A DNA stretch of 64,000 bases. Origin: Acholeplasma equirhinis (GTDB taxonomy: Bacteria > Bacillota_I > Bacilli_A > Acholeplasmatales > Acholeplasmataceae). Location of the stretch: the NCBI RefSeq assembly GCF_017052655.1, contig NZ_JAFIDC010000001.1, positions 1-64,000 on the forward strand. Direction: 5' to 3'. Within the stretch, counting starts at the first letter, position 1, and the number at the start of each line of letters is the position of its first letter. Below the pieces are notes generated by a model. That model saw only the letters and a program-made list of their open reading frames with translations. It made no database searches and was not told the origin of the DNA. Below, one piece after another: positions 1-64,000 of this stretch. The position numbers and the translations under genes were made by a program.

Positions 1-45
1 TTTACGGGTAAGTAAGAGTGTCAGAGGCAATTGGGCAAATAAAAA

Positions 46-63
46 GACCCTCAAATGGGGGTC
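46..63 (-). terminator. Minus-strand hairpin terminator
   Basis: GACCC pairs with GGGTC and, read on the minus strand, the hairpin is followed by TTTTTATTT. It would end a transcript arriving from the right on the minus strand. I could not recognise any gene upstream of it on that strand, so it may be a relic. Confidence 0.4.
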
Positions 64-98
64 GCCAGTAATAAAGCCTTGTAGGCGTGTGAGAAAAA

Positions 99-130
99 CC
101 GCGCCTTGAAGACGCGGATTTTTATTTTTC
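99..130. terminator. Bidirectional hairpin terminator
   Basis: CCGCG pairs with CGCGG around a 9-nt loop. On the plus strand it is followed by ATTTTTATTTTT and on the minus strand by TTTTTCT, so it can work in both directions. It probably closes a gene or RNA that starts left of the window. The 98 bases before it contain further short GC stems (GCCT/AGGC near 76-85), but I do not recognise a known RNA. Confidence 0.5.
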
Positions 131-131
131 T

Positions 132-454
132 TTAATATACGGAGAAAAATAAGTATAAGAATAATAAATTTTATGAAGAATGCTGTAGGTCATGCTTGAA
201 TGTGTTGTGATTGAACAAATTTCCAATAATTAAATATATAATTCATACACTTAATGTTCTATCAGTTCGAGTGAAATTAATAAAATATAGACGTTCTAGA
301 GGTCGCTAATGAGAGTAAGAAATTAGAGTAAATTCTTAAACTCATTAAATGTGATATACACATATTAAAACAGTGAATAGAATATAATGTTTAATAAGAG
401 ATGATGTTTTTAAACTAAAGTAAGTAAAATAAACAATAAAGAGGAATAATATTA
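132..454. other. Gene-free AT-rich stretch
   Basis: I see no open reading frame with a ribosome binding site, no tRNA and no strong hairpin here. The only useful signal is the GAGGAAT at about 440-446, which is the ribosome binding site of the next gene. Confidence 0.4.
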
Positions 455-766
455 ATGGCTAAAAGACACGATTTTAATTTTGAAGGTGGAGAAATCCTGA
501 GTAAGATTGCAGCTTGGTGGTTAGTATCATACAAATACTATCTTGAAATTGATGCGGAACACTTTAATTGGTCTAAAAATCTTACAGATAATTCAATCAA
601 TTCAAGAAAATCCAATTATGAAAGATCAACGCAGTACCATGAAAAGTGGTTAAAAGAAGTACTTAAAATGAATCAGCTAGATAAGCATAAAAATTCTGGA
701 AATCTAAGTGGAAATGAAATAAAGAGTATGGCACGCGAATTAATTAAAAAACTTGAAAATCAGTAA
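455..766 (+). CDS. Hypothetical protein, 103 aa
   Basis: I do not recognise this small, charged protein. It has no signal peptide and no membrane segment. The N-terminal third has an aromatic cluster (AAWWLVSYKYY near residues 19-29) and the C-terminal half is Lys/Asn-rich and probably helical. A GAGG ribosome binding site lies about 10 bases before the ATG. It is followed, after 126 bases, by the CoiA-like gene. Both stand apart from the chromosomal genes downstream and use ATA and AAT codons freely, so they may be accessory genes acquired together. A function cannot be given. Confidence 0.6.
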   Translation: MAKRHDFNFEGGEILSKIAAWWLVSYKYYLEIDAEHFNWSKNLTDNSINSRKSNYERSTQYHEKWLKEVLKMNQLDKHKNSGNLSGNEIKSMARELIKKLENQ

Positions 767-892
767 TTTTTAGAATTTTACCGCTCAAAATTATAAAGTT
801 AATGATAGTGAATTTGAATAATAAAAAGGAATAATATGCATTAGTAAATTGTTTTTTCTAAGATTACATTTAATTATAAAGGGGAAATTGCT

Positions 893-1774
893 TTGGAGTT
901 ATTTTCTAATCCGAATATTCATGACAAAGTTAAGTATGAAGTTGCTCAAATTTGTAGAGATTTAGGTTATGAGGTTAAAGAAGAATTTAAAGGCAAAGAT
1001 TGGCGTGCTGATGTATTGGTTAAAGCAAACAATCAAATATACGCATTTGAAATTCAAACAAGTATACAATCACTAAATAAAACTATACAAAGACAAGAAA
1101 AATATTTGAGAGACGGTGTTATTGGTTGTTGGTTATTTGAAAAAGAACCAAATCAAACAGATGAACTAAAGGATCTTCCTTTATTTAAGTTCAAAAATAT
1201 TAATGACAAAATAACAGTATCGTTAAAGGGTAGAAAAGAACTAACATTAAAGGTTTTTTTAAGTGATTTCCTTAATAACAAAATCCAATTTAGAAAAATT
1301 TTAAGTCCACATGAAGTTGAAGTAAGAATCATTGACTGTGATTGTTGGAAATGTAATTTAAAGAATCATATATATTATATTTCGAACCTGATTTCACCTT
1401 GTCACGCTGAACTTTTTGATGGTGATATACAAATGTGGGATTCAGAAAAACTAATATTTAATCCACAAATCAAAGATAAAGTACTTAACTATGCTGAAAA
1501 AAATAAAAAACTAAACATGGCGAAAATTAAAGTTAGATTTAGTAGAACAATAAATGAATCTTATATGTCATTTGGATGTTCAAGTTGCGACAGTATTTTT
1601 GGTGATTGGTATATTCATGAAGCCGTAATTGAAACATGGTATGGTGATGGAGTTATTGATAAATTGATAATTCCTATTGATAAAACACTGAATTTAGATT
1701 TAGAAATACCTCATTGGTGTCATCCTGGGGAACATGATTTTTGTAGTTTAGAACTCGGTACAATTAAAGAGTAA
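893..1774 (+). CDS. CoiA-like nuclease-domain protein
   Basis: This 293-aa cytoplasmic protein starts at TTG with a GGGG ribosome binding site 8 bases upstream. Residues about 8-90 look like the competence CoiA-type PD-(D/E)XK nuclease core: WRADVLV near 37 and AFEIQTS near 51 supply the Asp and Glu-X-Gln positions, and RQEKYLRDGVIGCWLFE follows, as in that family. The rest holds paired cysteines that could bind zinc (CDCWKC near 150, CSSC near 229, and HWCHPGEHDFC close to the C-terminus). CoiA-like proteins occur in competence and in mobile or defence contexts. The neighbours do not decide between these roles. The fold assignment is by motif only. Confidence 0.65.
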   Translation: MELFSNPNIHDKVKYEVAQICRDLGYEVKEEFKGKDWRADVLVKANNQIYAFEIQTSIQSLNKTIQRQEKYLRDGVIGCWLFEKEPNQTDELKDLPLFKFKNINDKITVSLKGRKELTLKVFLSDFLNNKIQFRKILSPHEVEVRIIDCDCWKCNLKNHIYYISNLISPCHAELFDGDIQMWDSEKLIFNPQIKDKVLNYAEKNKKLNMAKIKVRFSRTINESYMSFGCSSCDSIFGDWYIHEAVIETWYGDGVIDKLIIPIDKTLNLDLEIPHWCHPGEHDFCSLELGTIKE

Positions 1775-1924
1775 GCTAGATAATATGATACATGCATATG
1801 ATGCCATAGACTATATATAAATCAATGCAAAATAACTCTTTAAAAATGATTGTTATCTTATAAGTACTCCTTGAAATTCAACTTTTAAAGTATAATAAAT
1901 TTAAAGAAAGTTTGAGGTGACATT

Positions 1925-2362
1925 ATGATAAGACTAGAACAAATTACAGAAAAAACATTCTTTAAAGTGATTGATTTAAAAGTTAAAAAGGAACAAGAAT
2001 CTTTTGTTGCTGAAAACATCATGTCTTTAGCTCAAGCTTGGTTATATTATGATAAAGCTAGACCGTTTGCTATTGTTAATGATGACGTAGTTGTTGGTTT
2101 CTTAATGCTTGAATGGGATGTAGAATCTAAAACTGCATCTTTATGGCGTTTCATGATTGGTGAGAATCATCAAAAGAAGGGATTTGGAACAGCAGCATTA
2201 AAAGAAGCTATTAAACTAGTTAGAGAATCTAATCTGTTTACTAAAATGGCATTATCCGTTGTAAAGGATAATTTAGATACATTACGATACTATCAATCAT
2301 TTGGTTTCTTAGAAACCGGTGAAATTGTTGATGATGAAATCGTCATGGCAATGGATCTTTAA
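1925..2362 (+). CDS. GNAT N-acetyltransferase, diamine/polyamine type
   Basis: This 145-aa protein is a single GNAT domain of normal length. The acetyl-CoA binding motif A is visible as QKKGFGTAAL near residues 82-92, preceded by the beta-4 strand ASLWRFMIG. The N-terminal pattern ending SLAQAW and the ending GFLETGEIVDDEIVMAMDL resemble BltD/diamine acetyltransferases, so the substrate may be spermidine or a related amine. The substrate is inference. GAGGTG precedes the ATG by 5 bases. It is monocistronic, closed by the terminator at 2391-2427. Confidence 0.85.
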   Translation: MIRLEQITEKTFFKVIDLKVKKEQESFVAENIMSLAQAWLYYDKARPFAIVNDDVVVGFLMLEWDVESKTASLWRFMIGENHQKKGFGTAALKEAIKLVRESNLFTKMALSVVKDNLDTLRYYQSFGFLETGEIVDDEIVMAMDL

Positions 2363-2390
2363 AAAATTAAAATAATTAATCAAAAGAAGA

Positions 2391-2427
2391 AGGTATATGA
2401 CTTTGGGCAAGTTATATACCTTTTTTT
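2391..2427 (+). terminator. Intrinsic terminator after GNAT gene
   Basis: AGGTATATGACTT pairs with AAGTTATATACCT (one G-T pair) around a 5-base loop and is followed by seven T residues. It ends the acetyltransferase transcript. Confidence 0.9.
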
Positions 2428-2469
2428 GCACCTTATATGCATATTTATGCAATCAATTTTATGAATAAA

Positions 2470-2498
2470 TTGACAATCATGAGATTATATGTTATTTT
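2470..2498 (+). promoter_or_regulatory. Sigma-70-type promoter of surface operon 1
   Basis: A consensus TTGACA at 2470-2475 is followed after 17 bases by TATTTT at 2493-2498. This puts the start of transcription near 2505, about 160 bases before the lipoprotein gene. Operator-like sequences follow immediately. Confidence 0.7.
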
Positions 2499-2513
2499 AT
2501 ATCTAAAGTTAGT

Positions 2514-2525
2514 AAAGCGTTTTCA
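2514..2525. promoter_or_regulatory. CcpA/LacI-type operator-like site (copy 1)
   Basis: AAAGCGTTTTCA overlaps the predicted transcription start. Its minus strand reads TGAAAACGCTTT, close to the cre consensus. The core GAAAACGCTT recurs exactly at 14914-14923 (as AAGCGTTTTC) and at 44376-44385, each time just downstream of a promoter. Confidence 0.55.
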
Positions 2526-2528
2526 CAT

Positions 2529-2547
2529 TGACAATATATTATTGTCA
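2529..2547. promoter_or_regulatory. Perfect dyad in operon 1 leader
   Basis: TGACAATATATTATTGTCA is a perfect 8-bp inverted repeat around three bases. It could be a protein-binding site or an RNA hairpin in the leader. A further hairpin, AGTCAA with TTGACT, follows at about 2559-2578. Confidence 0.45.
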
Positions 2548-2595
2548 TCTAAGGGAGAGTCAAGCATTCGTTTGACTTATTAAAATTATTAAAAA

Positions 2596-2608
2596 GAAAT
2601 CGGTTTCC
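2596..2608. promoter_or_regulatory. GAAATCGGTTTCC leader element (copy 1)
   Basis: This imperfect dyad is, on the minus strand, GGAAACCGATTTC. The same element occurs at 14955-14968 in the leader of the second surface operon, with a similar distance to the cre-like core upstream. It is probably a second operator or an RNA element shared by both operons. Confidence 0.45.
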
Positions 2609-2665
2609 TAAACATCAAAAAATTATGCAACAGAAGAAATGATTCATGTTTCTTGGGGAGGAATT

Positions 2666-4417
2666 ATGAAGTACATTAAAAAGGTATTATTACTTTCATT
2701 ATTCACAATAATGAGTTTTTTTGTTATTGCGTGTGAAGAAACACCTAATGGTGGTGATCCAATAGAGGAAGGTTCAGTAAGTTTAAATTACAATGAAATT
2801 TCAATTATTGCGAATGCATCATCAACAAGTATGTTAGTTGCTATACTAGATGGCATCACAGGAACACCTGTTTGGAGTTCATCTAATGAAGAAGTGGCAA
2901 CTGTTACACCGGATACAAACCCACTTGCAGCACGTGTTAAGGGGTTAAAGGCTGGTACTGCAACGATTACAGTTACAGTCGGTATTAAAACTGCTACCTG
3001 TATTGTTTCAGTTTCTCAAGGTGAGTATTTAGAAATTATTACCAAGACGATAAGTATGCAAGTTGGTCAAACCGAATCTATCAGTGTAGATGCGCATACT
3101 AATAATATTACTTATACATCTAATAATGAATTGATTGCGATTGTAAGTGCATCTGGAGTTGTGACAGGTATTTCTGAAGGGACAACAATTATTACCGTTA
3201 AAGCAGGAACAAAGACTGGTTATGTTACAGTCATTGTTGCTGAACCTGGCATTGAAATTATTGAACCAGGAGATGTCTTATTACAACTCGATTCAAATAA
3301 TGAAGCAACATTAACAGCACGTGGTTTAGGTGGTGTTAATGCTGAACTAGGTACTTGGACAATTGAAGATGATACTGTTGCAAGTATTACTCAAGAAGGT
3401 GCTAAAGTTACAATTACCGCACTAGAAACTGGTGTTGGTAAATCAACAACAGTTACCTTTACAATTGATGGTTTTGAACCTTTAACAAGAACAGTAACTG
3501 TTAAAGATATTGACTTAGAAATTGATTTAGATGTTGTCTTTATGACAATGTTAAAAGATCAACAAACAGCTAAACTTACTGCAACGTTAACGCCTGAACA
3601 ACAAGGTGAAGCAGCAGAAATCATTTGGACAGTCAATCCTGTTGGGATCATCACAGTTGCTCCAGATGGTACGATTTCAAGAGTTGAAGGATATACATTC
3701 ACAGATGATGAAGTATCTGTTTCTGTAACTGCGACTTCTAAACGTGATCCTGAAGCTAAGATTTCAGCAATTGTTGTTGTTGAAAGTCCAACTAAAGGTA
3801 TAAAGAATATTTCAACAAAAGAAGAATTTTTAGCAGTCTTTAGTAATCCTGCAAATGGTTCTGCAACCATTACTTTACTTGCGGATATTGATTTAGGTGG
3901 ACAAACGTTTGCTTCACAAATCATGGCAGCAGGTACATTTAGTGGACACTTTAACGGAAATGGTTATGCAATTAAAAACTTTACTGCACCAGGTGTCTTT
4001 GGGGTTGTAACAGGAACTATTGAAAACCTTGCAGTAATCGGTAAAATTACCGGTATGCAAAGAGGTTTAATTGCAATCCGTACAGAACAAAGTGGTATCA
4101 TTAGAAACCTATATATTGATATTACACATCCAGTTAGTAGTGATGAAACAGCTGCGATTGGATTATTTGGATCTGCATCATTTGTTATTATCATTTCAAG
4201 AAATGAGAAGAACGATAATATTCGTACACATGCTGGATTTGTTCAAACAGGTACAGTTACAAATGTATTTAACTATAATGCACAAAATTCAGTAAGTACG
4301 AAAGGTGCAATCACTAAAACTGAATCAGAAATTAAAGCAGCATCAACATATGCAGATTGGGATACTAGTATTTGGAATATCGTTGATGGTGAAATCCCAA
4401 CATTGATTAAGAAATAA
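2666..4417 (+). CDS. Surface lipoprotein with Big-type Ig domains and beta-helix module
   Basis: The protein begins with a lipoprotein signal ending FFVIAC, so it should be anchored to the outer face of the membrane. I chose the ATG at 2666, which has GGGAGG 5 bases upstream, over an earlier in-frame ATG at 2639. Three or more Big_2-like bacterial Ig domains follow: typical pieces are WSSSNEEVATV and AGTATITVTVG. The last third has ADIDLGGQTF and FNGNGYAIKNF, a GLUG or beta-helix-like module that reappears in the lipoproteins at 20046 and 30515. It is the first gene of a seven-gene operon running to 14755. A role in adhesion or surface structure is inference. Confidence 0.8.
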   Translation: MKYIKKVLLLSLFTIMSFFVIACEETPNGGDPIEEGSVSLNYNEISIIANASSTSMLVAILDGITGTPVWSSSNEEVATVTPDTNPLAARVKGLKAGTATITVTVGIKTATCIVSVSQGEYLEIITKTISMQVGQTESISVDAHTNNITYTSNNELIAIVSASGVVTGISEGTTIITVKAGTKTGYVTVIVAEPGIEIIEPGDVLLQLDSNNEATLTARGLGGVNAELGTWTIEDDTVASITQEGAKVTITALETGVGKSTTVTFTIDGFEPLTRTVTVKDIDLEIDLDVVFMTMLKDQQTAKLTATLTPEQQGEAAEIIWTVNPVGIITVAPDGTISRVEGYTFTDDEVSVSVTATSKRDPEAKISAIVVVESPTKGIKNISTKEEFLAVFSNPANGSATITLLADIDLGGQTFASQIMAAGTFSGHFNGNGYAIKNFTAPGVFGVVTGTIENLAVIGKITGMQRGLIAIRTEQSGIIRNLYIDITHPVSSDETAAIGLFGSASFVIIISRNEKNDNIRTHAGFVQTGTVTNVFNYNAQNSVSTKGAITKTESEIKAASTYADWDTSIWNIVDGEIPTLIKK

Positions 4418-4429
4418 CGAGGATTATGA

Positions 4430-6394
4430 ATGAAATTAACAAAAGGTATAAAGGGACTTATTGTTCTTGCAGTGATATTATTTTTAGCATCATGTATTGC
4501 AAACACACCAGACCCAGATCCAATTGAAGAAAACTATGTATCAATTATTTTTGATACAGGTACAGATGAGGTAAATATTGAAACGATTACAGGTAAAACA
4601 GGCAGTCCTTTGACACTACCTAACGTACCGGATCGAGAAGGTTTCCGTTTTTCACACTGGATTTTAAATGGTATACCTTTTGAATCAAACATCTTTCCTG
4701 AAACTACGATTATTTTAGAAGCTGTTTGGAGTGGTCAATATATGATCATGCTAGAAACAGGTCAAAACGGTGAGGATTTTGATCCGATTTACTTATTTGA
4801 AGGTGAAGACATTGTCTTACCAACTGTACCAAATAAAGTTGTAGGTCAATATGGATATCAGTTTATTGAGTGGTTATATGAAGGCATTCCAAACCCTTTT
4901 ACAAAGATGCCACAAATGGATATCACCTTAACTGTTAAATGGCAAGAAGGTTATGCAGTCATCTTTAATACAGGTGATTCAGAAACAGAAGTGGAACCAC
5001 TTGTTTTACTTCCAAATGCAACCATGAAAGCACCTAATGTTCAACCACAAAGAAATGGATTTATATTTACAGGTTGGTCATATAATGGTGTACCTTACAT
5101 CTTTGATAAAATGCCTTTCCAAACAATTACTTTAACTGCAACATGGTTAGATGAATCTAATCCTTATAATGTAGCATCAACCTTACCAAAAGTATTCATT
5201 AACTTAAAAAACAATAAGAATATTAATGATGTAACAAGAGAAGATTATGTGGATAGTTCAATTACAATCTCCAATACCGAAGATGAATTCCTTTTAACTG
5301 CAGTATCAGCTGAGTTTAAAGGTAGAGGTAATGGCTCTTGGGTTGATTCAGGACCTAAAAAAGGTTATAGAATTAAGTTCTTTGATAAACAATCTTTATT
5401 TGGAGAACCTAAATCTAAACACTGGGTCATCTTAGCATCAGCAAACTTTAATGATGTTTCACTTGCTAAAACGAAAACAGCATTTGATATTGGTAAATAT
5501 ATTTTATATGGTATTGAATATACATCATCAACTAGATGGGTAGAGATTTATGTCAATGGTAATTACCACGGTGTCTATACATTAGCAGAGCATGTCAGAG
5601 TAGATTCTGATCGTGTGAATGTTGATTCACAATTTGGTGTTTTAGATACTGGATATTTAGTTGAATACGATAGTTATGCAACTGGACGTTCTGGCATTGA
5701 TTATTTCACTGTGGATGGCTTTAGATACCCATTTACAATGAAGAGTCCAGACCCTGAAGATTATCTTGATGAAGGTATTACAGAACAACAATACCGTGCT
5801 CAAGTTAATTATATTAAATCAGCAATTGACGATGCATTAACACCTGCCTTAAATAAAGATTTTAATACGTTCCAAAGTAAGGTAGATATTGATTCATTTG
5901 TTGATATGTATATATTAAATGAACTCTTTAAAAATACCGATTTAGGATTCTCTTCATTCTTTATGTATAAGAAACCAGGAGACACTAAAATTTATGCTGG
6001 ACCACCTTGGGACTTTGATGCAACAGCTGGTGCATCTCGTGGGGATGCATCACCTTCTGGTATCTATGTTGCAGATACGATCCGTAACGTTTCAGAGTTT
6101 ACTGCAAACTACATTTTTATAAACTTAATGCAAACTCAAGGTTTTAGAAATTTAGTTTACGCAAGATGGCAACAAGTTTCAGCTTTAATAAAAACTCAAG
6201 TTCAAACAAATCTTTCTGAAACGTTTATTACTGAGAATAGATTTGCTTTTGGTAGAAACTTTAGATATTGGAGTCCAAATTATACTTACAGTCCAAACCA
6301 AGTTCAAGGTGAAGAAAACTGGGCATATGCAACACGTGCATTAAGAAATTGGTTAGTAAATCGTATTGACTGGTTAGATGATAACTGGAAATAA
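4430..6394 (+). CDS. CotH-kinase-family lipoprotein with InlB-type repeats
   Basis: The signal peptide ends ASC, a lipobox. Residues about 35-235 hold three Listeria-Bacteroides (InlB B-type) repeats, each with GF-FxxW and ending in a VW, KW or TW pair. From about residue 250 onward the protein matches the CotH kinase family: KGRGNGSW near 298, KKGYRIKFFD just after, and PWDFDATAG near 525, the position of the metal-binding DFD motif. CotH phosphorylates spore coat proteins in Bacillus. Here it is exported in an organism that shows no sporulation genes, so the substrate is more likely another surface protein, perhaps the neighbouring lipoprotein. It lies 12 bases after that gene. Kinase activity is inference from the family. 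Confidence 0.85.
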   Translation: MKLTKGIKGLIVLAVILFLASCIANTPDPDPIEENYVSIIFDTGTDEVNIETITGKTGSPLTLPNVPDREGFRFSHWILNGIPFESNIFPETTIILEAVWSGQYMIMLETGQNGEDFDPIYLFEGEDIVLPTVPNKVVGQYGYQFIEWLYEGIPNPFTKMPQMDITLTVKWQEGYAVIFNTGDSETEVEPLVLLPNATMKAPNVQPQRNGFIFTGWSYNGVPYIFDKMPFQTITLTATWLDESNPYNVASTLPKVFINLKNNKNINDVTREDYVDSSITISNTEDEFLLTAVSAEFKGRGNGSWVDSGPKKGYRIKFFDKQSLFGEPKSKHWVILASANFNDVSLAKTKTAFDIGKYILYGIEYTSSTRWVEIYVNGNYHGVYTLAEHVRVDSDRVNVDSQFGVLDTGYLVEYDSYATGRSGIDYFTVDGFRYPFTMKSPDPEDYLDEGITEQQYRAQVNYIKSAIDDALTPALNKDFNTFQSKVDIDSFVDMYILNELFKNTDLGFSSFFMYKKPGDTKIYAGPPWDFDATAGASRGDASPSGIYVADTIRNVSEFTANYIFINLMQTQGFRNLVYARWQQVSALIKTQVQTNLSETFITENRFAFGRNFRYWSPNYTYSPNQVQGEENWAYATRALRNWLVNRIDWLDDNWK

Positions 6395-6430
6395 TATAAA
6401 AATAAAAATTAAATTTAGGAGGTGCTCTGT

Positions 6431-8278
6431 ATGAAAGTAGCACCAGACTTACAAAAATTCCATCGAAAGTTAGTGATTGAATCCTGGATCAAGTCCGGTC
6501 TTTTAGGACTTGGAATTGGTAGTTTATGTTCATTTTTATTACTCACAATATTTTATTTTGTGAGATATGAGGGCATATTAGTTTCGATTATTCTAGGACT
6601 TATATTAGGGTTAGGTTCAACTTTTGTGTTATACAAATTTGTATTCTACCCTGATATTAAAAAGACTGCACAGCGTCTGGACAAATTAGGACTAGAAGAA
6701 CGCATGATTACCATGCTTGAACTTAAAGAGGATACTTCCTTTATTGCTGAACTTCAACGTGAAGATACAAAAGTGAAAGTCGCTAGTATTCCTCCGAAAA
6801 AATTCAAGTTTGTAAATCTGGCAAAATACATTGGTGTTGTTGTCTTAGGGTTTATCGCAGTTTCTTCAATGTCAATCGCACTAGCAATTGAGGTAGCACC
6901 AAAGTACTACACAATTGAATGGGTCATAGATGGACAAAAATCTAAAACTGAAGTTCTAGAAAATACAATGCCTGAAAAAGAAACACCAATTAAAGAAGGC
7001 TATGTATTTTATAAATGGGAACCAGAGTTAGAACCTGCAACTAAAAATACTTCTTATACAGCAATTTTCCTACCTGAGTCTGTAACAGATGAAGAAAGAA
7101 TTATTAAAGAACTTATTGAAGCTTTAAGACAAATTGTTGATTCTGCAAATGTCTCACAATCTTTAAAAGATGACTTACATATATTAATTGATAATTTAGA
7201 AGAAAGTTTAAAACCAGAAGATAGTCTCATTGTTAAGATTGCGAAAATCGAAGATACAAGAGATGAAATCTTAAGAAGAATCAGAGAAGAGATTCGATAT
7301 ATTGGTGATGAATTAAAAGCATTTGAAACAACTGATAGCTTAGGTGATGCTGTTTTAGAAAATAATGCACTGATTTTAAAATTATTCATTGATAACTTTG
7401 TTGCTGATTTTGAAGCAATGCCAGTCAGTCCAGAAAGAACAGAAACTTTACTTCAAACCGCAGATGATATTGAAGCAGCAATGAAGAACTCAAATGAGTA
7501 TAATCCAGCATTAAGAAAAACGTTACAAGATTTAGCAGATCTTCTGCGTCGTATGGCAATTAACACAATCGCAGAAGAACTTCAAAAACATGAAACAACA
7601 GAAACTTTAGGTGATGCTGTTGCAACACGTGATAATGATTTACTTGATCAGTTTATAGAAGAATTTGTTCAAGACTTCATTGATATGACAACAGGACCAG
7701 AAAAAATAGAATTACTCCTTCAAACTGCTGATGATATTGAACAAGCACTAGAAGATTCAAATGAAGATAATGATCCATTAAGAGAACAACTTCAAGCTTT
7801 GGCTGACTTACTTCGTAAGATGGCTCAAATTATTGAAGAAGGTGATATTCCAGAAGATCAAGCACAAGAACAACTTGAACAAGAACTCCAAGAAATCATT
7901 GATCAAATTAAAGATATCTTAAACCCTGAACCACAAGATGATGAAGGGGACTTAGAACAAGATATCGAAGATGCTATTGAAGATGCAATCGGTGAATTAA
8001 CTGGACAAGAACCTAATGAAGAAGAACCTGAAGACCCTGAGGACCCAGAAGATCCAAAAGAAGGTGAAACGGATCCTGAAGAAGGTGGACCAGGTAGTCC
8101 ACAAGATGGTGAAAATCCAAAAGTCATTGATGGTCAAACAGATTACGTTAGCGAACTCCTTCAATTAAAACAAGAACTTATTGATAGATTAAGTGACCCG
8201 AATTTAACTGAAAGTGAACGTCAACTGATTAATACATACATAGATAACATTGATAGAGAAATCGAAAATGCATCATAA
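6431..8278 (+). CDS. Membrane protein with tandem acidic repeats, MoxR/VWA operon
   Basis: The ATG at 6431 has AGGAGG 8 bases upstream. The 615-aa protein has two membrane segments near residues 22-70 and a third near 134-155. Between them is a segment like LDKLGLEERMITMLEL, a pattern I associate with DUF4175-type proteins. A short InlB-like stretch (YVFYKWEPELEP) follows, then two tandem repeats of about 90 residues, each with LLQTADDIE and ADLLRRMA or ADLLRKMA. The C-terminus is a Pro/Asp/Glu-rich linker and a final helical hairpin. The position directly before moxR suggests that it is a partner or substrate of the MoxR-VWA apparatus. Its exact role is unknown. Confidence 0.7.
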   Translation: MKVAPDLQKFHRKLVIESWIKSGLLGLGIGSLCSFLLLTIFYFVRYEGILVSIILGLILGLGSTFVLYKFVFYPDIKKTAQRLDKLGLEERMITMLELKEDTSFIAELQREDTKVKVASIPPKKFKFVNLAKYIGVVVLGFIAVSSMSIALAIEVAPKYYTIEWVIDGQKSKTEVLENTMPEKETPIKEGYVFYKWEPELEPATKNTSYTAIFLPESVTDEERIIKELIEALRQIVDSANVSQSLKDDLHILIDNLEESLKPEDSLIVKIAKIEDTRDEILRRIREEIRYIGDELKAFETTDSLGDAVLENNALILKLFIDNFVADFEAMPVSPERTETLLQTADDIEAAMKNSNEYNPALRKTLQDLADLLRRMAINTIAEELQKHETTETLGDAVATRDNDLLDQFIEEFVQDFIDMTTGPEKIELLLQTADDIEQALEDSNEDNDPLREQLQALADLLRKMAQIIEEGDIPEDQAQEQLEQELQEIIDQIKDILNPEPQDDEGDLEQDIEDAIEDAIGELTGQEPNEEEPEDPEDPEDPKEGETDPEEGGPGSPQDGENPKVIDGQTDYVSELLQLKQELIDRLSDPNLTESERQLINTYIDNIDREIENAS

Positions 8279-8300
8279 TACATACGGGAGATAAGAATAC

Positions 8301-9374
8301 ATGATTAACGAAGAAAACATTAAACATTTCGAATCACAAATTAAAAATATTTTTAAACAAATCAGTCGTGACGTGATTGGTCAAGAGGAAGTTGTTGAAG
8401 GCGTAGTAGTTGCTATGATCACTGGAGGTAATGTCCTTTTAGAAGGGGTTCCTGGTGTTGGTAAAACACGTTTAGTTAGAACATTAGGTAGAGTCTTTAA
8501 CTTACCGTTTTCAAGAATTCAGTTTACACCTGACTTAATGCCTGCTGACGTTACTGGTACAAACATTATTGTTAAAGATGATAAAGGTAATTCTAAATTT
8601 GAATTCCAAAAAGGTCCAATCTTTTCAAATATCATCCTAGCAGATGAAATTAACCGTGCAACACCAAAGACTCAATCCGCATTACTTGAAGCGATGCAAG
8701 AACATACAGTAACTGTTATGGGTGTCTCAAGAAAACTTGATGAACCATTCTTTGTACTTGCAACTCAAAACCCGATTGAACAAGATGGTACTTATCCATT
8801 ACCTGAAGCTCAAATGGACCGATTTATGTTTAAACTGATTGTGACATATCCAAACTTAGATGAACTTAAAAACATTGTAAATATTACACAAGTCACAATG
8901 GCAGAAACAGCAGATGTTGCATGTAATGCAGAAGAACTTTTAAGAATGCGTCAAACTGCAAAAGAAATCCCAGTTGCTGATGATGTCCTAAATTATGCAA
9001 TGAAGTTAACTTTAGCAACACATCCTGAAAGTGAAGTCGCAACAAAAACTTCAAGAAGATATGTTAGGTATGGTGCATCACCACGTGCTGCCCAAGCATT
9101 AATTTCAGCAGCTAAAGTTCGTGCTTTAATGCACGGTCGTTTTAATGTTGCATATAGTGATATTAATGCACTAGCAAAACCTGTTCTTCGTCACAGAATT
9201 AAACCTAACTTTGAAGCAATCACTGAACATATTTCAAGTGACCATATTATTGAAGATATTATTAAAGAATTAAGTGGTGAAACACCAAAAGAAAGAATTG
9301 TTGATCAAACTCCTGACTACACAGAAGAAGACACTAACAAAAAAGGCGGCTTATTTAAGCGTAAGAGTAAATAA
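8301..9374 (+). CDS. MoxR-family AAA+ ATPase
   Basis: The 357-aa protein has Walker A GVPGVGKT near residue 49, Walker B ILADEINRA near 112 and the family sequence TQSALLEAMQEHTVTVMG. MoxR ATPases act as chaperones that mature or activate VWA-domain partners, and two such partners lie downstream in the same operon. A Lys-rich C-terminal tail of about 30 residues (ending in FKRKSK) extends beyond the usual length. Its TAA stop shares one base with the ATG of the DUF58 gene, so translation is probably coupled. Confidence 0.93.
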   Translation: MINEENIKHFESQIKNIFKQISRDVIGQEEVVEGVVVAMITGGNVLLEGVPGVGKTRLVRTLGRVFNLPFSRIQFTPDLMPADVTGTNIIVKDDKGNSKFEFQKGPIFSNIILADEINRATPKTQSALLEAMQEHTVTVMGVSRKLDEPFFVLATQNPIEQDGTYPLPEAQMDRFMFKLIVTYPNLDELKNIVNITQVTMAETADVACNAEELLRMRQTAKEIPVADDVLNYAMKLTLATHPESEVATKTSRRYVRYGASPRAAQALISAAKVRALMHGRFNVAYSDINALAKPVLRHRIKPNFEAITEHISSDHIIEDIIKELSGETPKERIVDQTPDYTEEDTNKKGGLFKRKSK

Positions 9375-10270
9375 TGAGAAAAATCTTAAATGATGAATTT
9401 ATCAGCAAACTTGAAACTTTAAGTTTCCATATGAATTCATTCATGAGAGGATATTTTGGTGGTAATCACCGTACCAGTGCATATGGTTCTACAGTTGAAT
9501 TTGCAGATTTTAGAGAATATACACTAGGAGACGATATCCGTCATATTGACTGGAATTTATATAGTAGATTCGAAAAGCATTTCATTAAGTTGTTTGTTGA
9601 TGAAAGACAAATGTTCATCCAAGTTTATCTAGATTGCTCAGCTTCTATGGAAAAAGCAGATTCTAAGAAAAGTGAATTTGCATTAAAGACAGCAGCATCT
9701 ATTGGATATCTTGCCGTCCATAACATGGACCGTCTTTCATATCGCTTAATTCAAGGTGATAGTGCATTTGATTTAAGTGGTACCATCATTGGTAAGGATA
9801 ATTTCTTTAGAACGATTTCTCTTTTAGAAGAAACAGAGTTTAAAGGTGAAGCAGACCTTGATAAAGCCATTACCGGACAAAATGATGTTGGAACAAACGA
9901 TGGTTTAACAGTAATCATTTCTGACTTTTTAACAGATTCTAACTGGAAAAAAGCAGTTGATTATCTTTTATACAAGAAACGCCAAGTGATGTTAATTCAA
10001 GTGCTTGCACCAGATGAGTTAAAACCGCTTTATACTGGACGCATTCGTTTGGTTGACTCAGAATCATCTTCACCAATTGATGATAAGAATATGAAGATGA
10101 AAATCACTAAAGCAGATATTAAAGCATATAATGAAGCATTAAAAGATTTCAAAGAAGATATGAAGAATTTTTGTATGGCTAGAGGTGTGAATTTTATTTC
10201 TATTTCTAGTGATGAAAAGATTGAGCAATTAATCTTTAATAAACTGGCACAGGTAGGTACAGTCACATGA
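9374..10270 (+). CDS. DUF58 protein
   Basis: This 298-aa soluble protein carries the DUF58 signature GDDIRHIDWNLYSRF near residue 52, followed by a VWA-like fold whose metal site begins DCSASME near 86. DUF58 proteins are almost always encoded next to MoxR and are thought to be its clients. It overlaps the genes on both sides (1 base upstream, 4 bases downstream as ATGA), which fits a coupled operon. Confidence 0.92.
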   Translation: MRKILNDEFISKLETLSFHMNSFMRGYFGGNHRTSAYGSTVEFADFREYTLGDDIRHIDWNLYSRFEKHFIKLFVDERQMFIQVYLDCSASMEKADSKKSEFALKTAASIGYLAVHNMDRLSYRLIQGDSAFDLSGTIIGKDNFFRTISLLEETEFKGEADLDKAITGQNDVGTNDGLTVIISDFLTDSNWKKAVDYLLYKKRQVMLIQVLAPDELKPLYTGRIRLVDSESSSPIDDKNMKMKITKADIKAYNEALKDFKEDMKNFCMARGVNFISISSDEKIEQLIFNKLAQVGTVT

Positions 10271-12120
10271 TTCTACTTACACCACTCGGTTTATTAGGTT
10301 TACTTGGTATTATTGCATTAATCATTATTTACATCTTAAAGCCTAAATATCAAGATAAAACCTTATCCTCTACATTTATTTGGAAACTGTCATTAAAATA
10401 TAAAAAACAAAGAATACCTTTAGAGTGGCTTAAAAGTTCACTGATTTTTATCTTGCAGGTATTAATTATCACCATTATGACAATCATTATGGCAAATCCA
10501 AATATTACTTTCGCATCAGAAAGTGGTGAAAAGGTTGTTATACTAGATGCTTCTGCATCGATGATGGCAGAGGTAAATGGTGAAACCAGATTTAATCGTG
10601 CAATTAAAGAAATTAATATATTAATTGAAGAAACAACACCTAAAGATCGCTTCACTGTGATTGTTTCAGGTTCAACAGCATCATTTGTAGTCAGACGTTC
10701 TGATAATGAAGAATTCATTAAAGGTAACTTAACATCATTAGAACCAAGTTATTCAATTTCTAATATTGAACAAGCACTTGATTTAGCAGAAACTGTTTTA
10801 GATGAGAATCCAACAGCTGAAATTTATTATTTCACTTCAATGGATTATCAAACACATGAGGGCATAATTGTTAGAAATATGAGTCAATCTGAATGGAATG
10901 CTGCAGTTCTAGACTTTAAAGCAATCCGTGGAACCAATGGTAGATACTATTTTGAAGCAGAAATTGGTAATTATGGTGAAGCAAGAAGCTTTGCTGTCCA
11001 ATTAAAAGTAGATGGACTGCATCGTGGAGCAACACTTGTTAACTTTTCTAAAGACGAAGTTAAATTGATTAAATGGGATGCTGTAACTGTACTTTCATAT
11101 ATTGATGCAGAAGTCTTACTTGATATAGAAGATAGTTTTACATACGATAATCATTTAGGTATATATGATGGACTCAAAGATGAATTTAAGATTCAACTGA
11201 TTTCAGATAATGAAGATGAATTTGAATCAACACTTTATTTTGTTAAACAAGCATTAACTGCTGTAAATTCTAGATTTAAAATCACACAACCAGTAAATGA
11301 AGCAGATTATAAAACAGAAGGTTTCGATTTATATGTCTATTCAGGATATGTTCCAAATGTCTTACCAATTGATGGTGCCATTTGGTTCTTTAACCCTAAA
11401 CTGATTCCAACAGGAACAGGTATTACACTAAGCAATGAAGTCTCAGGTAACTTTAACGTTACACCTCAAAACGCATCGAGTGCAATATATCGTACGTTTA
11501 TGAAATCCATTCAAGCAAATACGATAACTGTTTCTAAATACGTTAAAATTCAAACCTATCCTTTATTTGAAAGAATCTTAAATATCGGAAATGATCCTGT
11601 CTTATTAACTAAAAATCAAAATGGTGTTAAGATGACAATTTTCGCATTTGACTTAGCATATTCTAATTTACCTGTTCAAGTCAATTTCCCACTTTTAATT
11701 AACAACCTAGCAACATATTCATTAATACCAACATTTGATCGTTATTTATATAATGCAGAAGAAACTATAGAAATAACTGCGAAACCTTCAGCTCAAACAT
11801 TAATTGTTTCAACACCTGATGGTATTGAAACCTTTGATGATGCAAAGGTTTCATATAAGTTATCAAAACCAGGTTTATATACAGTCACACAAACCTTAGA
11901 AAATGGTACAGTACTTTCTGAAAAATTCTTTGTTAGAGTACCAAAAGATGAAAGTAGATTTAATCTTCAAGGTACAACAATCATAAAACCACTTGTACCG
12001 GTTGGAGATCCATTAAATTATCAAACTGTAGACTTAATGGATTTTATTCCTTATTTAGCAATGATCTTAATTGGATTTATTTTAGTAGAATGGGTGGTGC
12101 AATATCGTGAGCAATATTAA
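10267..12120 (+). CDS. BatA-like membrane VWA protein
   Basis: The 617-aa protein begins with the aerotolerance-regulator N-terminal domain: PLGLLGLLGIIALIIIYILK forms the first membrane segment and a second lies near residues 58-78. A VWA domain follows, with the MIDAS start DASASMM near 94. A last hydrophobic segment (near residues 590-608) sits close to the C-terminus, so the VWA and beta-rich regions should face outside between anchors. It is translationally coupled to the DUF58 gene and overlaps the next gene by 14 bases. The biological role of these MoxR-VWA systems in wall-less bacteria is not known. Confidence 0.85.
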   Translation: MILLTPLGLLGLLGIIALIIIYILKPKYQDKTLSSTFIWKLSLKYKKQRIPLEWLKSSLIFILQVLIITIMTIIMANPNITFASESGEKVVILDASASMMAEVNGETRFNRAIKEINILIEETTPKDRFTVIVSGSTASFVVRRSDNEEFIKGNLTSLEPSYSISNIEQALDLAETVLDENPTAEIYYFTSMDYQTHEGIIVRNMSQSEWNAAVLDFKAIRGTNGRYYFEAEIGNYGEARSFAVQLKVDGLHRGATLVNFSKDEVKLIKWDAVTVLSYIDAEVLLDIEDSFTYDNHLGIYDGLKDEFKIQLISDNEDEFESTLYFVKQALTAVNSRFKITQPVNEADYKTEGFDLYVYSGYVPNVLPIDGAIWFFNPKLIPTGTGITLSNEVSGNFNVTPQNASSAIYRTFMKSIQANTITVSKYVKIQTYPLFERILNIGNDPVLLTKNQNGVKMTIFAFDLAYSNLPVQVNFPLLINNLATYSLIPTFDRYLYNAEETIEITAKPSAQTLIVSTPDGIETFDDAKVSYKLSKPGLYTVTQTLENGTVLSEKFFVRVPKDESRFNLQGTTIIKPLVPVGDPLNYQTVDLMDFIPYLAMILIGFILVEWVVQYREQY

Positions 12121-14755
12121 CATTCTATTTAAAGAACCACTGTATTTACTACTGTTTATTCCAGCACTTTTATTGATGTTGTGGCCATACTTTAGGTTAC
12201 CAAAACAACACAGAAGAACAAGAAATAGAATCATTTCAATGGTTTTACATACGATTGTTTTATCACTTGCAATCTTTACATTATCAGGTATGACTTATGA
12301 AATTGAAAATGTTGAAATTAAGAATGATGTCATCATTTTAGTAGATTCTTCTAAGAGTAATGAATCTTCAATTGGTAGAATGAATAATTTCATTCAAGAT
12401 ATCATTGAAGAAATGCCTGATGGGTATCGTGTTGGTATTATGGAGTTTGCTAATGGTAATATCTATAAAGCACCAATCTCAAACAATAAATTTAGTGTAT
12501 ATGATACCTATATTAATTCGAATCAAAAACCAAATGTTACAGGGACAGATATTGCACAAGCATTAAGTTATGCACATCAGTCTTTAGAAAATCCATCAAG
12601 TGGCAGAATCATTTTAATGAGTGATGGTAGAGAAACAGATGGTAGAGCTTTAATTGCAAGTTCTGGTATCGGAAATACCGGTACAAGAATTGATGTTGTT
12701 TACTTTGGTTCACCAATGAGTGATGAAGAAGTTCAAATCAATGAAGTTAAAGTACCTGACTTTGTTTCAATTGGAGCAGACATTTCAATCACTGTTACAG
12801 TACAGTCTGCATCAAGTAAACCAGCAGTTATTAAATTATACGATAATGGCTTACCTATCGGAGAAGTAGGTGGTAATCCAGTATCACTTTCTGGTGGTAC
12901 GGATACATTTATCTTTGACTACGCATTCTCAGTTGCAAGACTTCATGAAATTAAAGTTGTCGTTGAAACTGATGAGGATGGTATCTTAGAAAATAATACA
13001 TATTACAATTATGTTTATATTGAAGGTAGTTCAAATAAAGTACTGATTATTGATGGTACAGGTGTTGAGGCAATCAACTTAAATCAATTATTAGAAAATG
13101 ATTATGAAGTTGAAGTGATGATGATTAATGACATCACTCCAGGCAACTATAGTTTCATCAATATGTATGACCAAATTATTTTAATGAACGTTTCAAATGC
13201 AGATATGCCTGAAAACTTTGACTTAGCACTTAAAAACTATGTTGAAGTCATTGGTGGTGGGCTTTTAACAACAGGTGGTTCAAAAGCATATCAAGAAGAT
13301 GATATGAAAGATTCAGTTTATGAAAGTCTACTTCCTGTTTATGCAAATACAAATGCAAAACCACTTGCGATTATGTTAATCATTGATGCATCGACATCAA
13401 TGACAAATGGTGGTTCTCAAAAATTAAACCTTGCTAAACAAGGTGCAATGGAAGTAGTAAACGCATTAACAGATCAAGATATGGTTGGTGTCATTATGTT
13501 TAACACCATTGCAACCGTCATGATAGGTCCAACACCAGTTGCACAAAAAGCTCAAATATTCCAAGCAATTAATAATATTCAATCGAGTTTAGGTACACGT
13601 TATGCAGAAGGTATTCAATATGCTAAAAACCAATTAGATAACTTCCCAGGTAACGCCAACTTTAACAAACACATCATCTTCTTAACTGATGGTGAACCAC
13701 AGGATACAGGGTATATGGCAGTTATTGCACAACTTGGACCAATCTCACTTTCTTCGATTGCTATTGGTTATGGAAATGGTATTTCAAGAGATGTTGTTCA
13801 AAACATGGTAAGAGTCGTTGAAGGTCGTGGTGCATTCTATGATGTTGGTAATGAAGCTGATTTACCAGCAATTATGCAACAAGAAGCTTTATCTGTATCA
13901 TCAGGCTATTTAAATGATGATCCATTTATTCCAACTATTGATGTAAGAACAGCTGCACTTGGTGATTTAGTAAACTTACCTGAACTTGGAGGTTACTATG
14001 GTACCAGACTTAAAGATGGTGCAATCCAAGTCTTAAACAAAGATTCTGACCCAATCTATGCTGAATGGACATATGGTAATGGTCGTGTTGGTAGTTTCAT
14101 GAGTGATTTAAATGGTGATTGGTCAACAAACTTCTTTACAGATGTTAGAGGTAATATCTTCATAAGAAATACAATTGATCATTTAATGCCAGATATTCCA
14201 ATGAATGATTTTGATATGACAGTACAATTTACGCGTCAAAATTTCCAATCTCAAATGAGAGTCGTTAATGTGACAAGTGAACCAGATGTTAGAATATATG
14301 TTTCAATTAATAATCCTCAAGGTGTAGAAACTTCTTTTGAACTTTCTAAACAATCCAATGCACTCTATGGTGGATTATTTAAAACAGAAGTTCCAGGTAT
14401 CTATGAGGTGACACTTACTAAGCAAAATAATGCAGGTCAAGTGATTTCAACAGTAACAACATATACAGCATTCTCATACTCAAATGAATTTAATGGATTC
14501 TATGATGATATTGAAATGTTTGATAAGATGGGTGAAATTGCAAGAAACGGTAGAGGACAAATTCTATTTAATGCAGACAATATGTTTAGTCTTGAATCAC
14601 AAACTCAAACAAAACTAGAAGATCCAACCCTACCATTCATGATTACAGCTTTAATATTATTCTTACTGGATATCATTGTCCGTAAGTTTAAGATCAAATT
14701 TCCACATGAGATTTGGCAGTCTATAAAAGACAAAAAAGGTTCAAATTCTATTTAA
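12107..14755 (+). CDS. Large membrane protein with two VWA domains and a GATase1-like domain
   Basis: Translation starts at GTG 12107, inside the end of the previous gene. The 882-aa product has two N-terminal membrane helices (about 10-28 and 43-62), a first VWA domain (DSSKSNES near 79, then LMSDGRETDG), a CARDB-like beta domain, a glutamine-amidotransferase-like flavodoxin fold (KVLIIDGTGVEA to GGGLLTTGGSKAY), a second VWA domain starting DASTSMT near 426, and a C-terminal helix near 842. The domain order is typical of the last gene of MoxR-DUF58-VWA operons. It probably forms an extracellular complex with the BatA-like protein. A hairpin at 14807 follows. Confidence 0.88.
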   Translation: MSNINILFKEPLYLLLFIPALLLMLWPYFRLPKQHRRTRNRIISMVLHTIVLSLAIFTLSGMTYEIENVEIKNDVIILVDSSKSNESSIGRMNNFIQDIIEEMPDGYRVGIMEFANGNIYKAPISNNKFSVYDTYINSNQKPNVTGTDIAQALSYAHQSLENPSSGRIILMSDGRETDGRALIASSGIGNTGTRIDVVYFGSPMSDEEVQINEVKVPDFVSIGADISITVTVQSASSKPAVIKLYDNGLPIGEVGGNPVSLSGGTDTFIFDYAFSVARLHEIKVVVETDEDGILENNTYYNYVYIEGSSNKVLIIDGTGVEAINLNQLLENDYEVEVMMINDITPGNYSFINMYDQIILMNVSNADMPENFDLALKNYVEVIGGGLLTTGGSKAYQEDDMKDSVYESLLPVYANTNAKPLAIMLIIDASTSMTNGGSQKLNLAKQGAMEVVNALTDQDMVGVIMFNTIATVMIGPTPVAQKAQIFQAINNIQSSLGTRYAEGIQYAKNQLDNFPGNANFNKHIIFLTDGEPQDTGYMAVIAQLGPISLSSIAIGYGNGISRDVVQNMVRVVEGRGAFYDVGNEADLPAIMQQEALSVSSGYLNDDPFIPTIDVRTAALGDLVNLPELGGYYGTRLKDGAIQVLNKDSDPIYAEWTYGNGRVGSFMSDLNGDWSTNFFTDVRGNIFIRNTIDHLMPDIPMNDFDMTVQFTRQNFQSQMRVVNVTSEPDVRIYVSINNPQGVETSFELSKQSNALYGGLFKTEVPGIYEVTLTKQNNAGQVISTVTTYTAFSYSNEFNGFYDDIEMFDKMGEIARNGRGQILFNADNMFSLESQTQTKLEDPTLPFMITALILFLLDIIVRKFKIKFPHEIWQSIKDKKGSNSI

Positions 14756-14806
14756 ATTACCCACATCATAAAACTTTAATTAAAAATATCATAAAAACAC
14801 ATGATG

Positions 14807-14832
14807 GGAAGCACTAATGATTAGTGCTTTCC
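14807..14832 (+). terminator. Hairpin at end of surface operon 1
   Basis: GGAAGCACTAAT pairs with ATTAGTGCTTTCC to give a long stable stem. It is not followed by a long T run (AAAGTGTTT), so termination strength is uncertain. A new promoter begins at 14876. Confidence 0.6.
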
Positions 14833-14875
14833 AAAGTGTTTATAAATGATTTCAAAATAATGTTAATAAAACACT

Positions 14876-14903
14876 TTGAAATTCAAAAGTAATATGATAT
14901 ACT
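14876..14903 (+). promoter_or_regulatory. Promoter of surface operon 2
   Basis: TTGAAA at 14876-14881 is separated by 16 bases from TATACT at 14898-14903. The predicted start near 14911 lies at the cre-like core, leaving a leader of about 210 bases before the first small ORF. Confidence 0.7.
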
Positions 14904-14912
14904 TTATATAAG

Positions 14913-14924
14913 TAAGCGTTTTCT
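14913..14924. promoter_or_regulatory. CcpA/LacI-type operator-like site (copy 2)
   Basis: TAAGCGTTTTCT contains the same 10-bp core as the sites at 2514 and 44376 (minus strand GAAAACGCTT). It begins 10 bases after the -10 box, where a bound repressor would block initiation. Confidence 0.55.
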
Positions 14925-14954
14925 TTGTGGGAGACATTCTTTTTATAGATTTAA

Positions 14955-14968
14955 GGAAACCGATTTCC
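14955..14968. promoter_or_regulatory. GGAAACCGATTTCC dyad (copy 2)
   Basis: A nearly perfect palindrome matching, on the opposite strand, the element at 2596-2608. A related half-site CGATTTCCTA occurs at 28981-28990, upstream of the pilin-operon promoter. Confidence 0.45.
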
Positions 14969-15015
14969 TAATAAATATAGAAAGAAAAGAAAATGCAGAT
15001 ATACATTTTTCGAGG

Positions 15016-15077
15016 GACCATGAAAAGTCATGTACTTTTTAGGTCAGATAGGTTGGGGGATCTATCTATACGATAGA
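15016..15077 (+). other. Structured leader with competing hairpins
   Basis: The leader RNA can form a stem (GACC/GGTC with inner AAAAGT/ACTTTT, 15016-15045). After that come two mutually exclusive hairpins: AGATAG (15046-15051) with CTATCT (15062-15067), or TCTATC (15061-15066) with GATAGA (15072-15077). The first alternative exposes TTGGGGGA in its loop. This arrangement could be an attenuator or an sRNA target. No T run follows the second hairpin, only an A-rich tract. Confidence 0.4.
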
Positions 15078-15121
15078 CAAAAAATAAATAAAATTCCATA
15101 TGAAAGGATAGGGATAAGAAT

Positions 15122-15241
15122 ATGGAGAATACAAAGCAACAATACACCTCACCGGAGATTGAAATTGTTGAAATGAGTGTAGAACAATCAATCGCTGCTA
15201 GTGCAGACGGTGTTTCACTATGGGAAGAAATGTGGGGCTAA
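15122..15241 (+). CDS. 39-aa peptide, leader-like, of unknown function
   Basis: A complete small ORF: it starts MENTKQQYTSPEIEIVEM, continues with an SIAASADG segment, and ends SLWEEMWG. AAGGATAGGG lies upstream of its ATG. Its TAA ends 4 bases before the ATG of the large secreted protein, so the two are probably coupled. The pattern Y-x-x-P-E-x-E followed by a short IAAS or ITS motif and an acidic, Trp-containing tail is one I associate with small uncharacterised peptides in Firmicutes and Bacteroidetes that look like modified-peptide precursors. No modification enzyme or peptide transporter is encoded nearby. That it is translated is well supported; its function is unknown. Confidence 0.7.
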   Translation: MENTKQQYTSPEIEIVEMSVEQSIAASADGVSLWEEMWG

Positions 15242-15245
15242 TCTA

Positions 15246-17504
15246 ATGAAAAAATTAATGAGCTCTTTATTTACCCTAGTATTAGTATTTATGGGCATCA
15301 TGTTATTTACACCAAGTGTTTTTGCAGCAGAACCAAGTACATCAGATTCAGTTGATGTAACTTTGACTGCTGTATTTGATAGTGAAAATACTCTTGAACT
15401 TAATGAATTAGGTCTTAAGTATGGAGATGAAATCACAATTGATGATTTTGCAGCAGAAGGAGACTATGAATTTGACTTCTGGATTGTGAATGGTGTTGTT
15501 AGAACAGATTTACCTCAAGCAACAACATTCTTAGCAACAGATGATATGCAATTAACTGCAGTGTTCCATCCATCAGATGAAACTGAATTTTATGTAGTGT
15601 TCATTGATTCAAACGGTCATGTAGCTAAAGCAGAGTTCGTTGGAAAAGATGCAGAGTCAACTGCACCTTCAACTGCAGGTTTTTCTAAACCTAACTTTGT
15701 AGTTGCAGATCCTGCATGGGTTTCACTTAAAGGTAGTCAAACACCTGCAGCTATTACAGAAGCATCTGTATTTAGACTTGCATATGTTGTAGACCAAGCT
15801 GCTGAATTTAATGTTTCAGTACCTGAAGGCGCAACTGTTTCAAATGCAACGCCTCAATATAATGAAATCGTAACAATTTCAACAGATGACCCTGAATTCG
15901 TAGCATGGTTAGAAAATGGACAAGTTGTTTCATTTGATCCTGTATTCAAATTCACAGCATTAATGGATCGTGAATTTGAAATGTCAACTGATGCTGCTGA
16001 TTTAGAACCAGTTGTAACATTACACGAATTAGAACTAAGATCAGGCCATGCATCTTATTTAGGTCAAGTTTACTTACCTGAAGGTGCAACATTAATTGAA
16101 GCTGGTATCTTAGGAAGTAACACAGTTTCTATGCCTACATATGGTGCAGCAGATGTTACAGTAATCAAATCAAACGCATTACAACCTACAACATTAGAAT
16201 TCTTAAGAACGATTGCAGATGCTAATGACTTTGAATTTGTTAGAGCATACGCAGTTGTTAAATTTGAAGATGAAATCGTAACTGTTTATAGTTTCATTGA
16301 AGAAGAACAACCACCGGTTGAACTACCTAAATTACCAACACCAATTCATGGTTTTGGTCCAAGTATAGTTGAATTTCATGCAGCATTAGGGCCATATGAC
16401 CAAGCTGGTAGTCCTGCAGTTGGATTTGGTGGCAAGTTTGTATTAAGATTTACAAATAAAACAACTAATGATGTATATTATTATGAGTTTAGTCATGCTG
16501 CAAATGCTGGTATTGGTGTAAGCTTTGCATCATGGGTTCCAGGTAATTTACCTTATGGAACATATGTCACAACATATAAAGCAGTGGGTAATGGTATCAC
16601 ACACCAAGATTCAGATTGGTTCCCAGGTAGTGCAGAGTTTACATATGCACCAACTCCACTAGCAACACCTAATGCAACAGTAAATCATGAAACAGGATTT
16701 ATTACTTGGTCTGCGGTTGCAAATGCAGTAAGTTATGACATTACAATTAATGGTGAAACTTATGAAAATGTAACTTCACCTTATGATTTAAATATGGAAG
16801 TTGAACTTGAAGCTGGTCAAACTCATAACATCACATTAAAAGCTGTTGCAGGTCCAGGATTTGCTGATAGTTCAGTTGATAAGACTTATATTAAACCAAG
16901 TGATGAAGCACAACCTTTAGACGCACCAGTCATTGATTTATCGGGTGATGTTGTTTCTTGGGGTGCAGTGCCAAATGCATTAGGTTATATTGTATTTATT
17001 AATGATACAGAGCATGAAACATCTGAAACTTCATTTGATTTAACTTCCATCTACTTACCTAATGGAAGTTATACGATTAAAGTTAAAGCAAAAGGTGATG
17101 TTGTTAATTATATTACCTCTGATTTTAGTAATGCTAAAGAATACATTGTTGCAAGTGCTCTTCCGCAATTAACTGCCATGACTCTTGGTGACCAAAATGG
17201 TAATATTGGTGGTTACAATAATGGATATTATAATTTCGTTGCTCATATGGGTCATGCAGTCTTTACCCAACCTGGATTTACAGGACAATTTAGATTTATA
17301 GTTCGACAAGGATCGACAATATTGAATACTACTGTTGCTGGTAATGGTTATTCATTCCATACTCCTGGTTCCAACTCGGATTTTTATGGATCTGTATTAG
17401 TACATGGTCAAAGTTATACACTAGATATCATTCTGGTTGGTAATGGAACAACACATGCAGATTCAGCACCATTGTCATTTAACTTTACATACAATAAAGG
17501 TTAA
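15246..17504 (+). CDS. Large secreted surface protein, fibronectin-like modules
   Basis: I place the start at ATG 15246, which gives a normal Sec signal peptide (LVFMGIMLFTPSVFAAEP, cleavage after AFAA-type sequence VFAA). The longer in-frame start at 15201 would overlap the 39-aa peptide gene. The 752-aa product has no lipobox, no LPXTG and no C-terminal helix, so it is secreted or held by other proteins. An InlB-like half repeat lies near residues 35-85. A module beginning LPKLPTPIHGFGP near residue 360 is paralogous to the one in the next gene, and two fibronectin-III-like modules (ITWSAVANAVSYDI and VSWGAVPNALGYIV) follow. A binding role is inference. Confidence 0.75.
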   Translation: MKKLMSSLFTLVLVFMGIMLFTPSVFAAEPSTSDSVDVTLTAVFDSENTLELNELGLKYGDEITIDDFAAEGDYEFDFWIVNGVVRTDLPQATTFLATDDMQLTAVFHPSDETEFYVVFIDSNGHVAKAEFVGKDAESTAPSTAGFSKPNFVVADPAWVSLKGSQTPAAITEASVFRLAYVVDQAAEFNVSVPEGATVSNATPQYNEIVTISTDDPEFVAWLENGQVVSFDPVFKFTALMDREFEMSTDAADLEPVVTLHELELRSGHASYLGQVYLPEGATLIEAGILGSNTVSMPTYGAADVTVIKSNALQPTTLEFLRTIADANDFEFVRAYAVVKFEDEIVTVYSFIEEEQPPVELPKLPTPIHGFGPSIVEFHAALGPYDQAGSPAVGFGGKFVLRFTNKTTNDVYYYEFSHAANAGIGVSFASWVPGNLPYGTYVTTYKAVGNGITHQDSDWFPGSAEFTYAPTPLATPNATVNHETGFITWSAVANAVSYDITINGETYENVTSPYDLNMEVELEAGQTHNITLKAVAGPGFADSSVDKTYIKPSDEAQPLDAPVIDLSGDVVSWGAVPNALGYIVFINDTEHETSETSFDLTSIYLPNGSYTIKVKAKGDVVNYITSDFSNAKEYIVASALPQLTAMTLGDQNGNIGGYNNGYYNFVAHMGHAVFTQPGFTGQFRFIVRQGSTILNTTVAGNGYSFHTPGSNSDFYGSVLVHGQSYTLDIILVGNGTTHADSAPLSFNFTYNKG

Positions 17505-17538
17505 TCATAAAAAACGATTCAATAGATTTAAATCAAAC

Positions 17539-17572
17539 GACGCTTTACCTGCTCCCCCGCAGGTAAGGCGTC
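17539..17572 (+). terminator. GC-rich intercistronic hairpin
   Basis: GACGCTTTACCTGC pairs with GCAGGTAAGGCGTC around a 6-base TCCCCC loop. There is no T run after it, so it is more likely an mRNA-stabilising or processing hairpin, or a weak terminator, between two genes of one operon. Confidence 0.6.
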
Positions 17573-17600
17573 ATATACTTTAAGGGACAAGGATGAAGGT

Positions 17601-20033
17601 ATGAAAAAAATATTATTATTTATTTTCACAGTTTTAACATCTTTAACGCTTATTGCCTGTGATGAAGTAGAAGACAATGTTCTTAAACTTGCGATCGATA
17701 GTGTATCTATCAGTTATGCACAAGGTGATAGTTCGTTATCAGTAACTCAAAATGTTACATTACCAACAGTTAGTAACTTTGAAGGTGTTACATTAAGTTG
17801 GACATCAAGTGAACCTGCAGTTATTTCTAACTCAGGTGTTGTTACAAGACCTGTTGGTGGTTCTAATGTTTCAGTTATGCTTATTGTAACTGCTACATTT
17901 AATGGTGAATCAGAAGAAAAGATTTTCTATTTAACAGTAATTCCATTACCACAAGGTAATGAAGAAGAAGATGTTTTCTATACAGTTACATTCCAATCAA
18001 ATGGTGGATCAAATGTGACTGCACAATCTATTAAAGAAGGTGAATTTGCAACTCAACCTTCAGCACCAACAAGAAGTGGTTACACTTTTGGTGGTTGGTA
18101 TTCAGATAGTGCTTTAACAACACAATTCAACTTTGGTTCAACACCAGTGAATTCAGATATCACTCTTTATGCAAAATGGAATGAAATTGTTCCTGTATTT
18201 ACAGTAACGTTTAATACAGATGGTGGTTCAGCTGTTGCTAACCAATCTGTAAACCAAAATGGTAAAGTTAATAAACCACAAGATCCAACTAAGACTGGAT
18301 TTGAGTTTGTTGGTTGGTTTAAAGATAGCACTTTAGAAACACCATGGAACTTTGATACAGACACTATTTCAGCTGCAACAACGCTTTATGCTAAATGGGA
18401 AAAACTGCCTGAAACATTTACTGTAACATTTAATGCAAATGGTGGTTCAGCTGTTGCTAACCAATCTGTCTTAGAAAACAAATATGCAGAAGAACCAGAA
18501 GCACCAACAAGAAATGGTTATACATTTGTAGGATGGTTTATTGATTTAGATACTGATGTAATATTTGTCTTCGAAGAAGAATTAATTACTGAAAATATTA
18601 CATTATATGCTAAATGGCAATTAACAGATCCTAATGCACAAATTTTTGCTATTACATTCAATTCAAATGGTGGTAACTATAATGTCGTTGTTGATGTAGT
18701 AGAAGGCTGGCCAGTTTTAGAACCAGCTACACCAGTAAAAGAAGCACATACATTCTTAGGATGGTTTATTGATGCTGAATTTACAACTGAATGGGATTTT
18801 GAAGATGATGTCACATCAAATATGACATTATATGCTAAATGGGAAGTAAACCCAGATGAACTTCCTAAACTTCCAACACCAGTCAATGGTATTGGACATA
18901 CACCAAATATTTTCCACTTTGGTATTGGACCTTATGATCAAGGTGGTGGCATTGGTTTCTCAGGATTTATTGAAATCCTAATTACAAACACAGAAACTAA
19001 TCAAGAATATCGTGAATTATTTGCAGTTACATTTAACCAAGGTATTGCATATACATATGGACATTTAGATTTACCAGCAGGTATGTATACAATGACATAT
19101 AAAGCAGTTGGTAATCATACAACACATGCTGATTCACTGTATTATCCAAACCCAGTTACATTTGAAGTATTCCCTAAAGCAGTTGGTAAACCTGAACTTA
19201 CACTCAATGGTTCAATGCTTTCATGGGCTGCAGTAACAAATGCTGCACAATATGAATTATGGGTTGGAGAAGAAATGATTGAAGATGATGTAACATCACC
19301 ATTTGATCTTTCAACTCTTGACTTAGAACCAGGTGTTTACACAATCAAAATATTAGTTATTCCAGTGCAAGGATATGTTGAAAATAGCGCTACAATCGAA
19401 TTTACAGTTGTAGATAATTCAATTCAACCTTTAGAAACTCCAACAAATCTTGCGATTATTGATGATGTCTTTATGTGGGATGCTGTTGAACATGCAACAG
19501 GCTATGTTGTATTTGTTGCAGGTCAATCTTATGCAACTGCAACTAACAGTTTTGATTTAGCACCACTTAACTTAAATGGTACATTTGAAGTGACAGTTGT
19601 TGCTAAAGCAGATGGTGTATTCTATCTTGATTCTGCAGTAAGTGCTGCATTTGAATACATTGGTACATCACAAGTTACACCGCTTATTGGATTTGAAGCA
19701 AGTGATCTTGCTGGTGAAGGTGGCGGTCTAGTCAATACACACGGTGGTGGTATGTTTAGAAACTTTGTATACCATGCACCATTTGCAGGTAAGTTAACTC
19801 AAGATGGCAATGCTGAAGGTATTAGAATTAGAGTTTATGCTCTAGATGGTGTAACACTCTTAGGTGAACAAGACTATCCAACAATTCCAGCTAACTGGAA
19901 TATTACAGCAGGTGGATTTGCAGGTCTATTACAGGCAGGTAACATTATTCATATTCAAATACGTCCAAGTGCTCAAGGTATAGCAAACGGATATACATAT
20001 TCACCAGCTTTAATTTACACACTTAAAGCATAA
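17601..20033 (+). CDS. InlB-repeat surface lipoprotein, 810 aa
   Basis: The signal peptide ends LIACDE, a lipobox with Cys near residue 20. A Big-type domain (LSWTSSEPAVISNSGVVTRP) comes first. Four InlB B-type repeats follow from about residue 125 to 415, each of about 70 residues with VTF-NGG, GYTF-GWF and TLYAKW. The next module starts LPKLPTPVNGIGH near residue 425 and is paralogous to that in the upstream secreted protein (both contain GPYDQ). Two fibronectin-III-like modules and a terminal beta domain complete it. It is likely a long surface stalk. A 29-bp identical sequence occurs in two of its repeats and again in the next gene, which suggests repeat shuffling. Confidence 0.82.
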   Translation: MKKILLFIFTVLTSLTLIACDEVEDNVLKLAIDSVSISYAQGDSSLSVTQNVTLPTVSNFEGVTLSWTSSEPAVISNSGVVTRPVGGSNVSVMLIVTATFNGESEEKIFYLTVIPLPQGNEEEDVFYTVTFQSNGGSNVTAQSIKEGEFATQPSAPTRSGYTFGGWYSDSALTTQFNFGSTPVNSDITLYAKWNEIVPVFTVTFNTDGGSAVANQSVNQNGKVNKPQDPTKTGFEFVGWFKDSTLETPWNFDTDTISAATTLYAKWEKLPETFTVTFNANGGSAVANQSVLENKYAEEPEAPTRNGYTFVGWFIDLDTDVIFVFEEELITENITLYAKWQLTDPNAQIFAITFNSNGGNYNVVVDVVEGWPVLEPATPVKEAHTFLGWFIDAEFTTEWDFEDDVTSNMTLYAKWEVNPDELPKLPTPVNGIGHTPNIFHFGIGPYDQGGGIGFSGFIEILITNTETNQEYRELFAVTFNQGIAYTYGHLDLPAGMYTMTYKAVGNHTTHADSLYYPNPVTFEVFPKAVGKPELTLNGSMLSWAAVTNAAQYELWVGEEMIEDDVTSPFDLSTLDLEPGVYTIKILVIPVQGYVENSATIEFTVVDNSIQPLETPTNLAIIDDVFMWDAVEHATGYVVFVAGQSYATATNSFDLAPLNLNGTFEVTVVAKADGVFYLDSAVSAAFEYIGTSQVTPLIGFEASDLAGEGGGLVNTHGGGMFRNFVYHAPFAGKLTQDGNAEGIRIRVYALDGVTLLGEQDYPTIPANWNITAGGFAGLLQAGNIIHIQIRPSAQGIANGYTYSPALIYTLKA

Positions 20034-20045
20034 TAAGGAGAGACG

Positions 20046-21644
20046 ATGAAAAAATTATTAACAATATTAACAATCCTATTTGCTGGCATTGTAATGATTG
20101 CTTGTGAAGAAGAAAATCTTCATGATCAAGTATTTAATTCAGTAAGTATTATGTATGCAGAAGGTGATTCATCAGTTTCTGTTACAAAAAATATTACATT
20201 ACCGATTACATCAAGTGTTTCAGGAGCTCAATTAACTTGGGTTTCTGGTAACCCTTCAATTATTGATACATTTGGTAATGTAACAAGACCAGCAACTACG
20301 ACAGTTGTTATTATGGTTTTACAAGTTACAATTGATGGCACAATGAAAGATAAGCCATTTATGTTAAATGTTATTGGTACAAATAGTGATGGTGGAAATA
20401 ACGACCTCAAAGTAAGTTTCGATTCCAATGGTGGTTCAGTAGTTGCTGATCAATCCATTGCTGCTGGTGGTAAGATTACACCACCTGCAAATCCGACTAA
20501 ATCAGGATTTACATTTGCAGGATGGTATAAAGATACAAACCTTGAGATTCCTTGGAATTTTGAATTAGATGTAGTTAATCAAAATACTACATTGTATGCA
20601 AAATGGCTTTCTGGAAACAACTTCACAGTAAGTTTTAACTCTGATGGTGGTTCAGCTGTTGCTAACCAATCTGTTGCTGCTGGTGGTAAGATTACACCAC
20701 CTGCAAATCCGACTAAATCAGGATTCTCATTTGCTGGTTGGTACAAAGATACAAACTTAGAAATTCCATGGAATTTCGGAACTGATGTTGTGAATCAAAA
20801 TACAACACTATATGCTAAATGGAGTATCGCAGGTGGACAAATCCCTGCAGGTTACATTGGTATTGGTACAGTAGAAGAATTCATGGCAATTGAGGACTTT
20901 AGTAAGAAATACATCTTAACTGCAGATATTGACTTCCAAGGAGCTGAGGCTAAACCACTCGGTGCTTGGGGTTCAGTAGACTGGACAGGTGAGAAGAACC
21001 CAGGTGGTATATTCAAAGGTGAATTTGATGGTAATGGCTACGCTTTAATGAACTTTAAGATTACAGGTAGCGAGCATCCAGGATTAATCGAAAATGGATT
21101 ATCCTTTGGTACTTCACTCTTCCCTAACTTAACAGGTAAAGTAAGAAACCTTAATATCATTAATGCAACCATCGTTGGTGATGGCTTCTCAGGTGGTGTT
21201 GCTGGTTTAGTTGAAGGTGGTTCTATTTCTAACGTGTACTTCCAAGGTACAGTCATTTCACTTAAATCTTGGGGTTCAGTTGAAAATATGGCAGTTCCTG
21301 CAGGTGGTATCGCAGGTATGCTTGGTGGTGGTACAACATCTGTAAGTAACGTCTTCGTTGATGCTGTTGTTACAGGTGGTCATGTATTCTTTGGATACTC
21401 ATTTGCTCAAGCATCTAACTTACTTGCAGTAGAAGAAACACTAGGTACTGAAATTCCACCATTAACTGGTCAAGAAAAAGATGCAGATACGCCTTATTTA
21501 GTTAAAACATTCGTTAACGCTGAAGTTGTTAAAAAAGCACAGCTTTCTACAATTTCATTCGGTATTAAATGGTCTACAGTTGATGCAACACGACCATACC
21601 TCATTAGAGTAGATGGTAGCGTTCCAAGCTGGGCACTCGTATAA
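20046..21644 (+). CDS. InlB-repeat surface lipoprotein with GLUG-like C-terminus
   Basis: A lipoprotein (signal ending VMIACEE) of 532 aa, 12 bases after the previous gene with GGAG in front of its ATG. It has one Big-type domain, then two InlB repeats that are almost identical (AAGGKITPPANPTKSGF in both). The C-terminal half begins ADIDFQGAEAKPLGAW and contains FDGNGYALMNFKIT and several short GxV/GxI repeats typical of GLUG or right-handed beta-helix modules. It shares the module with the lipoproteins at 2666 and 30515. Function is probably surface binding. Confidence 0.8.
   Translation: MKKLLTILTILFAGIVMIACEEENLHDQVFNSVSIMYAEGDSSVSVTKNITLPITSSVSGAQLTWVSGNPSIIDTFGNVTRPATTTVVIMVLQVTIDGTMKDKPFMLNVIGTNSDGGNNDLKVSFDSNGGSVVADQSIAAGGKITPPANPTKSGFTFAGWYKDTNLEIPWNFELDVVNQNTTLYAKWLSGNNFTVSFNSDGGSAVANQSVAAGGKITPPANPTKSGFSFAGWYKDTNLEIPWNFGTDVVNQNTTLYAKWSIAGGQIPAGYIGIGTVEEFMAIEDFSKKYILTADIDFQGAEAKPLGAWGSVDWTGEKNPGGIFKGEFDGNGYALMNFKITGSEHPGLIENGLSFGTSLFPNLTGKVRNLNIINATIVGDGFSGGVAGLVEGGSISNVYFQGTVISLKSWGSVENMAVPAGGIAGMLGGGTTSVSNVFVDAVVTGGHVFFGYSFAQASNLLAVEETLGTEIPPLTGQEKDADTPYLVKTFVNAEVVKKAQLSTISFGIKWSTVDATRPYLIRVDGSVPSWALV
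20460..20725 (+). repeat. Exact 50-bp direct repeat inside InlB repeats
   Basis: The 50 bases at 20460-20509 recur exactly at 20676-20725, 216 bases (72 codons) later, so the reading frame is kept. Synonymous sites are identical, which points to a recent duplication or gene conversion. A different 29-bp block (starting GGTGGTTCAGCTGTTGC) is shared exactly by 18222, 18441 and 20646. Confidence 0.9.
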
Positions 21645-21656
21645 ATTTAAATAAAG

Positions 21657-21682
21657 GACCAGCACTAGCAATGGTGCTGGTC
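21657..21682 (+). terminator. Intercistronic hairpin before GH16 gene
   Basis: GACCAGCAC pairs perfectly with GTGCTGGTC around an 8-base loop. No T run follows. Like the hairpin at 17539 it sits between genes of the operon and may protect or process the mRNA. Confidence 0.6.
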
Positions 21683-21702
21683 ATCTATAAAGGAGAATCT
21701 CT

Positions 21703-23268
21703 TTGGCTATACAGAAGATCTATTTATTCCTAACAACTTTATTTTTGATGTTAATCTTAGCAGGATGTAAAGGTACATCTTCCGTAGTGAAAGATGATTA
21801 TCAAAAAATATTTGAACATTTACAAGTAGGATTTCAAGGTGGTGACTCAGAAACTTCTGTCACCGGTAATTTAACACTACCTACAAATGTCACTATTAAT
21901 GTTCAATTTGATTCAATCAGTTGGGTTTCAAGTCATCCACAAATAGTTCAAACAAATGGTTTAGTTACTAGACCAGCTGTTGATACAAACGTGATGATTG
22001 CTCTTGTTGTTACAATTAATGGTGTCTCTAAAGATAAAGTGACACAACTCACAGTTAAAGGACAAGAAGGCAGTCAAATTGAAACCTATACTGTAACATT
22101 CGATTCAATGGGTGGAAACTTAATTGCCTCTCAATTTATTGATGCAGGCGGGTTTGCAACCAAACCATCTAATCCAACAAGAAATGGTTATACATTTATT
22201 TACTGGGAAAAAGATGGCACAGAGTTTGATTTTAATACACCAATTACAACAAACATCACCTTAACTGCAAAATGGGAAGGTGTTGTTACAGGTAAAACGT
22301 ATACTGTAACATTTAACTCAAATGGTGGTACAAACGTAACCAGTAAAACAGTTGGTGAAAATCAAACAATGAGTGCACCAGCACAGCCTACACGTGATCA
22401 AGATACTTTCCAAGGTTGGTATAAAGATTATGAACTCACACAAGCTTGGAACTTTGCAACAGACGTTGTAACATCTAATACCACACTCTATGCAAAATAC
22501 ACTTTTGGTAATTATCCATTATTAAATGGAAGAACCATAACATTCCAAGATGAGTTTGATGGTGATTCACTAGACCAGTCTAAATGGATTTATCATACTG
22601 GAACAGGTGCACAATATGGTATTCCATTTTGGGGTAACTCAGAAAAACAATATTACAAACAAGAAAATGTTGAAGTTTCAAATGGATCCTTAAAGATTCA
22701 TGCAAAGATGGAATCAACATATGATAATTTAACCAATTCTACACTGTTCTATTCTTCAGGTAAGATTCTTACCCAAGGTAAGTTTGATCAAACATTTGGA
22801 CGCTTTGAAGTAAGAATGAAAGCACCAATTGGACAAGGGTTCTGGCCAGCATTCTGGCTACTACCTTCAAACAACACATATGGCAATGGCTGGCCGTATA
22901 ATGGTGAAATAGATATCGTAGAACTCAGAGGTCGTATTGATAATAAGGCATCATCTGCAATCCACTTCCACAATGGTGGTGGACATCAATATCAAGCAGG
23001 TGAAGCAACCATTCCAAATGGTGGAAAAATCAATCAATTCCATGTGTATGCAGTTGAATGGGTAAACAATAAATTAGAATTTTCAGTAGATGGTTTCATT
23101 TACCATACAAGACAAGGTTCATGGCATAATGCACCACAACCTTTTAATCACGATTTCTACATCCTCCTTAATCTAGCAGTTGGTGGTCATTTTGACAACC
23201 ATGTGATACCTGGGGCAGAATTCTTCCCAGCAATGCTAGAGGTAGATTATGTGCGTGTTTATGCATAA
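21703..23268 (+). CDS. GH16 beta-glucanase lipoprotein (laminarinase type)
   Basis: Translation begins at TTG 21703 (AAGGAG 6-7 bases upstream). Only this start gives the signal peptide ending MLILAGCK, a lipobox. One Big-type domain and two InlB repeats form a stalk to about residue 265. The rest is a complete glycoside hydrolase family 16 domain: FQDEFDG near 282, then the catalytic motif NGEIDIVE near 400, whose E-x-D-x-x-E form is that of laminarinases (beta-1,3-glucanases), and finally DYVRVYA at the end. It should hydrolyse an external beta-glucan, releasing sugar for uptake. It ends the operon, which carries a catabolite-type operator. Confidence 0.9.
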   Translation: MAIQKIYLFLTTLFLMLILAGCKGTSSVVKDDYQKIFEHLQVGFQGGDSETSVTGNLTLPTNVTINVQFDSISWVSSHPQIVQTNGLVTRPAVDTNVMIALVVTINGVSKDKVTQLTVKGQEGSQIETYTVTFDSMGGNLIASQFIDAGGFATKPSNPTRNGYTFIYWEKDGTEFDFNTPITTNITLTAKWEGVVTGKTYTVTFNSNGGTNVTSKTVGENQTMSAPAQPTRDQDTFQGWYKDYELTQAWNFATDVVTSNTTLYAKYTFGNYPLLNGRTITFQDEFDGDSLDQSKWIYHTGTGAQYGIPFWGNSEKQYYKQENVEVSNGSLKIHAKMESTYDNLTNSTLFYSSGKILTQGKFDQTFGRFEVRMKAPIGQGFWPAFWLLPSNNTYGNGWPYNGEIDIVELRGRIDNKASSAIHFHNGGGHQYQAGEATIPNGGKINQFHVYAVEWVNNKLEFSVDGFIYHTRQGSWHNAPQPFNHDFYILLNLAVGGHFDNHVIPGAEFFPAMLEVDYVRVYA

Positions 23269-23286
23269 TAAGAACTAAACCCACCA

Positions 23287-23316
23287 AAGGTACATCTTAA
23301 AACGGTGTACCTTTTT
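23287..23316 (+). terminator. Intrinsic terminator of surface operon 2
   Basis: AAGGTACA pairs with TGTACCTT and is followed by further T residues. It closes the GH16 operon. Confidence 0.8.
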
Positions 23317-23374
23317 GGTTATATAAAATTCAAATAAAAAATTTAATGTTAGAATTAAATCATGGAGGTAGCTT

Positions 23375-24673
23375 ATGACATATCAAGAACGTATCAGTTA
23401 TCTAAAAAGATTAAAAGAAGTCATTTTAAAATATGAACTAGATATTAAAGAAGCACTTTATCTTGATTTAGGTAAATCAAGTCAAGAAAGTTACATTACT
23501 GAGATTGGATTAGTTTTAAGTGAAATTACTTATCATATGAAACATCTAAAGAAATGGATGAAACCAAAACGTGTTAAAAACACTTTAGCAGTTTTCCCTG
23601 CTAAGTCTTTTTTAGTACCAGAACCGTTTGGAAAAGTGTTAATTATTGGCCCGTGGAACTATCCATTCCAACTGATCTTTAACCCATTAGTGGGAGCAAT
23701 ATCTGCAGGTAATAAGGCCGTTTTAAAGCCAAGTGAACTCGCAGTTAACACAGAAAAGTTAATTGTAAAGTTAATAAAAGAAGTCTTTAGTGAAGATCTG
23801 GTTGAGGTAGTAACTGGTGGTGTTGAAGTCACCCAAGAATTACTTAATCAAAGATTTGATTATATCTTCTTCACAGGATCTACCAATGTTGGAAAAATCA
23901 TTATGAGAGCTGCAAGTAATAATTTAACACCAGTAACATTAGAACTTGGTGGAAAGTCACCTGCAATTGTTATGGATACAAAAGATATCAAACATGCAGC
24001 TTATAAGATTGCATTTGGAAAACTTATCAATGCAGGTCAAACATGTATTGCACCAGACTATGTTTTAATCCGTGAAAAAGATAAACCTTCATTTATTGAA
24101 TATTACAAAGAAGCAGTTACTAAATACTATGGATCAAATCCATTAGAATCAAATGATTATCCTAAAATTATAAATAATCGTCATCATCAAAGATTACTTT
24201 CCTTAGTGAAAGAAACAACAATACTATATGGTGGTACATCAAATGAATTTAAGATTGCACCAACCATTGTTGAACCAAAGATCAATTCAAAAATTATGGT
24301 TGAAGAAATCTTTGGTCCAATACTTCCAATCATCACTATTAATCAAATTGAAGAGATTAAAGACTATATACAAGAAAAACCACTAGCAACCTACTTATTT
24401 ACAGAAAGTAAAAAGATAGAAGACTACGTCATTAATAATATATCTACAGGTGGTATGACAATCAATGATACATTAATGCACTTTAGTAATCATCATTTAG
24501 GCTTTGGTGGTGTTGGTCATTCTGGAATGGGTAAATATCATGGTAAACACTCTTTTGATACATTTACCCACTTTAAACCTGTTTTAAAAAAGAGTAAACA
24601 TTTTGATGTACCTGCAAAATATTTACCTTCGAGTGACAAAAAAGAAAGATTTATTAAACATATACTCAAATAG
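23375..24673 (+). CDS. Class 3-type aldehyde dehydrogenase
   Basis: This 432-aa NAD(P)-dependent enzyme oxidises aldehydes to acids. The catalytic Cys is in GQTCIAP near residue 222, the general base Glu in LELGGKSP near 189, and the nucleotide site includes FTGSTNVGK. GPWNYPFQL and the C-terminal MHFSNHHLGFGGVGHSGMG are typical of the ALDH3/YwdH branch, which handles fatty and aromatic aldehydes. It has its own GGAGG site and terminator and is a single-gene unit. The physiological aldehyde may come from membrane lipids, which is inference. Confidence 0.93.
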   Translation: MTYQERISYLKRLKEVILKYELDIKEALYLDLGKSSQESYITEIGLVLSEITYHMKHLKKWMKPKRVKNTLAVFPAKSFLVPEPFGKVLIIGPWNYPFQLIFNPLVGAISAGNKAVLKPSELAVNTEKLIVKLIKEVFSEDLVEVVTGGVEVTQELLNQRFDYIFFTGSTNVGKIIMRAASNNLTPVTLELGGKSPAIVMDTKDIKHAAYKIAFGKLINAGQTCIAPDYVLIREKDKPSFIEYYKEAVTKYYGSNPLESNDYPKIINNRHHQRLLSLVKETTILYGGTSNEFKIAPTIVEPKINSKIMVEEIFGPILPIITINQIEEIKDYIQEKPLATYLFTESKKIEDYVINNISTGGMTINDTLMHFSNHHLGFGGVGHSGMGKYHGKHSFDTFTHFKPVLKKSKHFDVPAKYLPSSDKKERFIKHILK

Positions 24674-24674
24674 C

Positions 24675-24712
24675 AAAAAGAGACTTGAAATTAAGGTTCA
24701 AGTCTCTTTTTT
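24675..24712 (+). terminator. Intrinsic terminator after aldehyde dehydrogenase
   Basis: AAAAAGAGACTTGAA pairs with TTCAAGTCTCTTTTT around a 7-base loop, with six T residues. Read on the other strand it could also stop minus-strand transcripts from 25370. Confidence 0.92.
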
Positions 24713-24746
24713 GTGTAGGGTTGGTTATTAATAAATCGACAAATGT

Positions 24747-25370
24747 TTATGGAGTGGTGTTTAATGATAAGGCATTAGGTAAAGAAAAGGCATCCTTATC
24801 AATAACAAGTGTTTGATAAAGAGAATCATCATTTAAATCAATGGATACGCTTTTAATTTTATTGACATTAAAGAAAGCTCTTAATCCGATATATTGAATT
24901 GATTTAAATGTGATATCCATTTCAAGATTGATACAATCTTTAAAAGCCCATTTACCAATTGATTGAATCTGTTCAAATCCAATAAGTTCTTTTAAATTAA
25001 TGGATGATTCGAAAGCATTATTTCCAATATATTTAATATGTTTACCAAGTGTAATGTATTCAATATTTGATTTATAGAATGCTTTATCTTTAATCGCCGT
25101 GACAGGATAACCATATATGCTATCAGAAAGTGTTAGATTAAGTACACTATTATTTTCTAAAGATTTAACTTCAAAAGATAATGTTTCTGTATTAAAAGTA
25201 TATTTAACATGATATATGATGACATCTTCAAAAGGAGATGATTTTAAAAGTGAAGATTGGTCTAAACTATTCATTTCTTTTTCAATATAGGTAGATGCAG
25301 CATACAGTGTTGCAACACCAAGTGTAATGAGTAATAAATTATATACTGCAAAGATTAGAAATTTTCTCAT
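24747..25370 (-). CDS. Membrane-anchored BspA-type LRR protein
   Basis: On the minus strand, GGAGG lies 7 bases before the ATG at 25370. An in-frame extension to 25463 has no such site. The 207-aa product starts with one membrane segment (FLIFAVYNLLLITLGVATLY), so the rest faces outside. From about residue 100 it has LRR_5 (BspA-like) repeats, for example ITLGKHIKYIGNNAFESS and IQSIGKWAFKDCINLE. Such proteins often bind host or matrix ligands. It is short, and I cannot say what it binds. Confidence 0.75.
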   Translation of the reverse strand: MRKFLIFAVYNLLLITLGVATLYAASTYIEKEMNSLDQSSLLKSSPFEDVIIYHVKYTFNTETLSFEVKSLENNSVLNLTLSDSIYGYPVTAIKDKAFYKSNIEYITLGKHIKYIGNNAFESSINLKELIGFEQIQSIGKWAFKDCINLEMDITFKSIQYIGLRAFFNVNKIKSVSIDLNDDSLYQTLVIDKDAFSLPNALSLNTTP

Positions 25371-25499
25371 ATAGCTACCTCCTCTAAATGTAATATAACA
25401 ATATAAACAAACTAAAAGGTTAAAAATTCCTTGAATTGCAAGTTTAAACCCCTCAATTTGCATTTTAATTTAGATATTATGTAACTCATTTTGATAAAG

Positions 25500-25528
25500 T
25501 TGATATCTATTTATATTTAAATTATGAT
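25500..25528 (+). promoter_or_regulatory. Promoter of candidate small RNA
   Basis: TTGATA at 25500-25505, then exactly 17 bases, then TATGAT at 25523-25528. Nothing downstream is a protein gene before the terminator at 25609, so the promoter seems to serve a short RNA. Confidence 0.65.
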
Positions 25529-25534
25529 ATGGAC

Positions 25535-25645
25535 AAGGCATAATTAATCATTCCCGCCAAAAATGATTAAGTAAGTTTAGAAGAATTATCTAATCTCCCC
25601 CAAAACAGAAAGCAGACCTGAGATTGCCATCAGTCTGCTTTTTGT
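25535..25645 (+). ncRNA. Candidate small regulatory RNA with C-rich loops
   Basis: A transcript of about 110 nt is framed by the promoter above and by an intrinsic terminator (AAAGCAGAC with GTCTGCTTT, then TTGTTTT). The 5' part forms a perfect 9-bp hairpin, TTAATCATT with AATGATTAA, whose loop is CCCGCCAAA. The linker contains TCTCCCCCAAAA, which should be single-stranded. C-rich unpaired motifs are how many Gram-positive sRNAs (for example RsaE or FsrA types) reach G-rich ribosome binding sites. I do not recognise it as a described family. There is no ORF of sense in it. Confidence 0.6.
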
Positions 25646-25700
25646 TTTATATATAAAAAAGGTTAGATAAGCTCTATACCTAACTTAAAAAGAGGAGAAA

Positions 25701-25811
25701 ATGAAAGTTTTATAGTATATTCAACTTCATCTTGGTTTCAAATTAACATGGAAAAATAAAAGAAGTTTAGTAAAATCCCTTAATTGTCGTAATTTATCCT
25801 TTAATGATTAA
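25701..25811 (+). pseudogene. Possible decayed small ORF
   Basis: A good AGAGGAG site precedes ATG AAA GTT TTA, but the fifth codon is TAG. Reading through it gives 31 further codons (YIQLHLGFKLTWKNKRSL and onward) before TAA. This may be a small gene killed by a nonsense mutation or simple chance. I do not recognise the product. Confidence 0.25.
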
Positions 25812-25902
25812 AATTTTGGTTTTGAGCTTACTTTCAGGGGTTTAAAATAGCCTTTCAAGGTATTACTTTGATATTCAACGCATGTTATTATATATTTTTC
25901 AT

Positions 25903-25947
25903 GCAAATAATTTGATTGTGTAGGGTTACAATTTTAAAATTATTTGC
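25903..25947. repeat. 11-bp inverted repeat upstream of two-component genes
   Basis: GCAAATAATTT at 25903-25913 is perfectly complementary to AAATTATTTGC at 25937-25947. It could be an RNA hairpin or a protein site about 240 bases before the response-regulator promoter. Apart from this, the 25812-26180 stretch contains nothing I can name. Confidence 0.4.
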
Positions 25948-26184
25948 TTATGTTAGAGACAGTATAGTAGAAAATCAAATACAACCACAATTTAAATTTA
26001 AAACACACTTAATTGAGGTTATTAAATACACAACAAACTGACAAAAGATTCAATTTACCAATATAAATTGTCGAAAATATTGTGTATTTTCACACGAAAA
26101 ATTGAAAATATGTGGATATTTTCAGAGGTTTTACATAATTTAATGTGGTGGTGCTAATTGATTTTTTCTCATATATTTTCTTGA

Positions 26185-26190
26185 TATAAT
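26185..26190 (+). promoter_or_regulatory. Extended -10 of response-regulator operon
   Basis: TATAAT preceded by TGA gives an extended TGn -10 element. The -35 region is a weak T-rich sequence. It lies 79 bases before the ATG of the LytTR regulator. Confidence 0.5.
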
Positions 26191-26268
26191 CGGCGTTGCG
26201 AAAAACAATACCATGCATCAATGTTTCAAAACATAAAAAAACAATCTAAATTTTTGGAGGTTAGTACC

Positions 26269-27060
26269 ATGGATTATAATCAGGGGCAAAAATTTAGTTC
26301 CAATGAAATGTTTTTGAATTTTGCAATATGTGAAGATCAACAAGAGGATATCAAAAAATGTATTGATCTATTAGATCAAGCGACATTGGCACTAGGATAT
26401 AAGTATAAGGTTTCAACATTCAATTCAGGGGATGCATTATTATTTAATGTTTCTGAAACACCATCGATGTATGAAATCATTTTTATGGATATCCAACTCA
26501 TTAATCGTAATGGAGTAGATATTGCTCGTAAATTAAGAGAATTAGGTTCTATTTCAAAGATTATTTTCTTCACATCAACCGAGGATTATGTCTATGAAGC
26601 ATTTGATGTTAAAGCGGATAATTATATCGTTAAAAGCCGTTGTACGTTAGAAAAATTTACAAAGATTTTAGATCAAACTATTAAACATATAGAAGAAGAT
26701 AAGAATAAATTATTTTTCTTTGAGTTTAAAGGCAACAGACATGTTGTCTCATTAAACAAAATTCAATATTTTGAAGTTTGGAATAAAGTTATTACAATAC
26801 ATTTTGATAATAAAGTTGAAAAATTTTATTCAAACTTACAAGATGTTTTATCTAAGCTTAATCAAATAGAATTTTTCCAAGTCCACAGATCTTATATCGT
26901 TAACCTAAATTACATTACTAAAGTTTATAAAAATGAAATCATTTTAAAGGATGGTTCAATGATTCCATTAGGAAAAACATATATGGAATCTTTTGAAAAT
27001 CATTTTATGCGATTTATAAATAAAGTGAATTTCTTTGAACAAAAGGTGGAAATGGTATGA
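26269..27060 (+). CDS. LytTR-family response regulator (AgrA-like)
   Basis: The ATG at 26269 has GGAGG 8 bases upstream. The earlier in-frame ATG at 26221 has none. The 263-aa product has a receiver domain starting FAICEDQQED, with the phospho-acceptor Asp in FMDIQL near residue 73, and a LytTR DNA-binding domain from about 145 (VSLNKIQYFEVW, FFQVHRSYIVNLNYI). It is the regulator half of an AgrC/AgrA-type pair and overlaps the kinase gene by 4 bases. No obvious LytTR direct-repeat site was found upstream. Confidence 0.9.
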   Translation: MDYNQGQKFSSNEMFLNFAICEDQQEDIKKCIDLLDQATLALGYKYKVSTFNSGDALLFNVSETPSMYEIIFMDIQLINRNGVDIARKLRELGSISKIIFFTSTEDYVYEAFDVKADNYIVKSRCTLEKFTKILDQTIKHIEEDKNKLFFFEFKGNRHVVSLNKIQYFEVWNKVITIHFDNKVEKFYSNLQDVLSKLNQIEFFQVHRSYIVNLNYITKVYKNEIILKDGSMIPLGKTYMESFENHFMRFINKVNFFEQKVEMV

Positions 27061-28391
27061 GTATCTTATCCTTAATTGTGCTAACTATATATAATGCAAT
27101 GTTCCTATCATACTTTAAAAAAGTATCACCAAGACAAGGGCATACTTGGTGGATCATTGGTGTTGCATTAGTTGCTTTAATTGCTACCTATATCTATGTT
27201 GATAAAACCTATGCCTATATGTTATTTCCATTGGTAACGATTATCTTATATTTAGCTATCAGATTAACAACAAGTTTTGGACCAGGACAAAGTTTCTATT
27301 CTGCAACACTTGCTGTAATTAATGCAAGTTGTATTCGAAATATACTAAATGCAGTATATTCAATTATGTTCCTGCATGGAAGTTTCCATGCATACACAGA
27401 AGCTTCAGTTTATAACACCATTACTTTAATTACATTCCCAATTGCACTCTTACTTTTTATGTTGTTAAGAAAATTAATCTTCCCTGGAACAAAACTAAGA
27501 GTTTTTATTAAATCTAAACAAGCTTTAAAAATTGGTAGTATTCTTAATTTCTTTATCGCAATTCAATTAACAATTATAAGCAGTTTATCTCTAAACTCAG
27601 ATTTAACGTTCTTAGTTTCTAATAGATCTTATATTTACTCAACAATGTTGACATCACTCATGTTAATAACAATCATTTATGTGGTTATCTATTATTCACT
27701 AAAGAATCATGAACGTGTTAAAGCTGAATCAAGAAATGAAATCTTACGTCAACATTTTGAAATGCAGTTACTGCATTATCAAAACACTGAAAAGCAGTAT
27801 GAAAAATATCGTCAGTTCAAACACGATTATCAAGCAAATATAGATTTACTTAGAAATTTAATTAATGATAATTTAAATACTGAAGCTCAAGACTTGATTA
27901 ATGAAATGGAAAACCACGAGATTGTTCAATTCTGGAATCGTAAGCATTTCACGAATAACGTGATCTTTGATTCAATGATGCAAGAATTAGCAAGAAAGTG
28001 TAAAGATGCCAATATTAAGTTATTCTTTGAAGGTCAAGAACCTAGAAGAACGAATTTAACCTTAATCGAAAAGATAACACTCTTCCATAACATTACATTT
28101 AATGCTTATGAAGCAAACCTTAAGTTAAAAGAAGAAGAAAGATACATTTTAATTAGAGTAAACAATCAAGATACATGGACATCCATTCATGTTGAAAATG
28201 CGTTTGATGGTAATATTAACTATAAAGATGGTAAATACAATTCAACTAAAACCAATGGTGATGAACACGGCATTGGTTTAGAAAATGTTGAAGAAGTTAC
28301 ACAAAAACTTGGTGGTGTCTTAACAATCACACCTGACATGGAAAAGAAAATATTCTATTTATGTGTCTTATTACCAAGTCATGGTAAATGA
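27057..28391 (+). CDS. AgrC-like histidine kinase, GHKL type
   Basis: The 444-aa protein has six or so membrane helices in the first 215 residues, the polytopic sensor of peptide-sensing kinases. The phospho-accepting His is in FKHDYQANIDLLRNL near 254, the form used by AgrC/CitA-like GHKL kinases. The ATPase has FNAYEAN (N box) and GDEHGIGLENV (G box) near 402. AgrB and AgrD are not encoded next to it, so its ligand must come from elsewhere or be something other than a cyclic peptide. Confidence 0.88.
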   Translation: MSILSLIVLTIYNAMFLSYFKKVSPRQGHTWWIIGVALVALIATYIYVDKTYAYMLFPLVTIILYLAIRLTTSFGPGQSFYSATLAVINASCIRNILNAVYSIMFLHGSFHAYTEASVYNTITLITFPIALLLFMLLRKLIFPGTKLRVFIKSKQALKIGSILNFFIAIQLTIISSLSLNSDLTFLVSNRSYIYSTMLTSLMLITIIYVVIYYSLKNHERVKAESRNEILRQHFEMQLLHYQNTEKQYEKYRQFKHDYQANIDLLRNLINDNLNTEAQDLINEMENHEIVQFWNRKHFTNNVIFDSMMQELARKCKDANIKLFFEGQEPRRTNLTLIEKITLFHNITFNAYEANLKLKEEERYILIRVNNQDTWTSIHVENAFDGNINYKDGKYNSTKTNGDEHGIGLENVEEVTQKLGGVLTITPDMEKKIFYLCVLLPSHGK

Positions 28392-28409
28392 TTATTAATA
28401 TAAATTCAC

Positions 28410-28448
28410 AAAGGTCACAATGAGTATGATAACTTATCGTGACCTTTT
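28410..28448 (+). terminator. Intrinsic terminator after two-component operon
   Basis: AAAGGTCAC pairs with GTGACCTTT, with an inner ATGATAACTTAT pairing partly possible, and five T residues follow. Confidence 0.85.
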
Positions 28449-28508
28449 TACTTTAATTTGCTAAAATGGAATTAATAAAAAAAGTTTTCGGGGATAAGGA
28501 GAATCGAT

Positions 28509-28907
28509 ATGAAGAAAAAGTATCTATATTTATTCATTCCACAGATTGCAGTATTATTAATGGCAGCTTTACCTAATAGTGTTGCAATGAGATTTGCACC
28601 AGAACCTGTAGAAACTATCATACATTATACAAATTACTATGATCTTCTACCTTTTGGTTACGGACATTTTGGACCTTTTCTAACTGTATGCTTAGCAGGG
28701 ATTGTTTTATTACTTACGATCATATGGTTTTTCACTCAAAAACAAGGTATATTATCCTCTATTAGAATAGTTTCAGTATTCGAACTTGCAACATCCATGT
28801 TACCTTTAGCATTAGGTTTGAGCTACATTACCTGGATTGGTGTAGTGATAACCTTAATCATCGTCATTCAAGTCGTTTTATTCAAACTTGAATTAGTTGT
28901 TGACTAA
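28509..28907 (+). CDS. Small four-helix membrane protein, unknown
   Basis: A 132-aa integral membrane protein with AAGGAG before its ATG. Four hydrophobic stretches are visible, near residues 7-25, 55-76, 85-103 and 108-126. The loop after the first helix contains paired Tyr residues (TNYYDLLPFGYGHFGP). It is a single-gene unit between two terminators. I do not recognise the family. Confidence 0.7.
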   Translation: MKKKYLYLFIPQIAVLLMAALPNSVAMRFAPEPVETIIHYTNYYDLLPFGYGHFGPFLTVCLAGIVLLLTIIWFFTQKQGILSSIRIVSVFELATSMLPLALGLSYITWIGVVITLIIVIQVVLFKLELVVD

Positions 28908-28928
28908 TATTATGAAACTTTGTTAAAT

Positions 28929-28950
28929 AGGTCTCGTAGAGACCTTTTTA
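28929..28950 (+). terminator. Intrinsic terminator
   Basis: AGGTCTC pairs with GAGACCT around GTA, followed by TTTTATTTT. It ends the small membrane-protein transcript. Confidence 0.88.
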
Positions 28951-29022
28951 TTTTAGTTAATTTAAAAATCCATCAAAAAACGATTTCCTACCTTAAACTT
29001 ATGACAAAATGAGTCTAACGCA

Positions 29023-29051
29023 TTGACATATTATGCCAAAATTTATACAAT
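29023..29051 (+). promoter_or_regulatory. Strong promoter of pilin operon
   Basis: A consensus TTGACA at 29023-29028 and TACAAT at 29046-29051 are 17 bases apart. Transcription should start near 29058, giving a leader of more than 300 bases before the first pilin gene. Confidence 0.75.
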
Positions 29052-29057
29052 GAAAGT

Positions 29058-29380
29058 GCATACATTTTCAGGAAATGAAAAAAAATATTAATTTACCGAT
29101 GAGTAAGACATGACTGCGGGGAGAAAAAGTCAGGTGGACGATCGAATGATAAAAGTCCCTAATTAAACATTTAAAAACGGTATTAAAGTCGAATGGTACT
29201 CGATATTTTTTATACTCTTTTTTTCAAATATGTGAAATTTGCTGATATTCCTGATTGAAGTGCATTAAAAGTTATGGATTACTTAAACGGTTTAAGTGGG
29301 TTTTGCAATTTGGGGCGTTAAAAGCGACTCATGAATAAATGAATAAAAAACGGTACAACAGTTAGAAAGGATGACCGGAA
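29058..29380 (+). other. Long structured 5' leader of pilin operon
   Basis: The leader contains short stems TGACT/AGTCA (29111-29131) and GGAC/GTCC (29136-29158), then TCGA/TCGA near 29190-29205 followed by two T runs (TATTTTTTATACTCTTTTTTT), as in an attenuator. A dyad ACTTAAACGGTTTAAGT lies at 29281-29297. It does not match the c-di-GMP, purine, SAM or preQ1 riboswitch sequences I know. No ORF of note. Confidence 0.45.
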
Positions 29381-30490
29381 ATGAAAAAGTCACTAAAAAA
29401 GGCTTTCACGTTAGTCGAACTGATTGTAGTCATTGCAATTGTTGCAGTACTCTCAACAGTCGCAGTTGTTGGCTACAACACATTCATTGATCAAGCAAAC
29501 TTGAGTGCAGACGAACAAGAGTTAGCTTCAATGAATACAGCATTATCTGCATTCACTACAGTGAGTTCAGAGGCGTTTGATTCAGATGACATTAAGTACT
29601 TCATTAATTCATCTAATGGTGGTGGTAGATTTGATTTCACACCAAGATCAAAGGGGTACGCATATTTCTATATTTCATCTACAAAGAAAATTGAATTATT
29701 GAAATATGACGAAGTAAGAAGTAAATATCCAAATAATTACGCTGATATTGATACACCAGAAGAATTCTACGGTAAGGGGATTCACTTATTAACAGAATAT
29801 GGTCATCATGTTGCAGATATGATTTCAAGAATTAGAGATTTAGGTAACGCGGATGATTTAGTGTTAACTTGGAATCAAATACTTGATACATATAAAGACT
29901 ATACTGATGTTACACCAGGTAGAGTTGAAAGTTTCATTTATGAATTTGGTCCTGCATATAATATTTATGTATCAAATGAAAAATGGAATGCAACAACATC
30001 GATTCAATATCAAAGAATCATATTTGCGAGATATCAAATGCATGTCCCTACAATTAAAAATGTAAACTTGCCTATCTCACAGTTAAGTGTTAAGTTACCT
30101 AAAACAGTTAAATCTGTTGAAGAAAATTCATTTAGTTTCTTTGGCTCAAAACTTAGCATGAAGATTCATAAAGGGTTACTTTATGCAGAAGATACATTCA
30201 TAATGAGTGAAATGCAAAAGCAAAATATACCCGTTAATCCAATTCCATTATTAAACGTTGGTTTTGCAGAAGGCTCTTATGATCCAGAGACAAAAACACT
30301 TTCATTTGATGAGGAAGGTAGTTTAGACCTAGATTTAACAAATTTACCAAGAAGTGATATTTATGGTATGCATGTTAAAGCATACACAGTGAATGGTGAA
30401 ACATTCTATACAGTACGTGCTTTTAGCCGCGATACAATCGTCGGTCAAATAACAATAAAAGTAATTCTTCCAGTAAGTTCCGGAAGTTGA
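29381..30490 (+). CDS. Major pilin-like protein, 369 aa
   Basis: The N-terminus is a type III (prepilin) signal: MKKSLKKA then FTLVELIVVIAIVAVLSTV, with cleavage expected before Phe. The residue before the site is Ala, not the usual Gly, which prepilin peptidases tolerate but process more slowly. Glu at +5 is present. The remaining 330 residues are a large globular domain that I do not recognise, unusually big for a pilin, so it may be a tip or adhesive subunit. AAAGGATGACCGGAA precedes the ATG. It opens the pilin operon. Confidence 0.82.
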   Translation: MKKSLKKAFTLVELIVVIAIVAVLSTVAVVGYNTFIDQANLSADEQELASMNTALSAFTTVSSEAFDSDDIKYFINSSNGGGRFDFTPRSKGYAYFYISSTKKIELLKYDEVRSKYPNNYADIDTPEEFYGKGIHLLTEYGHHVADMISRIRDLGNADDLVLTWNQILDTYKDYTDVTPGRVESFIYEFGPAYNIYVSNEKWNATTSIQYQRIIFARYQMHVPTIKNVNLPISQLSVKLPKTVKSVEENSFSFFGSKLSMKIHKGLLYAEDTFIMSEMQKQNIPVNPIPLLNVGFAEGSYDPETKTLSFDEEGSLDLDLTNLPRSDIYGMHVKAYTVNGETFYTVRAFSRDTIVGQITIKVILPVSSGS

Positions 30491-30514
30491 ATAAAGATAA
30501 AAGGAGAAAAGAAA

Positions 30515-32026
30515 ATGAAAAAAATAATGTTACTTATGTTAACCCTAGTATCAATGTTCGTTCTTGCTGCTTGTGGTGACACATTAGAAAATGTAGATTC
30601 AATTAGTTTAAATGGAACACTCCAAGCTGAGTATACTTTAAATCAAGAAGTAAGATTAGATGACTTTACAATTACTGCGTTTATTAATGGTATTGGTGGT
30701 ACACCAATTTCACTTAATAATTCAGAAATCTCTGTAACAAATGCAACTAAAGTAGGTAATACATATTTCCTAAATACAGCTGCAGTTGGTACATTTACTT
30801 TCAAAGTTGAATATAAGGGGTTCAAAGTTGAAATCGAATATACAGTGGTTAACCCAGCTGCTTGGGATGGTGAATTAGCAGTTGAACCTGCTAAAGATGG
30901 TGATACATTCCTTGTTGCATCAGCTGCAAACTATAAATGGATTGTTGATGAAAGTAATAAAGCTGTTGATCCATTAAAACCTGCATCAATCAGATTAACT
31001 GCAGATATCGACTTTAATGGTAAATCAATCAACAGAATTCAAATGGTAGCACAAGGCTTTGAATTTGATGGTGACAATCACAGCATGTTAAATTTACCAG
31101 AAGATTTCAGAGGTATCGTTAACTATCTTGATTTAAGTCACGAAGAAGGTAAGGCTGTTACATTTAAAGATGTGAAAATTTTAAATGTTAACTTAATCAA
31201 CACATTCGCAACAGGTTTATTAGCTTATGGTCCTCGTTCTGATGCAAACGGTTATGCATTAACTAAAGGTATTATTAATGTTGTTAATGTTGAAATTACT
31301 GGTAAAGCTGTACTTTTAGGTACAATCAACTCATTAATGTTCGGTTACATCCAATCTGCAACAGATTCTACAAGAACAATTATCAATGTAACTAACTCTA
31401 AGATGGCAGTAACATTAACTTCAAGTGCTGAAAATGTTGGTTTATTTGTAGGTCATGGACAAGCATTATTAAAACTTGATCAATCAACTAAGACTTATGT
31501 TGATGCTAACTCACAAGTAGTTATGCATACAGACAGTTCTAATAGACGTTTCTATCATGGTAATAGTAACGGTGAACACGTTGTATTAGTGAATGATGGT
31601 GTTGAAACTAGCTTATCTGCAGAAAATAAATCTAAATTATCATTAACATTAACTCAATCAGAATTACCAGCATTAGAATTTGGTGATAACATCTCATTTA
31701 AGAAAGTTAATGGTTCAGTTAAGACATTAGTTACTATTCAATATTCATTAAAGTTTGGTGGCTATACTAGAATTATGCGCGATATCGTTGACTCATCAAC
31801 ATTCGCAGTAAATTCTGATGTTGTTTCTGTTTTAAAGAAACTTCGCATTACTCAAGATCCATCATTAGAAAATAATGCTGCATACTATTATGTGAGAGAA
31901 ACTGCAGAACAATACAATGCAGGTATTGGTGACAGTGCAACTATTACTGTTCTTCAATTAGATGCAAACAATAATGTTGTTTCATTACAAATTCAAACAT
32001 ACAACCCTAATACAGCATTATCATAA
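30515..32026 (+). CDS. Lipoprotein of the pilin operon
   Basis: A 503-aa lipoprotein (signal ending VLAACGD) encoded between two pilin genes, with AAAGGAG before the ATG. Residues about 30-110 look like a Big-type Ig domain. A module with RLTADIDFNGK and GFEFDGDNHSMLNL follows and is related to the GLUG-like modules at 2666 and 20046. Its position suggests an accessory of the pilus at the membrane surface, for example an anchoring or assembly factor, but this rests on context only. Confidence 0.72.
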   Translation: MKKIMLLMLTLVSMFVLAACGDTLENVDSISLNGTLQAEYTLNQEVRLDDFTITAFINGIGGTPISLNNSEISVTNATKVGNTYFLNTAAVGTFTFKVEYKGFKVEIEYTVVNPAAWDGELAVEPAKDGDTFLVASAANYKWIVDESNKAVDPLKPASIRLTADIDFNGKSINRIQMVAQGFEFDGDNHSMLNLPEDFRGIVNYLDLSHEEGKAVTFKDVKILNVNLINTFATGLLAYGPRSDANGYALTKGIINVVNVEITGKAVLLGTINSLMFGYIQSATDSTRTIINVTNSKMAVTLTSSAENVGLFVGHGQALLKLDQSTKTYVDANSQVVMHTDSSNRRFYHGNSNGEHVVLVNDGVETSLSAENKSKLSLTLTQSELPALEFGDNISFKKVNGSVKTLVTIQYSLKFGGYTRIMRDIVDSSTFAVNSDVVSVLKKLRITQDPSLENNAAYYYVRETAEQYNAGIGDSATITVLQLDANNNVVSLQIQTYNPNTALS

Positions 32027-32045
32027 AATTTAAAAGGAGAACAAT

Positions 32046-32501
32046 ATGACAAAAGCACTAAAAAAAGGGTTCACTTTAGTAGAACTCATCGTAGTAATTG
32101 CAATCATTGCAATTCTATCAACAGTATCAATTGTTGGTTATAATGTCTTTGTAGACAATGCTAACAGATCAAAAGCTGAGCAAGAACTTGCACAAGTCGA
32201 ATCAGTGTTAAGAGCATCAGCAATTTCTGGATTAGATGCAGCTGATGCAGTTGATGCTGAATTAAATGTTGAATTAAAATTAGTAAACAATGTTTTAACA
32301 TTAGTATTCAGTAGTGAAGTCGGAGATATTGCTATTGAAGCTGACCAATTAGCAACAATGAATGCATTATTAGATTTAATTCTTGCACAAGTTGACTTAT
32401 CAAATTATGCATTAAGTATTATTCCTGGTTTAGACGTAGTTTATTCATATGGGGATGTGCTTTCATTAGATTCTAGTATCGTCGTTGATTTTGCTGCATA
32501 A
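32046..32501 (+). CDS. Type IV pilin-like protein, 151 aa
   Basis: A classical prepilin N-terminus: MTKALKKG then FTLVELIVVIAIIAILSTV, with Gly at -1 and Glu at +5. The size is right for a major or minor pilin. The first 45 residues are closely similar to those of the 29381 product (VGYN-F-DNANRSKAEQEL), so the two arose by duplication. A strong terminator directly follows, which would make pilin mRNA more abundant than that for the machinery downstream. Confidence 0.88.
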   Translation: MTKALKKGFTLVELIVVIAIIAILSTVSIVGYNVFVDNANRSKAEQELAQVESVLRASAISGLDAADAVDAELNVELKLVNNVLTLVFSSEVGDIAIEADQLATMNALLDLILAQVDLSNYALSIIPGLDVVYSYGDVLSLDSSIVVDFAA

Positions 32502-32515
32502 ACTTAATTAAAAAA

Positions 32516-32563
32516 GAGTTAAAAGAGGGTGGATTCTCTTGAATACCCCCTCTTTTTTAACTC
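32516..32563 (+). terminator. Strong terminator separating pilin and machinery genes
   Basis: GAGTTAAAAGAGGG pairs with CCCTCTTTTTTAACTC around an 18-base loop, with a T run inside the 3' arm. It probably reduces transcription into the assembly genes. Confidence 0.88.
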
Positions 32564-32622
32564 ATTTTATGTATTTTAAAGTAAAATAAAATTAAAGAAT
32601 TTTATTTATTATATAGGTGGAT

Positions 32623-33024
32623 ATGAAAAAAGCTTTTACTTTAATTGAACTTGTAGTTTCAATTGCTGTTACAAGTATTGTCTTGTTAACAGTTTTCAGC
32701 ATAACAACATATACATCTTCAATTCTACTTAATCATCAAATTCAAGAAGCAACTTTTGATGAATTGTATTTAATTGATAAATACATTGAAAATTATATTG
32801 ATCAAGCGACAAGTGTTGAAGTTATTGACGAATCACTTGTTATTGATGGTACAATCAACATTTCTTTTGATCAAGCTAATTTAAAATTGATCAGGAATTC
32901 AATATTTATTCTAGAAACGAAGTACATTCAAAATATTGAATTTAGTAAAGATGAATCACTTATTACAGTCTTACTATGGATAAGTGAATCAGATTACATG
33001 ACATTGCATTACTATAAAGTTTAA
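32623..33024 (+). CDS. Pseudopilin (competence-type)
   Basis: A 133-aa protein with a short prepilin leader (MKKA, then FTLIELVVSIAVTSIVLL). I chose ATG 32623. The AGGTGGAT just upstream is close, but it pairs with the distal part of the anti-Shine-Dalgarno. It resembles the minor pseudopilins of com/gsp operons (ComGD to ComGG) in size and in lacking a large head. It is the first of six closely packed genes that encode the assembly machinery. Confidence 0.78.
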   Translation: MKKAFTLIELVVSIAVTSIVLLTVFSITTYTSSILLNHQIQEATFDELYLIDKYIENYIDQATSVEVIDESLVIDGTINISFDQANLKLIRNSIFILETKYIQNIEFSKDESLITVLLWISESDYMTLHYYKV

Positions 33025-33040
33025 AAAAGTAGGGATTAAC

Positions 33041-33805
33041 TTGAAAAAACAAATCATACTATACATGACAAAAGATAAAATTCAATATTTAATTTCTAAT
33101 GAATCTGATTTAAGAGTCAGTGAATTTTTTGATTATGCAACTTTGAAAGAGAAGCTAAAAGAAGAAATTAAAGAGATAAAAGAATTTAATTCAGATATTC
33201 ATGTATTTTTAGATTCAAGTCTCGCATTAAATCATACCTTTAATCTGCCAAGAATGTCTCAGTTTAAAGCCAATACTTTAACTTATAAAGAGTTAAAACT
33301 TATGTATGCGAATTATTCAAACTACATCGTTAATTTAACAACTAAAGTAAATGCTAAAAAGTATTTAACTATTTATGCTGACCTAATTTCAAAAGACCAT
33401 GTTCACTTCATACAAAGTATCTCTAAAGAATTAAAACTTGGTAAAGTGAAAATTTATTTAGTTAAAGATATTCATTTCAATCTATTTGGAAGTGAATCAA
33501 ACATTGTCTTACTAAATGATGAATTAGGAAAATTCAATTTACATATGTACCATAAAGGTGAATATCAAATGTTGCCATTTGATAGATTTGATGAAATCAG
33601 TTTTATGAGAAACCTTGATACACTTTATGCATATTTTAAACTTTTAAAAGAAGAATCTTTGAACTTTAAATTTATGCTTTTAAGTGATGATCAATCATTA
33701 ATTGATAAACACGAATTCTTAAATAACCTTAACTTTGAGAAAGTTTCACACGAAACCTTAAGAAGACAAATGATTCAAAGTTATACCAAAGTAAAAGGAT
33801 TTTAG
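33041..33805 (+). CDS. Unknown cytoplasmic protein of the pilus operon (possible PilM/GspL analogue)
   Basis: A 254-aa protein starting at TTG (AGGGAT upstream). It has no signal peptide and no membrane helix. A stretch with LDSSLALNHTFNLPRM followed by YKELKLMYANY is reminiscent of PilM/GspL-type actin-like proteins, which link pilus ATPase and pseudopilins. The resemblance is weak and the protein is shorter. Its place between pseudopilin genes supports an assembly role. I cannot assign it firmly. Confidence 0.6.
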   Translation: MKKQIILYMTKDKIQYLISNESDLRVSEFFDYATLKEKLKEEIKEIKEFNSDIHVFLDSSLALNHTFNLPRMSQFKANTLTYKELKLMYANYSNYIVNLTTKVNAKKYLTIYADLISKDHVHFIQSISKELKLGKVKIYLVKDIHFNLFGSESNIVLLNDELGKFNLHMYHKGEYQMLPFDRFDEISFMRNLDTLYAYFKLLKEESLNFKFMLLSDDQSLIDKHEFLNNLNFEKVSHETLRRQMIQSYTKVKGF

Positions 33806-33808
33806 GTT

Positions 33809-34189
33809 ATGACTAAAAGAGGTTTTACTATACTCGAAGTTGTGGTTTCAGTAGCTATTATCTCAACAATCTTTTTGAGTATTTTAATTCTGCTGTCTTT
33901 AGTCAGCAATTATCAGTTAAAAAAAGAAGATGCTTGGAAAACTCATCGTCTAATTGAAAATATACATGCGTTATATTTAGCTGATCCAACTTATTTTGAT
34001 ATTGGTGAAAACACAATTTACTTTAACGAAAATTTTATTCTAGTTGTAGATGAAAAAGATGCATATTTTACAGTAACTTATACATTAGAGTTTTTAAATG
34101 ACATTTATGAATTGGAAATTCATGATCTTCATACGAAAGTATATACATATAAATCAATAATTAACCTTGGAAAGTGGGTGGTATCATGA
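33809..34189 (+). CDS. Pseudopilin
   Basis: A 126-aa protein with prepilin leader MTKRG and then FTILEVVVSVAIISTIFLSI, Glu at +5. The C-terminal domain is small. It overlaps the next gene by an ATGA junction, so the two are translated together. It looks like ComGD/ComGE-type minor subunits. Confidence 0.8.
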   Translation: MTKRGFTILEVVVSVAIISTIFLSILILLSLVSNYQLKKEDAWKTHRLIENIHALYLADPTYFDIGENTIYFNENFILVVDEKDAYFTVTYTLEFLNDIYELEIHDLHTKVYTYKSIINLGKWVVS

Positions 34190-34560
34190 AAACCCCATCT
34201 AACAAAGGTATGATTCTTGGTATCACAGCTGTTACGATGCTTGTTGTTTCTTTATTAGTTATTGTTGTGTTTTCAATTATTATGTCTAAATATGCTTTCT
34301 ATGAAACCAGAAATCAAGAAATTGAAAATAAGCTTAAACTTCAAACCTATGCTCAAGAAGTATACGTTGAACTTTACCAGGATATCTTAATTCCAGATGT
34401 ACAAGTTACTTATTATGTAGAAGCACTTGATCAAAATATCAATATTGAAATCAATGATGGTTATTTATATGAAATCGTATTTGAAGGATTTAAAATTGAA
34501 GTCAAAGTTTCGACTACAGGTGTAGTCGAAGAATGGATTATGACACCATGGGAGTTTTAA
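34186..34560 (+). CDS. Pseudopilin-like, ComGG/GspK-type minor subunit
   Basis: A 124-aa protein starting in the ATGA overlap at 34186. It has one N-terminal membrane helix (MILGITAVTMLVVSLLVIVVF) preceded by KTPSNKG, which is like a prepilin site but lacks the FTLxE sequence. Such degenerate leaders are seen in ComGG and PilX-like proteins. Cleavage by the peptidase encoded next is plausible but not shown. Confidence 0.65.
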   Translation: MKTPSNKGMILGITAVTMLVVSLLVIVVFSIIMSKYAFYETRNQEIENKLKLQTYAQEVYVELYQDILIPDVQVTYYVEALDQNINIEINDGYLYEIVFEGFKIEVKVSTTGVVEEWIMTPWEF

Positions 34561-35342
34561 TATTTATCCTTGGCATCTTAATTGGCAGTTTCCTAAATGC
34601 ATTTATCTACCGTATACCTAGAGGTATTAAAATTTCAACAGGTAGATCTCAATGTACACATTGCCATAAAGAACTTAAATGGTATGAACTCGTACCAGTT
34701 TTTAGTTATATATTTTTAAGAGGTAAATGTTCTGGTTGTGGTGAAAAGATTTCAATTCTTTATCCGATAACAGAACTTTTGACTGGAGTGTTATATTTAT
34801 TTACTCATTTAATATTTGGATTCCAAATAGAATTCTTTATTTATGTTTTAACAATTACTGTAATGATTCCAATTATAAGAATTGATTATGAACATAAATA
34901 TATTCCAGATAGATTAAATCTTTCCATTTTAGTATTAGGTCTAATATATACAATTCATCAAGCATTTACAGATTTAAACATTCTATGGATAAATGGACTA
35001 GGGTTTTTAATTGGTGCTTTAATCATATTTATAGTGAGATGGATTGGACAACAGATTTATAAAAGAGAAGCGATGGGTTTTGGTGATTTAAAACTCTTAG
35101 CTGCACTTGGAATGCTCATTGGTTGGCAAGGTGTTATCTTTACATTCTTAATTGGATGCATTATTGCATCAATTATAGAAGTAACTTTAATTGCAGTTAA
35201 AGTAAAACAAAGAGATAGTGAAATTGCATTTGGTCCATATTTAGTATATGCTGCAATCATTTATATGTTCTTTGGTGAAACACTTATTAATTTCTATATG
35301 GATTTATTAGGAGGTGTGCTCTATGCCGTATTACACTTATAA
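34533..35342 (+). CDS. Prepilin peptidase / N-methylase (PilD/ComC type)
   Basis: An integral membrane aspartyl protease of about 269 aa that cuts the prepilin leaders. The zinc motif is CTHC near residue 41 with CSGC near 65. The two catalytic Asp residues are in RIDYEHKYIPD (near 117) and GFGDLKLLAALG (near 182). Start choice is open between ATG 34533 and ATG 34548. Both overlap the previous gene and neither has a clear ribosome binding site, so translation is likely coupled. It supports a functional pilus or pseudopilus here. Confidence 0.92.
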   Translation: MDYDTMGVLIFILGILIGSFLNAFIYRIPRGIKISTGRSQCTHCHKELKWYELVPVFSYIFLRGKCSGCGEKISILYPITELLTGVLYLFTHLIFGFQIEFFIYVLTITVMIPIIRIDYEHKYIPDRLNLSILVLGLIYTIHQAFTDLNILWINGLGFLIGALIIFIVRWIGQQIYKREAMGFGDLKLLAALGMLIGWQGVIFTFLIGCIIASIIEVTLIAVKVKQRDSEIAFGPYLVYAAIIYMFFGETLINFYMDLLGGVLYAVLHL

Positions 35343-36528
35343 AGCACAGGATCTCTCAGGTAAGCAATTTAAAGGTGAAACGGATGCTTTCGATGAGAAT
35401 GACTTAAAGGTTAAACTCAAGAAACAAAATCTACATTTAGTTGACTTTAAATTGAAAGTGAATAAAGGACCAAATATGTTCTTACAAGTGAGTTCAACTC
35501 CTTCTAAAAATGAAGTTGTTTTATTCATTCGTCAATTATCTATTATGGTTTCTGCAGGTATTTCTGTTGAAGATGCAGTTAAGACAATTAACAATCAAAC
35601 AAAATCTGGTGCATTAAAAAACATTTTAATTAAAGTTGAAGAAGAACTATATAAAGGCTCACTGTTTAGTGAAGCACTTGCTAAGTTTCCAAAAGTTTTC
35701 CCAGCCTACTTTAGAAATATGATTTATATTGGTGAGGTTTCAGGTCAATTACCTAAAGTATTAATTAAAGCAGCTGACTTTTATGAAAGAGATGCTAAGT
35801 TAAAAAGAAAAGCATCCACTGCAATTGTCTATCCAGCTTTCTTATTTGTTGCCATAATTGCAGTATTTATATTCTTAATTACATTTATCGTTCCATCATT
35901 TGAAACAACACTTACGCAAATGAATGCGGAACTCCCTGCAATCACACGATTTGTTCTGGACTTATCTCATTTCTTAACAAGAAACTGGGTTTATTTATTA
36001 GGTGGATTTATTATCCTAATAGCATTGATCTTCATATGGTTTAAAACTAAATCTGGTAAATACGTCAAAGACTGGCTAAAGTTAAATATACCAGTTATAA
36101 AGAAGGTAAATTTCTATTTAATAACAACTCGTTTTTCTAAGGGTTTATCTGTGTTAGTTTCCAGTGGATTAAACGTCATGGATTCAATTGGTATTATTGG
36201 TAAATTAATGGATAATGTTGTCTTTGAAGCCAAATTCCAATATGTTATTGATGAAATTAAACGTGGTAAAAAGATTCACCGTTCAATTGAACATATATCA
36301 TTTTTCCCACCAATGTTAATTGAAATGATTAACGTTGGTGAATCAACAGGTAACTTAGATGAAGTTCTAGATATTACATCTCTTTATTATGATGAAGTAC
36401 TAGAAACAACAATCAGTAAGGCAACTCAACTGTTAGAACCAACGATGGTTGTATTTGCTGGTGGTTTAGTTGGATTTGTTATTCTATCGATCTTCTTACC
36501 AATGATTTCAATGATGAGTAGTATTTAA
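35323..36528 (+). CDS. Pilus/secretion inner-membrane platform protein (GspF/PilC/ComGB)
   Basis: A 401-aa protein with two T2SSF domains, each about 120 residues: the first begins FIRQLSIMVSAGISVEDAV, the second FSKGLSVLVSSGLNVMDSI. Three membrane helices lie near residues 170-190, 220-240 and 370-395. The ATG at 35323 has AGGAGG 8 bases upstream and lies inside the peptidase gene. It is the platform on which the ATPase works. Confidence 0.93.
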   Translation: MPYYTYKAQDLSGKQFKGETDAFDENDLKVKLKKQNLHLVDFKLKVNKGPNMFLQVSSTPSKNEVVLFIRQLSIMVSAGISVEDAVKTINNQTKSGALKNILIKVEEELYKGSLFSEALAKFPKVFPAYFRNMIYIGEVSGQLPKVLIKAADFYERDAKLKRKASTAIVYPAFLFVAIIAVFIFLITFIVPSFETTLTQMNAELPAITRFVLDLSHFLTRNWVYLLGGFIILIALIFIWFKTKSGKYVKDWLKLNIPVIKKVNFYLITTRFSKGLSVLVSSGLNVMDSIGIIGKLMDNVVFEAKFQYVIDEIKRGKKIHRSIEHISFFPPMLIEMINVGESTGNLDEVLDITSLYYDEVLETTISKATQLLEPTMVVFAGGLVGFVILSIFLPMISMMSSI

Positions 36529-36540
36529 GGTGGTGACTAT

Positions 36541-38205
36541 ATGTATATAAATGAAGTATTTTATCAATTCTTAATCGAAAAGAATCCAAAAGCTGATCAA
36601 GTAAAACTTAAAAATTTACTAGCTGAAGCAAATGCTAAAGTTGCATACCTTTATCAATATCTCATAAACCAAAAGGTTTATAGAGAAGATGAAATGTATG
36701 AACTATTAAGTGTCTTTTATCAACTACCCTTAAGTGAGGTTGGCTCTTTATCTATTGAAGATGCAGTAATCTCTGCTGCACCACTTTATTTCTTAAAAGA
36801 ATTAAATATTTTACCGTTTAAGAATAAAGACGGTAAATTATCAACTGCTCTTTCAGAACCGCATAATCTAGTAAAAACAAACCAATTAAAAGCTTATTAC
36901 AATTTACCTCTAGAGATTGTACTAGTCACACCAACAAACTTAACAACACTCTTTGAGTACATTGAAAATAAACAACGTAAAAAAGAAGTGTTAGGTAGTG
37001 AAGTTTCAAAAGAAGTTAAGGATGATGAAATTGATGAAATCATTCTTGCAAACTCACCTGCGGTAAAACTTGCAGATTCTCTATTAAGAGAAGCTGTTGC
37101 ATCTAATGTTTCAGATATCCATATTGAACCATTTGAAGAGTATGTCACTGTCAGATTTAGAATCGATGGTCACTTGGTTGAAAATACGAAACTACCTAAA
37201 CCAATCTTTCAACAACTGCTTGCAAGATTTAAAATTATTGCAAACCTAAATATTGCAGAACGACGCATTCCACAAGATGGTAAACTTCAATTAACTATTA
37301 ATGAGAAAGATTTTGATTTCCGTATTTCAACAATTCCAACCATTCATGGAGAAAAGATTGTTATCCGTGTTTATAACATGGAGATGAATAGTTTATCACT
37401 TGAATCCTTAGGCTTCTTTAAAGACCAATTTGAATCAGTTAAACGCATGATTGAAAAACCATACGGCATTGTTTTAGTTACAGGACCAACAGGTTCTGGT
37501 AAAACAACAACACTCTATTCATTCTTAAAAGAATTAAATAGAGAAGATGTCAACATTACAACAGTTGAAGATCCTGTTGAAAACCAATTAAAAGGCATTA
37601 ACCAAATCCAAATTAATCCAAAGGCTAATTTAACGTTTTCTAGTGCCTTACGAGCGATATTACGTCAAGACCCTAACATTATCATGATCGGGGAGATTCG
37701 TGATGAAGAAACTGCACAAATGGCTATTCGTGCAGCAATCACAGGACACTTAGTCTTTTCAACACTACATACAAACGATGCAGTTGGTGCCATCACACGT
37801 TTAATGGATATGGGTGTTCCAAGATATTTACTAGCAGACGCAATCAGTGGAGCGATTGCTCAACGCCTTGCAAGAAAACTTTGTCCACATTGTAAAGAAA
37901 AGGTTAAGGTTACTGCAGGAGAAGCAGAACGTCTTGGCGTAAGTAAATATACTTATATTTATAAACCTATTGGATGTAGTGAATGTTTCAATACGGGTTA
38001 TAGAGGTCGTAAAGCTGTCTTTGAAGTTATTAATTTTGATAACAAATTAAAGAAATTAATTGAAAACCAGGATGTTAATACAGAAGACATTAGAGAAAAT
38101 GTTATTAACTCTAAAGTTACATTCTTAAAAGATAACTTTAAACAATTAGTTATTGATGGAGTAACAAGTATTGAAGAATATGATTCATTAGTAAATTATG
38201 ATTAA
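36541..38205 (+). CDS. Pilus assembly ATPase (GspE/PilB type)
   Basis: A 554-aa hexameric extension ATPase. An N-terminal MshEN-like domain precedes the core with Walker A GPTGSGKTTTLYSF near 314, the Asp box, Walker B IIMIGEIRDEE near 380 and the His box FSTLHTND. A tetracysteine zinc site is made by CPHC near 447 and CSECFNTGY near 478. The presence of the N-terminal domain makes it more like PilB/GspE than the shorter ComGA. There is no PilT gene in the window, so retraction, if any, needs another ATPase. Confidence 0.94.
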   Translation: MYINEVFYQFLIEKNPKADQVKLKNLLAEANAKVAYLYQYLINQKVYREDEMYELLSVFYQLPLSEVGSLSIEDAVISAAPLYFLKELNILPFKNKDGKLSTALSEPHNLVKTNQLKAYYNLPLEIVLVTPTNLTTLFEYIENKQRKKEVLGSEVSKEVKDDEIDEIILANSPAVKLADSLLREAVASNVSDIHIEPFEEYVTVRFRIDGHLVENTKLPKPIFQQLLARFKIIANLNIAERRIPQDGKLQLTINEKDFDFRISTIPTIHGEKIVIRVYNMEMNSLSLESLGFFKDQFESVKRMIEKPYGIVLVTGPTGSGKTTTLYSFLKELNREDVNITTVEDPVENQLKGINQIQINPKANLTFSSALRAILRQDPNIIMIGEIRDEETAQMAIRAAITGHLVFSTLHTNDAVGAITRLMDMGVPRYLLADAISGAIAQRLARKLCPHCKEKVKVTAGEAERLGVSKYTYIYKPIGCSECFNTGYRGRKAVFEVINFDNKLKKLIENQDVNTEDIRENVINSKVTFLKDNFKQLVIDGVTSIEEYDSLVNYD

Positions 38206-38210
38206 AGATA

Positions 38211-38237
38211 AATCCCCACTTTAAATGGGGATTTTTT
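38211..38237 (+). terminator. Intrinsic terminator of pilus operon
   Basis: AATCCCCA pairs with TGGGGATT around CTTTAAA, followed by a run of T residues. Confidence 0.93.
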
Positions 38238-38301
38238 GTTTTTAATTGAGTAAACCTAATTTGGTAGAAAATAGTAAATTAAATCAAATTTGGTTTAATA
38301 C

Positions 38302-39201
38302 TTATTGTGTAATCAATTGATTATAGATTGTAATCATTCTTTTTAATTCATTAATATAAGAGAAGTCTTTGTGGAAGTAGATATTGATTTGTCTTGTCAT
38401 ATCTATTCCATCGATATTGATCAGTTTAAATCTGTTTTTCTTTATTTCACGAATACATGATTTTCTTGCAAGAATAGAAGTGCCAAAATTATCTCTTACT
38501 AAGTCTTTAATAACTTCAACGTTATCAAGTTCCAGGATAACGTTGAAATCACTGATTTCCATAAATTTAGTTTTTAAATGAGATTCAAATAATAATCTTG
38601 TATCAGATGTCTTAGATCTTAAGATAAGTTTTTCTTTGGATAGTTTTTGAAGTGATACACTTTCTTCTTTAGATAATGGATTATCATTAGCAACAGCAAC
38701 AGCTAATGAATCATTATCTAAAGTAATGAAATCAAAGTTCTTATCGTTAATATTACCGGTAATAATAATTAAATCGACCTCATAAGTTTTCATCTTTTGA
38801 TACAGGTTTTTAACTGAGTCAGATATCAATCTGACATGGAATGCATTATTTTCGGCTGTATATTGTGCAATAGCTTTCGCAATAATATTGGATTCTAATG
38901 TGTGTGTCACACCAACGGTTAAAGTTTGTTGGAAATTGACATTCTTCTTCATCCCATCAAATGTTGATTGTAGATTTAACGTCAATTGATCAATTCTTTT
39001 AGCATAACGAAGTAGGAGTTCACCTTCTGGTGTTAACTCCAACTTCTTTTTTCTTTTATCAAAAATTGTAATTCTAAAGTCTTGTTCGAGCGATTTAATT
39101 TGTTGGCTAACGGCAGGTTGGGTTAAAGCTAAAATATCTGAGGCTTTTGTAAAACTACCCTCTTCACATACAGCAATTAAAGTTTTTAATTTAATATCCA
39201 T
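38302..39201 (-). CDS. LysR-family transcriptional regulator
   Basis: A 299-aa LTTR of standard length. The winged HTH occupies residues 4-60 (CEEGSFTKASDILALTQPAVSQQIKSLE). The C-terminal effector domain follows with the usual Rossmann-like halves. It is transcribed divergently from the 39387-41349 pair, and a perfect ATAAG-N5-CTTAT box lies between them, so it likely controls itself and may control the antiporter unit. The effector is unknown. Confidence 0.92.
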   Translation of the reverse strand: MDIKLKTLIAVCEEGSFTKASDILALTQPAVSQQIKSLEQDFRITIFDKRKKKLELTPEGELLLRYAKRIDQLTLNLQSTFDGMKKNVNFQQTLTVGVTHTLESNIIAKAIAQYTAENNAFHVRLISDSVKNLYQKMKTYEVDLIIITGNINDKNFDFITLDNDSLAVAVANDNPLSKEESVSLQKLSKEKLILRSKTSDTRLLFESHLKTKFMEISDFNVILELDNVEVIKDLVRDNFGTSILARKSCIREIKKNRFKLINIDGIDMTRQINIYFHKDFSYINELKRMITIYNQLITQ

Positions 39202-39218
39202 AGGAGTTCCTTTCTACT

Positions 39219-39233
39219 ATAAGAAAAACTTAT
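39219..39233. promoter_or_regulatory. LysR-type operator box
   Basis: ATAAGAAAAACTTAT is a perfect 5-bp dyad with a 5-base spacer, the T-N11-A form preferred by many LysR regulators (CbbR/CysL-like). It lies 18 bases before the LysR start codon. Confidence 0.65.
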
Positions 39234-39254
39234 ATATAGCAAATAAAACATTAT

Positions 39255-39283
39255 TTTACTTTATTATACAACGGGTTTATAAT
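39255..39283 (+). promoter_or_regulatory. Promoter of antiporter operon
   Basis: TTTACT at 39255-39260 and TATAAT at 39278-39283 are 17 bases apart. The predicted start near 39290 leaves a leader of about 97 bases. Confidence 0.6.
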
Positions 39284-39322
39284 GTTGTCATGATAAAGGT
39301 AAAAAATATTTTAGAAGGCACC

Positions 39323-39378
39323 TAGATTAAGGTTTTAACCCCACATTTTAATGAAATTACCTTATCTAAAGTGGGAGG
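39323..39378 (+). promoter_or_regulatory. Candidate pseudoknot that sequesters the ribosome binding site
   Basis: TAGATTAAGGT (39323-39333) can pair with ACCTTATCTA (39359-39368). CCCAC (39340-39344), inside that loop, can pair with GTGGG (39371-39375), which is part of the ribosome binding site GTGGGAGG. Together they make an H-type pseudoknot of the kind seen in small translational riboswitches. I cannot match it to a known class. Confidence 0.45.
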
Positions 39379-39386
39379 TAACCATT

Positions 39387-39929
39387 ATGAGAAAGATCAT
39401 AATAGAAAGTCAACATGAATTTAATTTAACTGCATATCCAGAATTCCTTTTTTTATTAAAGAATAGTGCAAAACAAATAGAAAATGGGAAAAAAGATCAT
39501 TTGTTTTATGAACTTTTTGAAATGACTTTAAATATTAACGGGGATGATTTAAGAATCGAGATTGATGAAAAGAAGAATGATTCAGAGTTATTAAAAACTT
39601 TATCTACATATATTTACTTACATGGCAGTATGGAAGTTACGTATAAAACTAAAAATCATCATGGATTCTTAAGTTTATTTGAAAAGAAAAATGAAGTTAC
39701 AACAGAAGTTAAATTTATTGAACTTTATAAGTTTATGAAGAAGTTACCAGATAATTTACTTTATGAACACAGATTAAGAGAAATCATTTTGAAATATTTA
39801 AATGCAGTTGAAATTAATGATGAACAATTAGTTAATCTATTTGAAATCATGTATGCTGCAAGATTCTTTGATTTAAACAGAACAAACTTAGAAGACATGG
39901 AAGTCTTTAAACTTATATTAAATTGCTAA
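39387..39929 (+). CDS. Hypothetical protein upstream of CPA2 antiporter
   Basis: A 180-aa soluble protein. The ATG at 39387 has GGGAGG 8 bases upstream. An in-frame ATG at 39351 lies inside the leader structure. It is rich in Glu, Lys and Leu, appears alpha-helical in its second half, and has no recognisable domain. It is 16 bases from the antiporter gene, so the two form an operon. A regulatory or assembly role for the transporter is possible but unsupported by motif. Confidence 0.68.
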   Translation: MRKIIIESQHEFNLTAYPEFLFLLKNSAKQIENGKKDHLFYELFEMTLNINGDDLRIEIDEKKNDSELLKTLSTYIYLHGSMEVTYKTKNHHGFLSLFEKKNEVTTEVKFIELYKFMKKLPDNLLYEHRLREIILKYLNAVEINDEQLVNLFEIMYAARFFDLNRTNLEDMEVFKLILNC

Positions 39930-39945
39930 GAGAGGGTAAGCACTT

Positions 39946-41349
39946 ATGAACATCTACGAATTACTAGGCGTTGAATCTTCAGTCGCCATTACAATTATAT
40001 CTATCGGTCTTATGTTATTCTTAGGTTTCTTAATGACTAGAGTCACTAAGAAACTTAGACTTCCAAATGTCACTGCATATATCGTCACTGGGATTTTAAT
40101 TGGACCTTATGTCTTAAACCTGATTCCAAGAGAAGTTGTTACTGGAATGGACTTCCTTGCAGATATTGCGCTTGCATTCATTGCATTCTCAACGGGTGAA
40201 TTCTTCAAATTCGCAGTCTTGAAAAAGAATGGAATGAAAGTTGTGATTATTACTTTATTTGAGTCATTACTCGCAAGTATCTTAATCTTTGTTGTAACAT
40301 TCTTTTTCTTAAAAATGAATTTAGCATTCTCAATCGTACTTGCAGCACTTGCAGCTGCAACAGCACCTGCATCAACAGTTATGACAATTCGTCAAACTGG
40401 TGCTAAAGGAGACTTCGTTGATACTTTAATTCAAGTTGTTGCACTGGATGATGTTGTTGGACTTGTTGCGTATTCAATTGCAATCTCAATCGCAGTAGCA
40501 AGCCAAAGTGGAGGGGCTATCTCAATTGTTGAAATTGGGTTACCAATCCTACAAAATCTTGCAATGGTCGTTGTTGGTGGATTATTTGGATATATCCTCA
40601 AATTCTTATTAACATCAAAAAGAAGTAAAGATAATAAATTAATTATTACACTTGCATTTATCTTCCTATTCTGTGGTATTGCAGCAATCTTTGATATTTC
40701 ACCACTTTTAGGTTGTATGGCAATGGGTACTGTATATATTAATGTTACAGATGATGATAAACTCTTTAAAACAATGAATTACTTTGCACCACCAATTCTC
40801 TTACTATTCTTTGTAAGATCTGGTGTAAACTTTAATTTAAGTGCTTTAGTAAATACATCAACATTTGCAGGTACTGTTCCATTAATTGTTATTGGTATTG
40901 TATACTTTATTGTTAGAATTATAGGTAAATACTTTGGAGCTTATACTGGAGCTGCAATTGCTGGTAAGTCTAAAGAAGTTAAAAACTATTTAGGCTTAGG
41001 ATTAATTCCACAAGCAGGGGTAGCAATTGGGCTTGCTGCACTTGGTGCACGTGTCCTTGGAGGAGAACAAGGTCAAGCACTTGAAACAATCATTCTTGCA
41101 TCTTCAGTTCTTTATGAACTCATTGGACCAGCTTGTGCTAAGTTATCACTTTATCTATCTCGTTCATATCATAGAGAAGAAAGACTTAAAGAACAAGTTG
41201 CATCAGCACCACTAACTAATCCACTTGGTGAAACTAAACAAAATGAATTAGCATTCACTGAAGCTGCAATTGAGCACCAAGAAGTAGCACCAGTTAAACT
41301 TGATAATGATTCAAAAATACCACTTGAAGAAGTAGAAGTAAAATCTTAA
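39946..41349 (+). CDS. CPA2-family Na+(K+)/H+ antiporter
   Basis: A 467-aa membrane protein with about 12 helices. Typical CPA2 sequences are LPNVTAYIVTGILIGPYVL at the start, FSTGEFF, AAATAPASTVMTIRQTGAKG, and LDDVVGLVAYS, which carries the ion-binding Asp pair. The C-terminal tail of about 60 residues is acidic and soluble, without a TrkA-N domain. It exchanges protons for Na+ or K+. A paralogue lies at 57835, on the other side of the island. A terminator follows at once. Confidence 0.9.
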   Translation: MNIYELLGVESSVAITIISIGLMLFLGFLMTRVTKKLRLPNVTAYIVTGILIGPYVLNLIPREVVTGMDFLADIALAFIAFSTGEFFKFAVLKKNGMKVVIITLFESLLASILIFVVTFFFLKMNLAFSIVLAALAAATAPASTVMTIRQTGAKGDFVDTLIQVVALDDVVGLVAYSIAISIAVASQSGGAISIVEIGLPILQNLAMVVVGGLFGYILKFLLTSKRSKDNKLIITLAFIFLFCGIAAIFDISPLLGCMAMGTVYINVTDDDKLFKTMNYFAPPILLLFFVRSGVNFNLSALVNTSTFAGTVPLIVIGIVYFIVRIIGKYFGAYTGAAIAGKSKEVKNYLGLGLIPQAGVAIGLAALGARVLGGEQGQALETIILASSVLYELIGPACAKLSLYLSRSYHREERLKEQVASAPLTNPLGETKQNELAFTEAAIEHQEVAPVKLDNDSKIPLEEVEVKS

Positions 41350-41354
41350 AAGAG

Positions 41355-41377
41355 GGAAGCAATTGCTTCCTTTTTTT
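41355..41377 (+). terminator. Intrinsic terminator after first antiporter
   Basis: GGAAGCAATTGCTTCC is a perfect palindrome and is followed by seven T residues. Confidence 0.93.
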
Positions 41378-41395
41378 GTGGTATAAATGAATTTT

Positions 41396-41431
41396 TACGC
41401 ACGCGCGCGTATTACACGGAAAACGACCGTT
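41396..41431. other. CpG-rich palindrome at island edge
   Basis: TACGCACGCGCGCGTATTAC contains the perfect palindrome ACGCGCGCGT (41401-41410). It is followed by a small hairpin, ACGG with CCGT, and a TTTTT run. Such CpG density is striking in this AT-rich sequence. It may be a binding site or a boundary mark. Function unknown. Confidence 0.4.
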
Positions 41432-41503
41432 TTTGTCTAAAAACACGACATTTTAAAACATGGTTTGATATAATTTAGACATAATATAAACGGAGGGGAT
41501 AAC

Positions 41504-42157
41504 GTGTATATAGATTGTTTCAAAGAAGCGTATGAAAGAGAGTATTTGTTTAGAACCTTCAAAGATGATCCGTATGATGAAGATGATTATGAATTCGGAA
41601 ATATTCTGAGATACATAAACAAGACTTATAAAATCTCCACAATACAACTTGCAAATCGACTGAACATCTCGAGACAAACTCTACATAATTACTATAATAG
41701 ATCGACAATGGAACTTCCAAAAATCATCAAAGATAAAATTATTGTTCTATATGGTTGTGACTCATTTGATGATTATCTGAAAATAGAGTTTGTAAATAGT
41801 ATTAAACAATTGATCATAGATGATTTGGATGATAAAGTTCAATCAGAGGATCAGTTTAAAAAAATTAAAGATGAATTGAAATATTATTTTCAAATAACAA
41901 AAAGCACTTATGGATATCGAATTAGTTTAAAAAACCAATTTGATTCGAGTAGAAGATGGAAAAGAGTAAAACTTAATTTAGATAATAAGCAAATCTTTGA
42001 TCTTGAAAAACACATAATAGCAAATGAATTCTTAATAAACAATTCAAATGAGTATCTTTTAAAACTATTTAATCAACTAGATAAATTGGAACCTAATAGT
42101 CAACGTCTCTTAAATTACATTTCACGACTCAATAAAGAGGTGAATAATGGTGATTGA
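41504..42157 (+). CDS. HTH DNA-binding protein, first gene of the island
   Basis: A 217-aa protein that starts at GTG with GGAGGGG 6-7 bases upstream and a TGATATAAT extended -10 at 41467. A helix-turn-helix is visible near residues 42-66 (ISTIQLANRLNISRQTLHNYY), of the XRE or homeodomain-like kind. The rest is helical and charged. It overlaps the nuclease gene by 11 bases. It may be the regulator or the DNA-recognition part of the cassette that follows. Confidence 0.72.
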   Translation: MYIDCFKEAYEREYLFRTFKDDPYDEDDYEFGNILRYINKTYKISTIQLANRLNISRQTLHNYYNRSTMELPKIIKDKIIVLYGCDSFDDYLKIEFVNSIKQLIIDDLDDKVQSEDQFKKIKDELKYYFQITKSTYGYRISLKNQFDSSRRWKRVKLNLDNKQIFDLEKHIIANEFLINNSNEYLLKLFNQLDKLEPNSQRLLNYISRLNKEVNNGD

Positions 42158-43109
42158 TGATTCAAGATTAGAAGTTAATCTTTTGAAATTATTAGATGAT
42201 TTTGAACGTTTAGGTGAGAAGGCATATTTTAAGTCAATTAGAACTGTACTTAGAGGTGGACGAGGTGAGAGGGCAGACCTTTTCTTGCAATCTAGAGCAT
42301 TTAACCAAGCACCATCAATCACAGCTTATGAACTAGAAGATTTACTGAATAGACTATTTTATCAAAAAAAGATAATTATACTTAAAAATGAATCAAATGG
42401 TAGGCTTTATTATAGACGAACGCATCCTGACCATATTGATGGATTAATTTGTTTTGATCAATTACTAGGTATCAACACTAAACCATATGATCAAATTGAT
42501 GAAACTCTCTTCAAAGGACTTCCAATGAGAGGTTTAGAATCATCAACTGTGACATCCAACAAGCAGTTCATCGATTGCAATACACTTTTAGGCGTTGAGA
42601 CGATTTTTACAGAGTCTGAACTTGAAAAAGAATTCATTCAAGAAATTTCTAAGATTCAATATGCAATTCGTATTAAAGAGCAGCCTAGAACAATAGCATA
42701 TACTTCAAACGGTAGAATTTACACACCAGATTTCTTAATTCAAACTTATCAAAATAGGTTAGTGTATGTTGAGGTTAAAGCATACAATGAAATGACCGTA
42801 TACAAAAACTTATTAAAACTTGAAGAATTAAAAGAACAAACTATACTTGAAGATGCCGGAGTCGTCATGATTTCAAAATACAAGAATGAATGGATCAATT
42901 TAGAAGATATTAGATCCTTAACTATGAATCAAGAATTAGAAACTGAAGTATTAAAAAATCTTAATAAAAAAAACAAGTTCACTAAACAAGATTTAGATGC
43001 ATTAAAGGGGAAGATTGATTTCGAAGAGTTAGACATTCATAAAATAATTCTGCATCATAATCTTAAGCGCAATTTCGCATTCTACAAATTCGAGATAACA
43101 AAAATTTAG
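42147..43109 (+). CDS. TnsA-like PD-(D/E)XK endonuclease protein
   Basis: A 320-aa protein. A nuclease core is visible from about 165 to 260: a conserved Glu helix (LEKEFIQEI), then YTPDFLI near 191 (catalytic Asp), then VYVEVKAYN near 207 (the E-x-K pair). This order and spacing is like the TnsA N-terminal domain or homing-type nucleases of the PD-(D/E)XK superfamily. The first 90 residues look like a winged helix (LEDLLNRLFYQKKIIILK). There is no TnsB or TnsC nearby, so it is not part of a complete Tn7-type transposon. A defence role is inference. Confidence 0.68.
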   Translation: MVIDDSRLEVNLLKLLDDFERLGEKAYFKSIRTVLRGGRGERADLFLQSRAFNQAPSITAYELEDLLNRLFYQKKIIILKNESNGRLYYRRTHPDHIDGLICFDQLLGINTKPYDQIDETLFKGLPMRGLESSTVTSNKQFIDCNTLLGVETIFTESELEKEFIQEISKIQYAIRIKEQPRTIAYTSNGRIYTPDFLIQTYQNRLVYVEVKAYNEMTVYKNLLKLEELKEQTILEDAGVVMISKYKNEWINLEDIRSLTMNQELETEVLKNLNKKNKFTKQDLDALKGKIDFEELDIHKIILHHNLKRNFAFYKFEITKI

Positions 43110-43120
43110 GGAGGGATACC

Positions 43121-43912
43121 ATGGGGAAAGTATTCAATCTTAACATACCAAAAGACATGTATCATATTACTGACGAGTACATGTCAAAACAAAGAAACCT
43201 TAAGAGTGTAAATATCCATTCTAAGGTTAAAAAACTTGATCACGGTGCATTTTTTAATCAAACAAAACTTAAGAAGGTATATATTGAAGCAGGAAGTAAC
43301 ATTACTGTCATACCAGTTGGTTGTTTTGAAGGATGTACAGAATTAGAGAAAATAAAACTTCCTAACCAACTGATTACTATACAAAAGCATGCATTTAAGA
43401 ATTGTACATCAATTAAAGAACTGAGAATTCCAGATGAGGTCGTTTCGATTGATCCGAATGCATTTGATGGTTGGAAAGAAGATCAAGTCATTATCTCACC
43501 AATACAAATAAAACAACCAATAACTTGTAAAGCTCAAATCTACTATGACGAAGAAGAGTTCTTAGAACATAAGAAAGTCGTAAGAGATAAACATGGAATA
43601 AATTACTATTTAGTGACAGTAAAGTGCGGTCATGTTGGTAGAGATAAATATATGCCAATTACCTTTCCAGTGATGGCACATGATAGAAAACAAGCATCCG
43701 ATATTGCTAGAGTATTTCCAAGAGTTAAAAAAGATCACCCAGATGTTGTCATCAGTGCAGAATTAGTTACTGAAGAACAATACTATAAACAAGTTGAAGA
43801 AAATAATAAAGATCCATACCTACACATTAAAAGGAAGATGGACCAAAAGAAAATCATGGATTTAATTGAACATCGATTAGTGCTGGAAACAAATTATAAA
43901 AGAAGAAATTAA
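43121..43912 (+). CDS. Intracellular LRR_5 protein with a CGHVG-type C-terminal domain
   Basis: A 263-aa protein without a signal peptide. Residues about 20-125 are BspA-like LRR_5 repeats (KVKKLDHGAFFNQTKLKKV, LITIQKHAFKNCTSIKEL). These repeats are usually on secreted proteins, so a cytosolic one is odd. The second half is a compact domain starting YYLVTVKCGHVGRDKYMPI and containing ARVFPRVKKDHPDVVI. I do not know its function. The Cys-His pair and basic patch could suit nucleic-acid or metal binding. It sits 11 bases after the nuclease gene with its own GGGAGGG site, so it belongs to the same cassette. Confidence 0.68.
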   Translation: MGKVFNLNIPKDMYHITDEYMSKQRNLKSVNIHSKVKKLDHGAFFNQTKLKKVYIEAGSNITVIPVGCFEGCTELEKIKLPNQLITIQKHAFKNCTSIKELRIPDEVVSIDPNAFDGWKEDQVIISPIQIKQPITCKAQIYYDEEEFLEHKKVVRDKHGINYYLVTVKCGHVGRDKYMPITFPVMAHDRKQASDIARVFPRVKKDHPDVVISAELVTEEQYYKQVEENNKDPYLHIKRKMDQKKIMDLIEHRLVLETNYKRRN

Positions 43913-43927
43913 AAGGGGGATACGACT

Positions 43928-44263
43928 ATTTTTAATTTTAAAGTTGAGACTCTTGTTGTTAGAGTAGATGATACGTGGATGATATTAGTGCAAAAAATGG
44001 ATTCGGATATTTGGTACGGATTGTATCTTTTCAACGATAAAATTTATGCTTGTGAGTTGGATACAATTAAGGAGAATAGCGAAATCATGTTGAATGGCAT
44101 TACATTTTTATTAGCAATTTCTGCTTTCAAGGATAGATGGAAATTCCTTAACATTTTAAAAGTTATATTCGAAGAAATCTACGATGAAGAAGCGGTTGAT
44201 AGACTTCTCCTTATCAATGATACAATACCTAATCATGATGATGAAAATCAAAAAATTAACTAA
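43928..44263 (+). CDS. Small acidic protein, probable ATT start
   Basis: An open frame of 111 codons. The only ATG near its beginning (43979) has no ribosome binding site. The frame extends upstream to ATT 43928, 7 bases after AAAGGGGGA, and no ATG, GTG or TTG in this frame fits that site. An AUU start is rare but known from infC and some tightly controlled genes. The product has a beta-rich N-terminus (FKVETLVVRVDDTWMILV) and an acidic tail. It resembles no family I know. It ends the cassette, right before a terminator. Confidence 0.55.
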   Translation: MFNFKVETLVVRVDDTWMILVQKMDSDIWYGLYLFNDKIYACELDTIKENSEIMLNGITFLLAISAFKDRWKFLNILKVIFEEIYDEEAVDRLLLINDTIPNHDDENQKIN

Positions 44264-44265
44264 GT

Positions 44266-44287
44266 AAAGAGCAGCAATGCTCTTTTT
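44266..44287 (+). terminator. Intrinsic terminator of the HTH-nuclease-LRR cassette
   Basis: AAAGAGCA pairs with TGCTCTTT around a GCAA tetraloop (GNRA), followed by T residues. Confidence 0.88.
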
Positions 44288-44337
44288 CATTAGAAAACAT
44301 AAATTTCATATACAATTTATAAATAAAAATTTAAAAG

Positions 44338-44367
44338 TTTTCATTTATATAATATAAATGATACAAT
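44338..44367 (+). promoter_or_regulatory. Promoter of MORC-Z1 cassette
   Basis: TTTTCA at 44338-44343 and TACAAT at 44362-44367 are 18 bases apart. The start of transcription would fall on the operator-like core at 44376. Confidence 0.5.
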
Positions 44368-44375
44368 AATACGTA

Positions 44376-44385
44376 GAAAACGCTT
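44376..44385. promoter_or_regulatory. CcpA/LacI-type operator-like site (copy 3)
   Basis: GAAAACGCTT, in the context TAGAAAACGCTTTTAT, begins 9 bases after the -10 box. The same 10 bases occur in front of both surface operons on the opposite strand. This suggests that one regulator acts on surface proteins and on this defence cassette. Confidence 0.5.
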
Positions 44386-44404
44386 TTATTTTAGGGGAAT
44401 TATA

Positions 44405-45886
44405 ATGGCAAAATATATCGAGAATTTACCTAATGCAGCTACTCTTATAAGTTCAATGCGACATATAGGGTATGATTTTGAAACTGCTATAGCAGATATC
44501 ATAGATAATTCAATTTCGGCAAATGCCAAAAAAGTAGATTTGTTTTATCCTGTCAATAAGAATGAAAAATTATATCTTACCATTATTGATGATGGTAATG
44601 GAATGAATAAGGCAGAACTTATTGAAGCAATGAGATTTGGTAGTATTAAGGAACAAGAACGAAAACCTGATGATTTAGGTCGTTTTGGTTTGGGATTAAA
44701 AACAGCTTCATTATCTCAATGTAAAAAAATGACAGTAGTCTCCAAATCTAATGACGGTATTAACGGATATACATGGGACTTAGATGTTATTATCAAAAGT
44801 AAAAAATGGGATTTACAAGAATTAGAAATCGATGAAATTTTAAGGCTTCCAAATTTGTCAAAGTATTTAGATTTAGTCTCATTTACATATGTCTACTGGG
44901 ATAATTTTGACACACTTGAAAAAGATATTACTATTTTTGAGCAAGATATACATGATGTATTTACCAAAAAGATTGCATCTTTAGATAAGCATTTGTCACT
45001 TGTTTTTCACAGATATTTAGAGGAGAATCTTGAAATAAGTATTAACAAGCGATCGATTACGCCTGTTGATCCATTCTTAAAATCACACCCTAAAACAATA
45101 ATGAAGGATGAAGTTTTAATTCAAACTGCAACATCTTCTGGAGAGAAAGAAATTGTTAAGATGCAAGCATTCGTCTTACCGTATCATAAGTATCTTATGG
45201 AGAAAGATTATGAAAAACTTGGTGGTAAAGACGAAATTGATAGTCAAGGATTTTATATTTATAGAAACAGAAGATTAATGATACATGGAACTTGGTTTAG
45301 AATCAAGCCTAAAGCAGAGTTATCACGGAATGCTCGAATTAGAGTCGATATTCCTAATACCTTAGATGATATATGGTCGATTGATATTAAAAAACAACAA
45401 GCAGTTATTCCTGGTAAGCTATTAAATTCTCTAAAAAAAGAAATAAGTGAAGCAATTGAAAAATCAAAACGAATTTATGAATATAAAGGAACAGTTGAAA
45501 CAAAAAAAGGGTCTGTTTGGAATAAACGTGCAAATTTAAGAGATGATCAAGCATTCTATGAAATAGATCGAAATTCCCCTATTTTAAAAAAATACATAGA
45601 TAGAATGGATGAACGATTCATTCAAGAGTTAGATAAAATTTTTTCTATTATTGAATTATCAATTCCTTATAATGACATTTATAATTCTGTCGCAAATAAA
45701 AAAGAGATTAATCAAGCTAATGATAATGATCTGGATCTAATAATATCTCAAGCATATCAATGGGCATTAGAATTAAAGGGGACAACAAAAGATTCCATTC
45801 ATCAAGTAATTGATGAAATTTGTTCATATGAACCATTCGCAAGTTCAAATATTAAAGGCAAGTTATTGGAGAAATTTAATGGATGA
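44405..45886 (+). CDS. MORC/MutL-like GHKL ATPase
   Basis: A 493-aa protein with an N-terminal Hsp90/MutL-type ATPase. Motif I is AIADIIDNSISANA near residue 31, motif II DDGNGM near 61, motif III GRFGLGLKTAS near 91. The region after it, with YRNRRLMIHGTWFRI and RIRVDIPNTLDDIWSIDIKK, is the S5/transducer-like part typical of bacterial MORC-type ATPases. These are known from restriction-modification-like operons with Z1 helicases, as comparative genomics by Iyer and Aravind described. It is thought to act as an ATP-driven DNA clamp. It overlaps the Z1 gene by 8 bases. Confidence 0.88.
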   Translation: MAKYIENLPNAATLISSMRHIGYDFETAIADIIDNSISANAKKVDLFYPVNKNEKLYLTIIDDGNGMNKAELIEAMRFGSIKEQERKPDDLGRFGLGLKTASLSQCKKMTVVSKSNDGINGYTWDLDVIIKSKKWDLQELEIDEILRLPNLSKYLDLVSFTYVYWDNFDTLEKDITIFEQDIHDVFTKKIASLDKHLSLVFHRYLEENLEISINKRSITPVDPFLKSHPKTIMKDEVLIQTATSSGEKEIVKMQAFVLPYHKYLMEKDYEKLGGKDEIDSQGFYIYRNRRLMIHGTWFRIKPKAELSRNARIRVDIPNTLDDIWSIDIKKQQAVIPGKLLNSLKKEISEAIEKSKRIYEYKGTVETKKGSVWNKRANLRDDQAFYEIDRNSPILKKYIDRMDERFIQELDKIFSIIELSIPYNDIYNSVANKKEINQANDNDLDLIISQAYQWALELKGTTKDSIHQVIDEICSYEPFASSNIKGKLLEKFNG

Positions 45887-48593
45887 TAAAACTTTAAACT
45901 CAATAGTTCAATTATTTAGATCATTTTATGATCTCGACTTTTTGAAAGGTAAATATACAAGTTATAATGATGAAGTTTTTTATGATTTGTTAAGCAAATA
46001 TCAGCGTATTAACCCCTATGAATCATTAACGGAAAATGAAATTAAAGAGCTAAAAAAGAAAATAGATTCAGAATTTTTGATTTTTCTACCAGATGGATAT
46101 GTTTTATTAAATGATTACGAGCATGAAAGGGACTGGTATACAAAAGAAAAATCTAATATCAAACATTTTTATTGGAATAGATATAGAAATTATTTATATA
46201 AACAAAAATGGAGTACAGCAGTTTTAGATAAATTAGAATTTAATTTGGATAAAATGGTTAATTTATTAGGAGATCCTTCATCGTCTGAACAGTTCAAACG
46301 ACGTGGACTTGTTATGGGGGATGTACAATCAGGTAAAACATCAAATTATATTGGTTTAATTTCTAAAGCAGTTGATGCAGGATATAAAGTTATTATTTTG
46401 CTCTCTGGTGTAACCGAATCACTTCGTGAACAAACTCAAATTAGAGTAGAAGAAGGTTTTATTGGGTATGATGTTTATAATAAAAGCTGGGTTGGAGTCG
46501 GATTAGAACACGATGAAAATACTGAAATACCTCATTCTATAACCTCAAGAAAGAATGATTTTACAGGTACTCGTGGTGAAAATACTACCATGCGTATTAA
46601 TCCAAAATCGAACACACCACATATATTTGTTACTAAAAAGAATGCAAATGTATTATCTAAAATTAAAGACTCACTTAGAAATATAAATATCCAACCACCA
46701 AATAAATATATTAATTCGTCATTGTTAATTATTGATGATGAGGCTGATAATGCATCAGTGAATACCAACGATCCAGGATATGATCCAACACGTATCAATA
46801 AAGAAATTAGAGAAATTTTGGATTTATTCACTAAAAGAAATTATGTAGGATTTACAGCTACACCTTTTGCTAACATTTTTATTGATCCGGATAGTGTTGA
46901 TGAGATGTTAGGTGAGGACTTGTTTCCAAATGATTTTATTTACGTATTAGATCCACCATCTAATTATTTTGGATCTGAAAAATTATTTATCAAATCGAAT
47001 CGAAATGTTCAATTAATAAAAGACAGTAGTGACTATTTTCCATTGAATCATAAAAAAGATTGGGACGGACATGAATTGTTTGGTTCATTGACTGAAGCAA
47101 TTAATACCTTCTTACTAGCAAATGCAATTAGAGATTTAAGAGAGCAATCTTTTAAAAACTCACATAGATCAATGTTAATCAATGTTTCTAGATTTATTAA
47201 GGTTCAAAATAAAATTGAAGAAATCGTTTCAAAAAAGTTAGAGAAAATCATTTATGATGTAAGATACAGTTCAAAATTAGATTTTGATGATTACATTAAA
47301 AATGAAAATATAAGAATACTGTATGAGACATATAAAAAACATTATGTTGAAATTTATGACTGGGAAACAATTTACTCAGTTCTTTATGATTCTATTAAAA
47401 ACATAAAAATATTTAGAGTTCCAAATGAAAAAAACAAAGAAGCATTAGATTATCAAAAATATAAAGAATCCGGTTTAAGATGTATTGTTATTGGAGGTTT
47501 GGCATTATCGCGTGGATTAACTCTTGAAGGATTAACAGTAAGTTATTTATATAGAAATACTGCTACTTTTGATGTGTTATTACAAATGGGTAGATGGTTT
47601 GGTTATAGGGATAAACCAAAAGACTATGAAGATATATGTAGAATTTGGATGCTACCATCAACCAACCAATATTTTAAAGAAATTACTGAATCTATTTTAG
47701 GTTTAAAAGACGATTTAAAGAAAATGATTAAGAGTGAACTATCTCCTAAAGAATTTGGTATTAGGGTAAGAAATGAGAGCGAAGAACTAGGAATTACTGA
47801 TCGTAAGAAAATGAAAACCACTAAGAAGGTTATTCACACATATGATTTATTTGGAAGAGTATTAGAAACTCCATTCTTGAGTTCGAATGAAAAAACTATA
47901 AGAAATAACATGAGTACTACCAAAGAATTCGTGAGTAAAATAAAAAACTTTTCAGTTGAAACAAATGGTATTATTGCAAAAGATATCAACTCTGAAGAAG
48001 TAATTAGTTTTTTAAATGAATTTGAGGTTCATGAGGCTAATGTATACAATTATTTTGCTAAACATCAACTAATAGGTTTTATTCAGCAATACAAAATGAA
48101 TAAATTTGATGTAGCTGTAATCATGGGTGAAGGTGAATCATTTAAATTAGAAGAATTGGAAATCAGACCAATAACTAGAAGTTTTGGGTTCTTAAATGAT
48201 GATTGTATAAGTATTGGACGTCAAAGAAGAAGACTTGGTGGAAAAAGTGATACAAAAATAGGCTTAAATTCTATTCAAATTGCGTCATTGGGTGATTTAA
48301 CAAGAGCGTATAACTCAACTTTCATGATTAAAGGAAGAAATCCATTGCTAATTATTTATCCTATACAACTTAGAAAAGTTAAAGAGGATGATAATTCATT
48401 TGATGAATATGAAAAAAAATATGTTGATGAATATGTTGATCAATTAAGCTTACAACATTTAATTCCAATTGGTCTCGGCCTTGGTTTTCCAGCAAATGAT
48501 GAACTAACAGGATTAAAATCAATTGCATTTTATGTAAATACAAACACGAATTGGATAAATACTATGAGTATAGGAAGTGAAGAGGATGAATAG
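45879..48593 (+). CDS. Z1-domain superfamily II helicase-like protein
   Basis: The true start is probably ATG 45879 (TTGGAG 8 bases upstream, overlapping the MORC gene), giving 904 aa. Walker A is MGDVQSGKTSNYIGL near 146 and Walker B LLIIDDEADNASVNT near 283. Motif III is VGFTATPFANIF near 323. The Z1 signature GGLALSRGLTLEGL and QMGRWFGYR come later, at about 540-580. Z1 proteins are found with MORC ATPases, DUF4420 nucleases and methyltransferases. It would translocate or remodel DNA in the restriction complex. All motor motifs seem intact. Confidence 0.9.
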   Translation: MDDKTLNSIVQLFRSFYDLDFLKGKYTSYNDEVFYDLLSKYQRINPYESLTENEIKELKKKIDSEFLIFLPDGYVLLNDYEHERDWYTKEKSNIKHFYWNRYRNYLYKQKWSTAVLDKLEFNLDKMVNLLGDPSSSEQFKRRGLVMGDVQSGKTSNYIGLISKAVDAGYKVIILLSGVTESLREQTQIRVEEGFIGYDVYNKSWVGVGLEHDENTEIPHSITSRKNDFTGTRGENTTMRINPKSNTPHIFVTKKNANVLSKIKDSLRNINIQPPNKYINSSLLIIDDEADNASVNTNDPGYDPTRINKEIREILDLFTKRNYVGFTATPFANIFIDPDSVDEMLGEDLFPNDFIYVLDPPSNYFGSEKLFIKSNRNVQLIKDSSDYFPLNHKKDWDGHELFGSLTEAINTFLLANAIRDLREQSFKNSHRSMLINVSRFIKVQNKIEEIVSKKLEKIIYDVRYSSKLDFDDYIKNENIRILYETYKKHYVEIYDWETIYSVLYDSIKNIKIFRVPNEKNKEALDYQKYKESGLRCIVIGGLALSRGLTLEGLTVSYLYRNTATFDVLLQMGRWFGYRDKPKDYEDICRIWMLPSTNQYFKEITESILGLKDDLKKMIKSELSPKEFGIRVRNESEELGITDRKKMKTTKKVIHTYDLFGRVLETPFLSSNEKTIRNNMSTTKEFVSKIKNFSVETNGIIAKDINSEEVISFLNEFEVHEANVYNYFAKHQLIGFIQQYKMNKFDVAVIMGEGESFKLEELEIRPITRSFGFLNDDCISIGRQRRRLGGKSDTKIGLNSIQIASLGDLTRAYNSTFMIKGRNPLLIIYPIQLRKVKEDDNSFDEYEKKYVDEYVDQLSLQHLIPIGLGLGFPANDELTGLKSIAFYVNTNTNWINTMSIGSEEDE

Positions 48594-49500
48594 TTATGAC
48601 TCTAAATCAAAATTTAATCAATTTAGTTTAAATGCTCATTATTTAAGAGTTGATGAATTTCATCCTCTTGAATTATTGATTGGTTTAAACGAAAACGGAC
48701 AAAAAACCATCAGATTAAAAGGCAAATATAATAAAACTAAGCTTAAGAGTACGCGAACTATAGAAGTTAGTCATTTCATGTTAAACGATGATTTAATCTT
48801 AAGCTTTTCACTGGTAGATGATGATTATGAAGATTTGTTTTATATTTTTTGTAATGATTTAATTGATAGTAGCCGTCTAGTTTCACCAAATGATGGCTAT
48901 ACCTTTATTGTTAATAGATATGACAGGTGGAGAACTTTTGGTAGCTTTAATAGAAAATATTTATCCGAAAATGAAATTAAAGGATTATTAGGTGAATTAA
49001 TTTTCTTAAAAGAAGTATTGGCAAGAAAATATGGAATTTCATCTGCTATTGAAGGATGGACAGGACCAGAACCATTAAAAAAAGATTTTTCCTTTGAAGA
49101 TTTTTGGTATGAAGTAAAAGTGGCTAATCATGACACAGTTACGATATCCTCACTAGAGCAGTTAGATAGTGAAAATGAAGGTTACATGATTTTATATCAT
49201 TTAGAAAAGATGAGTGCAGAAGCAAAGGGATTAACTCTAAACACCGTTGTAAATGAAATCTTTAAAATGATTACTTTAGATAATGATAGACTTAACTTCA
49301 TAATGAAATTAGCTAGCGCTAATTTTTTTAGAGAATCATATTATGATCAATTTGTTTTTGTGAATAATAGAAAAGGATATTTTCGAATTAATCATAAATT
49401 TCCAAGACTAAATAGACAAGATTTACCAAATGCAATTGCGGATATAAAATATGAATTAATTATTAATATGTTAGAAAAGTTCAAGGTGGAAGAATTATGA
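48586..49500 (+). CDS. PD-(D/E)XK protein, DUF4420-like
   Basis: About 304 aa. The start may be ATG 48586 or GTG 48577, both inside the Z1 gene. The nuclease core is visible: GLLGELIFLKEV near 132 (Glu), LKKDFSF near 163 (Asp) and WYEVKVANH near 173 (E-x-K). This matches the DUF4420 family that goes with Z1 and AIPR. It is the likely restriction nuclease of the system. The ATGA overlap with the AIPR gene shows coupled translation. Confidence 0.85.
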   Translation: MNSYDSKSKFNQFSLNAHYLRVDEFHPLELLIGLNENGQKTIRLKGKYNKTKLKSTRTIEVSHFMLNDDLILSFSLVDDDYEDLFYIFCNDLIDSSRLVSPNDGYTFIVNRYDRWRTFGSFNRKYLSENEIKGLLGELIFLKEVLARKYGISSAIEGWTGPEPLKKDFSFEDFWYEVKVANHDTVTISSLEQLDSENEGYMILYHLEKMSAEAKGLTLNTVVNEIFKMITLDNDRLNFIMKLASANFFRESYYDQFVFVNNRKGYFRINHKFPRLNRQDLPNAIADIKYELIINMLEKFKVEEL

Positions 49501-51611
49501 CATTAGAACAATTTATTACTGATTTTATGGAAGAAGTAAGAAATGACGCACATATTCAAAATGATTTACCAAAAAGTGTCTTTCTAGAAAAAATGTCAGA
49601 TCAATTACAAAATATGGAGTACATATTTAATCCAACAATATTTGAATTTTTTAAACCTGGAACAAACAATAGAATAATGAAATTTGATATGTTTGCTTTT
49701 GATGAAACAGATAAATCATTAGTTTTATTGATAAATGATTTTCAAGATGTCGACTCACCTGAAACATTGACAAATTCAGATATAATTCAAATGTCATCAA
49801 GGATGTTAAATTTTTTAGAAGAAGTATATAAGGGTTCAATTTATAAATTTATAGACCCATCGCAACCTGAATATTTATTAGCAAGAGATCTACAAGACAA
49901 ACTTACTAAAGATTTTATTGATTCTAACAAAGATGAACGCATTGAGAAAATTAAACTTTTTATTATAACCAATAAGAAACTAAGTAAAATGGTGAAAACT
50001 ACTAAACTTGATGATTTTGTTGGTAAAAGAGTAGAACTTAATGTTTGGGATATCGAAAGAATCTATGCTGTCATAAATTCCGGTCGTGATAAAGAACCTA
50101 TCGAGATAGATTTTGAAAACTTAAATGGAGATGGGCTAGCATATTTAAAGGCAGAATTTAATAAAAGTGAGGATTATGAAGCATATTTGTCAATCATACC
50201 AGGCAAAGTTTTAAGTGATATATATTGGGAACATGGATCAAAACTTCTAGAAGGCAATGTCCGAGCTTTTTTAAGTTATAAAGGAAAAGTAAATAAGGGT
50301 ATTAGAAAAACTATTAAAGAAGAACCAAGCAAATTTTTTACATATAACAATGGTATCGCTTGTACTGCCAAAGAAATTGAGTTTTCTAGTGATAAAAGAT
50401 TTATTAAAAAAATTATAGATCTTCAAATTATTAATGGTGGTCAAACAACTGCATCGTTAACTTCTTCGTGGAAGGTGGATAAAGCTACTTTAGAAGATAT
50501 TTATGTACCAATGAAAATTACAGTCATTAAATCTAATAATTATGATGACATGATTCAAAATATTTCTAGATTTGCAAATAGTCAAAATAAAGTTACTGAA
50601 GCAGACTTATTCTCAAATCATCCATTCCATCGTACAATTGAAAAACTATCAAGAGAAGTACTTGCACCTCCTATGCCGGGTGAATTTCATGGGACATATT
50701 GGTACTATGAACGATCTCGAGGTAAGTATCAGCAACTTAAATTTAAACTAGACTCTACATCAAAAGTTAAGCAGTTTGAAAAGAAATATCCAAAAAATCA
50801 AGTATTAAGTAAAGAAGATTTAGCTAAGTACTTGATGGCCGGTATTTATTTACGTCCAGATTGGGTAAGTAAAGGTAAAGCTCATAATATGACCGAATTT
50901 GCAAAACGTATTGATACGCAGTGGGTAAAGGATAGAACTATATTCAATGAAAAATATTTCAAAGATGCAGTTGCATTTGCACTTTTATATAAATATGTTG
51001 ATTATTTAGTAGCACACTCTGAATGGTATCAAAAAGGTGGGGTAAAACTAAATATCGTCCCATATACAATTTCAAAACTTATGTATTTAATTCCGAAAGG
51101 ATATACAATTGATTTCAATCGTATATGGAGAGAACAGAGAATATATGATTCTTTTAAATTTGATGTAGATAAAATCGCACAATCTGCGGATAGATTTATC
51201 AATAATTCTCAAGGAGTTATTCCGACTGAAAAAGCCAAAAAAGAACAATCTTGGGAAGAATTTAAAAAAATACCATATGAATTATCTAAACCGTTCTTAA
51301 ATGATTTGATTAGTATTGATTTACAGCAAAGTGAGATTGACATAGCTAAAAAATCAGTTAAATTAGATGAAAAAATTTCTCTTGAAGTAGAAATCTATAA
51401 TTTAGCAAGAACCGAAAATGGAAAATACTGGGAAAGATTAGCCCAAGAAGGTTTAATTAGAGGAATTATTACATCTAATGAAGCAGATATTTTGAGGAAT
51501 ACGATTAGTGAATTAGGAAAAGATTCTCCAAAGAGAATTCCATCTGAATCTCAATACAAAATTGCTTGGAATGTTCGAAAAAAACTTGAAGATTCTGGTG
51601 TATTAGTTTAA
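49497..51611 (+). CDS. AIPR-family protein of the MORC-Z1 system
   Basis: A 704-aa protein of the abortive-infection phage-resistance (AIPR) family. The signature FFTYNNGIACTAKEIEF lies near 280 and LQIINGGQTTASL near 308. Its biochemistry is not settled. The family is found in phage-resistance loci and next to Z1 and DUF4420 genes. It is coupled to the nuclease gene. A second AIPR protein, only distantly alike, is encoded at 59657. Confidence 0.9.
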   Translation: MTLEQFITDFMEEVRNDAHIQNDLPKSVFLEKMSDQLQNMEYIFNPTIFEFFKPGTNNRIMKFDMFAFDETDKSLVLLINDFQDVDSPETLTNSDIIQMSSRMLNFLEEVYKGSIYKFIDPSQPEYLLARDLQDKLTKDFIDSNKDERIEKIKLFIITNKKLSKMVKTTKLDDFVGKRVELNVWDIERIYAVINSGRDKEPIEIDFENLNGDGLAYLKAEFNKSEDYEAYLSIIPGKVLSDIYWEHGSKLLEGNVRAFLSYKGKVNKGIRKTIKEEPSKFFTYNNGIACTAKEIEFSSDKRFIKKIIDLQIINGGQTTASLTSSWKVDKATLEDIYVPMKITVIKSNNYDDMIQNISRFANSQNKVTEADLFSNHPFHRTIEKLSREVLAPPMPGEFHGTYWYYERSRGKYQQLKFKLDSTSKVKQFEKKYPKNQVLSKEDLAKYLMAGIYLRPDWVSKGKAHNMTEFAKRIDTQWVKDRTIFNEKYFKDAVAFALLYKYVDYLVAHSEWYQKGGVKLNIVPYTISKLMYLIPKGYTIDFNRIWREQRIYDSFKFDVDKIAQSADRFINNSQGVIPTEKAKKEQSWEEFKKIPYELSKPFLNDLISIDLQQSEIDIAKKSVKLDEKISLEVEIYNLARTENGKYWERLAQEGLIRGIITSNEADILRNTISELGKDSPKRIPSESQYKIAWNVRKKLEDSGVLV

Positions 51612-51683
51612 ATATAATTTAAACTTTGCAATTTGAATTGAATTCTGGTATGATTTAAATAAGCAATCGGATGAGGGACAAAT

Positions 51684-52991
51684 ATGAATGTAGTTGAATT
51701 ATTTACGGGTATTGGATCACAAGCCAAAGCCTTGAGTAGAATTGCAAATAGGATGAATATCGAAGTTAACATTTTAAAGACATGTGAATGGAATATCCAT
51801 GCTATTTTAGCATACCATTTTATTCATAATGGAAGTTCCTTACCAACTGATATTCAAGTATTAGATAAAAATCAAGTGCTTGAAAAATTAAATAAATTTC
51901 CTTTAAGTGCGGATGGCAAAATAAGAATTAATCCATCTTCTCTGAAATTTTATAATGAGGATCTTTTAAAAAACATTTATCATGCTATTATTGCCAACAA
52001 TAATTTAGTTGATATCACCGAAACTAAAGGTCACGATATTCCAAACGAGACGCATCTTTTGACTTATTCATTCCCTTGTCAAGATTTATCAAACGTGGGA
52101 TCTTTCCATGGATATAAAAATGGAATTGATAGGGATAAAAATACGCGAAGCGGTTTATTATGGGAAGTTGAGAGAATATTAGAAGAGAAGGTTTTAAATA
52201 ACCAGCCTTTACCGAGATATCTTTTACTTGAAAACGTCACTGCATTAGAAGCTAAACGCCACGAAGGCAATTTTCAACAATGGAAAGAAAAATTAGAAAA
52301 ATTAGGATATATAAATAAAGTATATCGTCTTAATTCGGAAGATTTTACAATTCCTCAATATAGAAAAAGATTAATTATGTTGAGTGTATATGTAGGTGAT
52401 GATAATTCACTTAAAGATGCGATTAATAATTATTGGATTCAACATGATTTAGAAAATAGGGAATACCTCAAAACATTGAATTTAGTTAAACAAAAATTGG
52501 ATGTATTTTTAAGAAGAGATTATTCAAATTCAGTTTATTTACAAGAAGCATTAGAAGCGCAGCCAAATGCAACAAACTCACGTTTAAAAATTTGGGAATT
52601 GAATAGCAAAATTGTTAATGAAAATGATGAAGTAAATAACAGAGTCCAAACCATAACTACCAAACAAGATAGACATCCAAATTCAGGTAACTTATATTTT
52701 GATCCAAAGAATGGAAAATCAAAATATAGATTTTTAACACCAAGAGAATGTTTTATATTGATGGGGTTTGATGAAAAAGACTATGAAATTTTATTAGAAA
52801 ACAATTTTTATACACGAAAAAATTCCAAGTTTTTTTCAAGAGATGTACTATATAAACTTGCAGGGAATAGTATTGTAGTAAATGTATTAGAAGCAGTTTT
52901 TGAACAAATGGTTGAAATTGATAAATTATACTTGAGCAAAAGTATATTAGTATATAGTAGCATTAAAGATGAGGAGCATAAATTCATTTAA
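51684..52991 (+). CDS. DNA (cytosine-5-)-methyltransferase
   Basis: A 435-aa C5 methylase. Motif I is VVELFTGIGS at the N-terminus, motif IV TYSFPCQDLS near 128 (catalytic Cys), motif VI LLLENV near 181, motif VIII QYRKRL near 224, and motifs IX-X RFLTPRECFILMGF and LAGNSIVVNVLEAVFEQM near the end. It would protect the host at the site recognised by the MORC-Z1 system. The variable region gives no clue to the sequence it methylates. It lies 72 bases after the AIPR gene with a GAGGG site. The short AT-rich gap could hold a separate promoter. Confidence 0.95.
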   Translation: MNVVELFTGIGSQAKALSRIANRMNIEVNILKTCEWNIHAILAYHFIHNGSSLPTDIQVLDKNQVLEKLNKFPLSADGKIRINPSSLKFYNEDLLKNIYHAIIANNNLVDITETKGHDIPNETHLLTYSFPCQDLSNVGSFHGYKNGIDRDKNTRSGLLWEVERILEEKVLNNQPLPRYLLLENVTALEAKRHEGNFQQWKEKLEKLGYINKVYRLNSEDFTIPQYRKRLIMLSVYVGDDNSLKDAINNYWIQHDLENREYLKTLNLVKQKLDVFLRRDYSNSVYLQEALEAQPNATNSRLKIWELNSKIVNENDEVNNRVQTITTKQDRHPNSGNLYFDPKNGKSKYRFLTPRECFILMGFDEKDYEILLENNFYTRKNSKFFSRDVLYKLAGNSIVVNVLEAVFEQMVEIDKLYLSKSILVYSSIKDEEHKFI

Positions 52992-53009
52992 ATTTAAAAG
53001 GGGATTTAT

Positions 53010-53282
53010 ATGATAAGTAAAATTGAACTACAAAGCTTATTGATTGAAGCTATAATTTTTCATGGTGGAAAAGCTACAATCGTTGAAATTTGTAAATATA
53101 TATGGAACAAGTATAAAAATCAGCTAGAAAATTCTGGTGATTTACTGTATACTTGGCAATATGATATAAGATGGGCAGCAACACAACTTAGACACAAGGG
53201 AATATTAAAATCCACTAGTGAATCAAGTAAAGGCATTTGGTTTTTGTCAGAAGAATATTACAAAAAAATCCAGTCTAAATGA
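53010..53282 (+). CDS. Small winged-helix protein, Mrr-N-like
   Basis: A 90-aa protein made of one winged-helix domain: IEAIIFHGGKATIVEICKYIW forms the first helices and RHKGILKSTSESSKGIWFL the wing. This is like the Mrr N-terminal or HARE-HTH type domain that recognises DNA in restriction systems. It is 18 bases from the methyltransferase gene with AAGGGG before its ATG, so it is probably part of the same system, as a specificity or control subunit. Confidence 0.75.
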   Translation: MISKIELQSLLIEAIIFHGGKATIVEICKYIWNKYKNQLENSGDLLYTWQYDIRWAATQLRHKGILKSTSESSKGIWFLSEEYYKKIQSK

Positions 53283-53297
53283 GATTGGATTTTTTTC
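53267..53297 (+). terminator. Intrinsic terminator of MORC-Z1 cassette
   Basis: AATCCAGTCT pairs with AGATTGGATT (one unpaired position) around AAATG and is followed by T residues. The 5' arm overlaps the end of the winged-helix gene. Confidence 0.85.
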
Positions 53298-53351
53298 TTT
53301 ATTATATAATATAATAGAAGTACAATACAAATTCAACGGGATAAGTACTTA

Positions 53352-56300
53352 ATGATAGAAAAATCAATCGCACAAGCAATCAAGTCAGCTAAATGGTTAG
53401 CTATTGAATATAGCAATTCTAATGATGAGATTACTAAATATTGGATAGCGATTAAGGACATCAACATAAAAAGTAAGTCTTTTATTGTTGATGCTTTTAA
53501 TGTTGCTAAAATAAATAATGATACTAATGGAATTATATCGATTAGTGTTTTAATGGATAGAATCGTAAGTGCACATGTCATTGATAATACAACGTATCAG
53601 CAACCAGAAGAACTTATAGAGAAAATCCACAAAAATATTAATCAATTAGAGTGGCTTGGTTATGATTCATACAATAATCAAATATTAGACTATATCTATG
53701 AATGTATGAAACTTGAAAATATTGCATATCAAGAAGAAGTGACACTGGTTAAAGGTATAGACCAATCAAAACTTGAAGAAATTCCAACATTTAGTAAATA
53801 CGTATTAAATTTAGAACAGATCAGCCAATTAGTTAGTAATTTGGAAACACTAGCTAAGAAGGATAGTCAAAAAAAATATGAAATAGTGACTTTAGCATTA
53901 AACCTTTTATCTATTAAAACAAAAAAAGGGTTATTTGTTGTTGCATATAAAGAACTTCAATTTGATCCAAAAGAAAAATCACTCATATTAAACCCAGAGA
54001 CACTATTCAATTATGATTTTGCAAGTGAAGTAGAAGATTCACCGCATAATCTTAAACACTATTTAGATATTGAAACAGATGATTTTACCAAAATGTTCAT
54101 CGATAACCCAGGTGAAGCTAAAGATCTTTTACAAGAAGAACTATCACCCACTGAGTCATTAGATACAAGACCATATATATTTGAACTTAAAAGATCACAC
54201 TATGCACATATTGAAAGAGAATTAACGCAAATAAAGCTTGCAAAATCAAAAGATGCTTTAACAATACCTCTAGAAGCGTTCTTTGGCAATATGGATAAAT
54301 CTAAGTTAAGCAGAAAAAGGAATTTTGATGTTGTCTTAATAGATGATCGATCAAATATTGATCAGTTAAGAGTAATATATAATGCCTTAGTACAGCCAAT
54401 AACATATGTACAAGGACCTCCTGGTACAGGTAAAACAGCAACTATTATTAATACATTAATATCGGCATTTTTTAATGGGCAAAAAGCTTTAATTGCCTCT
54501 AACAACAATAAACCGATTAATGATATTTATGATAAACTTCAAAGCTTAGAAAGTTCTTACAAAAAAACAAAACTACCTCTACCTTTTTTACGTTTAGGAA
54601 ACAGGGAAGCTGTTTTGAAGAGTTTGAACCATTTAAGAGAACTTCTACCATTTATTGAAAAATATAAAATTGATGAAGAAAAATTAAACATTCATGCCAA
54701 AAATAAAAAAGACAATATGAAGGAATTGAATAGTTTAATTGATATCTACGAAGAAAGATTAGAACTCATTGAAGAAATAGACACATTAAAATCCATGTAT
54801 AAAGGATTAAAAGATTCAATGAGAAGTATAGCTATTCAATCAATTTTGAGTGAAAAAGAAGCACAGTTGAGCAAGCTTAAGGTCATACAAGATAGTGATG
54901 TAAAAAACTATATTACAAAAGCAGATAATGCTTTCTATACATGGTTATTCTTTACATCAATTAAATATTTAAAGAGAATCTTTGAACCGAAGAATGAGCA
55001 ATTATTAAATATCATTAAAAGTGAAGCGGATGATGAAAGTAGAATTAATGAATTTAATAGTTATTTACTTGAACAAGAGAACTTTAAGAACTTATTAAGA
55101 ATTTGTCCTATCATACTTACTACAAATCAATCTGCACATAGATTAGGTGAACAAACACCTTCTTTTGATTTGGTCATTCTAGACGAAGCTGGGCAATGTG
55201 CAATTGGTCCTTCCTTATTTTCGATTTCTAGAGGTCAAAGACTAATGCTTGTTGGTGATCAAAATCAATTAAAACCAGTAGTTACAATAGCACCAGAAAC
55301 AAATAGAGTTTTAGTCAATAAATTTGGAATCTCATCTGCATACGATTATTTAGAAAATTCAATTTTACTCACCATGCAAAAGCAAGATACAATATCTAAG
55401 TTTATTTTATTAAGTTATCATTATCGATCTAGAAAGGATATCATTGAATTTAGTAATAGGAAATATTATAGAGGACAACTGAAAATTGAAACTCCTGAAA
55501 ATAATCAATTACCAGATGCATTAGAATATATATCAGTTGATACGAGTGATGATAAATCTAAAGTAAAGAATGTCTCGATGAAAGAGATTGAAGCAATTAT
55601 CAATCACATTAAGAAGTCAAAGGATGAGAATATTGGTATCATCACACCATTTAGGCATCAAGCAGAATTTTTAGAGGCATATTTAAAGGACCAAGGTCTT
55701 AGCGATGTTCATTCAGGTACGATTCATACATTCCAAGGTGATGAAAAGGATGTCATATATATTTCTACTGCAGTCACCAAAAATACAAATGAAAAAACAT
55801 TTGACTGGGTAAAGAATAATCAAGAGTTATTAAATGTTGCTACTACAAGAGCAAAGAAAAAGCTAATATTAGTGTCTGATTTTTATGAGATTCAAAAACG
55901 TTCTACAATTTCTAATGACTTATATGAATTAATACAATATGTTAAGAAGCAAGGTAAAGAAGTTAAACTATCTGAATCAGAAACAACACAGTTTATTAAT
56001 GGAGCAAACTTTAAAAACTATAATACAAAAAAAGAAGAAGAATTTTTTGAAACCATTAATCATATTATGAGTCTAGGATCCAAATATATAGTTAGACAAA
56101 AAGTAAGAGTTGCAACCATCCTCGACAAATTTACCAATCCTGTTAAATATGATTATGGTTTAAAAGCAGAGTTTGATTTAGTGATTTTTAAAATATTTAA
56201 TAAATCTGAAATACCAGTACTTGTAATCGAATTAGATGGAGATGAACATCAGTCAAATATAGATGTAAAACGTAGGGATAAGTTGAAAGAAGATATATGT

Positions 56301-56393
56301 AAGGATAATAATATTCAAATTATTAGAATTAAAAATGATTATTCTCGAAGATATCTTTATATTAAAGATGTTTTATTGGAAATACTAAATTAG
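53352..56393 (+). CDS. SF1 helicase-nuclease fusion with WYL-like N-terminus
   Basis: A 1013-aa protein. The first 75 residues (IKSAKWLAIEYSNS, then YWIAIKDINIKSKSFIVDAF) look like a WYL-type ligand-sensing domain. The Upf1/Dna2-like helicase has Walker A GPPGTGKTATI near 355, motif II LDEAGQC near 609, GDQNQLKP near 634, HYRSR and THTFQGDEKDVIY-type motif V, and TTRAKKKL. The C-terminus is a PD-(D/E)XK nuclease of the DUF2726 or Vsr-like kind: AEFDLVIF near 938, then VIELDGDEHQ near 959 and RRDKLKED. Such one-gene helicase-nuclease fusions are typical of defence islands. It has its own transcription unit after the terminator at 53297. Confidence 0.88.
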   Translation: MIEKSIAQAIKSAKWLAIEYSNSNDEITKYWIAIKDINIKSKSFIVDAFNVAKINNDTNGIISISVLMDRIVSAHVIDNTTYQQPEELIEKIHKNINQLEWLGYDSYNNQILDYIYECMKLENIAYQEEVTLVKGIDQSKLEEIPTFSKYVLNLEQISQLVSNLETLAKKDSQKKYEIVTLALNLLSIKTKKGLFVVAYKELQFDPKEKSLILNPETLFNYDFASEVEDSPHNLKHYLDIETDDFTKMFIDNPGEAKDLLQEELSPTESLDTRPYIFELKRSHYAHIERELTQIKLAKSKDALTIPLEAFFGNMDKSKLSRKRNFDVVLIDDRSNIDQLRVIYNALVQPITYVQGPPGTGKTATIINTLISAFFNGQKALIASNNNKPINDIYDKLQSLESSYKKTKLPLPFLRLGNREAVLKSLNHLRELLPFIEKYKIDEEKLNIHAKNKKDNMKELNSLIDIYEERLELIEEIDTLKSMYKGLKDSMRSIAIQSILSEKEAQLSKLKVIQDSDVKNYITKADNAFYTWLFFTSIKYLKRIFEPKNEQLLNIIKSEADDESRINEFNSYLLEQENFKNLLRICPIILTTNQSAHRLGEQTPSFDLVILDEAGQCAIGPSLFSISRGQRLMLVGDQNQLKPVVTIAPETNRVLVNKFGISSAYDYLENSILLTMQKQDTISKFILLSYHYRSRKDIIEFSNRKYYRGQLKIETPENNQLPDALEYISVDTSDDKSKVKNVSMKEIEAIINHIKKSKDENIGIITPFRHQAEFLEAYLKDQGLSDVHSGTIHTFQGDEKDVIYISTAVTKNTNEKTFDWVKNNQELLNVATTRAKKKLILVSDFYEIQKRSTISNDLYELIQYVKKQGKEVKLSESETTQFINGANFKNYNTKKEEEFFETINHIMSLGSKYIVRQKVRVATILDKFTNPVKYDYGLKAEFDLVIFKIFNKSEIPVLVIELDGDEHQSNIDVKRRDKLKEDICKDNNIQIIRIKNDYSRRYLYIKDVLLEILN

Positions 56394-56408
56394 AATAAGA
56401 GGGAAAAA

Positions 56409-57588
56409 ATGAACACAGATAAAATTAGTAAACTAAAGGATGATATACAAGCAAAAATAAAAGAAATAATTTAGTGAATTGATTGATCACACAAAAAAAG
56501 ACGAAATAATAGTTGGTTTAAATTTAACTGACAGTATAGTAAATGGATTAAGTTCAGTACCAAATAATTTTGGAATTGATTTGATAGGAAAAACGATTGA
56601 TACAATTTTTGATAATACATATAAGCACTTGAGCGGTAGTATTAACCCATTTTTAGAAAAATCTTCAGTGCATACAGCAATTTCAAATTTTGATCAACTT
56701 TTTGGATATTATAGAGAGATGCAAACTCAACTGGTAAAAATTTTGATTTTAGGAAGACCTGCCAATAGTAGAGTATTACAAAAATCTAGTGATCAGCAAC
56801 TTAAATATCTTGAAGATAAACTAAACAAAAATATTACACAAATAGACAAAATATCATCATTAGCCAATGAATTTGAAGATAAACTAAAGACTACAATTGA
56901 ATCTTTAGAAGAAAAAAGGAAAAATGGAATTTCAAAGATTGATAATGATATTTCGGTAAAAAGTAAAGATTATAAAAAAATTATTAATGATACATTATTA
57001 CAAATAGATAATATCAAAACAGATTTTAGAACAGAGAAAGAAAGTTTGATAAAAACTATTTCGATAGAACTAGATGAATATAAGAATAAGGTTGAAGAAA
57101 TAGTTGGTCTAATAAATGGAAGTGCACAAGCTGGAGTGTATAAACAAACAGCAGATAAATATCAGGTAGGTAAATGGATATGGCAGATTTTATCAATAGT
57201 ATTTATTCTTTCAACAGCAACCATTGGTGTTTTAAGTATTTTTAATAATGATTTAATTGGCATTCCTAATGATTGGATACAATTAATTCTTCGTATTTTT
57301 ATTACATTAACATTAGGTTCAGCATCTGCTTATTGCGCAAGGTTAGCACATAAAAACTTTTAACTTGAATTAAGGACAAGACTTACACATCTTGATTTAT
57401 ATTCGATAGATAGTTTTATTAAAAATGCAAAAGATAAAGAAGCTATTAAAGCTGATTTAGCTAAAAAGATTTTTGGAAATTTCAATGATATTGCTGGAAT
57501 AAGTAATTCAGAGGATAGTCTTTTTCTAACTGTTGAGCAGATTGATAAATTTATTAAATTAGTTGATAAAATAAAAAAATTAACATAA
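56409..57588 (+). pseudogene. Broken coiled-coil membrane protein gene (frameshift plus TAA)
   Basis: AGAGGG precedes ATG 56409, which opens a 21-codon ORF (MNTDKISKLKDDIQAKIKEI) that ends at 56474. Removing a single base near 56469 joins it smoothly to the long frame, giving KEIFSELIDHTKKDE. The long frame then runs to TAA 57361-57363. Beyond this stop the same frame stays open for 74 more codons (LELRTRLTHLDLYSIDSF onward, then TAA 57586-57588) with normal amino-acid use. The ancestral product was about 390 aa: long coiled coil (about 100-230), then two membrane helices (WIWQILSIVFILSTATIGVL and WIQLILRIFITLTL). It looks inactivated, though a TTG-started 294-aa fragment (56479-57363) might still be made. 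Confidence 0.7.
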
Positions 57589-57644
57589 ATAGATTTATGC
57601 TTTAATTTCAGATTCTAAACTTGATATAAATCCATCACGCATAA

Positions 57645-57672
57645 TTGACTTTTATATATATTCATATATACT
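57645..57672 (+). promoter_or_regulatory. Promoter of riboswitch-antiporter operon
   Basis: TTGACT at 57645-57650 and TATACT at 57667-57672 are 16 bases apart. Transcription should start near 57680, exactly at the 5' edge of the riboswitch aptamer. Confidence 0.7.
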
Positions 57673-57679
57673 AGATATG

Positions 57680-57795
57680 TCGTACTCCGAATCCATTCGA
57701 GTGGGGGAACCAATTTTTTGGGGTGAATCGTATAGAAATATATGTAAGGGCACTTTAATGCTCTGAATCCGTCAGCTAACCTCATAGGAGTCATT
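57680..57795 (+). promoter_or_regulatory. ydaO/yuaA-type c-di-AMP riboswitch
   Basis: The conserved core is unmistakable: CCGAATCC, then GTGGGGGAACCAATTTTTT, GGGGTGAATCG, an AAGGGC segment, and GAATCCGTCAGCTAACCTCA followed by TAGGAG. The closing stem pairs ACTCC (57684-57688) with GGAGT (57787-57791). Riboswitches of this class bind cyclic di-AMP and usually turn off K+ uptake or turn on osmotic and export genes. No T-run terminator follows, so control may act on the ribosome binding site AAGAGGTGAT at about 57821-57830. Confidence 0.93.
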
Positions 57796-57834
57796 AAGGG
57801 ATAAAAATACACATATTTCTAAGAGGTGATACGA

Positions 57835-59169
57835 ATGGATCAAATTTATCTTTTAATCTTTAAAATCGGCATCGTATTAGCTGTCGGTTTTATTGGTGCA
57901 ATTATAGCCAGAAAACTTAAATTACCTAATGTTTCTGGTTATTTAGTTTTAGGCTTATTATTAGGTCCTTCATTAGGATTAATCTTTCCAGGATTTAAAG
58001 GAATTATTACGATTGAAGAAAATGAAGGTTTAAACTTTATTTCACAAATTGCTTTAGCATTCATTGCTTTCTCAATTGGAGCTGAGTTCTCTATTAAAGC
58101 AATCAAAAAAGTTGGTAAAGCAGTACTTGTTATGACAACAACCGAAGTTATCGGTGCAGTACTTGTTGTCTTAACTGTATTATTTTTCTTACCAAAACCA
58201 GAATACATTATGCCAGATGGATATAATCCATTTACTAATCAAAATATTGCATTTGGATTAATCTTAAGTGCAATGGCAGCTGCAACAGCACCTGCTGCAA
58301 CACTAATGGTTATGCGTCAATATAGAGCATATGGACCAGTTACAAAAGCAGTACTCCCTATTACAGCACTTGATGATATCTATGGTATTGTCGTATTTGG
58401 ATTCTTTATCTCAATTGCTCAAAGTTTAGTACCACTTGGTGAAATTCCACCTGTTTGGTTATCAATTGCTAAACCATTTATTGAAGTTTTTGGTTCAATT
58501 ATCATTGGTTTAATCGCAGGTTGGGTATTATCAATTATTGTCAATAAATTTGATAAGTTAAGAGATGATCTACAAGTAATTGCATTAGTTGCAGTGTTCT
58601 TATCTGTTGGTGGACTAACTCTATTAAATGGTATAACAGAAGAATGGGGTATCTCATTCTCACCACTTTTAGCAAATATTATGATTGGTACGACAATTGC
58701 GAACCTTGCTAAGAAACCAGAAAAGACATTTGGTGCAATCAATGACTTTGCTACACCATTCTATGTTATCTTCTTTACATTAGCGGGTGCATCATTAGAT
58801 CTTGCAATCCTAGGTTCAGACCCATTAATCCTATTACTTGCTGGTGCATTCATTCTTGCACGTGGATTTGGTAAATGGAGTGGAATTGCAGTTGGAGCAA
58901 ATATGGTGAATGCAGAACCAACCGTTAAGAAATACTTAGGTATTGCTTTATTACCACAAGGTGGCGTTTCAATTGGGTTACTCGCAATTGTATTTACACA
59001 AATGCCTCATATGTATAAAGAAATTTCAACAATCATTATGTTATCTATTTTAGTTTATGAAACATTAGGACCATTATTTGCTAAGTTTGCTATTGAAAAA
59101 GCTGGAGAAATTAATGGTTTAGATCGTTTAGAAGAAATCTCAGGCCTAGAAGGCATCGAAGGAGAATAA
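57835..59169 (+). CDS. CPA2-family K+(Na+)/H+ antiporter under riboswitch control
   Basis: A 444-aa protein with about 12 membrane helices, paralogous to that at 39946. It has LPNVSGYLVLGLLLGPSLGL, FSIGAEFSIKAI, AAATAPAATLMVMRQ and LDDIYGIVVFGF with the ion-site Asp pair. The ATG at 57835 fits the AGAGGTGAT site. A GTG at 57826 is too close to it. Control by c-di-AMP suggests a role in K+ homeostasis or osmotic balance, probably K+/H+ or Na+/H+ exchange. It is 4 bases from the PII-like gene. Confidence 0.92.
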   Translation: MDQIYLLIFKIGIVLAVGFIGAIIARKLKLPNVSGYLVLGLLLGPSLGLIFPGFKGIITIEENEGLNFISQIALAFIAFSIGAEFSIKAIKKVGKAVLVMTTTEVIGAVLVVLTVLFFLPKPEYIMPDGYNPFTNQNIAFGLILSAMAAATAPAATLMVMRQYRAYGPVTKAVLPITALDDIYGIVVFGFFISIAQSLVPLGEIPPVWLSIAKPFIEVFGSIIIGLIAGWVLSIIVNKFDKLRDDLQVIALVAVFLSVGGLTLLNGITEEWGISFSPLLANIMIGTTIANLAKKPEKTFGAINDFATPFYVIFFTLAGASLDLAILGSDPLILLLAGAFILARGFGKWSGIAVGANMVNAEPTVKKYLGIALLPQGGVSIGLLAIVFTQMPHMYKEISTIIMLSILVYETLGPLFAKFAIEKAGEINGLDRLEEISGLEGIEGE

Positions 59170-59173
59170 AATT

Positions 59174-59524
59174 ATGCAAGTATTATTCTTAGTATTAAAT
59201 GATTTATCTTATCTAGATAAAGTTCTAGAAAAGTTTGTTGAATTAAAACTTCGTGGTGCAACAATCCTTGATTCAGAAGGTATGGCTCAAGCAATTATGA
59301 AGAACGAAGGTTTATTTGGTGCATTACTTGGCGGACCATTTGCAAAATCTTCAATTACACAAGGTAGTTCAAAAACAATCTTTACTGTAATTCCAGAAGA
59401 AGAAAAAGTAAAAGTCGTTGTTGAAGAAATTAGAGCATTAATTGGTGAAGCACACAAGAATGGTGCAGGATTTATGTTCACTTTACCAGTATCGGGTATT
59501 TTCCCAATTAAACATAAAGAATAA
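59174..59524 (+). CDS. PII-like signalling protein
   Basis: A 116-aa protein with the ferredoxin-like fold pattern of PII/CutA-type proteins: LFLVLNDLSYLDKVLEKFVE, then LRGATILDSEGMAQAI, a long loop with Gly and Phe residues, and a terminal KVKVVVEEIRALIGE helix. It lacks the uridylylated Tyr loop of GlnB. In Gram-positives, PII-like proteins bind c-di-AMP or nucleotides and act on transporters. Linked to a c-di-AMP-controlled antiporter, it is likely the regulator of that transporter. That is inference from context. Confidence 0.8.
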   Translation: MQVLFLVLNDLSYLDKVLEKFVELKLRGATILDSEGMAQAIMKNEGLFGALLGGPFAKSSITQGSSKTIFTVIPEEEKVKVVVEEIRALIGEAHKNGAGFMFTLPVSGIFPIKHKE

Positions 59525-59531
59525 TTATTTG

Positions 59532-59560
59532 AGTGCATGTTGATGACATGCACTTTTTTT
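59532..59560 (+). terminator. Intrinsic terminator after PII-like gene
   Basis: AGTGCATGT pairs perfectly with ACATGCACT around a 5-base loop and is followed by T residues. Confidence 0.93.
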
Positions 59561-59656
59561 GAAATAAAAATAACAAGAAATATACCGTACTAAATACTTG
59601 CTCTATTTTCAATATTATGATCTAATAGACTTAATAAGACAAAAAGAGGGATAATT

Positions 59657-61735
59657 ATGTTTAGTAAGTACTATGAAGAGTTGGTGGACTTATATTTTGA
59701 AAATGATTATACAGTTATCAGTTATCATTCACCATTGAAGGATTTATTACCAAGATTGTTTTTATATTATCAGATTTTTAATGCAGATCAGGTAAAAATT
59801 GATGAATTAGAAGAGATTATGATTCATAATGCATACATTCAAGCAATTTTACCAAGTGAAATTGACGAACAAACTTTTGATGTTTATGCAACGATTGAAA
59901 AAGAAGATCTAGAACCAAGCAAAATAATTTCGAAATTAGATAAAATTGATAAATTGATTATCAGTGCATTAACATTAAGCAATAATGATACAAGATTAGT
60001 TAGAGAAAGACTTTTGACTTTAAATGCAATTAATCATGATGAATTAAGAGTAGTTTTGTTATCTGATGCATTTTTAGATTTCAAATTTAAAAGTGAATTA
60101 AAAGATGTCATAACTAATTATAAGAGTCAGTTAAGTACGATAAGTTATAATATCATTTTTGGTGAAGATGTTGAAGAGTTTATTTATGAGATAGATGCAC
60201 CTACACTATATGTAAAAGATGGACAACTTGAATTAATGAGTGATACATCATTAATTCATGGTGAAGAAAAATCGTTAGTAACAAGTATATCAGCTAAATC
60301 ATTAAAAAATGTATTTCAAAAATCAGCCAATCATGGTTTGTTTGCAAGTAATCTAAGATATTATGTAAAATCTGCAAAGATAGATGAAAATATCAAATAT
60401 ACCATTCAAGAAGAACCGGATAAATTTTGGTATTTTAATAATGGTATAACAATAACTTGTGAAGATTATTGGATTGAACGGAATATTATTCATTTGATTA
60501 ACTTCTCAATTGTAAATGGTGGACAAACAACTAATTTAATTGGAAATACACAATTTGAAGAAGATTTTCCATTATTGTGCAAAATTATTAAACCTAAATA
60601 TCAAAATTACGATGACAATTTAATGTTTTTAACTAAAATTGCTGAAACAAGTAATACACAGAAACCAATTAAAACTAAGGATTTAATTGCGAATAGAATT
60701 GATCAACACAAATTAAAGAGACAAATGAGTGATATTGGGATATATCTTCAAATTAAACGTGGTGAGAAGATAAACAAATCAATTTATAAGGAACCGTGGC
60801 AAAATGCAACCAATGATGAATTAGGACAAATGATCTTTTCCTTTGTATATCAACATCCTGGGTTAGCAAGAAACAGTAAGAATAAAATGTTGTCACATGA
60901 ACCTTACTATAAAAAAATTTATAAGAATAAATATAGTTCCGATCTTTTAAAATCATTCCAATATTTAAAAGTTGAGTATCATAGATGGAAAAATGCAGTT
61001 GCTAAAAATTATGACAATCCACCAGAAATGATAGGTATGGCTAAAAATGGTTTTTTTTGGATGTTAGGTGTTTTAGGGTTCTTAACGAAAATGTATTACA
61101 ATGATCAATTGAGATATCAAATTAACAAGGAAGATACTTTATTTCCTATGAGAACAAATGATTTCATGCCATTTGTATCTCAAAACGACATTGGGCAAAT
61201 TAAACTTCTAAAAGATTATAATTCATTTGTACGTAGATCAAGTAGTTATCCATTGTTTGATTTTATTTTTAATGATATTATTGTGCCTACGTATATTAAA
61301 TTTAAACAACAAAATCCTGCTTTTGCATACTCTAATTTCACTAAAAATGATACGAATTATTATAAACATGTGTTACCTTTTGTTACATTGAAGTATAGAG
61401 CAGATTCCAAATATGGTTATGAAATACTAAACAAATATTTTGAGCCTAAGTCTGATGAAAATTGCGCAAGATTATTAACTTTAGAAGAAATTGAAGAGGT
61501 TGACAAACCTGAGTTAACTGATCTTTTAAAAGAGTATAGAAAACGTAAATGGATTGAAGGAAACAAAGAATTACCAGCATATTTCATCCTAACAAATGCT
61601 CAAATTGATAAGGTTTCAAGTTCATTACCGAGAACTACACAACAGTTAATTTTTGAATGCAAACTAAACTCAATACAAGTGAACAAATATGGCTCTGAAA
61701 TATTAGAGATTGTATCAAGATATCTTCCAAAATAA
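59657..61735 (+). CDS. Stand-alone AIPR-family protein
   Basis: A 692-aa protein with the AIPR signature: FWYFNNGITITCEDYW near 257 and FSIVNGGQTTNLIGN near 283. AIPR proteins give abortive-infection phage resistance in some hosts. Unlike the copy at 49497 it has no helicase or nuclease partner, and it is a single-gene unit with AGAGGGAT before its ATG. It is followed by an IS3-family remnant, a sign that this spot takes up foreign DNA. Confidence 0.88.
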   Translation: MFSKYYEELVDLYFENDYTVISYHSPLKDLLPRLFLYYQIFNADQVKIDELEEIMIHNAYIQAILPSEIDEQTFDVYATIEKEDLEPSKIISKLDKIDKLIISALTLSNNDTRLVRERLLTLNAINHDELRVVLLSDAFLDFKFKSELKDVITNYKSQLSTISYNIIFGEDVEEFIYEIDAPTLYVKDGQLELMSDTSLIHGEEKSLVTSISAKSLKNVFQKSANHGLFASNLRYYVKSAKIDENIKYTIQEEPDKFWYFNNGITITCEDYWIERNIIHLINFSIVNGGQTTNLIGNTQFEEDFPLLCKIIKPKYQNYDDNLMFLTKIAETSNTQKPIKTKDLIANRIDQHKLKRQMSDIGIYLQIKRGEKINKSIYKEPWQNATNDELGQMIFSFVYQHPGLARNSKNKMLSHEPYYKKIYKNKYSSDLLKSFQYLKVEYHRWKNAVAKNYDNPPEMIGMAKNGFFWMLGVLGFLTKMYYNDQLRYQINKEDTLFPMRTNDFMPFVSQNDIGQIKLLKDYNSFVRRSSSYPLFDFIFNDIIVPTYIKFKQQNPAFAYSNFTKNDTNYYKHVLPFVTLKYRADSKYGYEILNKYFEPKSDENCARLLTLEEIEEVDKPELTDLLKEYRKRKWIEGNKELPAYFILTNAQIDKVSSSLPRTTQQLIFECKLNSIQVNKYGSEILEIVSRYLPK

Positions 61736-61756
61736 GAATTCAAAGACTAGAACTCA

Positions 61757-62011
61757 TGAAGTGAACCCTATTTAGTAGACAATAAAAAAAGGGTATTCAA
61801 ATCAATAAAATAAAAAACTTAAACAAACACTTCTATAATCAAATTATGGAGGTGTTTTTTTATGGCAAAGAAAGGTCAAACATTTAAGAAATATGATTTA
61901 GACTATAAGCTTAAAATCATAAAAGAGAAGCAAGAAGGGATAAGTTATCGTGAACTCAGTAAGAAATACGGTGTCTCAGAGAAAACTATTGAAACATGGA
62001 TGCGAATTTGA
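61757..62011 (+). mobile_element. Left-end remnant of an IS3-family (IS150-like) element
   Basis: TGAAGTGAACCCTATTTAGT followed by AGACA is the usual left inverted repeat of IS150-group elements (a TGNACTG-type end with ...TAGACA). The start of transposase orfA follows. The element stops abruptly around 62004, where host-like sequence resumes. No right end and no orfB are present. Confidence 0.7.
61862..62011 (+). pseudogene. Truncated IS3-type transposase OrfA
   Basis: A strong GGAGG precedes ATG 61862. The 49-aa product has the HTH of OrfA: YDLDYKLKIIKEKQEG, then SYRELSKKYGVSEKTIETWM. In full-length OrfA the sequence continues after the ETWM(K/R) motif for 100 or so residues; here TGA comes 2 codons later because of the deletion junction. 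It may still make a DNA-binding fragment. Confidence 0.8.
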
Positions 62012-62390
62012 ATTCTTTAACAGTTTGAAATTAGTCTTTATTGTGATAGCAGTCACACTTTTAATCTCATCTATCTATGCCTCATTCTTTATGCATCAAG
62101 CTAAAAACACAAACTTACTAATAACCTTATGGTTAGCATCAGCTGTTTCATTTATGCCTATATTCTACAAAGACATAGAAAAGATTAATCCAAAAGCAAT
62201 CAAACCATGGATCAATCATTTAGCATTTATATTAAGTTTATTATGTATTACATTAATAAATGTCAGTACATTTATGTTTAGTGGATTATGGTGGTTAAGA
62301 TTACTTTTAGGCGTATTAATTGCAGTTTCATTTATCACTTTAGAGTATCTCAATAGAAAGAAGGAGGTAACTTCAAATGAAAACAATTAA
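62010..62390 (+). pseudogene. 5'-truncated four-helix membrane protein
   Basis: The frame is open from the IS junction and encodes four hydrophobic segments (LVFIVIAVTLLISSIYASFF; a second near LITLWLASAVSFMPIF; HLAFILSLLCITLINVSTF; WWLRLLLGVLIAVSFITL). No start codon with a ribosome binding site exists; an in-frame GTG at 61950 lies in IS sequence. The original N-terminus was probably removed when the IS inserted or deleted. The 3' end overlaps the esterase gene by 14 bases, so it was once part of that operon. Confidence 0.6.
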
Positions 62391-63432
62391 ACTTGTATTA
62401 ATTAGTTTCATTGGCATTACATTCGTTCTCTTTAGTCTTGTTGTTGCAGTACTTGCAACAATCTTTACAACACCTAATGGTTTATCTTTCTTATTAAGAC
62501 AAGTTTGGAAAGATGTACCTGAAGGATACCCACAAGCATACTATGATGTTGAAGAGAATTTAGCATTTGATTTGGATCTTACTTATCCTTCTAAATATGG
62601 CGAAAATCAATATGATATCATTAGACCAAAAGCCGAAGGAACTTATCCAATTGTACTTTGGGTTCATGGTGGTGCATTTGTGTCAGGGTCTAAAGATTCG
62701 ATCAGAGTCTTTGGTGCATTACTTGCAGCAGAAGGTTATACAGTTGTCTTAATGAACTATGAAGTATCACCTGAAAACAATTATCCAAGTGCCTTAATTC
62801 AAGTCAATGAAATGATAGAACACATCTTTGATGTCATTGGTAAAAACACAAATATAGATGACTCTAAAATCGTCATCGGAGGCGATTCAGCTGGTGCACA
62901 CATCGCTGCAAACTACGCACTCATTCAAACGAATCCAGTTGTATCAGAAAACTTAGGCATTCCTAAAAATGAACGTTTAAATTTAGCTGGTTTATTACTT
63001 TATTGTGGACCATATGATTTAGAAGCATTTGATCAAATGATTACAAGACGTTTACGTAGTGAGAATGAATCAAATCCACTTGCAGGTATACTAGATTTCT
63101 TCATTGATCAAGTAGGTTGGTCCTATCTAGGGTATAAAGATTGGAAAAATTCACCATATATTGATTACACAAATATCGTGAACTTAGTAACTGCAGATTT
63201 CCCAGCATCTTATATTACTGATGCGAATACTGTTTCATTTATGGAAGATGGTATAAGTCTTGCAAGTAAACTTCAAAATCAATTAGGTGTTGATGTAACA
63301 ACATACTTCCCATCAATGATTTATGATAAGGACTATGTACATGAATATCAATTTGACTTTATTGAAAATGAAGTTGAAGCTTTCCAAAACTTAGAATTAA
63401 CAGTGCAATTCCTAGAACAAGTTTTCGCATAA
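62377..63432 (+). CDS. Alpha/beta-hydrolase, esterase/lipase (HSL-like), membrane-anchored
   Basis: A 351-aa protein with one N-terminal membrane helix (LVLISFIGITFVLFSLVVAV) and an alpha/beta-hydrolase domain outside. The oxyanion hole motif HGGAF is near 96 and the nucleophile elbow GGDSAGAH near 168. A His near the end (in YVHEYQFDF) completes the triad. It should hydrolyse carboxyl esters, perhaps acyl or acetyl groups of external lipids or sugars. GGAGG lies 9 bases before the ATG. Confidence 0.88.
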   Translation: MKTIKLVLISFIGITFVLFSLVVAVLATIFTTPNGLSFLLRQVWKDVPEGYPQAYYDVEENLAFDLDLTYPSKYGENQYDIIRPKAEGTYPIVLWVHGGAFVSGSKDSIRVFGALLAAEGYTVVLMNYEVSPENNYPSALIQVNEMIEHIFDVIGKNTNIDDSKIVIGGDSAGAHIAANYALIQTNPVVSENLGIPKNERLNLAGLLLYCGPYDLEAFDQMITRRLRSENESNPLAGILDFFIDQVGWSYLGYKDWKNSPYIDYTNIVNLVTADFPASYITDANTVSFMEDGISLASKLQNQLGVDVTTYFPSMIYDKDYVHEYQFDFIENEVEAFQNLELTVQFLEQVFA

Positions 63433-63441
63433 AATTGATTT

Positions 63442-63476
63442 AACCGGAACATAATGATTGCTTCGGTTTTTATTTT
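63442..63476 (+). terminator. Intrinsic terminator after esterase gene
   Basis: AACCGGAA pairs with TTCGGTT (one bulge) and is followed by a T-rich tract. Confidence 0.8.
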
Positions 63477-63499
63477 GTAAAATTTTTTTGTGCAAGGTG

Positions 63500-63527
63500 T
63501 TGACAAGAAAACTAACTTGATTATAAT
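63500..63527 (+). promoter_or_regulatory. Promoter of groESL
   Basis: TTGACA at 63500-63505 and TATAAT at 63522-63527 are 16 bases apart, both perfect consensus. The start lies just before the CIRCE operator. Confidence 0.88.
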
Positions 63528-63538
63528 AATAATTGAAA

Positions 63539-63563
63539 TAGCACTCAAAGTGAGAGAGTGCCA
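63539..63563. promoter_or_regulatory. CIRCE operator (HrcA site)
   Basis: TAGCACTC, nine bases, then GAGTGCCA: the CIRCE inverted repeat with one change from the ideal GAGTGCTA. It lies between promoter and groES, as in other Firmicutes, so HrcA should repress the operon in the absence of heat stress. Confidence 0.93.
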
Positions 63564-63581
63564 GAAATGGAGGTGTAAAGA

Positions 63582-64000
<419 letters not shown>

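Follow-up and report, generated by a model that had tools for sequence, protein, structure and literature searches.

The mzaABCDE system, which PMC9523054 traces to Gao et al. (2020), is called validated there by Miller et al.; the passages of that paper on the first-described system list a sigma factor, MzaA, and name no methylase among the components. In the same source, as far as its outline of the types goes, Type II of Miller et al. (2022) has a core of Z1 helicase, PD-(D/E)XK nuclease and C5-methylase together with AIPR, and an associated MORC ATPase and putative transcriptional regulator (PMC9523054). The third operon type of Iyer, Abhiman and Aravind (2008) consists of a MORC, a distinct SFII helicase (DThhQXuRhFG) and an E-D-ExK nuclease, to which a cytosine methylase, Vsr or AIPR is often added (PMC2292703). 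In Listeria monocytogenes ST87, an AIPR-containing C5-methylase restriction-modification (RM) cluster has been described (PMC6929445), and ST87 strains are reported to carry a methyltransferase-encoding mza system; four Listeria strains that have such a system show extra modification at GCAGC/GCWGC (PMC10687267).

The window, i.e., the whole stretch analysed here, covers 64,000 nt of the Acholeplasma equirhinis genome. At 44405-53282 (plus strand), it harbours six intact, co-directional genes, for a MORC ATPase, a Z1 helicase, a DUF4420 nuclease, an AIPR protein, a C5-methylase and a 90-aa winged-helix protein. The first four specify full-length, remote homologues of MzaB, MzaC, MzaD and MzaE, contiguous and in the same order as in mzaABCDE, so that an MzaB-type, MORC/MutL-like GHKL ATPase is followed by Z1, DUF4420 and AIPR. 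Because their NCBIfam scores all lie far below the equivalog cut-offs (286/850, 449/1500, 87/420 and 313/1050), the window proteins are, judged by these models, distant members of the mza kind rather than orthologues of the system that was tested. The hallmarks of mzaABCDE sensu stricto, MzaA and equivalog-level similarity, are both lacking: no MzaA match was found in the operon and the neighbouring genes scanned, while a C5-methylase and a winged-helix gene are added. Z1, PD-(D/E)XK nuclease, C5-methylase, AIPR and MORC, the proteins of Type II as outlined in PMC9523054, are all present, and the combination of MORC, helicase, nuclease, methylase and AIPR is also that of the operons of Iyer et al. 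By description, the Listeria ST87 clusters share the C5-methylase and the AIPR/mza genes.

The operon thus belongs to an already described, widespread class of probable virus-defence systems and is not a new kind. A sequence-only reading of this DNA had assigned the same domains, on which Pfam, PADLOC and NCBIfam agree. It had also held the class to be known from comparative genomics; that emphasis is not supported, since the B-C-D-E genes are homologous to a system called validated in the part of PMC9523054 on mza, and NCBIfam has models for the MzaB-C-D-E homologues.

Layout and borders of the operon

The features of the operon and its borders are as follows.

44266-44285, plus strand: 5′ border, a hairpin with a T-run behind it that probably terminates the gene upstream (fold z = -3.1)
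44338-44367, plus strand: candidate extended -10 promoter, TTTTCA-18-TACAAT (consensus match only)
44405-45886, plus strand: MORC-type GHKL ATPase, MzaB homologue (HATPase_c_3 1e-36; NCBIfam MzaB 4e-85; PADLOC MzaB 3e-67)
45879-48593, plus strand: Z1-domain SF2 helicase, MzaC homologue (Pfam Z1 4e-67; NCBIfam MzaC 2.5e-134)
48577-49500, plus strand: DUF4420 PD-(D/E)XK nuclease, MzaD homologue (DUF4420 1e-49; MzaD 1.5e-24; LGE...KDF...EVK)
49497-51611, plus strand: AIPR protein, MzaE homologue (AIPR 3e-91; AIPR_N 6e-30; MzaE 3e-93; NG.QT motif)
51684-52991, plus strand: C5-cytosine DNA methyltransferase, M.MpeI-like (DNA_methylase 3e-49; full-length match to 4dkj, 2.5e-45)
53010-53282, plus strand: winged-helix protein of 90 aa, at the end of the operon (AF2 pLDDT 88.9; winged-helix PDB neighbours)
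53262-53296, plus strand: intrinsic terminator over the winged-helix stop codon, 3′ border (15-bp stem and T-run; fold z = -4.7)

All six frames are open when read with table 11. The Z1 start was taken as the ATG at 45879 (the mechanical ORF begins upstream, at TTG 45810), the DUF4420 gene starts with GTG, and a GGGG stretch precedes the ATG of the winged-helix gene. The overlaps and tight spacing pointed out in the sequence-only reading are borne out: start and stop overlap by 8 nt between MORC and Z1, 17 nt between Z1 and DUF4420 and 4 nt between DUF4420 and AIPR, and gaps of 72 nt and 18 nt separate AIPR from the methylase and the methylase from the winged-helix gene. The Pfam matches of the five larger proteins all exceed the cut-off, and the gene block with its motifs is far beyond chance. 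As regards the candidate promoter, promoter-like sites are no more frequent than in shuffles. Terminator-like sites number only three in the 16.5-kb stretch scanned, and none on the plus strand lies inside the operon other than that at 53262-53296. Because of this terminator, the transcription unit seems to close at the winged-helix gene, and the helicase gene at 53352 probably forms a separate unit; the helicase and coiled-coil genes at 53352-57363, considered as further parts of the operon, were dropped on the same ground. Insertion borders could not be defined by empty-site comparison with seven congeners, in which the flanking antiporter genes stand in different surroundings.

We consider it extremely unlikely that the locus is a functionless, decaying island. 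The absence of a winged-helix homologue from the closest same-class Z1 relatives with a complete core (loci L038, L039, L040 and L044) would fit such decay; six intact frames with their motifs, the preserved start/stop overlaps and the clean borders speak against it.

The core proteins and their relatives

All motifs quoted as intact in the sequence-only reading are indeed present (DIIDNS, DDGNGM and GLGLKTAS in MORC; GDVQSGKT and DDEAD in Z1; GE-KDF-EVK in the nuclease; FPCQ in the methylase), and 80-88 of the 88 complete relatives have them as well. In the MORC protein, the NCBIfam MzaB match spans residues 15-437, and the best PDB matches are human MORC2 and MORC3. Its GFYIYRNRRLM stretch conforms to GhXhhpXXRhl, the S5-domain signature that defines MORCs according to Iyer et al. 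2008 (PMC2292703), so that, with the GHKL motifs, the protein qualifies as a member of that family. GDVQSGKT, DDEAD and most of QMGRWFG are invariant amongst the Z1 proteins of the nearest eight relatives. In AIPR, the NG.QT motif occurs in 88 of 88 relatives, and NGGQTT, like many other residues, shows little or no variation. The AF2 model of AIPR is good (mean pLDDT 87.1) and gave no significant match in the PDB; the top hit was a ParB N-domain (E = 0.2), an insignificant resemblance that is at most a hint and from which no firm chemistry follows.

At least 558 relatives came out of the 84,980 species genomes scanned. The best 80 of these, which were retained, span Bacillota, Pseudomonadota, Campylobacterota, Spirochaetota, Bacteroidota, Fibrobacterota, Acidobacteriota, Planctomycetota and other phyla. 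Together with seven loci from genomes of the same class and 24 from viral contigs, they make up a set of 111 loci (three duplicates included), and relatives also occur on plasmids. MORC, Z1, DUF4420 and AIPR are contiguous in 97 of the 111 loci, across many phyla. Of the 64 loci that have at least 2.5 kb of flank on each side, all but one (63) have a C5-methylase no more than 4 kb away. A small protein family is found near 60 loci; its representative is Vsr (PF03852, 4e-36), a repair nuclease of a type to be expected there if the DNA is truly 5mC-methylated. In contrast to the operons of Iyer et al., Vsr is absent here, both beside the operon and genome-wide, as searched with the Pfam model.

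The position of the methylase gene varies amongst the 88 complete loci: it follows the core in 32, precedes it in 37 and is encoded on the other strand in 19. The window Z1 falls into one group (SH-aLRT 99) with loci of Bacillota, in all of which the methylase gene is downstream. Such variation would suit a separate epigenetic or orphan enzyme that merely adjoins a defence core, an explanation that we nevertheless judge very unlikely in view of the near-universal presence of the methylase and of the single transcription unit predicted here, which is not terminated until the winged-helix gene.

The pairwise distances of the four core proteins correlate with one another (rank correlation 0.58-0.77) and less so with those of the methylase (0.31-0.41). 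Since the core co-varies and the methylase does so to a lesser degree, we infer that the four core proteins would constitute a coherent machine and the methylase an exchangeable marking enzyme.

The host genome has a size of 1.45 Mb (99.75% complete) and is read with the standard code, and no penicillin-binding transpeptidase domain was found in it; these features are consistent with an Acholeplasma-like mollicute, as had been proposed from the sequence. The view that such an operon is unusual in a wall-less bacterium did not hold: Z1 genes occur in 8 of 61 near relatives (the genome itself counted) and in 30 of 395 genomes of the class, most of them of shorter or divergent Z1 types and some in genomes that read TGA as sense, and Iyer et al. 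2008 had already included Mycoplasma penetrans in their MORC/GHKL alignment (PMC2292703).

The methylase and the probable function of the operon

The PDB entry to which the methylase aligns over its full length (4dkj, 2.5e-45), described in the match itself just as a cytosine-specific methyltransferase, is M.MpeI, the CpG methylase of M. penetrans. CpG as the target, an idea taken from this homology, was dropped. The residues of M.MpeI that contact CpG have been described (PMC10899764), and those around F302, E305 and A323 are not kept: L and K stand in loop 1 and loop 2 is different, in a weak alignment of the target-recognition domains. CpG is scarce in the window (rho 0.54); stretches from the same genus are also low (0.58-0.78), and for this reason, along with the unconserved loops, we do not claim a CpG target. 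A search of 405 kb of the genome for avoided motifs, with three congeners for comparison, gave no convincing candidate: the contrasts for GGTACC, GGATCC and CCSGG were weak and multiply tested, and GCWGC was not depleted. The methylase carries a target-recognition motif, RxPNxG (TITTKQDRHPNSGN), that is present in the methylases of 17 of the 88 relatives. Amongst the nearest relatives of the enzyme, conservation is roughly equal in the recognition domain and in the catalytic part, so that this subgroup may have a common target. The recognition domain showed no strong peak of co-variation along the core proteins, where the top windows were Z1 601-640 and DUF4420 121-180 (partial correlations of at most 0.24). 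The genome includes a second C5-methylase gene (L245, 7701-8966; genome C1:703706-704959), which adjoins an apparent tyrosine-recombinase-type gene and has mobile-element-like genes near it.

The operon is probably a restriction-modification-like, anti-invader system of the mza/MORC class. This reading is suggested by the MzaB-E order, the methylase near almost every relative, the association with Vsr, the co-variation of the core proteins and the widely kept motifs, as well as by the modification found in the Listeria mza strains and the occurrence of relatives in viral contigs and on plasmids. The methylase would mark a short target in the DNA of the host. Incoming, unmarked DNA would be sensed or clamped by the AIPR/MORC part, remodelled by ATP-driven MORC closure and Z1 translocation and cut by DUF4420.

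The composition of the first-described mza system, with MzaA and, in the account given in PMC9523054, no methylase named, implies that self-recognition by the core may not depend on methylation. The lack of motif depletion, the lack of strong co-variation with the recognition domain and the Vsr-less genome also count against an RM-like function. The main rival is abortive infection independent of methylation, where a signal of infection would trigger the core, the cell would be killed or arrested and the methylase would do no more than tune or insulate the core. AIPR is named for abortive infection and the protein here also matches the AbiU model; the same account reports a sigma factor in the first-described system, and core and methylase co-evolve loosely. 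We hold this explanation to be unlikely, given that the C5-methylase beside 63 of 64 relatives, and the Vsr beside many, would be superfluous if defence were independent of methylation.

The near-constant presence of the methylase speaks for methylation as an integral part of the natural systems, and recognition by the MORC-Z1-AIPR-DUF4420 machine thereby becomes directly testable. The operon is a complete and compact copy of a widespread, mechanistically unsolved class, which bears on the action of MORC ATPases in eukaryotic gene silencing.

The winged-helix protein and the neighbouring genes

The operon's only odd part, a minor accessory variation, is the 90-aa winged-helix protein with which it ends. 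No homologue was found in the 111 related Z1 loci, for which reason the idea of a conserved component of the system was rejected; Type II, as summarised in PMC9523054, includes a putative transcriptional regulator. The winged-helix fold given in the sequence-only reading is supported by a confident AlphaFold model (pLDDT 88.9), the best PDB neighbours of which are forkhead, Z-beta, linker histone and DpnI winged-helix domains, none at E<=0.001. The family has a conserved core, YTWQYDxRW, and no match above threshold in the libraries searched (Pfam, NCBIfam, PHROGs and PADLOC), the Pfam match to Mrr_N being sub-threshold (6e-4).

The protein had been called unusual, which is right insofar as it is a rare addition to such operons; the family itself occurs elsewhere. 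Homologues were absent from the plasmid and phage records searched. One clear relative (47% identity) was found amongst 395 genomes of the class, and six in viral contigs, several of them lone genes adjoining an integrase-like gene. In genome G048, a GHKL ATPase gene lies next to the relative, which also overlaps an HNH-like gene (Pfam HNH at E = 0.002, sub-threshold). The surrounding locus, L190 (G048:C41, 464-7952), is a putative RM cassette with two C5-methylases, an NOV_C protein, an Eco57I/N6-type methylase, the GHKL ATPase, the winged-helix relative and the HNH-like gene; an integrase-like gene is found farther along.

The most economical reading is that a mobile, small DNA-binding protein has joined the operon, where it is probably a DNA-binding accessory (an operon regulator or a site reader) and not a core subunit. 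Its occurrence in the operon here and beside HNH-like and GHKL ATPase genes in G048 raises the idea that the family is a shared, portable DNA-reading accessory of GHKL/MORC-based systems, which seems to us decidedly improbable; if true, the winged helix could be the source of a specificity, for a site or a modification, that otherwise seems to be missing from the attack complex. As one with no above-threshold library match, the family is a lead.

Downstream, 53352-56393 specifies an SF1 helicase (AAA_11/AAA_12) with a C-terminal DUF2726. The helicase matches Mokosh-type models (MkoC 8e-51), and a coiled-coil protein comes after it (56479-57363); the pair looks like a second defence module. No homologue of the helicase was found beside the operons of the seven class relatives searched, which was a further ground for not counting these genes as part of the system. 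Farther on, a second AIPR protein (59657-61735; AbiU-like) has a C-terminal HRDC domain, and its 44%-identical relative in congener G007 (L054) lies just upstream of a different methylase-GHKL-Z1 cluster.

A c-di-AMP riboswitch (57675-57805; RF00379, 94.5 bits) is located directly 5′ of a Na+/H+ exchanger gene (57826-59169), and a second exchanger gene of the same Pfam family (39946-41349) is extant across the island. The product of 42147-43109 has a TnsA-like endonuclease N-terminal domain (3e-6, above the cut-off) and a sub-threshold DUF790 match; TnsB and TnsC were not noticed beside it, its neighbours being an HTH gene (41504-42157) and an LRR_5 gene (43121-43912). The PilC/T2SSF- and PilB/T2SSE-like genes at 35314-38205 suggest a type IV pilus or competence-like machinery in this wall-less bacterium.
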